Below, piece after piece: positions 1 through 36,506 of a DNA stretch of 36,506 nucleotides (the stretch's first letter is position 1; every line of letters begins with the position of its first letter). A program made the position numbers and the translations under genes. The notes under the pieces are model-generated. The model had not been told where the DNA came from and made no database searches. It saw only the letters and a list, made by a program, of their open reading frames with translations. Source of the DNA: Oleomonas cavernae (lineage in GTDB: Bacteria; Pseudomonadota; Alphaproteobacteria; Zavarziniales; Zavarziniaceae); contig NZ_QYUK01000011.1 in NCBI RefSeq assembly GCF_003590945.1, positions 4,337,501-4,374,006 on the forward strand, given 5' to 3'.

Positions 1-87
1 AAGAGTAGGTCGCCGCCAGGCCTGCAAAGCAAACAGGCTAACCTCACAATGTAACGTTCCTCCGCCTCACAAGGCACAGACCCATAC

Positions 88-164
<77 letters not shown>

Positions 165-186
165 ACGAAACCGCAACATCAGGCAT

Positions 187-210
187 GCCGCCGGTGCTGC
201 GGCTTTTTTT
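187..210 (+). terminator. Intrinsic terminator of the tRNA gene
   Basis: Stem GCCGC (187-191) pairs with GCGGC (199-203) around a 7-nt loop and is followed directly by seven T residues (204-210). It sits 22 nt after the tRNA CCA end, so it most likely ends the tRNA transcript. Confidence 0.8.
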
Positions 211-315
211 GCGTCCCGGCCGGCCCAAGTCCGGCAATGCTGCCGACATGCGCCCCGGCAAGCGGATCTGAGAACTTCCACAACCTCCGACGATCAATTT
301 AACACGGAGTTTCTG

Positions 316-1437
316 TTGGATTGGTCGCGCGGCTGCCTGCATCGTGACGATGTATTGCGGAGTTCATTCGTGGCCGATGCCGCTTCCACCGATCCCTGCC
401 TCGACAAAGCCGCCGGCGCGACGCGGCCGGGCCGGCTGGTAACCATCAAGATTATAGTCCGTGCAGTTGGCAAGCTGCCGGGCCTGTGCCTGGTGGGGGT
501 ACTCGTGGGCGCCGGCCATGCCATTCATCACTGGACGGGATCGGTCGTTCTAGCGCCGCTGTTCCTCTCGCTCGTGTTTGGGCTCGCGGTGGGCATCCTG
601 GCCGACCTGCCGCAACGGACCGCGGCGGGGGTCGCCTTTGCCCGCAGCCGGCTGCTTCGCCTGGGTGTCGTCCTGATGGGACTTCAGGTGACCTTCGGGC
701 AGATCGCCGAAATCGGCTTCCTGGGCCTCGCCGTCATTGCCGCCATCGTCGCCGCGAGCTTCCAGTTCACCAGGCTGGCCGCGCGCTTGATCGGCGTCGA
801 CCGGCGCCTTGCCGAGCTGATCGCGGCGGGAACCTCGATCTGCGGGGCTTCGGCCATCATCGGGGTCGACACCGTAACGCGCGGCAGGGCCGGCGACGTG
901 CCCTATGCCATCGCCTGCATCACGATCTTCGGCACGCTCTCGATGCTGGCCTTCCCGCTTCTGTCCGGCCTGCTGGGGCTCGATGCCCGCCACTATGGCC
1001 TGTGGGCGGGCAGCGCCATCCATGAAGTCGGGCAGGCCGTCGCCGCGGCCTGCCTCGATAGCGCCGAGTCTGGTTACTTCGGGGCCATCGCCAAGCTGGC
1101 GCGGGTGGCCATGCTGGCGCCGTTGATCCTGCTCCTGGCCCTGGGCGCACGGTCGAAGGGGCGCCGGGCCGACAATGCCCGCGTGCCCGTGCCGTGGTTT
1201 GTCGCCGGCTTTGTCGGGCTGGTCGGGCTGAACAGTATCGGCGCCCTGCCGCCCGCCGTCGCCGCGCTGGGGGCGGATGGATCGCGTATCCTGCTGGCCA
1301 TGGCCCTGGCGGCGATCGGCCTGGAGATCGATCTGCGGGCCCTGGCGGGCATGGGCTTGCGGCCGCTGCTGCTCGGCGGGGCGTCCTGGTTGTTTATCAG
1401 CGGCTTCAGCCTGATACTGATCGTCGTGCTGCTTTGA
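316..1437 (+). CDS. YeiH/UPF0324-family integral membrane protein
   Basis: A polytopic membrane protein of 373 residues with about ten hydrophobic segments. It carries family hallmarks: the segment around residues 173-190 with GTSICGASAI, and a later GLWAGSAIHEVGQAVAAA stretch. UPF0324 (YeiH) members are annotated as putative sulfate or small-anion exporters, but the substrate is not firmly known. I use a TTG start at 316 because GGAG (306-309) lies 6 nt upstream. A later start is possible, since residues 1-45 are not obviously membrane-like and weakly conserved. A LysR gene follows after 10 nt, matching the common YeiH-LysR pairing, although elsewhere that regulator is often divergent. Confidence 0.85.
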   Translation: MDWSRGCLHRDDVLRSSFVADAASTDPCLDKAAGATRPGRLVTIKIIVRAVGKLPGLCLVGVLVGAGHAIHHWTGSVVLAPLFLSLVFGLAVGILADLPQRTAAGVAFARSRLLRLGVVLMGLQVTFGQIAEIGFLGLAVIAAIVAASFQFTRLAARLIGVDRRLAELIAAGTSICGASAIIGVDTVTRGRAGDVPYAIACITIFGTLSMLAFPLLSGLLGLDARHYGLWAGSAIHEVGQAVAAACLDSAESGYFGAIAKLARVAMLAPLILLLALGARSKGRRADNARVPVPWFVAGFVGLVGLNSIGALPPAVAALGADGSRILLAMALAAIGLEIDLRALAGMGLRPLLLGGASWLFISGFSLILIVVLL

Positions 1438-1447
1438 GTGCCCGCCG

Positions 1448-2335
1448 ATGACGTTGGAGCAGTTGAAGATTTTTGTCGCCGTTGCCGAGCGCGAGCATGT
1501 CACGCGCGCGGCCGGCGCCCTGAACCTGACGCAATCGGCGGTCAGCGCGGCCGTCGCGGCGCTGGAACAGCGCCATGGCGTGGTGTTGTTCCATCGTGTC
1601 GGCCGGCGTATCGAACTGACCGACAGCGGCCGGCTGTTTCTCGACGAGGCGCGCGCCGTCCTGGCCCGGGCGGCGACGGCGGAACTGGTCCTGTCCGAAC
1701 TGGGCAGCATGGGACGCGGCACGCTCATCCTCCATGCCAGCCAAACCATTGCCAGCTACTGGCTGCCGGCGCACATCGTCGCCTTTCGGCAGGCCCATCC
1801 CCTGATCGAGGTGCGGCTGGTCGTCGGCAACACGCTGCAGGTTGCCCGCGCCGTGGTTTCCGGGGCCGCGGAGCTGGGCTTTGTCGAAGGGCTTGTCGAG
1901 GATGCGTCCCTTGCCCAGGCGGTTATCGGCCAGGACCGCCTGGTGATCGTGGTGGACGGCCGGCATCCCTGGGCAGGGGCCGGTCACGCGCTTCAACCCG
2001 CCGAACTGCTGCAATCCGCCTGGGTGATGCGGGAGCCGGGGTCGGGCACCCGCTCGGCCTTCGAGGCGGCGCTCGGCGCACTGGGGATCGCGGTCCGGCA
2101 GCTCGAGGTCGCCCTGGAACTGCCGAGCAACGAGGCGGTCAGGGCGGCGGTGGAGGCCGGCGCAGGGGCGACGGCGATCTCCGAGATGGTGGCCGAGCCG
2201 GGCCTGCGGGCGGGCACCCTCCATCGGGTGCGGTTCGACCTGCCCGATCGGCAGTTTCACGTCCTGCACCACCGCGAGCGTTACAGCAGCGATGCCGGCA
2301 GGGCCTTCATGGCAATCGCGGGCGCACGCGCGTGA
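1448..2335 (+). CDS. LysR-family transcriptional regulator (YeiE-like)
   Basis: A 295-residue LysR regulator. Residues 1-60 form the winged helix-turn-helix (MTLEQLKIFVAVAE, then RAAGALNLTQSAVSAAV), followed by a periplasmic-binding-like effector domain from about residue 90. An effector-pocket motif MREPGSGTRSAF is visible near residue 195. It starts 10 nt after the YeiH-family gene, so the two are probably co-transcribed and the regulator likely controls the exporter. The effector is not predictable; sulfite or sulfur compounds would be the guess from YeiE relatives. Stop at 2335; converges on the nsrR-like gene. Confidence 0.88.
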   Translation: MTLEQLKIFVAVAEREHVTRAAGALNLTQSAVSAAVAALEQRHGVVLFHRVGRRIELTDSGRLFLDEARAVLARAATAELVLSELGSMGRGTLILHASQTIASYWLPAHIVAFRQAHPLIEVRLVVGNTLQVARAVVSGAAELGFVEGLVEDASLAQAVIGQDRLVIVVDGRHPWAGAGHALQPAELLQSAWVMREPGSGTRSAFEAALGALGIAVRQLEVALELPSNEAVRAAVEAGAGATAISEMVAEPGLRAGTLHRVRFDLPDRQFHVLHHRERYSSDAGRAFMAIAGARA

Positions 2336-2348
2336 CGGCGCCGGCGCT

Positions 2349-2792
2349 TCAGGCGGCGGCCGGGCTGGGCAGGCCCAGGCGGCGCAGCAACGCCTTGGGA
2401 TTCTTGATGGCGTCGGCAAGGGTGTAGCGATCGAGCACGGCAAACCAGGCCGACATCGCCTCGGCCAGGATACCTTGCAGGGCACAGACCCCGGCGATCC
2501 GGCAATTGCCGTCGCCAAAGCACTGAACCATGGCGAAATCCTCCTCCATCAGGCGCACCACCGCCCCGACGCTGATCTCCTCGGGGTTCTTGGCCAGGCG
2601 CAGGCCGCCGTTGCGCCCCCGGGTGGTTTCCACCAGGCCGATCTGGCCCAGGCGATGCACCACCTTGCGCAGGTGATGCTCGGAGATGTCGAAGGCTGCC
2701 GCTATATCGGGAATCGTCACGCTCTCGTCACGATGCAACCCCAGAAAAATGAGGCTGCGCAGGCTGAAGTCCGTGTAGATGGTCAGGCGCAT
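2349..2792 (-). CDS. nsrR: NsrR-type Rrf2 family regulator (nitric-oxide sensing)
   Basis: A 147-residue Rrf2-family protein with an N-terminal winged helix (residues 1-60, RKVVHRLGQIGLVETTRGRNGGLRL). Three cysteines are spaced C91-X5-C97-X5-C103, the [4Fe-4S] ligand spacing of NsrR. Asp8 and Arg12 are also present, matching the residues that complete the cluster site in Streptomyces NsrR. NO binding to that cluster lifts repression in characterised members. The start at 2792 is the first Met of the conserved fold, with GGCGGGGA just upstream. The reading frame remains open beyond it, but that extension is not conserved. It lies downstream of the flavin monooxygenase with a 220-bp gap holding its own likely promoter. 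Confidence 0.87.
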   Translation of the reverse strand: MRLTIYTDFSLRSLIFLGLHRDESVTIPDIAAAFDISEHHLRKVVHRLGQIGLVETTRGRNGGLRLAKNPEEISVGAVVRLMEEDFAMVQCFGDGNCRIAGVCALQGILAEAMSAWFAVLDRYTLADAIKNPKALLRRLGLPSPAAA

Positions 2793-2918
2793 CAGATCCC
2801 CGCCGAGCTTGTTGTCACGCCGGCGGGAATCGAGCGAGCCCAGACCGGTAAGTCCCTTAGCGACGCGACGACGACTTGTCCTGGTGCCGTCCTCGCGTCC
2901 CCCAATTCGCGACTTGGT

Positions 2919-2949
2919 GTATATACCACCCTGTTTCGAATGTGAAACA
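2919..2949 (-). promoter_or_regulatory. Candidate operators upstream of nsrR
   Basis: Two dyads lie about 130-155 bp upstream of the nsrR start. One is the self-complementary GTATATAC (2919-2926). The other is a perfect 6-bp inverted repeat TGTTTC-N6-GAAACA (2932-2949). They stand out in otherwise GC-rich sequence. Rrf2 proteins often autoregulate through AT-rich dyads, so this is a plausible autoregulatory site, but the binding protein is inferred. Confidence 0.4.
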
Positions 2950-3015
2950 CGCGATGCCGGCCCGGCGGGCGAACCTGGATCCGCCCCTTGCCTGCTTGCC
3001 AACCCTATCAGCGAC

Positions 3016-4332
3016 TTACCCTTGCAGCAAATTCTCCCGCAACGTGGTTCCCGCATAGCTGGTACGAAAGCGCTGCCGCCGCTGCAGCTCCGGCACCACC
3101 ATGTCGGCGAATTCCTCGAAGCAGCCGGGCGTGTAGGTCGCCGCCAGCATGAAGCCGTCGGCGCCGCCCTCGTCCAGGAACACCTCCATCTGGTCGGCAA
3201 TGTCGGTGGCCGTGCCCACCAGGACCGGCATGCCCATGCCCTGGGCATAGATCATCGCGGCCTCGCGGATGGTTACCGGGGCGCCGTCGCGGGCATAGAG
3301 AATCGACTCGAACAGCCCCTGGATCCCCGGCACCTCGATATTCTGGACATACTCGTCGAGGTCGTAGGTCGAGAAGTCGAGGCCGAAGTGGCCGGACATC
3401 CAGGCCAGGGCCCCTTCGGCGGGGATGCAGGCCTTGATCCGCTCGTACTTCTCCTGCGCCTCGCTGCGCGTATCGGCGACCACGGTTTGCGCGCCGAAGA
3501 TCAGCTTCACGCTGCCGGGCGGGCGTTCGAACTTGTCGAGGCGGTTGTTGAGGTCGTCGGTATAGTGGCGCATGCGGGTGACGGTGGGGTGGACGGCGAA
3601 GATCGCCTCGGCATGCTTGGCGGCGAAGTCGCGGCCCCGGTCGGACGAGCCGGCCTGCCACAGCACGGGCTGGCCCTGGGGCGAGGGGGCGACGAAGGAG
3701 CGGGCCTTGCAGCGGAAGAATTCGCCGACATGGTTGATCTCGCGCACCTTGGCCGGATCGGCATAGATGCCGCTGGCCTTGTCGGCGACGATGGCATCGG
3801 CATCCCAGGAATTCCACAGCTTGTAGCAGACCTCCATATACTCCTCGAGCAACTCGTAGCGCCGGGTGCGATGGGTCATCTCGACACCGTAGGCATCCCA
3901 TTCGCTCTTGGAGTAGGAGCTGACGATGTTCCAGGCAACCCGGCCGTCGGAGAGGTGGTCGAGGCTGGAGAGCCGGCGCACCATGGAATAGGGGTGCTCG
4001 AAGGCAGTCGACAGGGTGACGCCGACGCCCAGGTGCTTGGTCGCCGTCGTGATGATGGGCACGATGGTCGAGGGTTCGTGGGTCGGGCACTGGACCGCGT
4101 ATTTGACGATCGGATCGGAGGTGCCGCCATGGGTGTTGTAGGGCGCCAGCTCGTCGGCGATGAACATGGCGTCGAACAGGCCGCGTTCCATGGTCCGCGC
4201 CATGTGCTGCCAATAGGCGGGACGGGAGAAATCCCAGCCGACCTTGTCGCGGGGATGGCGCCACATGCCGGTGGCATGGCTGTTTACGCCATGCTGGATG
4301 AAACCGAGCAGGTGGGCTTTCTTCTTCGACAC
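3016..4332 (-). CDS. LLM-class flavin-dependent monooxygenase (NtaA/SnaA/DmoA family)
   Basis: A luciferase-like, FMNH2-using monooxygenase of the nitrilotriacetate/dimethylsulfide monooxygenase group. Visible family segments are HATGMWRHP near the N-terminus, FIADELAPYNTHGG, STAFEHPYSMVRRLSSLDHLSDGR and QAGSSDRGRDFAAKHAEAIF. I choose the GTG at 4332 because GGAGAA lies about 8 nt upstream and the next residues (SKKKAHLLGF) match the usual N-terminus; an in-frame ATG at 4365 lacks a Shine-Dalgarno sequence. Such enzymes need a separate NADH:flavin reductase, and none is visible here. It follows the symporter and small membrane protein on the same strand, suggesting uptake and oxidation of one organic substrate, not identifiable from sequence. 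Confidence 0.88.
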   Translation of the reverse strand: MSKKKAHLLGFIQHGVNSHATGMWRHPRDKVGWDFSRPAYWQHMARTMERGLFDAMFIADELAPYNTHGGTSDPIVKYAVQCPTHEPSTIVPIITTATKHLGVGVTLSTAFEHPYSMVRRLSSLDHLSDGRVAWNIVSSYSKSEWDAYGVEMTHRTRRYELLEEYMEVCYKLWNSWDADAIVADKASGIYADPAKVREINHVGEFFRCKARSFVAPSPQGQPVLWQAGSSDRGRDFAAKHAEAIFAVHPTVTRMRHYTDDLNNRLDKFERPPGSVKLIFGAQTVVADTRSEAQEKYERIKACIPAEGALAWMSGHFGLDFSTYDLDEYVQNIEVPGIQGLFESILYARDGAPVTIREAAMIYAQGMGMPVLVGTATDIADQMEVFLDEGGADGFMLAATYTPGCFEEFADMVVPELQRRQRFRTSYAGTTLRENLLQG

Positions 4333-4427
4333 GATACGGTTCTCCACTTGCCCGGCCGCGGCCATCGAGATGCGGGGGGCCAGAAGGAACGCCCGCGCCC
4401 GATCGGGGGCGCGGGCGTGTCTTGGGA

Positions 4428-4745
4428 TCAGGCCGTAGGGGCGGTGGCCGATATCTTCTCTTCCAGGAAGAAGGCATAGCCGGTGCCCGCCGCCGAAAGG
4501 ATAACCAGTATCGGGCCGGCGTAGATGAACAGCGGGGTCAGGCCCACCGCGGCGATCACTACGGCCGAGGCGATGGTGGCAAAGGCCATCGCCCCCCAGT
4601 GGCCGTATTGGGGAACTTCCAGTTCCTTGCCCTCGGGCTGCCGGAAGCTGTTGAGCGCGTTGCGCGTGCCGCGGATGTAACCAAGAACGAACAGCAGGGT
4701 CGCGGCGCTGCCCAGGGCGATGATGACGATGGAGATCGTGGACAT
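4428..4745 (-). CDS. Small three-helix membrane protein, symporter partner candidate
   Basis: A 105-residue protein not assigned to a named family. It has one N-terminal hydrophobic helix (about residues 3-23), a polar loop with RNALNSFRQPEGKELEVPQYG, then two closely spaced helices (about 50-95) and a short polar tail. A strong AAAGGAGG lies just upstream of the ATG. It begins 35 nt after the symporter gene and precedes the flavin monooxygenase, so the three are probably one operon. By position it may be an accessory subunit of the transporter, as with other small proteins paired with SSS carriers. That role is inference. Confidence 0.75.
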   Translation of the reverse strand: MSTISIVIIALGSAATLLFVLGYIRGTRNALNSFRQPEGKELEVPQYGHWGAMAFATIASAVVIAAVGLTPLFIYAGPILVILSAAGTGYAFFLEEKISATAPTA

Positions 4746-4780
4746 GATGCCTCCTTTGAAGCTTGAGGTTGGGTCTTTGG

Positions 4781-6277
4781 TCACTCCGCCGGGCTGGCGG
4801 CAGTGTCGAGATTGCGCACCTTGCGCAGGGTCGAGTAGTCGAAGCCGGCCGGCTTGATCAGGCCGGCGATGACCACGGTGAGGCCGCTGATCAGGACGAT
4901 GCTGGTGGTTCCGATCAGCTCGCCATAGACCTCGCGAAGCGGCATGCCGATCAGGATGGCCAGGGAAATGCCGCCCACGAAGCCGACCGTGTTGGTCTGC
5001 GGCCACAGGATGGCGAGCACCAGCGGCAGCAGGATCGCCGTCTTGAGGGCATAGGTGGTGAGCACGAGGGTGGTGAAGTCGACGCCGGAGAGAACGATCG
5101 CCAGGGCGACCGAACCGCCGAGCAGCATCGACACCTTGGTGATGATGAACAGCGCCTTTTCCGAGGTGTTGGGGGCGAAGCGCTTGACGATATCGACCGC
5201 CACGACCGAGGCCAGGGCAGCGCTGGCGCCGTCGATGGTGGAGTAGCAGGCGGCCAGGATCACCAGCACATAGACCACGACCATGGCCACGGGGAGGCCG
5301 ATGTGGGACACCACATAGGGGCCGATGGCCGCGATGTCGCCGCCGATATCCGCGGCGGTGATGCCGTAGGCGATGCCGACCAGGCCCAGCATGCCAAGGC
5401 AGATCGGGATCGGGTAGAACAGCGCGCCGGCCCACAGGAAGGTCTTGTTGACCTGGTCGGCCCGGAAGGACCACGCCTTCTGCCAGAAGGTCTGGTCGGC
5501 AACGGTCGCCGCCAGCAGGCCGAAGGCCAGGGTGATGCCGAAGCCCGCCGCCGCATCGGCACGGAAGACGGTGAGATTGTTTTCGTTCGCCTCGCCGACG
5601 GCGGAAAATACCGCCGAAGCCCCGCCCGGGACCTGGTCATAGACCAGCGATACGACGATCGCCGCGGGTACCGTGATCATCAGCGTGTTGATGGTCGCGG
5701 TCATCACGCTGGTCCACAACCCGCCGAAATAGGAATAGATCAGCACGCAGAGCATGCCCACCACGGCGGCGACGGCCCAATTGATGCCGAACACCGACGA
5801 GATGACGATCGAGGTTCCTTTGAGATTGATCAGGATCTCCAGGATGATGCCGAAGATCATGGTCGCCGTGACGATGCTGCTGGCGACTTTCGATTGATTG
5901 AACCGGCTCTGGACGAACTCCGAGATCGTATAGCCGTTCGGCATGTGCTTGCGCAGCACCCGGGTGAAGGGCACCAGGATCATGACCGCGAAGCCGTTGG
6001 GCACGACGAACCAGAAGAGCCCGGAAAGACCCCACTGGAAGGTCATGGCGGCACTCATCATCACCGCCATGGCCCAGGTCCACACTGCGATCAGCGAGCC
6101 CACGCCGAAGCCGAAGCCCACCTTGCGGTCGGAGATGATGAAGTCGTGGGTGTTGCGGACCAGCCGGTTGCGGATCCAGAACGAAATCGCCAGCGAGAAG
6201 AGCCCGAGCCCTATCATCACGGCGAACCCCAAGGCCGGCGTCAGCCCCGGCGTCGCCAGGAGTGTTGTCTTATCCAT
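4781..6277 (-). CDS. Sodium:solute symporter (SSS) family transporter
   Basis: A 498-residue polytopic protein with about 13 hydrophobic segments and SSS-fold features. These include the early TM1-loop-TM2 segment ending FIISDRKVGFG, the unwound AVWTWAMAVMMSAAM segment, and the later ACYSTIDGASAALASVVAVDI helix typical of SSS TM8 sodium-site neighbours. The start at 6277 is preceded by GAGGGGG at good spacing; the frame is open further upstream, but that part is polar and not conserved. It is the first gene of the minus-strand operon, reading away from the mmo operon across the 1.08-kb regulatory region. Substrate unknown; by context it is probably the substrate or precursor of the flavin monooxygenase. 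Confidence 0.88.
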   Translation of the reverse strand: MDKTTLLATPGLTPALGFAVMIGLGLFSLAISFWIRNRLVRNTHDFIISDRKVGFGFGVGSLIAVWTWAMAVMMSAAMTFQWGLSGLFWFVVPNGFAVMILVPFTRVLRKHMPNGYTISEFVQSRFNQSKVASSIVTATMIFGIILEILINLKGTSIVISSVFGINWAVAAVVGMLCVLIYSYFGGLWTSVMTATINTLMITVPAAIVVSLVYDQVPGGASAVFSAVGEANENNLTVFRADAAAGFGITLAFGLLAATVADQTFWQKAWSFRADQVNKTFLWAGALFYPIPICLGMLGLVGIAYGITAADIGGDIAAIGPYVVSHIGLPVAMVVVYVLVILAACYSTIDGASAALASVVAVDIVKRFAPNTSEKALFIITKVSMLLGGSVALAIVLSGVDFTTLVLTTYALKTAILLPLVLAILWPQTNTVGFVGGISLAILIGMPLREVYGELIGTTSIVLISGLTVVIAGLIKPAGFDYSTLRKVRNLDTAASPAE

Positions 6278-6526
6278 CTTGGTACCCCCTCGAGTTGAGT
6301 GTAATTTCGCAGATCTCATAAAAGATGAATTCCGCATCCATCTTTTTGCCGTGAGTGCTCCCCTGACCGTTCCTGCCGATGACAGTGCCTGCCGACGCGG
6401 CCTTTGAGCCGGCCTGCGCGGTCCGCACCGGCAAGATCGACCAAACACGTCCCGACGCGGGCGATGGCCCGACGCTGCGGCGTGGTGTTCGCTCGGCTCT
6501 TCGCTAAGGCCGATTTTTGATTAAAA

Positions 6527-6565
6527 AATGTGCAGCCGACTAAAGAGGCCTGCAATCTGCACATT
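6527..6565. promoter_or_regulatory. Inverted repeat AATGTGCAG-N21-CTGCACATT
   Basis: Perfect 9-bp arms at 6527-6535 and 6557-6565, separated by 21 nt, so the arm centres are 30 bp apart (near three helical turns). The core TGTGCA/TGCACA is the same hexamer repeated in front of mmoX. It lies about 250-290 bp upstream of the symporter start, which suggests that one DNA-binding protein may act on both sides of the divergent region. Confidence 0.5.
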
Positions 6566-6855
6566 ATTCAGCCTCGATTTTCCATCGATTGCAACACCGA
6601 TATTGCGCTGCGATAGAAAATTTGCCGGCCGCCGGGCTTGTGGGGCTTTGAAGGCGATTACTGAAGATGTTTTGCCCATGACTCCGTTCCGCCGTGATAC
6701 ATGAAGAAGATCTATGGCTGCGATCGAGAGAATTTGTCGATTTCGATGTAATCGGACGTACATCGGCGATGATCACGGCGGCTTGATACTTCCGCCCCGG
6801 CCGGGCCTCGCCGCTGCCTGGCTGGGATGGCGGGGCCCGCGGTCATGCCGACACG

Positions 6856-6884
6856 GCGCCGATGTCGGGGGAAGACATCGGCGC
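6856..6884. repeat. 11-bp perfect hairpin in the divergent region
   Basis: GCGCCGATGTC (6856-6866) is followed by a 7-nt loop and its exact complement GACATCGGCGC (6874-6884). There is no T-run on either side, so it is not a classical intrinsic terminator. It may insulate the two divergent transcripts, belong to an unannotated leader RNA, or be a protein site. Confidence 0.6.
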
Positions 6885-7154
6885 AGCCTTGCCGGGCCGG
6901 CGCGGGCTCATGGGCCTGCTGCTTGATGAACCAGGGGCGGATAACGGAACGCACGAGCAGCCAACCTCACCAGACCTGCGGTCTTCCTGGGAATTCCGCA
7001 AATTAAACTCATAGAGAGTGTTATATAATATTATTCACAATTAAAGTTTCACAATAAGGATTGAGTCAACATAAATTTTGTGGAAATGATCGAGGCATGG
7101 TTCGGCGCCGGCGGGGATCGCTGGCGCGGGGCACCGGGTCGCGGCGGTGGTCGA

Positions 7155-7176
7155 GTCAGGTGGTGATCGACCTGAC
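7155..7176. promoter_or_regulatory. Dyad GTCAGGT-N8-ACCTGAC
   Basis: Perfect 7-bp inverted repeat at 7155-7161 and 7170-7176, with arm centres 15 bp apart. It lies about 185-205 bp upstream of mmoX and about 55-75 bp upstream of the TATAAT hexamer at 7232, a usual place for an activator site. The binding protein is unknown. Confidence 0.5.
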
Positions 7177-7231
7177 AAAACGATTACTTGCACAAATTTT
7201 GTTCATTTAAAAAAAGAGTATCCTGGATGCA

Positions 7232-7237
7232 TATAAT
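7232..7237 (+). promoter_or_regulatory. Candidate -10 hexamer of the mmo operon
   Basis: A consensus TATAAT sits 124 bp upstream of the mmoX ATG in a locally AT-rich stretch. There is no good -35 hexamer at 16-18 bp, as expected for an activator-dependent promoter. TGCACA boxes at 7241 and 7282 would overlap and follow the start point. Confidence 0.35.
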
Positions 7238-7238
7238 T

Positions 7239-7301
7239 GATGCACAGGTTTTCGGATTGAGTCAGGATAATCGTGCTGCGATGCACAGAAGGATTGTGCA
7301 T
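7239..7301. promoter_or_regulatory. TGCACA box cluster in the mmo leader
   Basis: GATGCACAG occurs identically at 7239-7247 and 7280-7288 (41 bp apart). The second copy forms a perfect inverted repeat ATGCACA-N7-TGTGCAT (7281-7301). A further TGCACA is at 7189-7194. Their position around and just after the candidate start point suggests operators for a repressor. Confidence 0.5.
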
Positions 7302-7360
7302 TCGCAAAAGATGACCGGCCTCGATCCGATCGATCGACATTCTCACGGCGGAGAAGAGTG

Positions 7361-8962
7361 ATGGCAGACGGCATTGCGATGAATCGAGACGTCAAGGTCG
7401 CCGCGCAGGACGTGCATCGCTGGCTTCAGGACATGGGCTGGAACGCGCCGGGTGTGCGTTCGAAATACCCGTCGAAGTATCGCTTCAACCCCGGCACGCG
7501 GGAACAGTTCAAGCTCATCGTGGGCGAATACTGCCGCATGGAGGAAGAGAAGGACGATCGCCAGTACGGCTCGCTGTCCGACGGCATGGCCCGCCTCGAG
7601 GCCGGGCGCCGGGTCGAGCCGCGCTGGGCGGAGGCGATGAAGTTCGTCAGCAACTTCCTGGAAATGGGTGAGTATGCCTCGATCGCCGGCTCGGCGCTGC
7701 TCTACGACGCTGTAACCTCGCCCGAGCAGCGCAACGGCTACCTCGCCCAGGTCGAGGACGAGGTCCGCCATACGAACCAGCTCGGTTACCTGAAGAAATA
7801 CTTCGCCTCGCAGTATCACGATCCGGCGGGCTTCACCGATGCGAGGCGCCACCGCTACGGCAATCCCCTGTTCATGAGCAACCGGCAACAGGCCTGCGAG
7901 GCTTTCGTCTCGGGCGACCCGGTCCAGGTGTCGCTCAACCTGCAAATGGTCGCCGAGGCCTGCTTCACCAATCCGCTGGTGGTGGCGATGACGCAACTGG
8001 CCGCCGCCAACGGCGACGAGATCACGCCCACCGTGTTCCTGTCGATCCAGTCAGACGAATTGCGCCACATGGCCAACGGCTATCACACCATGGTGTCGGT
8101 CGTGGACGACGCGGACAACATGCAATATCTCCAGACCGATCTGGAAAACGCCTTCTGGATCCAGCACAAGGGCTTCACGCCCATGGTCGGGCGCGCCTTC
8201 GAATATGGCGCGGTCAACCGCGGCGATCCCTGGGCCGAGACCTGGGATCGCTGGGTCTACGAGGATTGGGGCGGCATCTGGATGGGCCGCTTCAGCCGCT
8301 TTGGCCTCGAGTCGCCGCGCAACCTGCCCGATGCCAAGTTCGAAGCCTATTGGGGCCAGCACGATGCCTTCGCGGCGATGTTCGCCCTGTGGCCGTTCAT
8401 CGGCTGCCGCATCGAACTGCCGACCCCGCGCGACCAGGACTGGTTCGAAAAGCATTACCCGGGCTGGGGCGACAGCGCAGGCCAGGTCTTCCAGGAGTGG
8501 GAGCGCCAGGGCGTGGCCGATCCGGCCAATCGCACCATGCCGGTCGAATGGCTCACCGCCAACAAGAAGCACATCGCGATGTGCCGCGTGTGCCAGTCGA
8601 CCATTCTGAAAGTCACCCCCGGGCGCCCGGGCACGGTGGCGACGGAGCGCAACCCTACGGGTTGCGACCTGCGCATCACCGAATACGCCGGCCGCCGCCA
8701 TGCCTTCTGCTCACACTGGTGCGAACGCATGTTCCTGACCGAGCCCGAACGCTATACCGCCCAGAATTTCTTCGAGATCTTCGACGGCTGGGAGCTGTCG
8801 GAGATCGTGCGGGCCACCGGCGGGGTGCGCAGCGACGGGCAAACCCTGGTGGCGCAACCGCACCTGCGATCCGACCGATTGTGGACGCTCGACGATCTGG
8901 CCGCCTGCCGCATCAGTATCCGCAACCCGCTCACCGCGGGTGTCAGCTTCGAGAAGCACTGA
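7361..8962 (+). CDS. mmoX: sMMO-family hydroxylase alpha subunit (MmoX-like)
   Basis: Catalytic diiron subunit of a soluble methane/butane monooxygenase-type hydroxylase, 533 residues. Iron ligands are all present: E104, E134-X2-H137, E199 and E233-X2-H236, offset by ten from E114/E144/H147/E209/E243/H246 of Methylococcus MmoX. T203 matches the conserved Thr213. Long identical stretches include ACFTNPL, NGDEITPTVFLSI, DELRHMANGY and RWVYEDWGGIW. MmoX Cys151 is Leu141 here. Unlike MmoX, the C-terminal part has four cysteines (C408-X2-C411 and C450-X3-C454) resembling the YHS motif of phenol/propane monooxygenases. I choose ATG 7361, 5 nt after GGAGAA; a GTG at 7358 is also in frame. Substrate is not decidable from sequence: methane, short alkanes or alkenes. 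Confidence 0.93.
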   Translation: MADGIAMNRDVKVAAQDVHRWLQDMGWNAPGVRSKYPSKYRFNPGTREQFKLIVGEYCRMEEEKDDRQYGSLSDGMARLEAGRRVEPRWAEAMKFVSNFLEMGEYASIAGSALLYDAVTSPEQRNGYLAQVEDEVRHTNQLGYLKKYFASQYHDPAGFTDARRHRYGNPLFMSNRQQACEAFVSGDPVQVSLNLQMVAEACFTNPLVVAMTQLAAANGDEITPTVFLSIQSDELRHMANGYHTMVSVVDDADNMQYLQTDLENAFWIQHKGFTPMVGRAFEYGAVNRGDPWAETWDRWVYEDWGGIWMGRFSRFGLESPRNLPDAKFEAYWGQHDAFAAMFALWPFIGCRIELPTPRDQDWFEKHYPGWGDSAGQVFQEWERQGVADPANRTMPVEWLTANKKHIAMCRVCQSTILKVTPGRPGTVATERNPTGCDLRITEYAGRRHAFCSHWCERMFLTEPERYTAQNFFEIFDGWELSEIVRATGGVRSDGQTLVAQPHLRSDRLWTLDDLAACRISIRNPLTAGVSFEKH

Positions 8963-8986
8963 TCACGGTCGCCAGGAGAACAGGCC

Positions 8987-10156
8987 ATGGAACACGCCCC
9001 TGATTTTCGGCGGACATTGCTCAACCCGCGCTTCGACACGCACGAGACCGTGCTCGAGGAACGCCGCGCGCCCTTGTCCTTCGCCATGCCCTACGGCACC
9101 CGGATCTCCGAATACGAGCAGGTGCTGCTCTACGCCCAGCCCAATCCCGACTGGATCCCCGGGGGACTGGGCGTCGGCGGCTGGGCGACGGCCTTTCCCG
9201 GCGGGCGCGGGGCGTGGGAGAACTACACGACCGAAGCCAAGACGACCGACTGGTTCGTCTTCCGCGACCCCGAGGGCCGCTGGCAGCGGCCCTATGTCTC
9301 GGAGAAGGCGGATGAATGGCGCGAGATCCAGCGCCTGATCACCACGACCGCGACCCGGCGCAGCTATCGCGGCATCGATCCCGAATGGACGGGCAAGGTG
9401 CTCTGCGGCCACCTGGGGGCCTTGGCGCTGCACGATTACGGCATGTTCATGGCCCTGGCCGCGCCGACCCGGGATTGCCTGGTCGATACGCTGCGCGCCG
9501 CCATCGTCGCCACCGCCCTGGACCATCTCGACAATGCCCAGATGATCCAGGCCGAGAAGGTGTTCCTGGCCCAGGTCAGCGACCAGGCGACGGCCGAGAT
9601 CGCACCATCGAAGGCGCTGTGGCTCGAAGACGATACCTGGGCGCAGGCCCGGCGGGTGGTCGAGGAGATCTGGGGCCCGACCTATGACCATATCGAGATC
9701 CTGTTCGCCATGCATGTGATCCACGAGCCGCTGTTCGGGCGGTTCGTGCGCGACGAATTCCTCATGCAGGCGGCACCACTTCACGGCGACCTGTTCACCC
9801 CCCGGATCCTGGGCTATGCCGCCCGCGGCGCGGAAGCCGCCCATGCCTGGATCATGGAACTCTTCGCGCGCACCCTGGGCGGCGACCCCAAGTTCGGCCC
9901 CTACAATCGGACCTTGATGCATTTCTGGGCCGAGAAGTGGCTGCCGCTGAGCCTTGGCGCCATGACCGGCGCGGCGAAGCTGGGCAGCGCCACCGCGCGC
10001 CTGCGCCGGGGCGACGGCGCCTTCGATGCCCAGGCGGCGCAGCGGCGGGTCTGCGACGACTGGCTCGATCGCTTCGGCCTGCTGTTCGACAAGCCCATCG
10101 ACATCCACGGCGCCCTGCGCAAGGCAAGCGTCCAGGCGCGGGAGGAAGCCGCATGA
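8987..10156 (+). CDS. mmoY: sMMO-family hydroxylase beta subunit (MmoY-like)
   Basis: A 389-residue structural subunit that pairs with the alpha subunit in the (alpha-beta-gamma)2 hydroxylase. It lines up with MmoY through R-(I/L)-(S/T)-EYE, YAQPNPDWI, GGLGVGGW, the NYTTEAKTTDWFVFRDP region, PYVSEKADEWREIQR and the late YNRTLMHFWAEKWL segment. Diiron ligands are not expected in this subunit. It begins 24 nt after mmoX with an AGGAGAACAGGCC leader containing a good Shine-Dalgarno. Its stop codon overlaps the start of mmoB (ATGA), so translation is coupled. Length matches the family (389 in Methylococcus). Confidence 0.93.
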   Translation: MEHAPDFRRTLLNPRFDTHETVLEERRAPLSFAMPYGTRISEYEQVLLYAQPNPDWIPGGLGVGGWATAFPGGRGAWENYTTEAKTTDWFVFRDPEGRWQRPYVSEKADEWREIQRLITTTATRRSYRGIDPEWTGKVLCGHLGALALHDYGMFMALAAPTRDCLVDTLRAAIVATALDHLDNAQMIQAEKVFLAQVSDQATAEIAPSKALWLEDDTWAQARRVVEEIWGPTYDHIEILFAMHVIHEPLFGRFVRDEFLMQAAPLHGDLFTPRILGYAARGAEAAHAWIMELFARTLGGDPKFGPYNRTLMHFWAEKWLPLSLGAMTGAAKLGSATARLRRGDGAFDAQAAQRRVCDDWLDRFGLLFDKPIDIHGALRKASVQAREEAA

Positions 10157-10539
10157 CCAAGGAGACGCTGACCGAAATCCAGATCGCCCGCGCGCTTCAG
10201 GACAAGATGCTGAGCCGGTCCGCCGTGACCGAGACGCGCAGTGTGGTCCTGGCCCTGATGAAGGCCGACGAGATCGAGATCGCGGTCGAATGGCTGCGCG
10301 AGGCCTATGCCGACGATCCGACCCTGAAGATCGAGGACCACGGCGTCTATTACCGCATCGACTGCGCCGAGGAATTCACCTTCGACCTCGACGAGATCCA
10401 GGACATGGTCGGGCGCCCCTACAGCGTCTACGACTTCCTGGTCAACGTCTCGACCACGGTCGGGCGGGCCTATGTCAACGGCAACACGTTCACGATCACG
10501 ACCGCGCTGATCGGCTGGGAGAGCGAAGTCCCACGCTGA
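10153..10539 (+). CDS. mmoB: sMMO-family regulatory/coupling protein B (MmoB-like)
   Basis: A 128-residue, cofactor-free effector protein that binds the hydroxylase and gates oxygen and substrate access. It has the MmoB core: SVVLALMKADEIEIAV, a DDPTLKIEDHGVYYRI strand pair, VGRPYSVYDFLVNVSTTVGRAY and GNTFTITTALIGWE. The N-terminal tail is somewhat shorter than in Methylococcus MmoB (141 residues); that tail orders on hydroxylase binding and affects catalysis. ATG 10153 overlaps the mmoY stop, with GGAGGAAG ideally placed upstream. Confidence 0.93.
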   Translation: MTKETLTEIQIARALQDKMLSRSAVTETRSVVLALMKADEIEIAVEWLREAYADDPTLKIEDHGVYYRIDCAEEFTFDLDEIQDMVGRPYSVYDFLVNVSTTVGRAYVNGNTFTITTALIGWESEVPR

Positions 10540-10572
10540 GTTGCGGTCGCTACCTTGTCGGGGGTTGAGCCA

Positions 10573-11616
10573 ATGCAGGAATATCGTGTCCGGATGACCT
10601 TCGAGGGCCAGCACCCGATCGAGATGGGCTGCCGCGCCGACGAGGATGTGGTAACCGCCGGGTTACGCCAGGGCGTGCTGATCGTCAGCGATTGCCGCAA
10701 GGGCGCCTGCGGCGCCTGCCGCGCCTTCCTCGAGGAGGGGCAGTACGACCGGCTGCTCGATCACAGCCAGCATGCCCTGTCCGAGGACGACGAGGACGAA
10801 GGCTGGGTCCTGAGCTGCCGCCTGCGGCCGCGCAGCGATATCGCGCTCGATTTCGACTACCCGATCGACCGCGTCAGCCGGCTCGATGCCTCGCGCCGCT
10901 CCGGCCGCATCGTGGCGATCGAGCGGCGCTCGCCCACGGTGCTGCGGCTGGTCGTCCGCACCATGGCCGCGCAGGCGCCGCTGGCCTGGAAGCCGGGCCA
11001 GTATGTCCGGCTGGAACTCACCCGCGCCGGGGTGACGCGGTCGTTCTCGCCGGCCAATCTCGCCGGCGATGGCCACGACATCGAATTCTTCATCCGCCTG
11101 CTGCCCGGCGGCGCCTTCTCCCGGACCTTGCGGGCAATGCCCGGCCCCGGCGACATGGTCGCGGTCGAGGGGCCACTCGGCGGCTTCACCCTCAACCCGG
11201 CGGGCGAGCATGATCTGGTGTTCGTCGCCGGGGGAACGGGCCTGGCGCCGGTCCTGTCGATCCTGCGCCAGCTCGGCGCCGAGCAGCCCACGCGGCGGGC
11301 GACCCTGATCTTCGGCGCCGCCCAGGAGGACGAGCTGTTCGCCACGGCCGACCTGCAGGCCCTGCAAGCCGGCTTCCCCGGCCTGCGGGTCGAGCTGGCC
11401 GCGGAGGCGCCCCAGGCGTCGTGGACCGGCTTCCGCGGCACCGCGGTCGACCGGCTGGCCGCGTTGGCCCAGGCCGATCCCGATCATGCCGGCAAGCATT
11501 ATTACCTGTGCGGTCCGCAAGCGATGGTCGCGGCGGCCCACAGCCTGCTGACCCGGCAGCTTGCGGTGCCCGCCGGCGCCGTTCACCAGGAACCCTTTTC
11601 ACCGTCGGAGGGCTGA
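10573..11616 (+). CDS. mmoC: sMMO-family NADH reductase (MmoC-like)
   Basis: A 347-residue iron-sulfur flavoprotein that passes electrons from NADH to the hydroxylase; Methylococcus MmoC has 348. Residues 1-95 form a plant-type [2Fe-2S] ferredoxin domain with C41-X4-C46-X2-C49 and C82. The FAD domain has the RSFSPANL motif and the NAD domain has VFVAGGTGLAPVLSIL and YLCGPQAMV. I choose ATG 10573, preceded by a GGGGG run; an upstream in-frame TTG at 10555 is less likely. It is third from last here, between mmoB and mmoZ, whereas known sMMO and butane monooxygenase operons end in Z-D-C. Confidence 0.94.
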   Translation: MQEYRVRMTFEGQHPIEMGCRADEDVVTAGLRQGVLIVSDCRKGACGACRAFLEEGQYDRLLDHSQHALSEDDEDEGWVLSCRLRPRSDIALDFDYPIDRVSRLDASRRSGRIVAIERRSPTVLRLVVRTMAAQAPLAWKPGQYVRLELTRAGVTRSFSPANLAGDGHDIEFFIRLLPGGAFSRTLRAMPGPGDMVAVEGPLGGFTLNPAGEHDLVFVAGGTGLAPVLSILRQLGAEQPTRRATLIFGAAQEDELFATADLQALQAGFPGLRVELAAEAPQASWTGFRGTAVDRLAALAQADPDHAGKHYYLCGPQAMVAAAHSLLTRQLAVPAGAVHQEPFSPSEG

Positions 11617-11619
11617 CCC

Positions 11620-12186
11620 ATGAGAAAGCCGAAAGAGCGAAAGCAGCCGGGTGCCGAGCGGCGCCTCGAACCATCGCCCTTCGGCGACGGCGACCTGCGG
11701 CGTCGCTGGGCCGAGCGTATCGACGGCTACGACAGCCTGAAACTGGCCCTGCCCGAACTGCTCGCCGTTCGCGAGGAACGCGCGAAACGGCACCTGACCG
11801 ATGTCGACTGGCTGTGGATCGAGGCGCGGATCGAGGAACGGGTCGCGGTCCTGCGCTTCAAGGACCTGACCTATGAGCAGATCCGCACCCTGACGCTGAC
11901 CATGGAGCCGATCGACGAGGTCCAGCGCCGGTACGAGGAGGCGGCACGGCGCGGCGACGGGGCCGAAATCGAGGCCCTGGCCGCGGATTTTCGCCGCCGC
12001 TACAAGCCGCCGGTCATGCCGACCTCGCCGTTCATGAAGACCGAAACGGTGCTGAGCGAGTGGCTGATGAAGCGCCGCTCGCTCAACTGGTTCGCGCCGA
12101 CGATCGACGAGTTGCGGGCCCGCCGCGGCGTGACGGTCTTCAAGGAAGGCTGGCCCGAGCCGGCCGCCGACACTGTCGCCACCTGA
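11620..12186 (+). CDS. mmoZ: sMMO-family hydroxylase gamma subunit (MmoZ-like)
   Basis: A 188-residue small hydroxylase subunit (170 in Methylococcus). It is recognised by WLWIEARIEERVAVLRFK near residue 62, RRYKPPVMPTSPFM, and SLNWFAPTIDELRARRGV near the end, each with a close counterpart in MmoZ. It starts 3 nt after the mmoC stop, with GAGGG upstream. The extra length is an arginine/lysine-rich N-terminal extension. No mmoD-like ORF occurs between it and its neighbours. A gap of only 25 nt leads to the SOD gene, so co-transcription is likely. Confidence 0.92.
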   Translation: MRKPKERKQPGAERRLEPSPFGDGDLRRRWAERIDGYDSLKLALPELLAVREERAKRHLTDVDWLWIEARIEERVAVLRFKDLTYEQIRTLTLTMEPIDEVQRRYEEAARRGDGAEIEALAADFRRRYKPPVMPTSPFMKTETVLSEWLMKRRSLNWFAPTIDELRARRGVTVFKEGWPEPAADTVAT

Positions 12187-12211
12187 ACCGATGAAGATGG
12201 AGGAACCTTGA

Positions 12212-12832
12212 ATGTTCAGCCTGCCAGATCTGCCCTTCGAGCCCAAGGCGATGGCGCCCATCCTGTCCGAGGAAAGCTTTGCCTACCACCACGGCAAGCA
12301 TCACGCCGGCGTTGTCGCCGGCACCAATGCCATCGTCGAGCAACGCCCGGTGCTCCAGGGAAAATCCCTGGAGGAGATCATCATCTATGCCGCCGCCGAC
12401 CCGGCCCAAGACAACCTTCTGTTCAACGCCTCGCAGCATTGGAACCACAGCCTTTACTGGCTCTCGCTTTCGCCGCCCGGCTCGACCAGCCCGTCGAGCC
12501 GGGTCCGGGCGATGATCGAGGATTCCTTCGGCGACATGGCCGGTTTCAAGGCCGCCTTCGTCGATGCCTCGGTGAGGCGGATCGGCTCGGGCTGGACCTG
12601 GCTGATCGCCGAGGGCGGGAAGCTGGCGATCGAGACCACGATCAACTACGACGTCCCGCTCATCCGCGGCAAGCACGTGCTGGCCACCTGCGATGTCTGG
12701 GAACACACCTACTACATCGACTACCGCAACAACCGGAAAGGTTTCATCGAGATCTTCGTCGACCAGCTCCTGAACTGGGACACGATCGATCATCGGCTTA
12801 AATTCCCAGATGAGTCGCTTGATCCAGGCTGA
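12212..12832 (+). CDS. sodB: Iron superoxide dismutase
   Basis: A 206-residue cytoplasmic Fe/Mn-type SOD converting superoxide to oxygen and hydrogen peroxide. Metal ligands are H26 (AYHHGKHH), H79 (HWNH), D161 and H165 (DVWEHTYY). Gln75, in the SQHWNH segment, and GSGWTWL are iron-type features; Mn-SODs place the equivalent Gln in a different segment. GAGGAA precedes the ATG. It lies 25 nt after mmoZ on the same strand, so it appears to be part of the monooxygenase operon. SOD is not a standard member of sMMO operons. A role in removing superoxide leaked by the reductase or diiron centre is a reasonable inference. The C-terminus is about ten residues longer than usual. Confidence 0.92.
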   Translation: MFSLPDLPFEPKAMAPILSEESFAYHHGKHHAGVVAGTNAIVEQRPVLQGKSLEEIIIYAAADPAQDNLLFNASQHWNHSLYWLSLSPPGSTSPSSRVRAMIEDSFGDMAGFKAAFVDASVRRIGSGWTWLIAEGGKLAIETTINYDVPLIRGKHVLATCDVWEHTYYIDYRNNRKGFIEIFVDQLLNWDTIDHRLKFPDESLDPG

Positions 12833-12884
12833 TCTGGTCACGCCATCGCATATTTTACGTCTATGGTATTGGAAGGAGACGGAA

Positions 12885-13307
12885 ATGACACCCGAACAGA
12901 TCGATCTGGTGAAGCAGAGTTTCGAGAAAGTTGTTCCGATCGCGCCACAGGCGGCGGATCTGTTCTATGATCGCCTGTTCGAGATCGCGCCCGAGGTTGT
13001 TCCGCTGTTCAAGGGGGACATGCCGACGCAGGGGGCGAAATTGATGCAGGCATTGGGACTTGTCGTCGGAAGCCTTGACCGCCTGCACGAGGTGCTGCCA
13101 GCGGTCAAGGCGCTGGCAGTAAGGCATGTCGGCTACGGTGTTAAGGAGGTTCACTACACCCCAGTTGGTGCTGCGTTGCTTTGGACACTCGAGCAGGGGC
13201 TGGGGGATCAGTTTACACCAGCGGTCAAGGATGCATGGATTATCGCCTATGGTGCCCTGTCAGGTGTCATGATCGCGGCTGCGTACCGGGAAGTCGTGGA
13301 GGCCTGA
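12885..13307 (+). CDS. Single-domain bacterial haemoglobin (globin)
   Basis: A 140-residue globin like the haem domain of flavohaemoglobin and Vitreoscilla haemoglobin, with no reductase domain. The proximal haem ligand is H81 in KALAVRH, followed by the conserved YGVKEVHYTPVGAALLWTL stretch and DAWIIAYGALSGVM. I choose ATG 12885, with AAGGAGA 7 nt upstream; the frame is open back to 12810, overlapping the SOD end. It follows sodB by 52 bp on the same strand, with no terminator between them. Possible roles are oxygen delivery to the oxygenase or NO detoxification. Codon choice looks slightly less GC-rich than the mmo genes. Confidence 0.9.
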   Translation: MTPEQIDLVKQSFEKVVPIAPQAADLFYDRLFEIAPEVVPLFKGDMPTQGAKLMQALGLVVGSLDRLHEVLPAVKALAVRHVGYGVKEVHYTPVGAALLWTLEQGLGDQFTPAVKDAWIIAYGALSGVMIAAAYREVVEA

Positions 13308-13423
13308 TTGGGCTGGCGCGCCACGACATACGTATCTGCATATCCTCCACCGCTTCATGCTTGAACGCCTATTCTCGGCATACTATGCCGCCCAGCATAT
13401 TAATGCGCTTGTCACAATTCACA

Positions 13424-14455
13424 CTATGCGGCGTCGGAGCGATCGGGCGTGTCACCATCCAGGTGGGCGTAGCGCTGCGTGGTCGTCGTATTCGCATGTC
13501 CCAGCAGCTTGCCGATGATCGGCAGGCCCATACCCGAGCCGGCCCCCACGCTGGCGAAGGAGTGCCGCAGGTCGTGGCGCCTGACCCCCTCAAGGCCGGC
13601 ATGGCGTGAGACCAGCGCCCACGGCTTCTTCAGGTCGGCCTTGGGCTTCTCCACATCGTCGCCCTCGATGACGTAAACGCTGTTGCCGCCGATGTCCTCA
13701 AGGACCGCGAGGGCCGCTGCCGCGAGCACGATGGTCTTCCGGCCGGTCTTCGAGTCCGGCAGGAACAGCAGCCCCTGCTGAAGGTCGACCTCGCTTCACT
13801 TGAGGTAGAGAATCTCTCGCAGCCTGGCGCCCGTGAAGATCAGCAAGCGCAGCGCCGCCGCCACGTGGCGGGAGATGACCGTGCGGCGCGTCTCGGGGCG
13901 CCGGCGTGCGTGTTTCGACGACGGCCTGGCTGGGTTAGGCGGCAGCCACTCGATGCCGACTGTCTCCGCCTCGCGTATGGTGGCGCCCAGCCGAGTAAAC
14001 TCCTCGATCGTCAGGTACCGGTCCTTGCCCTGCTCGCGGTACTTCTCGATGCCGGTGGCCGGGTCGTGGCCCCTCAGGGATCACCTTCATGTCTTGCAGC
14101 CAACCGAAGAAAGTAGCCAGGAGAGAGACCACCCTATTTGCCGTGACGGGGTGCTCGTCACCAATAGTCCGATGAAGCGCGGCCACCTCGGCCTTGGTCA
14201 CGTCGATGGCCCGCTTCGAGCCAATGGCCGGTCGGATATGCAGGCGCCAGTAGCCCTCGTAAAGCGTCACGGTGCCGGATTTGCGATTGTGGCCGGCCTC
14301 CTTCTCGTAGCGCCGCGACAATTGGTCGACGGTCTCGGCCCGACGGGCCTCGGCCTTGTCGCCGGCCGGATCCTGGCCCAAGCGTACGGCCGCCAGGACA
14401 TCCTTGACGGCCTTGCCTCGCTCGCCGGCGTCGGCCTGCTGGCCGGCGCGCTGTA
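13424..14455 (-). pseudogene. Tyrosine integrase remnant (P4/phage type)
   Basis: Remains of a site-specific recombinase. The N-terminal part reads RLGQDPAGDKAEARRAETVDQL and an SAM-like core-binding segment (WRLHIRPAIGSKRAIDVTKAEVAALH). An extra base in the C-run near 14070-14073 breaks the frame after VIPEG. In the catalytic part, the first Arg (TGARLREILYLK) is followed by an in-frame TGA at 13796-13798 where relatives have Trp (LKWSEVD). The last segment is intact: HDLRH with its Arg, LLGHANTTTTQRYAHL with the nucleophilic Tyr. The usual N-terminal arm-binding domain is missing, cut at the 3' end of cbbR. No tRNA or clear attachment site lies beside it. Confidence 0.85.
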
Positions 14456-14478
14456 ACGAATGACCGATCCCGTCCGCG

Positions 14479-15441
14479 TCACGGGCGCGGACGGGCATGG
14501 CCCGGCCGATCGACCGCATCGGCCGCGGCAATGCTGGGCAGGAAGCTGCCGCCGCGCTCGATCAGGAAATCGATGATGGCGCGCACGGCCGGCACTGGCC
14601 GGCGCTGGGCAAGATGGACGACATACCATTGCCGCACGATCGGCAGGCCCTTGACATCCAGGGCCACCATGCGCCCGTCGGCCAGTTCCGCCCCCACCGT
14701 GTGACCTGAAATGAACGAGATGCCCAGGCAGGCGATGACCGCCTGCTTGATCGTCTCGTTGCTGTCGATCTGCATCGCGATCGGCGGGTGAATATGCATC
14801 TTGTCGAAAAAGCGCTCCATCAGGCCGCGGGTGCCGCTGCCCGGTTCGCGCACCAGGAAGGTTTCCTCGGCCAGCAGCCTGGCCGGGATGTCGCGCTGGC
14901 CGGCCAGGGGGTGATCAGGCGGGGCGACGATGAGATGCGGATGATCCCCGATCACCTCGGCTTCGACCTCGAGTTCGAGCGGCGGGCGGCCGGTGATGGC
15001 GACATCGATGCCGAAGTGCCGGAGGCGGTCCATGATCTCGGCCCGGTTGCCGACGGTAAGGCGCAGCGAGATGCCGGGGTGAAGCCGGCGAAAGGCGGCC
15101 AGGGCCTGGGGCGCGAAGTACTTGGCCGTCGAGACCACGCCGATCGAGACCGTGCCCTTTTCCGCCCCGGCAAGACTGGACAACATGGCGACGCAATCGG
15201 CCATGGCCGCGTCGATCCGCTCCGCCGCGGTCAGGATCTCGCGGCCGGCGTCGGTGGCCACGGTCTCGTTGCCGTGACGCTCCAGCAGCGGCTGGCCGGC
15301 CAATTCCTGCAATTGCTGCAACTGCATGGTGACCGCCGGTGGTGTCACATGGAGTTCCGCCGCGGCACGGGTGATCGAGCCGGTCCGGATCACTGCCTGA
15401 AGCGCGCGTAATTGTCGCAGGGTGACGGCGTGGAGGCTCAT
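14479..15441 (-). CDS. cbbR: CbbR-type LysR regulator
   Basis: A 320-residue LysR protein resembling CbbR, the activator of Calvin-cycle operons that senses metabolites such as RuBP or NADPH. The DNA-binding domain is residues 5-65 (LRQLRALQAVIRTGSITRAA, VTPPAVTMQLQQLQ). The effector domain has STAKYFAPQALAAFRRLHPGI, NRAEIMDRL, FLVREPGSGTRGLMERFF and NETIKQAVIACLGISFISGHT, which are characteristic of CbbR. It is divergent from gap with 254 bp between, the arrangement used for cbb operons. The last about 20 residues (from FLPSIAAAD) may be altered by the adjoining integrase remnant. Confidence 0.85.
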   Translation of the reverse strand: MSLHAVTLRQLRALQAVIRTGSITRAAAELHVTPPAVTMQLQQLQELAGQPLLERHGNETVATDAGREILTAAERIDAAMADCVAMLSSLAGAEKGTVSIGVVSTAKYFAPQALAAFRRLHPGISLRLTVGNRAEIMDRLRHFGIDVAITGRPPLELEVEAEVIGDHPHLIVAPPDHPLAGQRDIPARLLAEETFLVREPGSGTRGLMERFFDKMHIHPPIAMQIDSNETIKQAVIACLGISFISGHTVGAELADGRMVALDVKGLPIVRQWYVVHLAQRRPVPAVRAIIDFLIERGGSFLPSIAAADAVDRPGHARPRP

Positions 15442-15695
15442 CGCGGCTGGTTCCCGAGGTATTCAGAAAATTTGAACACCAGAATAATAATTATGCAATT
15501 CCACAAAGTATCCCAATAAACAAAATTGCCTTTGATCGCCGTTACACGGCGGCAGGGAAGATAAACAATGCGGGTTTCGCCGGCCGCGGAAGCCGCGGGA
15601 GGGGTGCGCCGTGTGCGGGATCGATGCCACGCCGGCGATAACGTGCTCTTCGCGCAACGCGACGGGGCCCGGCAGGATAAATAGGGGGCAAACCA
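15442..15695. promoter_or_regulatory. cbbR-gap intergenic control region
   Basis: A 254-bp divergent region with an AT-rich core (15460-15535). It contains TTCA-N7-TGAA (15462-15476), a LysR-like dyad, and a tight inverted repeat CGCCGT-TAC-ACGGCG (15537-15551). CbbR would be expected to bind here. No full sigma-70 promoter is convincing. The gap Shine-Dalgarno is a GGGGG run before the ATG. Confidence 0.5.
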
Positions 15696-16703
15696 ATGGC
15701 GACCAGGGTGGCGATCAACGGCTTTGGCCGGATCGGACGCAATATCCTTCGGGCGATCATCGATTCCGGGCGCAGCGATATCGAGATCGTGGCGATCAAC
15801 GATCTGGGTTTCGTGGAAACCACCGCGCATTTGCTGCGCTATGATTCGATCCATGGCCGCTTTCCCGGTGAAGTCCTGGTCGACCGGAACCGGTTGATCG
15901 TCAACGGCGCGCCGATCGCGGTTACCCAGTATCTGAAACCTGAAGAGTTGCCGCACGGGGCGATGGCGATCGACATCGTCTTCGAATGCACGGGCTATTT
16001 CGCCAGCCGGGAAAAATCGGCCGTGCATCTGGCCGCCGGCGCCAAGCGGGTGCTGGTGTCGGCACCGGTCGATGATGCCGACATCACCATTGTCTACGGC
16101 GTCAATCACCAGGCCCTGAGGTCGGAACATCGGATCGTCTCAAACGCTTCCTGCACCACCAACTGCCTGGCACCGGTGGCCAAGGTGCTCAACGACGCGA
16201 TCGGCATCGACAAGGGCTTCATGACCACGGTGCACTCCTATACCAACGATCAGCCGTCGCTCGATCAGATGCACCGCGACCTCTATCGCGCCCGGGCCGC
16301 CGCCCTGTCCATGATTCCCACGGCGACAGGGGCCGCGCGGGCCGTCGGCCTGGTCCTGCCCGAGCTCAAGGGCAAGCTCGACGGCGTCGCCATTCGCGTG
16401 CCCACCCCCAATGTCTCGGTCATCGATCTAAAGGTCGTCACCAAGCGGGCGACCTCGGTCGAGGAGGTGAACGAGGTCATCAAGACTGCCGCCGCCGGCA
16501 GTCTGCGGGGCATTCTCGCCTATACCACCGCGCCCAACGTGTCGGTCGACTTCAACCAGGATCCCGCCTCGTCCACCGTCGCCCTGGATCAGACCAAGGT
16601 CCTGGGCGGGACGCTCGTGCGCATCATGAGCTGGTACGACAACGAGTGGGCCTTTTCCAATCGGATGAACGATACCGGCGCCGCCATGGCCAAGCTGATC
16701 TGA
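15696..16703 (+). CDS. gap: Type I glyceraldehyde-3-phosphate dehydrogenase
   Basis: A 335-residue GAPDH. NAD(P)-binding GFGRIGRN is at residues 9-16, the catalytic Cys153 lies in SNASCTTN, and the C-terminal [13 protein letters not shown] motif is intact. It interconverts glyceraldehyde-3-phosphate and 1,3-bisphosphoglycerate. Its divergent pairing with cbbR suggests the Calvin-cycle (reductive) isoform, although no RubisCO or other cbb gene is in the window. Coenzyme preference cannot be fixed: the residue after the second strand is Asp (INDLG), which favours NAD. It converges on a DUF2182 gene whose reading frame runs into its 3' end. Confidence 0.95.
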
Positions 16704-17423
16704 GCCGTCGGACCGGCGGCGCGGCGTGTCGGCTGCCGCACGGTGTGACCGGGCCGGGGCCTCCCGCTCCACCAGGAGCAGGAGCGAGACGGCCGCCATC
16801 AGCGGCACATGCGCCCCGGTCACGACGAGCGGGACCAGCATCAGGGCCCAGCAGGCGCCGACGCACCAGACCCCGATGGCCAGCCCGTAGCGCAGGCAGT
16901 CCCGGTCCGCCGCCAGGCCGAAGCTGGCCAGCGCGGGCCGCCAATGGCATCGATCGAGGCAGGCCTGCTTCGCCGGCGCAACCTGCCACAACAGGGCGAT
17001 CGCCCCGGCCACGACCGGCCCAAGCCACCAGGAGCCGCCGGCCAGCGCCTGCAGGGCGATCGCGGCCGCCACCAGGGCCATTCCCGACACCATCCAGACG
17101 GCCAGGTAGGCGAGCGCGAAGACGACGATCGCGCGCAGCCGGCGCCCGGCCGGGCGGCCACCCCAAAGATGGGCCACCGGCCGGGCGAGCAGCGGCGGCA
17201 TCATGGCCAGCAGCATCAGCAGCCAAGCCTGAGCCGTCTGCGCCGGCGGGTTGAGGAGGAACAGCAACTCCAGCCTCTGCCAGTCCCAGGCCGGAAAATA
17301 GCCGGCGGCGGCACCGCAGAAACCCTGCCCCGTGCGCCAGCCGCCGGTGCCGAGCAACGCAGCCCATCCCATCAGGCTGACGGTCAGCAACGGCAGCCAA
17401 ACGTCTTTACGCACCTGCGGCAT
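16428..17423 (-). CDS. DUF2182 predicted metal-binding membrane protein, odd C-terminus
   Basis: A polytopic membrane protein of the DUF2182 family, function unknown. Family features are the first helix with GWAALLG, the [13 protein letters not shown] segment, and later helices ending [12 protein letters not shown] near residue 223. The genuine protein probably ends soon after that: the rest of the frame (to 16428) is hydrophilic and antisense to the 3' end of gap, with no family resemblance. A small lesion that removed the normal stop is likely. The ATG at 17423 is the start. It is divergent from coxM across 489 bp. Confidence 0.65.
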
Positions 17424-17912
17424 GAGCGTTTCCCCATGGTCTATCGGCCGGCGGCTTCGATCGTTCAGGCCGGATCGGCAGTCTTGTTTCCGATCCCAAG
17501 GCAGGCAACCTGCTCAAGCACGAACGGCGCCGGCAAGTCGCGAACGGCGATGGCGGCGCACGAACGGCGGCCCGCCCGGCCCGCCCGGCCTGGCGGCTGC
17601 GGCAGGCGGCCCGATGACGCGATGCATCATGTGGCGTGCGCCGCCCGGGCCTGGCCGGCGTCCATGCCGCCGTTGATGAAAGGCGGGCGGCCGCCCGGCG
17701 CATTTCGTTCACGCAGACCGGCATTCAGCGCGCCAACCGCGGCATTGGTGAATCCGCAATTGATGCTGCGGCGCGGGGAGGGCGACCGTTGCCTCGAACG
17801 CGAAACAGGCTCGACCGACCCCGAACGGCTTCGATAAGGGGGCACGCCTGTCCAGCCAAACAAACAGAGCGGATCGAGCGGTCTTCGCTGCGCCTGGGGA
17901 GGTAAACAAACA
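17424..17912. promoter_or_regulatory. Upstream region of the cox locus
   Basis: A 489-bp region with no credible gene, lying between the divergent DUF2182 gene and coxM. It contains the 20-bp-spaced repeat array at 17521-17569 and a fourth copy of its core at 17822-17829. CGAACGCG near 17797 is a partial copy. The coxM leader ends in GGGGAGGTAAACAAACA before the ATG, a strong Shine-Dalgarno. No consensus sigma-70 or sigma-54 promoter is evident. Confidence 0.6.
17521..17569 (-). promoter_or_regulatory. Three 9-bp direct repeats, exact 20-bp period (LytTR-like sites)
   Basis: CGAACGGCG occurs at 17521-17529, 17541-17549 and 17561-17569. Read on the minus strand, the repeats give GCCGTTCGT, GCCGTTCGC and GCCGTTCGT. 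These match 8, 7 and 8 of 9 positions of the LytTR consensus as I recall it ([TA][AC][CA]GTTN[AG][TG]). Pairs of about 9-bp direct repeats two helical turns apart are how LytTR proteins bind. The MHYT-LytTR gene at 30043 in the same locus is the natural candidate, but binding is inferred. Confidence 0.5.
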
Positions 17913-18779
17913 ATGATTCCCGGTTCATTCCAGTATTACCGGCCAGCGTCCGTCACGGACGCGGTCAAGCTTCTGGCCGATCTAGGGGACGACGCCCGGC
18001 CGCTGGCCGGCGGGCACAGCCTGATCCCGATGATGAAGCTGCGCATGGCCAATCCCGAACACCTGGTCGATCTCGGCGGCATCGCCGATCTGAAGGGTAT
18101 CCGGCAGGCCGGCGGGCGGATCGAGATCGGGGCGATGACGACGCAGGCCGAACTGATCGCCTCGGACCTGCTGGGCCAGGCCGCGCCGATCATCAAGGAG
18201 ACTTCCCTGCTGATCGCCGATCCGCAGGTTCGCTATTGCGGCACCCTGGGCGGCAATGTCGCCAACGGCGACCCCGGCAACGACATGCCGGCCGTGATGA
18301 TGGCGCTCGACGCCCGCTACCACGTCATCGGCGCCGCCGGCACGCGCGAGATCGCGGCCCGCAGCTTCTACCAGGGCGCCTACTACACCGCCCTCGAACC
18401 GGGCGAGATGGTGACGGCGATCTCCTTCGCGCCGCCGCCGGCCGGGCACGGCTGCGCCTATGAGAAGCTGAAGCGCAAGATCGGTGACTACGCCACCGCC
18501 GCCGCCGCGGTCATCCTGACCCTCGCGGGCGGCAAGGTCAGCCACTGCGCGATCACCCTGACCAACGTCTCGGAAACGCCGTTGCTGGCCGAGGCCGCGG
18601 CAAGGCATGTCATCGGCTCTCGCCTGGAGCCCGACGTGCTCGCCCGGGCCGTCGCCGCGGCCGAGGCGATCACCGACCCGGCGACCGACGGCCGCGGGCC
18701 TGCGGTCTACCGCACCAAGATGGCCGGCATCATGGTCAGGCGTGCGCTCGAACGCGCCGCCGCCCGCGCTGCCGCCTGA
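17913..18779 (+). CDS. coxM: Aerobic CO dehydrogenase medium (FAD) subunit
   Basis: A 288-residue flavoprotein subunit of Mo-Cu CO dehydrogenase. The FAD-binding motifs of the family are present: [15 protein letters not shown] near residue 32 and [17 protein letters not shown] near residue 111. Electrons from the small subunit's clusters reach the quinone pool through this FAD. It is the first gene of the order M-S-L, as in other cox clusters. GGGAGGTAAACAAACA precedes the ATG. The gap to coxS is 29 nt. Confidence 0.95.
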
Positions 18780-18808
18780 CCCCCAACGAGACAGACAAGG
18801 ACAGATCC

Positions 18809-19305
18809 ATGGCAAAAGTTCACGTCCAGATGACGGTGAACGGGGAGGCGGTCGAAGGGCTGGTCGAGCCCCGCACCCTGCTCATCCACTTCATCCGCGA
18901 ACAGCTCAACCTGACCGGTGCCCATATCGGCTGCGACACCTCCCATTGCGGGGCCTGCACGGTCGATCTCGACGGCCTGTCGGTGAAGAGCTGCACCCGC
19001 TTCGCCGTCCAGGCCAACGGCGGCACGGTGACCACCGTCGAGGGCATGGCCGGCGCCGACGGCACCTTGCATGCGTTGCAGGAAGGCTTCCGCATGATGC
19101 ACGGCCTGCAGTGCGGCTTCTGCACCCCCGGCATGATCATGCGGGCCCACCGGCTGCTGCAGGAGAACCCCGATCCGACCGAAGCCGAGATCCGTTTCGG
19201 CATCGCGGGCAACCTCTGCCGCTGCACCGGTTACCAGAACATCGTCAAAGCCATTCAATATGCAGCCGCCAAGATCAACGGCGTGCCCTTCGTGGAGGCC
19301 GCGGA

Positions 19306-19309
<4 letters not shown>
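18809..19309 (+). CDS. coxS: Aerobic CO dehydrogenase small (2x[2Fe-2S]) subunit
   Basis: A 166-residue iron-sulfur subunit. The proximal ferredoxin-like cluster uses C42, C47, C50 and C62; the cluster nearer the Mo site uses C102, C105, C137 and C139 (CGFCTPGM and CRCTGY). These positions equal those in Oligotropha carboxidovorans CoxS. The stop codon overlaps the coxL start (ATGA at 19306-19309), indicating coupled translation of the two subunits. Confidence 0.96.
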
Positions 19310-21726
<2,417 letters not shown>

Positions 21727-21732
21727 GCGGCT

Positions 21733-21760
21733 GGTGGACGGCCCCGCGGGGCCGTCCACC
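21733..21760. repeat. 28-bp perfect palindrome after coxL
   Basis: Two 14-nt halves (21733-21746 and 21747-21760) are exact reverse complements; the left half is GGTGGACGGCCCCG. It begins 6 nt after the coxL stop and lies in the 108-bp gap before coxD. No T-run follows, so full termination is unlikely. It may stabilise the coxMSL message or reduce read-through into the maturation genes. Confidence 0.75.
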
Positions 21761-21834
21761 GCGCTGTCGACTGCCTGACCGGGCGCCCTGCGCCCGCGGG
21801 AAACCTGCGCCTTCTTTTTGGACGACCTGTGACG

Positions 21835-22713
21835 ATGACCGACCGCAACACCATTTCCCAGCGCCTCGCCCAGGCCGGCTATGTCGCCGATCGCGACCTT
21901 GCCACCGCGCTGTGGCTGATGGATCTGTTGCAGCGCCCGTTGCTGCTCGAAGGGGCGGCCGGGGTGGGCAAGACCGCGGTTGCCCAGGCCTTGGCGCAGG
22001 TCCACGGCGCCCACCTGATCCGCCTGCAATGCTACGAGGGGCTGGACCAGAACGCCGCCCTCTACGAATGGAACTACCAGCGCCAGATCCTGGCGCTGAA
22101 GGTGCGCGAGACCAGCGGCCAGGCCGCCGCGGCGATCGAGGCGGAAATATTCTCCGAGGCCTATCTGCTCGAGCGCCCGCTCCTGGCCGCGATCCGCAGT
22201 GAAACCCCCATCGTCCTGCTGATCGACGAGGTGGACCGGGCGGACGAGGAATTCGAGGCCCTGCTGCTCGAAGTCCTGTCCGACTTCCAGGTCACCATCC
22301 CGGAACTCGGCACCCTCAAGGCGCGGTCGATCCCGCGCGTGGTGCTGACCTCGAACGGCACGCGGGAGCTGTCGGACGCGCTGCGCCGGCGCTGCCTGTT
22401 CCATTTCGTCGATTTCCCCGACGTCGATCGCGAGGCCGCCATCATCAAGGCGCGCCTGCCCGCCATCGATGCCACCCTGGCATTGCAGGCGGCCCGCTTC
22501 GTCGCGGCCATCCGCAAGGAAGAGCTGCGCAAGGTGCCGGGCGTCGCCGAGACGCTCGATTTCGTCGCCGCCCTAACCGGCATGGGAATCGACGACATCC
22601 GCCGCGACGCCGAGGCGGTCTACGACCTGCTCACCGCCCTGCTGAAGACCCACGAGGATCACGCCGCGATCGGCCTCGAAGTGGTCGAACGCCTGGTTCA
22701 CAAGGTGGCATGA
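21835..22713 (+). CDS. coxD: CoxD, MoxR-type AAA+ ATPase
   Basis: A 292-residue AAA+ ATPase of the MoxR/CoxD type with Walker A GAAGVGKT (about residue 42), Walker B VLLIDEVDRAD and sensor-1 VLTSNGTRELSD. In Oligotropha, CoxD is needed to insert sulfur and copper into the [CuSMoO2] centre. ATG 21835 or an in-frame GTG at 21829 could be the start; neither has a strong Shine-Dalgarno. coxE begins 4 nt after its stop. Confidence 0.9.
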   Translation: MTDRNTISQRLAQAGYVADRDLATALWLMDLLQRPLLLEGAAGVGKTAVAQALAQVHGAHLIRLQCYEGLDQNAALYEWNYQRQILALKVRETSGQAAAAIEAEIFSEAYLLERPLLAAIRSETPIVLLIDEVDRADEEFEALLLEVLSDFQVTIPELGTLKARSIPRVVLTSNGTRELSDALRRRCLFHFVDFPDVDREAAIIKARLPAIDATLALQAARFVAAIRKEELRKVPGVAETLDFVAALTGMGIDDIRRDAEAVYDLLTALLKTHEDHAAIGLEVVERLVHKVA

Positions 22714-22717
22714 GACC

Positions 22718-23935
22718 ATGGACGTCTGTTCAACCGAACGATCAGAAGGCAAGGCGCCGCCGGCCGTCGACGCGGGTGCGCTGATAAGGCGCCGGCTCTC
22801 CGGCTTCGTCCAGGTGCTGCGCGACAACGGCTTCGCGGTCGGGCTGGGCGAGACGGCCGACGCCCTGCGGCTGCTTGCTGCCGCCGATCTGGGAAACCGG
22901 GCGGCACTGCTGGCGGGCTTGCGGGCCTTGCTGGCGTCCCGCCGCTCGGACTGGGAGAAATTCGCGGCCCTGTTCGATGCCTATTGGTTCGCCCGGCACC
23001 TGCGCGATGGTGCAAGGATCGCCGATCCGCGGCCGCGCCGCGGCGGGCCGCGCATGATGGTGACGGCCGACGATGGCCCCGAGTCCGGCACCGATGCCAT
23101 CCTGCGGACCGAACGACGGCCGGATGGCGAGGGTGACGACGCCCCGGCCGCGGGCCACGAGCGGGGCGGCACGTCCGACCAGGAACGCCTGGCGCGCACC
23201 GATTTCCGGCATATCCTCGACCCGGTGGAACGGGAACGGGTTCACGCCCTGGCGCGGCGCCTCGCCGCCGCGATGCGGGCCCGGCTGACCCGCCGCCACG
23301 AGGTTGCGCGCAACGGGTCGAAGATCGACCTGCGGCGCAGCCTGCATCGCAGCGTCGCCCGCGGCGGCCTGCCGCTCGAACTGGTCTATCGCCGCCGCCG
23401 CACCAAGCCGCTGAAACTGGTGATCCTGCTCGATGCCTCGGGCTCGATGAGTCCCTATGTGACCGTCTTCGTCCGCTTCATGCACGGCGTGCTGGACAGC
23501 TTCCGCCAGGCGGCGGCCTTCGTCTTCCACACACGCCTCGCCGACGTGACCGACGCCATGCGGGAAAAGGATCCGCAACGGGCGGTCGACCGCCTCGGCC
23601 TGATGGCCCAGGGGGTCGGCGGCGGCACCAGGATCGGCGCCTGCCTCGCCACCTTCAACCGCTGGCACGCCGCCCGTATCATTCATTCCCGCACCGCCGT
23701 GCTGATCGTCTCGGACGGTTACGACACCGGCGAACCCGCCCAACTGGCAAGCGAGATGGCGGCACTGCGCCGCCGTTGCCGGCGGATCGCCTGGCTCAAC
23801 CCCATGATCGGCTGGCACGGCTACGAGCCCGTGGCGGCGGGCATGCGGGCGGCGCTGCCCTATGTCGATCTCTTCGCGCCGGCCCACAGTATCGAGAGCC
23901 TCGAGGCGCTCGAACCCTACCTGGCGCGGCTGTGA
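22718..23935 (+). CDS. coxE: CoxE, von Willebrand A-domain maturation factor
   Basis: A 405-residue protein whose C-terminal half is a VWA domain with a MIDAS DASGS motif (VILLDASGSMSPY). The N-terminal half has RRRLSGFVQVLRDNGFAVGLGETADALR, typical of CoxE. In Oligotropha, CoxE acts with the CoxD ATPase to supply copper to the active site. The start is 4 nt after coxD. A variable, charged linker lies at about residues 100-165. Confidence 0.92.
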   Translation: MDVCSTERSEGKAPPAVDAGALIRRRLSGFVQVLRDNGFAVGLGETADALRLLAAADLGNRAALLAGLRALLASRRSDWEKFAALFDAYWFARHLRDGARIADPRPRRGGPRMMVTADDGPESGTDAILRTERRPDGEGDDAPAAGHERGGTSDQERLARTDFRHILDPVERERVHALARRLAAAMRARLTRRHEVARNGSKIDLRRSLHRSVARGGLPLELVYRRRRTKPLKLVILLDASGSMSPYVTVFVRFMHGVLDSFRQAAAFVFHTRLADVTDAMREKDPQRAVDRLGLMAQGVGGGTRIGACLATFNRWHAARIIHSRTAVLIVSDGYDTGEPAQLASEMAALRRRCRRIAWLNPMIGWHGYEPVAAGMRAALPYVDLFAPAHSIESLEALEPYLARL

Positions 23936-23951
23936 CCGGAGGATTGGCCCG

Positions 23952-24791
23952 ATGACGACGCCCGACGTCCTCGACCTGATGCATGACCTGCAGGCGCGTG
24001 AGACGCCGTTTGCCGTGGCGACCGTGGTTCGCACCGCGTCGGTGACTGCGGCCAAGGCCGGGGCCAAGGCACTGATCCTGGGCGACGGCACGGTCGCTGC
24101 CGGCTGGGTCGGCGGCGGTTGCGCGCGGGGTGCCACGCTTTCGGCCGCCCGGGAGGCCCTGGCCGACGGCTGCCCGCGCCTGGTCTCGATCCAGCCCGAC
24201 GACATGCTGCACGAGATCGGCGTGCGCAACGGCGAAACCCGCGACGGGGTCCGTTACGCCCACAACATGTGCCCCAGCCAGGGCACGATGGATATTTTCG
24301 TCGAACCCGTTCTGCCGCGGCCCCAACTGGTGGTGCTGGGCGCCTCGCCGGTGGCGCGGGTGCTGGTCGCGACCGCCGGGCAGTTCGGCTTCCGGGTGAC
24401 TGCCGCCGCCCCCGCCCGCAGCCACGGCGAGCTTGCCGCCGCCGACCATCTGATCGATGGCTTCGACCTGCCGCCGTCGAGCGGCCCCCGCTTCCTCGTC
24501 GTCTCGACCCAGAGCGCCGGGGATCTGGCGGCATTGACCGCCGCCGTCGCGGGCAAGGCGCCATACCTGGCCTTCGTCGGCTCCCGGCGCAAGATCGCCA
24601 GCCTGCTCGAGGACCTGCGCGGCGCCGGCATCGCCGAGGAAAGCCTGGCCGCGATCAAGGCCCCGGCCGGTCTCGATATCGGTGCCGTTACGCCCGAGGA
24701 AATTGCCCTGTCGATCCTGGCGGAGGTGATCGCGATCCGCCGCCGCGGGCCTCTACCCCAACCGAGCCAACAGAAGAAGGACACCAACTGA
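23952..24791 (+). CDS. coxF: CoxF, XdhC/CoxI-family maturation protein
   Basis: A 279-residue XdhC/CoxI-family protein. The N-terminal XdhC domain has TVVRTASVTAAKAGAKALI and GWVGGGCARG. The C-terminal Rossmann-like domain has LVVLGASPVARVLV and AFVGSRRK, then DIGAVTPEEIALSILAEVIA. XdhC-type proteins bind the molybdopterin cofactor, protect it and help insert it. Conserved MCPSQGTMDIFVEP is typical of CoxF. ATG 23952 follows GGAGGATTGG, 16 nt after coxE. Confidence 0.85.
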   Translation: MTTPDVLDLMHDLQARETPFAVATVVRTASVTAAKAGAKALILGDGTVAAGWVGGGCARGATLSAAREALADGCPRLVSIQPDDMLHEIGVRNGETRDGVRYAHNMCPSQGTMDIFVEPVLPRPQLVVLGASPVARVLVATAGQFGFRVTAAAPARSHGELAAADHLIDGFDLPPSSGPRFLVVSTQSAGDLAALTAAVAGKAPYLAFVGSRRKIASLLEDLRGAGIAEESLAAIKAPAGLDIGAVTPEEIALSILAEVIAIRRRGPLPQPSQQKKDTN

Positions 24792-24792
24792 A

Positions 24793-25365
24793 ATGGAAAT
24801 GATCGGTGCTCAACGCGTCAACGCCCCGCAGCAAGCCGTCTGGGAGGCCCTCAACGATACCGAGGTGCTGCGGCAGTGCATCCCCGGCTGCGAGTCGATC
24901 ACCCGGGTGAGCCCCACCAACCTGGAAGCCCTGGTCACCCTGCGCATCGGCCCGGTGAAGACCTCGTTCAAGGGCGCGGTCACCCTCTCGGACATCAATC
25001 CGCCCAACGGCTATACGATCAAGGGCGAGGGCAACGGCGGGTCGGCGGGCCAGGCCAGGGGTGGTGCCAAAGTCTGGCTGGTGCGCGAAGGCGGCGCCAC
25101 GGTCCTCAACTACGCGGTCAATGCCGAGGTGAGCGGCAAGCTCGCCCAGCTTGGGGCGCGGCTCATCGATGCCACCGCCAAGAAGCTGGCGGACGACTTT
25201 TTCGAGAAGCTGGGCGACATCGTTGCCCCGCCCACCGCCGAGGTGCTGGCGATCCGCGAAGCCCGGGGCCCGTTCATCTGGCGCCTGATCAAGGCCCTGG
25301 TGCGCGGCATCAGGCGCCTATTGGGCGGCGGCACGTCCAAGCCGACCGGCAATCCGGCCGGCTGA
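24793..25365 (+). CDS. coxG: CoxG, SRPBCC-fold membrane recruitment protein
   Basis: A 190-residue CoxG with an SRPBCC lipid-binding-like domain (MIGAQRVNAPQQAVWEALND, CIPGCESI, GPVKTSFKGAVTLSD, SGKLAQLGARLID). A basic/hydrophobic C-terminal tail with FIWRLIKALVRGIRRLLG could touch the membrane. CoxG-like proteins have been linked to membrane docking of CO dehydrogenase or delivery of quinone to it. The start is one base after the coxF stop, so they are co-translated. Confidence 0.92.
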   Translation: MEMIGAQRVNAPQQAVWEALNDTEVLRQCIPGCESITRVSPTNLEALVTLRIGPVKTSFKGAVTLSDINPPNGYTIKGEGNGGSAGQARGGAKVWLVREGGATVLNYAVNAEVSGKLAQLGARLIDATAKKLADDFFEKLGDIVAPPTAEVLAIREARGPFIWRLIKALVRGIRRLLGGGTSKPTGNPAG

Positions 25366-25408
25366 CGATCATGGCCGAAGCCATCACCAGCGCGCGCGGC
25401 AGGCCGTC

Positions 25409-26382
25409 ATGATCACGGATCGGGACGACATCCTGGGTCACGCCGTCCGCTGGGCGGAAAAGGACGGGATCGCCGCGCTGGCCACGGTGATCGAGACCTG
25501 GGGTTCCGCCCCGCGGCCGGCCGGCAGCCTGCTCGCGGCCAGCCGGGCCGGCACCTTCGTCGGCTCGGTCTCGGGTGGCTGTGTCGAGCGCGCGGTCATC
25601 GAGGCCGCGCACGAGGCCATGGACGACGAGCGGCACCGTGTTCTGTCCTTTGGTGTCGCCAATGCCGATGCCTGGGCGGCCGGCCTGGCCTGCGGGGGCC
25701 GTATCCGCGTCCTGGTCGAGCCGGTCCAGCCGGGCGCCGCCCTGGCGCAATTGCTCGGCGCGGTCGCCCACAAGCGCGCGGTGGTGCGGGAAACCGATCT
25801 CGATACCGGCCTTCAGACGCTGCGCTTTCCCGAGGGCGACGCCGCGGCCGCGACGGTATTGAACCGCGACCAGGCGGGCCTGAGCGAGGATGGGCGGATC
25901 TTCCGCAATCCTTTCAACCCGCCCCTGCGTCTGGTCCTGGTCGGCGCGGTTCACCTTGCCGAGCCGCTCACCCACATGGCGGCGCTGGCCGGTTATGCGG
26001 TCACCATCATCGATCCGCGCCGTGCCTTCGCCCGGGCCGAGCGTTTTGCCGGGGCCGCCCTGGAGATCGGTTGGCCGGCCGAGATCCTGCCGGATCTGGC
26101 GCTGGATAGCCGCACCGCCCTGATCACCCTGACCCATGATCCCAAGATCGACGACGACGCCCTGATCGCGGCCCTGCCGATGCCGCTGTTCTACCTCGGC
26201 GCCCTCGGCTCGGTCCGGACCCAGGCGGCGCGGCGCCAACGCCTGGCCCTGTCGGGTTTCGAAGAGGCAGCGCTGGCGCGCATCCGCGGCCCGGTCGGCC
26301 TCAACATCGGCGCGCGCAGCCCGGCCCAGATCGCCATCTCGATCCTGGCTGAAATGACGGCCGTCCAATGCGGGAGGGTGGC

Positions 26383-26386
<4 letters not shown>
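25409..26386 (+). CDS. coxI: CoxI-type XdhC-family protein
   Basis: A 325-residue second XdhC-family protein, distinct from CoxF. The XdhC domain has ATVIETWGSAPRPAGSLLA and GSVSGGCVERAVI; the Rossmann domain has LVLVGAVHLAEPLTHMA and YLGALGSVRTQAARRQRL, and the end has GLNIGARSPAQIAISILAEM. Assignment to CoxI rather than another XdhC paralogue rests on position and the CVERAVIE segment. Its stop overlaps the next start (ATGA at 26383), so it is coupled to the MoeA/MocA-like gene. Confidence 0.83.
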
Positions 26387-27992
<1,606 letters not shown>

Positions 27993-28065
27993 CAGTGATC
28001 GACGAGCTTCGCCGAGCGAAGGGCAGTGCGTAACCGGACCACAAGAGAGAAATCGGGAGGACTCA

Positions 28066-28721
28066 ATGATCAAGAGGGTGCTTTTACTGGCGTGCGCGAT
28101 CGTCGCGACGCTTGGCATGATAAACACGGTGCAGGCGGCGGAGCAGAGTCCGTGGCTGGTCCGCGGCCGGGTCCTGGCCGTGCTGCCCCAGGAGAGCGGG
28201 GACCTGCGGCTGGATACGGTCGGTCCGCTCGCGGGCGACGTCTCGATCGACGATTCGGTGGTGCCGGAACTCGATATCACCTATTTCCTGCTGCCGAATG
28301 TCGGCGTCGAGCTGATCCTCGGCACCACGCCGCACAGTGCGGCGGCGACCGATACCGTTCTCGGCCCAAGACCGACCTGGGCGATGTCTGGCTGCTGCCG
28401 CCGACCCTTCTGGTGCAATATCACTTTGCCCCCGAAGGCAAGATCCGCCCCTATGTCGGGGCCGGCGTCAACTACACGATCTTCTACGGCAAGGATGAGC
28501 CGAACGGAGTCTCGGTCGACTACGAGAACAATTTCGGCTGGGCCCTGCAGGCGGGCATCGATATCGCGCTCGCCGACCACTGGGCCTTGAACGTCGACGT
28601 CAAGCAGATATTCCTGTCGACCGATGTCACCGTGCGCGGGCTGACGGGTGCCGCCGCCATCCGTGCCGATGTCGATATCAACCCGCTGCTGATCGGCGTC
28701 GGCGTCGGTTACCGCTTCTGA
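28066..28721 (+). pseudogene. ompW: OmpW-family outer membrane protein, frameshifted
   Basis: A small eight-stranded beta-barrel porin-like protein. The signal peptide is MIKRVLLLACAIVATLGMINTVQA. The first half (WLVRGRVLAVLPQES, VPELDITYFLLPNVGVELILGTTPH) and the second half (TDLGDVWLLPPTLLVQYHF, YVGAGVNYT, NFGWALQAGIDIAL, GVGVGYRF ending in aromatic Phe) are both typical of OmpW. They lie in different frames. A single base is missing in the GGCCC run at 28363-28367, before AAG ACC GAC. OmpW barrels are linked to entry of small hydrophobic compounds. Its presence between cofactor genes of a cox cluster is unusual. Confidence 0.82.
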
Positions 28722-28724
28722 GGA

Positions 28725-28751
28725 CGTGGCCGGCGGGCGCCGCCGGCCACG
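28725..28751. terminator. Hairpin after ompW
   Basis: Perfect 12-bp arms CGTGGCCGGCGG (28725-28736) and CCGCCGGCCACG (28740-28751) with a GCG loop, starting 3 nt after the ompW stop. There is no T-run, so it could slow or stop transcription less efficiently than a classical terminator, or protect the mRNA end. Confidence 0.5.
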
Positions 28752-28821
28752 CACACCTGACTGATGCCCTCGACGCGCGAATGATCGCCGGCCGACCAGG
28801 CCGGCAACGATGGAATGAAAC

Positions 28822-29850
28822 ATGCCAGATCCCAAAAACCGGGGGCGCCCGCCGGCGACCCTGGTCGATTCCTACAGTCGGACGATCACCTACCTGCGCG
28901 TTTCCGTCACCGACCGCTGCGATTTCCGCTGCCTCTACTGCATGGCGGAAGCAATGCAGTTCCTGCCCCGGGCGGAGGTGCTGACGTTCGATGAACTCGA
29001 CCGCCTGTGTGCCGCCTTCATCCGGCTGGGCGTGCGCCGGCTGCGCCTGACCGGCGGCGAGCCGCTGGTGCGGCGCGATATCCTGCTGCTCGTCGACGCC
29101 CTGGGGCGCCATCTGAAAAGCGGGGCGATCGACGAGTTGACCTTGACCACCAACGGCAGCCAGCTCGCCCGCCATGCCGAAGGGCTGGCGGCGGCCGGGG
29201 TGCGGCGCGTCAACGTCAGCCTCGACAGCCTGGACCCTGACCGGTTCGCGCAAATCACCCGGCGCGGCCGGCTGGCCGCGGTGTTGGAAGGCATCGAGGC
29301 GGCCAAGGCCGCCGGGCTTGCCGTGAAACTCAATGTGGTTGCCCTGCGTGGCCTCAACGAGGACGAGTTGGTGCCCATGGTGGCGTGGGCTCATGCCCGG
29401 GGGCATGACATCACCTTCATCGAAACCATGCCCTTGGGCGACATCGACGGCGACCGGACCGACCATTACCTGCCGCTGACCCGGGTCCGGCAGATGCTCG
29501 ACGGGCACTTCACCCTGGCCGAAAGCCCCCACCGCACGGGCGGTCCCGCCCGCTACGTCACGGCTGTCGAAACCGGCGGCCGGATCGGCTTCATCACCCC
29601 GCTCACGCACAATTTCTGCGAATCGTGTAACCGTGTGCGCCTGACCTGCACCGGCTCGCTCTATCTGTGCCTGGGGCAGGAGGACCGGTTCGATTTCCGC
29701 GACCTGCTGCGCGCCGGGACCGACGACCGGGGCCTGGAAGCCGCCATCCGCGCGGCGATCGCCCGCAAGCCCAGGGGCCACGATTTCGTGATCGACCGCG
29801 ACCATCGGGCCCCGGCGGTCGCGCGCCACATGAGCATGACCGGCGGCTGA
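28822..29850 (+). CDS. moaA: GTP 3',8-cyclase MoaA (molybdenum cofactor step 1)
   Basis: A 342-residue radical SAM enzyme making 3',8-cyclo-H2GTP from GTP. The N-terminal SAM cluster is C33-X3-C37-X2-C40 (CDFRCLYC). The C-terminal substrate cluster is C266-X2-C269-X13-C283. SAM-binding GGEPL is near residue 77 and the essential C-terminal Gly-Gly ends the protein. Its place in the cox locus suggests a dedicated boost of cofactor supply for CO dehydrogenase; no moaC or other moa gene accompanies it. No riboswitch-like leader is apparent in the roughly 100 bp upstream. Confidence 0.95.
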
Positions 29851-29884
29851 TCCGCTCTATCGTTCGCCGCGGTGCCAGCGGCCT

Positions 29885-29910
29885 GTCGCCGGACGGCATT
29901 GCCCGGCGAC
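29885..29910. terminator. Hairpin after moaA
   Basis: GTCGCCGG (29885-29892) and its exact complement CCGGCGAC (29903-29910) with a 10-nt loop, 34 nt after the moaA stop. No T-run. It could mark the end of the moaA transcript before the MHYT-LytTR gene. Confidence 0.4.
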
Positions 29911-30042
29911 GGGCCAACACCGGTGACAGGCCAAAACATGTCATGGTTGACCGAAGCGGCGCGTATGCGATTCTAGTGCTAAAATAGCGCCGGTTGACGG
30001 ACGGCTTAAGAAATCGTCGGGAAGAAATCTCGGGAGGATGGG

Positions 30043-31224
30043 GTGATTACCCACAGTCCTTGGCTCGTTGCTCTGTCGTTGATCATTGCAGCCCAAGGCA
30101 GCTACGTCAGCCTGCTTCTTGCGGACGAGGGGGACCGCGTGCGCGGCATGCGCCGCCGACTGATCCTGGCCGCGGCGGCCATGACGCTGGCTGTCAGCAT
30201 CTGGTCGATGCATTTCGTCGGCATGCTGGCGGCGCGGTTTCCCGTGATGGTCGGCTTCCGAGTTCTGCCGACCCTGGTCTCCCTGCTGATTTGCGTGCTA
30301 GTCGTCGGCGCGGGGGTATTGATCGTCCACACCTCCCGCCCCAAGGTCGTGCGCATCGTCGGCGGCGCCGTGGCGATGGGGGCAGGTATCGCCACGATGC
30401 ACTATGTGGGCATGTCGGCGATCAATGGTTGTGAATTGCAGCATTCGCCGGTCTATGTCGTCGCCTCGACCCTGGTTGCCATCGTGGCCAGCGGCCTCGG
30501 CCTGTGGCAGATCGAGGGCCTGAGGCCGGAGGCCTCGCGCCGCGGCGCGTCGGCGGCGATTCTCGGCCTCGCCATTTCCGGCATGCACTACACCGCCATG
30601 GCGGGGCTGACGGCGATCCCCCTGGGCCTGTCGGCCCCGACCGATCCGGTGATGCCGCACGACATCATGGCGATCGTGGTCGCGGTGGTCTCCTTCCTCA
30701 TTTCCGGCGGGTTCCTGCTGTCGCTGACGCCCGATCGCCAGCTCGAGCGGGAACAACCGGCCGCGCCGGCCGCCGACGCAGCGCCCCCGCCGGCCGATGC
30801 GCCGCAAGAAGGCGCCCCGGCGCCCGTCGCCTCGGGCGCATCCGCCGGGGGGGAGGAAAAATCGCTGCCGCCGGAAGCGGCTTTTGCGCGCCAGGTCGAG
30901 GTGCAGAAAGACAACCGCAACCACCGGCTGGCGGTGTCGAGCATCGCCTTCGTGCGGGCCAATGGGCACTACACCCTGGTCTCGGACGGCGAGCAGGAAT
31001 TCTTCTGCCAGAGCACGATCGGCGAGATCGAGGCCCTGCTGGATCCTGCGCTGTTCATGCGCGTCCACCGTAGTTACATCGTGTCGATCAGCCGCATCGA
31101 AGCCGTCCGCCGGGCAGGCGACGGCGGCATTGCCGAGATCGACGCCCAGGTACCCCACATCATTCCGGTGGCGCGCGGACGCTTTTCAGCCGTCAAGAAA
31201 CGGCTGATGGAGTCTCACGGCTAG
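30043..31224 (+). CDS. MHYT-LytTR membrane sensor-regulator (CoxC/CoxH type)
   Basis: A 393-residue protein joining a seven-helix MHYT domain to a C-terminal LytTR DNA-binding domain. The three MHYT motifs are SMHFVGM (Met56-His57), TMHYVGM (Met119-His120) and GMHYTAM (Met181-His182), facing a proposed copper-type gas-sensing site for CO, O2 or NO. A Pro/Ala-rich linker covers about residues 235-270. The LytTR domain runs from about residue 300 (IAFVRANGHYTLV, FMRVHRSYIVSI, IPVARGRF). CoxC and CoxH of cox clusters have this architecture; which one this is cannot be decided. The GTG start follows GGGAGGATGGG. The TAG stop uses the TA target of the IS630 insertion. Confidence 0.9.
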   Translation: MITHSPWLVALSLIIAAQGSYVSLLLADEGDRVRGMRRRLILAAAAMTLAVSIWSMHFVGMLAARFPVMVGFRVLPTLVSLLICVLVVGAGVLIVHTSRPKVVRIVGGAVAMGAGIATMHYVGMSAINGCELQHSPVYVVASTLVAIVASGLGLWQIEGLRPEASRRGASAAILGLAISGMHYTAMAGLTAIPLGLSAPTDPVMPHDIMAIVVAVVSFLISGGFLLSLTPDRQLEREQPAAPAADAAPPPADAPQEGAPAPVASGASAGGEEKSLPPEAAFARQVEVQKDNRNHRLAVSSIAFVRANGHYTLVSDGEQEFFCQSTIGEIEALLDPALFMRVHRSYIVSISRIEAVRRAGDGGIAEIDAQVPHIIPVARGRFSAVKKRLMESHG

Positions 31225-32270
31225 AGCATCGCGCGAGAAACCTGAATCAGGCGATTCCCCTGGCGGGTAAATTGTGATTCATCCTCCCTGGAGGTGGATC
31301 ATGGGAAAAGCCTATTCGACTGATTTGCGGGCGCGGATTGACGCCCATGTGGCGGCGGGCCATTCGCGCCGTGACGCTGCGCGACGCTTTGGCGTGAGCC
31401 CGAGTTGCGCCGTGAAGCTGGCGCAGCATGTGGCAGCGACGGGCTCGGTGGCGCCGGTCCGTCAGGGCCGCCCGCCCGGCGGCGGCAAACTCGCGCCGCA
31501 TCAGGCGATGCTGATCGGGTGGGTCGAGGCCGAGCCCGACATCACGATGCCCGAGTTGGCCCAGCGGCTGAAGGCGGTCGCCGGGGTGACGGCCCATCCT
31601 GCGTCCTTGTCACGGGTGCTGCTGGCGGCCGGGTTCAGCGTCAAAAAAAACCCTGCTGGCCATGGAGTGCGGACGCGAGGAGGTTCATGACGAACGCCGG
31701 ACTTGGCGGGTCTACCGGCAGCCGCGTCTGCGCGAGCAGTCACACCGGCTGGTCTTCATCGACGAGACCGCGACCACGACCAAGATGACCCGGCTGCGTG
31801 GCCGGGCACGGCGCGGGGCACGGCTGAAAGCCCGCGCGCCCTTCGGCCACTGGAAGACCCAGACCTTCATCGCCGCGCTGCGCAGCGATGGCCTCACCGC
31901 GCCCTGGCTGATCGACGGGGCAATGAACCGGGCGAGCTTCGAGACCTATGTCGAGACCCAGCTCGCGCCAACACTCAATCCCGGCGACGTCGTGATCCTC
32001 GACAACCTCTCCAGCCACAAAAGCGAAAAGGCCCAGGCCAGCCTCAAGGCTCGTGGCGCCTGGTTCCTGTTCCTGCCGCCCTACAGCCCCGACCTCAACC
32101 CGATCGAGATGGCCTTCGCCAAGCTCAAGCCCATCTGCGGCGCATCGGCGCCAGAACCCTCGATGCCCTCTGGCGGGCCGTCGGCGATATCTGCGGCCTC
32201 TATTCGCCCGAGGAATGCGCCAGTTATCTCAAGGCCGCAGGGTATGCGTCAGATTAAACGCGCGATGCTC
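31224..32270 (+). mobile_element. IS630-family insertion sequence
   Basis: Perfect 12-bp terminal inverted repeats, GAGCATCGCGCG (31224-31235) and CGCGCGATGCTC (32259-32270), flanked by TA at 31222-31223 and 32271-32272. TA duplication and a roughly 1.05-kb length with a DDE transposase are typical of IS630. It inserted exactly at the stop codon of the upstream MHYT-LytTR gene. Confidence 0.93.
31301..32257 (+). pseudogene. IS630 transposase, two frame breaks
   Basis: A helix-turn-helix N-terminal part (DLRARIDAHVAAGHSRRDAARRFGVSPSCAVKLAQ) is followed by a DDE catalytic domain with [29 protein letters not shown] and [20 protein letters not shown]. The frame first shifts at an A8 run (31643-31650), one base longer than needed for a continuous ORF. 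It shifts again at CTCAAG|CCC near 32125-32132, where a G seems missing, before [12 protein letters not shown]. The first could be bypassed by transcriptional slippage; the second is a plain lesion or sequencing error. Confidence 0.85.
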
Positions 32271-32403
32271 TAGATCACAGACCCGGTTAGCGCCTCAGGC
32301 GTCGTCATCCGAAGGCGAGGGCCGGGGAGAAATGAACCAGACAAGAATATCGTCCGCCGAGTTGCAGCCTCGTCGGTTGCGCGCCCCGCAGCCAATCAAC
32401 GAG

Positions 32404-32434
32404 ACCGACATTCCCACGGGGGTGTCGGTTTTTT
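32404..32434 (+). terminator. Intrinsic terminator candidate
   Basis: ACCGACA (32404-32410) pairs with TGTCGGT (32423-32429) across a 12-nt loop and runs into six T residues (32429-32434). It lies downstream of the IS element, in a roughly 220-bp gap with no gene, and could end read-through from the cox side. It faces the 3' end of the minus-strand hypothetical gene. Confidence 0.65.
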
Positions 32435-32491
32435 GTTGTCCGGGGCGCACCAGGGTAAGCATCCGGCGGATGCCGCGGTTGAGGCTTTGGG

Positions 32492-32947
32492 TCATCGGGC
32501 CGGCAGCGCCTGCGGGGTTTCGGCTGCTTCGCTGACATCGCGGTGGACGCTGTCTTTAATAACGCGGATCGTCACATCGTTGAGATATTGCATGAGGGCG
32601 GCGTTGAGTTCCTGGAACTCGGGCCACAGGACCTGGTCGAGGAAGCGTTTCGGTACGCGCAGCATGACGGTCGTGAGACGCTGCCTGTGGAGCCGATACG
32701 GTTTCAATCCATAGCGCCGGCACAGCGCCAGAAAGAGGCGGCGTGCCCACTGGTCGGGCAAGGAGAATTGCATCTCGATGAGTTCATCGCTGCGCTCGAG
32801 TTCAGCCAGCCGCGTCTGGATGCGTTGAAGTGCCGCTTCCGCCGCGATCTTCTCGCCGGCGGTTCCCGCGCCGGCGAACAGCGCCTCGATCTTGCGCAGC
32901 TTATCGCGCAGTTGCACCTCTTCCGCCATCACCCCGCCCGCCCTCAT
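32492..32947 (-). CDS. Hypothetical protein with N-terminal coiled-coil
   Basis: A 151-residue protein I do not recognise as a named family. The first about 60 residues are charged and helical (EVQLRDKLRKIEALFAGAGTAGEKIAAEAAL), with a look of the DUF2786 N-terminus. The rest has a conserved-looking basic core (MQFSLPDQWARRLFLALCRRYGLKPY, HRQRLTTVMLRVPKRFLDQVLWPEF). The ATG at 32947 overlaps the stop of the upstream nucleotidyltransferase remnant as ATGA, so the two were translationally coupled. The partner is broken, so this gene may be left without its normal context. Confidence 0.6.
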   Translation of the reverse strand: MRAGGVMAEEVQLRDKLRKIEALFAGAGTAGEKIAAEAALQRIQTRLAELERSDELIEMQFSLPDQWARRLFLALCRRYGLKPYRLHRQRLTTVMLRVPKRFLDQVLWPEFQELNAALMQYLNDVTIRVIKDSVHRDVSEAAETPQALPAR

Positions 32948-33310
32948 CTCACACGAATCAAGACCAGCATCGCCGGCCTGAAGGCATCAGCCAGATCTTC
33001 CGCTCGCCGCTGCTCGAGCATGGTATCCAGGATCGTGGCCGCCTGCGCCAGATCCCTCCGGCTCTTTGCTGTTCCGTGATGGGCTGATGGATCAGGAAAT
33101 TGAGAAACCACAGCGGCTGCGCGGTTGCCCCACCGAGTGCCGGCATGGTGGTCGGCCGGCCGGAACAATCGTCAGAGCCACGGTTCGGTGTCAGGAATTC
33201 GACCAGATGGCCCGACCGTGATGCACAGCCGAGTAGCACTGGTATGCCACCGTAGCGACAAACACGTCCCGCAAGCGGAAGAAACTAGCAGTCGCCGCCC
33301 TCATGAAGGC
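32944..33310 (-). pseudogene. GSU2403-like nucleotidyltransferase remnant
   Basis: Three fragments in different frames resemble the GSU2403/NTP_transf_8 fold. In order: FFRLRDVFVATVAYQCYSAV (about 33225-33300), then HLVEFLTPNRGSDD with MPALGGATAQPLWFLNFLIHQPI (about 33075-33210), then RRDLAQAATILDTMLEQRRA with DLADAFRPAM (about 32950-33070). At least two frame breaks separate them and the N-terminus is missing at the junction with the TraD fragment. Family assignment is from memory of the fold's typical segments, so moderate. Confidence 0.55.
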
Positions 33311-33761
33311 GATCTTGGTCATGTCGCGCGAGGACAAGCGCAAAGGACGGCAGCCCTGGCTGCTCCTGGCCGCGCATGCGACACAGATGGACATCCTTCG
33401 GCTGCTGGTCACCTGCTTTATCGACTGTGTGTGCAGCACGATCCTGTCCCTGACACCCGATCGCAGGCGCCGGATCTTCATCATCATGCTGGATGAGTGG
33501 CCGTCGCTTCAGGAAATCCCGATGCTGGAGTCGATCATGGCGGACGGCGGCAAGTACGGCGCCAGCGTGTTCGCCACGATGCAGCAGCTCTCCCAGCTCA
33601 AGAAGCGTTATGGCGAGCAGGGCAACAAGGCCGTCCTGGGCCTGATACAAACCAAGGTGCTGTTCCGTGCGCCGGAGCGTACCACAGCGGAATGGTTCGA
33701 GGCACAGTTCGGCCGATCGATGTGGGGGCGGCCCAACGGAAGCGTCCGCCTTGCCACCTAA
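33303..33761 (+). pseudogene. TraD-type conjugative coupling protein fragment
   Basis: A 152-residue fragment of a VirD4/TraD ATPase, which normally has 500-700 residues. It retains the Walker B region (RRIFIIMLDEWPSL), then ESIMADGGKYGASVFATMQQLSQLKKRYG and ALGLIQTKV-like LGLIQTKVLFRAPERTTAEWF. The Walker A half is absent upstream, and the 3' end stops after RSMWGRPNG. This is debris of an integrative or conjugative element. The 5' edge overlaps the nucleotidyltransferase remnant on the other strand. Confidence 0.8.
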
Positions 33762-33865
33762 ATTCAGTCGCCGGGCGACTGGCCCACTGCGCGCCCGGGC
33801 GCGCTCTACACCTCTACAGGCCGTCCAGCCTCCGCCCTCAACGCGACGACAGGACGCGCTCATGG

Positions 33866-34516
33866 CTATTTCGTCTTTGCACCACTCGCCTTCGAGCCAT
33901 TTCGCGTGAGCTGCGCCAGCTTCTTGCTCTGGATGCCGCTCAGGAAGATCTCGCTCAGCACCTCGGCATATTGCTCGGCGGACATGGCGCCGCCCTCCCG
34001 GAACCATGTGTAGGTCCAGTTCAGGCTGCCCAGCAGCATCATGCCGACTGCCGTCTTGGTGCCCGCGGATTTGAGGTATTTGCTCCCATGCAGGTCGGCT
34101 ATGAGCTCGGAGAAACCATGAATCATCTCGCCCTGAGATTTCTTTAGGTATTCTTGTTCATCCGGCGCAAGTGAGTGGATTTCGTTCATCAATACTATGT
34201 GCCTGTCACGTGTTCTCATGTAAATGTCCATGAGAAGTGACGTTACGAATTTCAATTTTTCCTCGGGATTTAAATCTTTTTCCAGCGCTTCAGAAATAAG
34301 ATGATTTAATTCATCGACATGATTCTTGAGCATGTCAAATAATATTTGCGTCTTATCCTTATAATAATGGTAGATAAGCGCTTTGCTGATCCCGCATTTG
34401 CTGGCGATCATCGAAATGGAGGCCGTTCCAAATCCGACCGTCGCAAACAATTTCGATGATTCGTCAATGATATTTTGGCGCTTTTCGTCATAGTCATCCG
34501 ACCTTGGCCTTGCCAT
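33866..34516 (-). CDS. TetR-family transcriptional regulator
   Basis: A 216-residue TetR/AcrR protein. The N-terminal helix-turn-helix covers residues 10-60 (RQNIIDESSKLFATVGFGTASISMIASKCGISKALIYHYYKDKTQIL). The C-terminal ligand domain is unassigned. Its N-terminal coding region is much more AT-rich than neighbouring genes, suggesting transfer. It is divergent from the beta-propeller/RND gene pair and probably represses it through the dyad at 34813-34828. RND/MMPL transporters are commonly controlled this way. Confidence 0.9.
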   Translation of the reverse strand: MARPRSDDYDEKRQNIIDESSKLFATVGFGTASISMIASKCGISKALIYHYYKDKTQILFDMLKNHVDELNHLISEALEKDLNPEEKLKFVTSLLMDIYMRTRDRHIVLMNEIHSLAPDEQEYLKKSQGEMIHGFSELIADLHGSKYLKSAGTKTAVGMMLLGSLNWTYTWFREGGAMSAEQYAEVLSEIFLSGIQSKKLAQLTRNGSKASGAKTK

Positions 34517-34763
34517 TTCTTTTCATTCCTTCATTTCTGCCGCTAAATTGTTTCGAAGATAGAGTGCAATCAAAAAGTGTTGCTGTAGCCCCAGAGGGCG
34601 ATCGCACCGCCTGCGCGATCGCGATTTTCCACGCGCCGGGTCATTCATTCCCAAAAAGCATATGTCTTTTTTCATTTCTCATACTTTCGGATTGAACGAT
34701 CGGTCGACAAACTGCCGTTGCGGCATGCAGAGGCTTTTCCTCATTTTCGAGGCGATCGCTGTA

Positions 34764-34797
34764 CTGCCGGTTCGAGTACCGGCAGGTCCCGCCTGCC
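34764..34797. repeat. Overlapping alternative hairpins
   Basis: CTGCCGGT (34764-34771) pairs with ACCGGCAG (34778-34785). The right arm also overlaps GGCAGG (34781-34786), which can pair with CCTGCC (34792-34797). The two stems share GGCAG and are mutually exclusive. They lie in the tetR-propeller intergenic region, upstream of the operator-like dyad. Confidence 0.55.
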
Positions 34798-34812
34798 ACC
34801 CAATTATGAATT

Positions 34813-34828
34813 AACCGAGCGTTCGGTT
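34813..34828. promoter_or_regulatory. TetR-type operator AACCGA-N4-TCGGTT
   Basis: A perfect inverted repeat of 6-bp arms spaced by GCGT, with the ACCGA...TCGGT core common to TetR operators. It lies 49 bp before the propeller-gene ATG and about 300 bp from the tetR start. The 360-bp intergenic also carries GAACGATCGGTCGAC near 34692, a degenerate second copy. Confidence 0.6.
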
Positions 34829-34876
34829 CAATAAATGAGCGGTGCATGACGCCGCATCTGGTGGGGACGCACAGGA

Positions 34877-36022
34877 ATGCAACGTGATCTGCTGCGGCAG
34901 CCGATATTGGGCGATACAGGCCTTTCCGTGGCCGCCCGGAGGAAGGACGAACGAGGCGCCGCCGGTTTCGGTGTCGCCCTGACGAAACGTCTCCTCATGG
35001 CCACGGCCTTGGCCTGCGCGATCCTGGTCACCCATGCTTCCTCTCGCACTGCCATTGCCGATGGGGCAGCGCCGGCCAGGCTATATCCCGATCCGCTCTT
35101 TGGTGTCGTGCTGCTGGATCAATCGACGGCAATCGCAACCGGCTATCACGGGGCAGTCCGCCTCTCGGTCGACGGCGGAGCCACCTGGGCCGCCGAGCCG
35201 AGCGGTACCGAAGATATGCTCCGCCGCGTGGCGACCACATCGGATCACCATGTCTTTGCGGTCAGCCATGTCGGCAAGATCCTCGAGGCGGATGCCGATG
35301 CCCGCGGTTGGCGTACCGTGCATGACGAGCCGGGCCTCTATCTCAGGGACATCGCCTTCGCCACGCCTCAGGTCGGGTGGGCGGTCGGCCATGATGGTGT
35401 GATCCTGAAGACCGGCGACGGCGGTGCCACCTGGTCGCGGCAGGAACTCGCCAACTATACCGGCCGTGACAAGCCTCGCCTCAGCGGCGTGGCCGCCATC
35501 GACGCGGCCCATGCGCTGACCGTGGGCGAATTTGGCGTCATCGCCGAAACCCATGATGGCGGAACCACCTGGTCCGTGATCTCCGCCGGACAGTTTCCGA
35601 CATTTCTCGGCGTCGCCGTCGCCGGCAACACGGGCTACGCCGTCGGCCTCAATGGCACGCTGGTGCGACTGGCCAATTCAGAAGCGGACGGCTGGTCGGC
35701 TACCTTGGTCCCCTTGGGGACCACCCAGCATCTCCTCTCGGTCGCCCTTTCGCGGGATGGCACGGAGGGGCTGATCGGCGGCAATGGTTTGCTGCTGACC
35801 CTCCGCAATGGTCAGTTCCTGCCGGCGAAAGTCACGGAAGCCTTTGCACTGACTTACGCCTGGATTGGCGGGGTCGCCATCGGCGCGAGCGGCCGGGCCA
35901 TCGCGGTCGGGCAGGGCGGTGCAATTCTGGTTGCAGACCGCGCAAACGGGACCTTCAACCCTGCAGCCACCGGGCCGGTTACGGCCCAAACCACGACCGC
36001 GAGCGATCGGGTGACCCAATGA
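34877..36022 (+). CDS. YCF48/BNR-repeat beta-propeller protein
   Basis: A 381-residue, probably exported beta-propeller. A hydrophobic segment at about residues 42-55 (MATALACAILVTHASS) looks like a signal peptide or anchor. Three Asp-box-type motifs follow (VDGGATW, GDGGATW, HDGGTTW) along with repeated VGWAVGHDG, AYAVGLNG and AIAVGQGG units like those of YCF48/HCF136 proteins. Such proteins are often encoded just before MMPL/RND transporters, as here, and are thought to aid assembly or export. The ATG at 34877 is the longest start; a later one near 34997 is possible. Its stop overlaps the transporter start (ATGA). Confidence 0.8.
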   Translation: MQRDLLRQPILGDTGLSVAARRKDERGAAGFGVALTKRLLMATALACAILVTHASSRTAIADGAAPARLYPDPLFGVVLLDQSTAIATGYHGAVRLSVDGGATWAAEPSGTEDMLRRVATTSDHHVFAVSHVGKILEADADARGWRTVHDEPGLYLRDIAFATPQVGWAVGHDGVILKTGDGGATWSRQELANYTGRDKPRLSGVAAIDAAHALTVGEFGVIAETHDGGTTWSVISAGQFPTFLGVAVAGNTGYAVGLNGTLVRLANSEADGWSATLVPLGTTQHLLSVALSRDGTEGLIGGNGLLLTLRNGQFLPAKVTEAFALTYAWIGGVAIGASGRAIAVGQGGAILVADRANGTFNPAATGPVTAQTTTASDRVTQ

Positions 36023-36506
36023 TTGCCAACAAAATTTCCTCAATCGTGGGTCGGCGCGCATCGTTGATCGCGTCCTGCTTCTTCCTGCTGACCGCCTTCC
36101 TCGGCTACATGTCGTTTCGAGCCTGTCGCTGAGGTCGTGCTCGAGGCGATGCTGCCAATTCATCATCCCAACGTGGAACTGATGGCCAAATTCGGGGCGC
36201 AGTTCGGCGGTGCCAACACGACCTTGATCATGGTCGAGAATACCGAAGGCACCATCTACAACGAAAAATTCATGACCGCCTACAAGCGGGTGGCCGACGA
36301 GATCTACTTCCACCCGTCCGTGCAGCGCCATCTGGTGCAGGCGCTGACCCTGCGCAAGACCAAGGCGATCGTGGGCTCGGCCGGCCGGATCGACATCAAT
36401 GCCATTGCCTGGCCCGATCTGCCCCGTTCGCCCACGGATTGGCGAACTTCGAAGCGGCGTGAGGCCCAGTACCCGGCCTGCTGGTATCGGACGACGAGAG
36501 GCCGAT
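36019..36506 (+). pseudogene. RND/MMPL-family transporter, frameshifted and cut by window end
   Basis: The first residues MIANKISSIVGRRASLIASCFFLLTAFLGYMS are the N-terminal membrane helix of an MMPL/RND exporter. The frame then breaks at TTT (36115-36117), where an extra base is likely. It continues in another frame with FEPVAEVVLEAMLP and PNVELMAKFGAQFGGANTTLIMVEN, typical of the first periplasmic domain. A further shift follows near 36430, where DLPRSPTD should go into GLANFEAA and then a stop. Several lesions argue for a real pseudogene, though the distal end is out of view. Confidence 0.75.

What the first reader, a model, noticed from the sequence alone, without database searches (positions are those of the whole stretch)
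17521..17569. 20-bp-spaced repeats upstream of coxM match LytTR sites
Three CGAACGGCG copies repeat at an exact 20-bp interval, two helical turns, so all face the same side of the DNA. On the minus strand they fit 7-8 of 9 positions of the LytTR consensus, and a fourth 8-of-9 copy is at 17822. The same locus encodes a membrane MHYT-LytTR protein, a plausible gas-sensing regulator acting directly on coxMSL.
Basis: partly seen in the sequence, partly recalled or inferred. Interest (0 to 1): 0.8.

Follow-up and report, generated by a model that had tools for sequence, protein, structure and literature searches.

The report
Paired CO-regulator docking sites beside coxM
The three evenly spaced DNA repeats look like a docking site for the cell's membrane-bound carbon monoxide sensor, but they appear to face a neighbouring gene of a copper-handling family, while a second, weaker docking site sits at the usual place before the carbon monoxide dehydrogenase genes.

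Summary
The repeats are real: three exact CGAACGGCG at 20-bp steps; 0 of 200 null windows held any such equally spaced triple. The locus encodes an MHYT-LytTR protein (30043-31224) related to Afipia carboxidovorans CoxC, whose binding to direct repeats at PcoxB is published (PMC11347149). I fitted a motif on 43 other clusters with an MHYT-LytTR gene upstream of coxM, leaving out this window and its congener: a TTCGTGC triplet at 19-22 bp steps, co-directional with coxM in 42 of 43. All 13 held-out clusters have it (12 of 13 at 71-166 bp from coxM); 0 of 3 coxM clusters without an adjacent MHYT-LytTR gene do. Both sides are partly conserved in the congener. Binding and the sign of regulation are untested.

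The parts
17517..17569 (-).
   Evidence: exact repeats; best hit of the motif fitted without this window, 27.7 against a null maximum of 23.9 in 60; unique pattern in the genome; 14-bp block conserved in G002
17704..17752 (+). Operator B (coxM side): TTCGTTCA 17704, TTCAGCGC 17725, TTGGTGAA 17745; weaker copy, ends 160 bp before the coxM ATG
   Evidence: second best hit in the window: 18.1, inside the null range (mean 13.9, maximum 23.9); 24.2 with the wider motif, null maximum 21.2 in 100; p 0.005 within 600 bp upstream of coxM
17760..17765 (+). candidate -35 of coxM, TTGATG, exactly 15 bp after the start of site 3 of operator B (inferred)
   Evidence: TTG at +15 in 27 of 54 other clusters
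17503..17508 (-). candidate -35 of the PpoB2 gene, TTGCCT, 16 bp after the start of site 3 of operator A (inferred); possible -10 AAGACT at 17480-17485
   Evidence: in G002 TTGGCC at +15 and AAGACT further on
16428..17423 (-). PpoB2/DUF2182 family gene (PF09948, 'copper chaperone'), putative target of operator A
   Evidence: Pfam 96 bits, cut-off 28.7; also next to coxM in G002
17913..18779 (+). coxM, CO dehydrogenase FAD subunit
   Evidence: Pfam; G002 copy 80% identical
18809..19309 (+). coxS
   Evidence: Pfam Fer2_2/Fer2
19306..21726 (+). coxL, aerobic CO dehydrogenase large subunit
   Evidence: TIGR02416 1527 bits, cut-off 991
21829..25365 (+). coxD, coxE, coxF-like, coxG
   Evidence: Pfam MoxR-type AAA, VWA_CoxE, XdhC/CoxI, COXG
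30043..31224 (+). MHYT-LytTR regulator, CoxC-related, 393 aa; presumed binder of both operators
   Evidence: PF03707 three stretches, PF04397 residues 292-388; 44% identical to OM5 CoxC

Best explanation
The triplet at 17517-17569 is an operator for the locus's own membrane CO sensor (MHYT-LytTR, CoxC type). LytTR domains would dock side by side on one face of the DNA at three CGCCGTTCG sites 20 bp apart. It is one of two such operators in the coxM/PpoB2 intergenic region: A (minus strand) just upstream of the promoter of the PpoB2/DUF2182 gene, and B (plus strand, weaker) just upstream of the coxM promoter. CO, sensed through copper in the MHYT domain, would change occupancy of both, so that CO dehydrogenase and a putative copper-handling protein are switched together. 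Shown by sequence: the repeats, the family motif, its association with adjacent MHYT-LytTR genes, the second triplet, partial conservation in a congener. Inferred: binding, CO response, promoter positions, sign of regulation, and any role of PpoB2 in copper supply.
For: Repeats far beyond chance and unique in the genome in this register. Motif from 43 other clusters, window and congener excluded, ranks this triplet first in 36.5 kb and the coxM-side triplet second (also first and second). Held-out test: 13 of 13 clusters with an adjacent MHYT-LytTR gene positive at the floor p of 0.005, 0 of 3 without. Leave-one-out: plus strand better in 42 of 43, optimum at 17-23 bp steps. TTG exactly 15 bp after the start of site 3 in 27 of 54 clusters, 20 of 40 after removing similar rows. 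The one full-length LytTR gene found in the genome is the MHYT-LytTR gene. Congener G002 keeps GCACGAACGGCGCC and, 20 bp on, CACGAGCGGCG.
Against: No binding or expression data. Operator B in the window is weak: its second site TTCAGCGC lacks the usual GTG, and the narrow motif score 18.1 lies inside the whole-window null. In G002 the third A-side site is weak and two scorings choose different third sites; on the coxM side the motif's third site does not have TTG at +15. Published PcoxB repeats are described with 18-21 bp spacers, not 12. Three of 43 training clusters (L003, L012, L034) show no convincing triplet. PpoB2 adjoins coxM only in this genus among 17 coxM-bearing genomes. The negative control set is only 3 clusters.
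Confidence: 0.7

Rival explanations
1. Operator A is a distal operator of coxM: the regulator bound at A and B cooperates (looping or one complex) to control coxM alone, and PpoB2 is not a target.
For: Both triplets lie in the same intergenic region in the window and in G002; A is the stronger one in the window.
Against: A is on the minus strand and 93 bp from the PpoB2 start; a TTG follows at +16 (window) and +15 (G002) in that direction; other clusters show a single co-directional triplet near coxM.
Confidence: 0.17
2. The repeats bind another regulator, for example the CbbR-like LysR protein encoded at 14479-15441 or a protein encoded elsewhere.
For: A LysR gene lies in the same window.
Against: Direct repeats in helical phase that match a motif found next to MHYT-LytTR genes; LysR sites are usually inverted T-N11-A boxes (recalled).
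Confidence: 0.08
3. Chance or a composition artefact of GC-rich DNA.
For: The stretch is GC-rich and a 9-bp tandem repeat lies beside it.
Against: 0 of 200 nulls; the stretches between copies differ; conserved block in the congener; best hit of an independently fitted motif.
Confidence: 0.05

Closest known systems
CoxC / PcoxB operator of Afipia carboxidovorans OM5 (PMC11347149; text parts 1-5 of 6 read, supplement not)
   Same: MHYT-LytTR regulator encoded in the cox cluster; three direct repeats; regulator 44% identical. With my motif PcoxB holds TTCATGCG, TTGGTGGA, TTTGGGCA at 21 and 20 bp with TTGATG at +15, the same layout.
   Different: The paper's repeats, as I deduce them from its mutant primers, are TTACCGCC, TTTGGGCA, TTGCGGCA with starts 29 and 26 bp apart; its operator lies before coxB. 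Here operators lie before coxM and before a divergent PpoB2 gene, and the regulator gene is at the far end of the cluster.
RcoM1 operator of Paraburkholderia xenovorans (as described in PMC11347149)
   Same: Three TTCNNGCA direct repeats with 12-13 bp spacers; the window has 12 and 12. Two beta-proteobacterial coxM upstream regions read by eye show triplets at 20-21 bp with TTGAAT at +14.
   Different: RcoM is a soluble haem sensor and an activator; no such gene was among the LytTR hits of this genome. The wider motif does not pick out the two beta-proteobacterial regions (8.4 and 9.9, below the null maxima).
PpoB2 of Marinomonas mediterranea (PMC2855505; passages only)
   Same: Same Pfam family, PF09948, as the divergent gene; involved in copper transfer to the tyrosinase of its operon.
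   Different: Here a partner would be the Mo-Cu CO dehydrogenase or the sensor itself; nothing is tested.

Membership tests
CoxC-type (MHYT-LytTR) regulatory system | Regulator with MHYT and LytTR domains encoded in the cox cluster | tested here: met
   30043-31224, PF03707 and PF04397; 44% identical to OM5 CoxC
CoxC-type (MHYT-LytTR) regulatory system | Three direct repeats TTNNNGCN | tested here: inconclusive
   Two copies fit TTNNNGC; copy 2, TTCGCGAC, fits only TTNNNG
CoxC-type (MHYT-LytTR) regulatory system | Spacers of 18-21 bp, as published for PcoxB | tested here: not met
   Spacers here are 12 bp (starts 20 bp apart). PcoxB also fits 20-21 bp starts in another register, so I file this as a variant, not under the published definition
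CoxC-type (MHYT-LytTR) regulatory system | Binding by the LytTR domain, relieved by CO with copper | not testable with these tools
   needs gel shift and reporter assays
Triplet before coxM in MHYT-LytTR clusters (defined here) | Three-site motif at 19-22 bp steps scoring above nulls | tested here: met
   Operator A 27.7 against null maximum 23.9; operator B 24.2 against 21.2 with the wider motif, but 18.1, inside the null, with the narrow one
RcoM operator | Three TTCNNGCA with 12-13 bp spacers | tested here: inconclusive
   Spacers 12 and 12; of the six fixed letters 5, 4 and 5 fit
RcoM operator | RcoM (haem PAS-LytTR) gene present | tested here: not met
   Two LytTR hits in the genome, the MHYT-LytTR gene and a partial copy of it
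LytTR-domain binding site | 9-bp consensus (recalled) in direct repeats in helical phase | tested here: met
   8, 7 and 8 of 9 positions by my count; exact 20-bp steps

The most novel reading that the evidence does not exclude
The CO sensor CoxC runs a small CO-and-copper regulon through one fixed operator-promoter module (TTCGTGC triplet at 20-bp steps, -35 exactly 15 bp after the start of the third site), a layout it shares with the unrelated haem sensor RcoM. In this genus a divergent second copy of the module puts a copper-chaperone-family gene under the same switch, to load the Mo-Cu enzyme or the copper-dependent sensor. The published PcoxB operator is then one instance read in a different register, and a CoxC operator before coxM in OM5 itself has been overlooked.
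Probability: 0.4. Interest if true: 0.75.

Novelty: new variant of a known kind. Interest (0 to 1): 0.6.

Why it matters
It offers a concrete, family-wide DNA code for how aerobic CO-oxidising alpha-proteobacteria control CO dehydrogenase, predicts an operator in the model strain OM5 that the paper on CoxC does not mention in the text I read, and gives another reading of that paper's mutants. It also links a copper-chaperone-family gene to a Mo-Cu enzyme. All of it can be tested with short DNA probes.

Tried and rejected
Operator upstream of the MHYT-LytTR gene: TTC..GC pairs show no peak at 19-22 bp in 49 such regions, and 2 of 49 triplets reach p 0.05 against 25 of 45 before coxM; both sets include the window and G002.

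The copy at 17822: chance. Tandem duplication: rejected. RcoM as the regulator: no such gene among the LytTR hits.

A triplet with all three sites TT...GC: none in the window, because copy 2 has GA. The rule was loosened after seeing this, so the statistics rest on the motif fitted without the window.

PpoB2 as a general partner of coxM: rejected; of 17 genomes with coxM, only G000 and G002 have PF09948 next to coxM, the others on another contig, far away, or not at all (which searched these 17 plus G001 and G004; 11 of 19 have the family). Papers with DUF2182 and copper: none in the library.

Rows not counted or weak: L123, L125, L126 and L131 show triplets identical to training loci and were not counted as held out; L119 and L120 are the window and G002. 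Training clusters L003, L012 and L034 lack a convincing triplet. L122 has one only 316 bp from coxM (score 17.4). Beta-proteobacterial L137 scores 11.1, p 0.06; its triplet, and one register in L138, were then read by eye, and the wider motif does not support either region. In one search the +15 count covers 54 rows: 42 of 43 training rows and 12 of 13 held-out rows (L122 left out).

One search stopped on a file error after printing the logo; the missing comparison was done. The tree has no CoxH, which is annotated in two pieces in OM5; a direct comparison gives 44% identity to CoxC over 397 columns and 35% to the longer CoxH piece over 278.

Full report
What is there. Three exact CGAACGGCG copies start at 17521, 17541 and 17561. 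This is the only equally spaced (10-60 bp) triple of an identical 9-mer in the window, and 0 of 200 Markov nulls had one. The stretches between copies differ and no 20-bp tandem array is reported. A TTCGNG triplet in this register is found once in the 5.64-Mb genome, here. The fourth copy at 17822 is unremarkable: 42 hits with up to one mismatch against 32.4 expected.

Surroundings. coxM starts at 17913, followed by coxS, coxL (TIGR02416) and coxD, E, F-like and G. The gene running the other way, 16428-17423, is a PF09948 PpoB2/DUF2182 protein. The MHYT-LytTR protein is 30043-31224, 44% identical to OM5 CoxC. In a tree of 53 such proteins it groups with its G002 counterpart (100/100) and then with L003, encoded directly upstream of coxM (98/93); CoxH is not in that tree. 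The genome has two LytTR hits; the other is a partial second copy, 91% identical over residues 188-375, without the MHYT part.

Prior knowledge. I read parts 1-5 of 6 of the text of PMC11347149 (supplement not read). CoxC of A. carboxidovorans OM5 represses PcoxB in E. coli, its LytTR domain binds a PcoxB probe with three direct repeats TTNNNGCN, and CO with copper releases the membrane-bound protein. The paper describes the RcoM1 site as three TTCNNGCA with 12-13 bp spacers. In the parts read it mentions no operator before coxM. Searches of the paper library for CoxC/CoxH/promoter, for MHYT with carbon monoxide from 2023 on, and for coxM/promoter/LytTR listed no other paper on such an operator; subscription journals are mostly not held.

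Family test. I took upstream regions from clusters that carry the MHYT-LytTR gene before coxM. In 45 coxM upstream regions (window and G002 included) pairs of TTC..GC occur once at 19 bp, 7 times at 20, 9 times at 21 and at no other distance from 5 to 35 bp; in 49 regions upstream of the regulator gene there is no such peak. A three-site motif was fitted on 43 regions without the window and G002: CA(G/T)TTCGTGC at site 1, TTCGTGC at site 2, looser at site 3, steps mostly 20/20 or 21/19, 42 of 43 on the coxM strand. A wider logo adds CG before the CA and a G four bases upstream of TT kept in 96% (site 1) and 94% (site 2) of 40 rows. Leave-one-out scoring favours the plus strand in 42 of 43 and steps of 17-23 bp. 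Of 13 held-out clusters with an adjacent MHYT-LytTR gene, 13 have a triplet at p 0.005, the floor of 200 nulls; 12 end 71-166 bp before coxM and one, L122, at 316 bp. Three coxM clusters without an adjacent MHYT-LytTR gene (L130, L134, L136) have none, best p 0.080-0.398. Two of these genomes, G309 and G342, had no match to the regulator at E 1e-15; in the third, G188, the matches lie at its other coxM cluster. A strict two-site pattern run over 385 genomes of the class hit twice, 96 and 99 bp before coxM in G028 (a training locus) and G159 (held out), with no control hit; it missed the other 15 coxM-bearing genomes, this one included. The clusters are related, and the nulls keep only dinucleotides.

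A fixed promoter geometry. TTG begins exactly 15 bp after the start of site 3 in 27 of 54 clusters, the next commonest offset having 8; after removing similar rows, 20 of 40 against 6. I read it as the -35; that is inference.

The window. With a wider motif they score 26.7 and 24.2 against a null maximum of 21.2 in 100. TTGATG follows the plus triplet at exactly +15, TTGCCT the minus one at +16.

The congener. G002 (coxM 80% identical, regulator 70-73%) keeps GCACGAACGGCGCC and, 20 bp on, CACGAGCGGCG on the A side, with TTG at +15, and GGTGAATCCG...TTGATGCTGC on the coxM side. With the wider motif its two sides score 27.1 and 26.2 against a null maximum of 17.5. The third A-side site is weak, and different scorings choose different third sites on that side; on the coxM side the motif's third site lies 20 bp before the place that would put TTG at +15. 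PpoB2 lies beside coxM in G002 too (47% identity over residues 34-241).

OM5 itself. With a motif built without OM5 and its near relatives, the region before OM5 coxM scores 32.5 and PcoxB 26.1. In PcoxB my sites are TTCATGCG, TTGGTGGA and TTTGGGCA (steps 21 and 20; TTGATG at +15). As single sites the first two lie in the top 0.004% and 0.02% of positions and the shared third in the top 0.6%; the published first and third repeats, deduced from the primers, lie at 14% and 10%. The published first mutation changes the G four bases before my site 2, and two bases eight and nine before it, so the published loss of binding fits my register too. This re-reads published data; it is not a test, and the authors' mutants were designed for, and agree with, their own register.

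Relation to RcoM. In two beta-proteobacterial coxM upstream regions, one with a LytTR gene annotated nearby (Pfam finds LytTR and no PAS), I read by eye triplets at 20-21 bp steps followed by TTGAAT at +14. The narrow motif scores one at p 0.005 and the other at 0.06; the wider one neither. Two sensors of different chemistry may thus use one layout; this part is weak. RcoM activates while CoxC was shown as a repressor. A fixed distance to the -35 is what one expects of a regulator that touches RNA polymerase, so the sign at this locus is open.

Mechanism. Most likely, LytTR domains of the membrane CO sensor dock on both triplets, and CO, through copper in the MHYT domain, changes docking at both promoters, so that CO dehydrogenase and PpoB2 are expressed together. 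PpoB2 of Marinomonas is involved in copper transfer to its partner enzyme (PMC2855505, passages); CO dehydrogenase has a Mo-Cu centre and CoxC needs copper to respond to CO (PMC11347149). The copper link is inference.

Noticed in passing
7358-12186: A soluble-methane-monooxygenase-like operon upstream of the cox genes: MmoX-like alpha subunit (phmmer 4.1e-187 to 1fyz_A), a second PF02332 subunit, MmoB/DmpM, reductase and MeMO_Hyd_G gamma subunit, in the order X, Y, B, C, Z, which is not the order I recall for methanotrophs. Fe/Mn superoxide dismutase and a globin follow at 12212-13307.
   Followed up: partly
L002 and L094 (G000:C11:145890-146396): A partial second copy of the MHYT-LytTR gene, 91% identical over residues 188-375, without the MHYT half.
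   Followed up: partly
31274-32273: Transposase remnants (helix-turn-helix and DDE_3) directly downstream of the MHYT-LytTR gene.
   Followed up: no
27985-28590: An OmpW-family outer-membrane protein inside the cox cluster; an OmpW gene also precedes coxM in Paraburkholderia aromaticivorans plasmid pBN2.
   Followed up: no
14479-15441: A CbbR-like LysR regulator (NF045990, 368 bits, below its cut-off of 450) downstream of the PpoB2 gene on the same strand.
   Followed up: no
L117 2725-3925: CoxH of OM5 is annotated as two overlapping pieces in NC_015689.1, which suggests a frameshift or a sequencing error.
   Followed up: no
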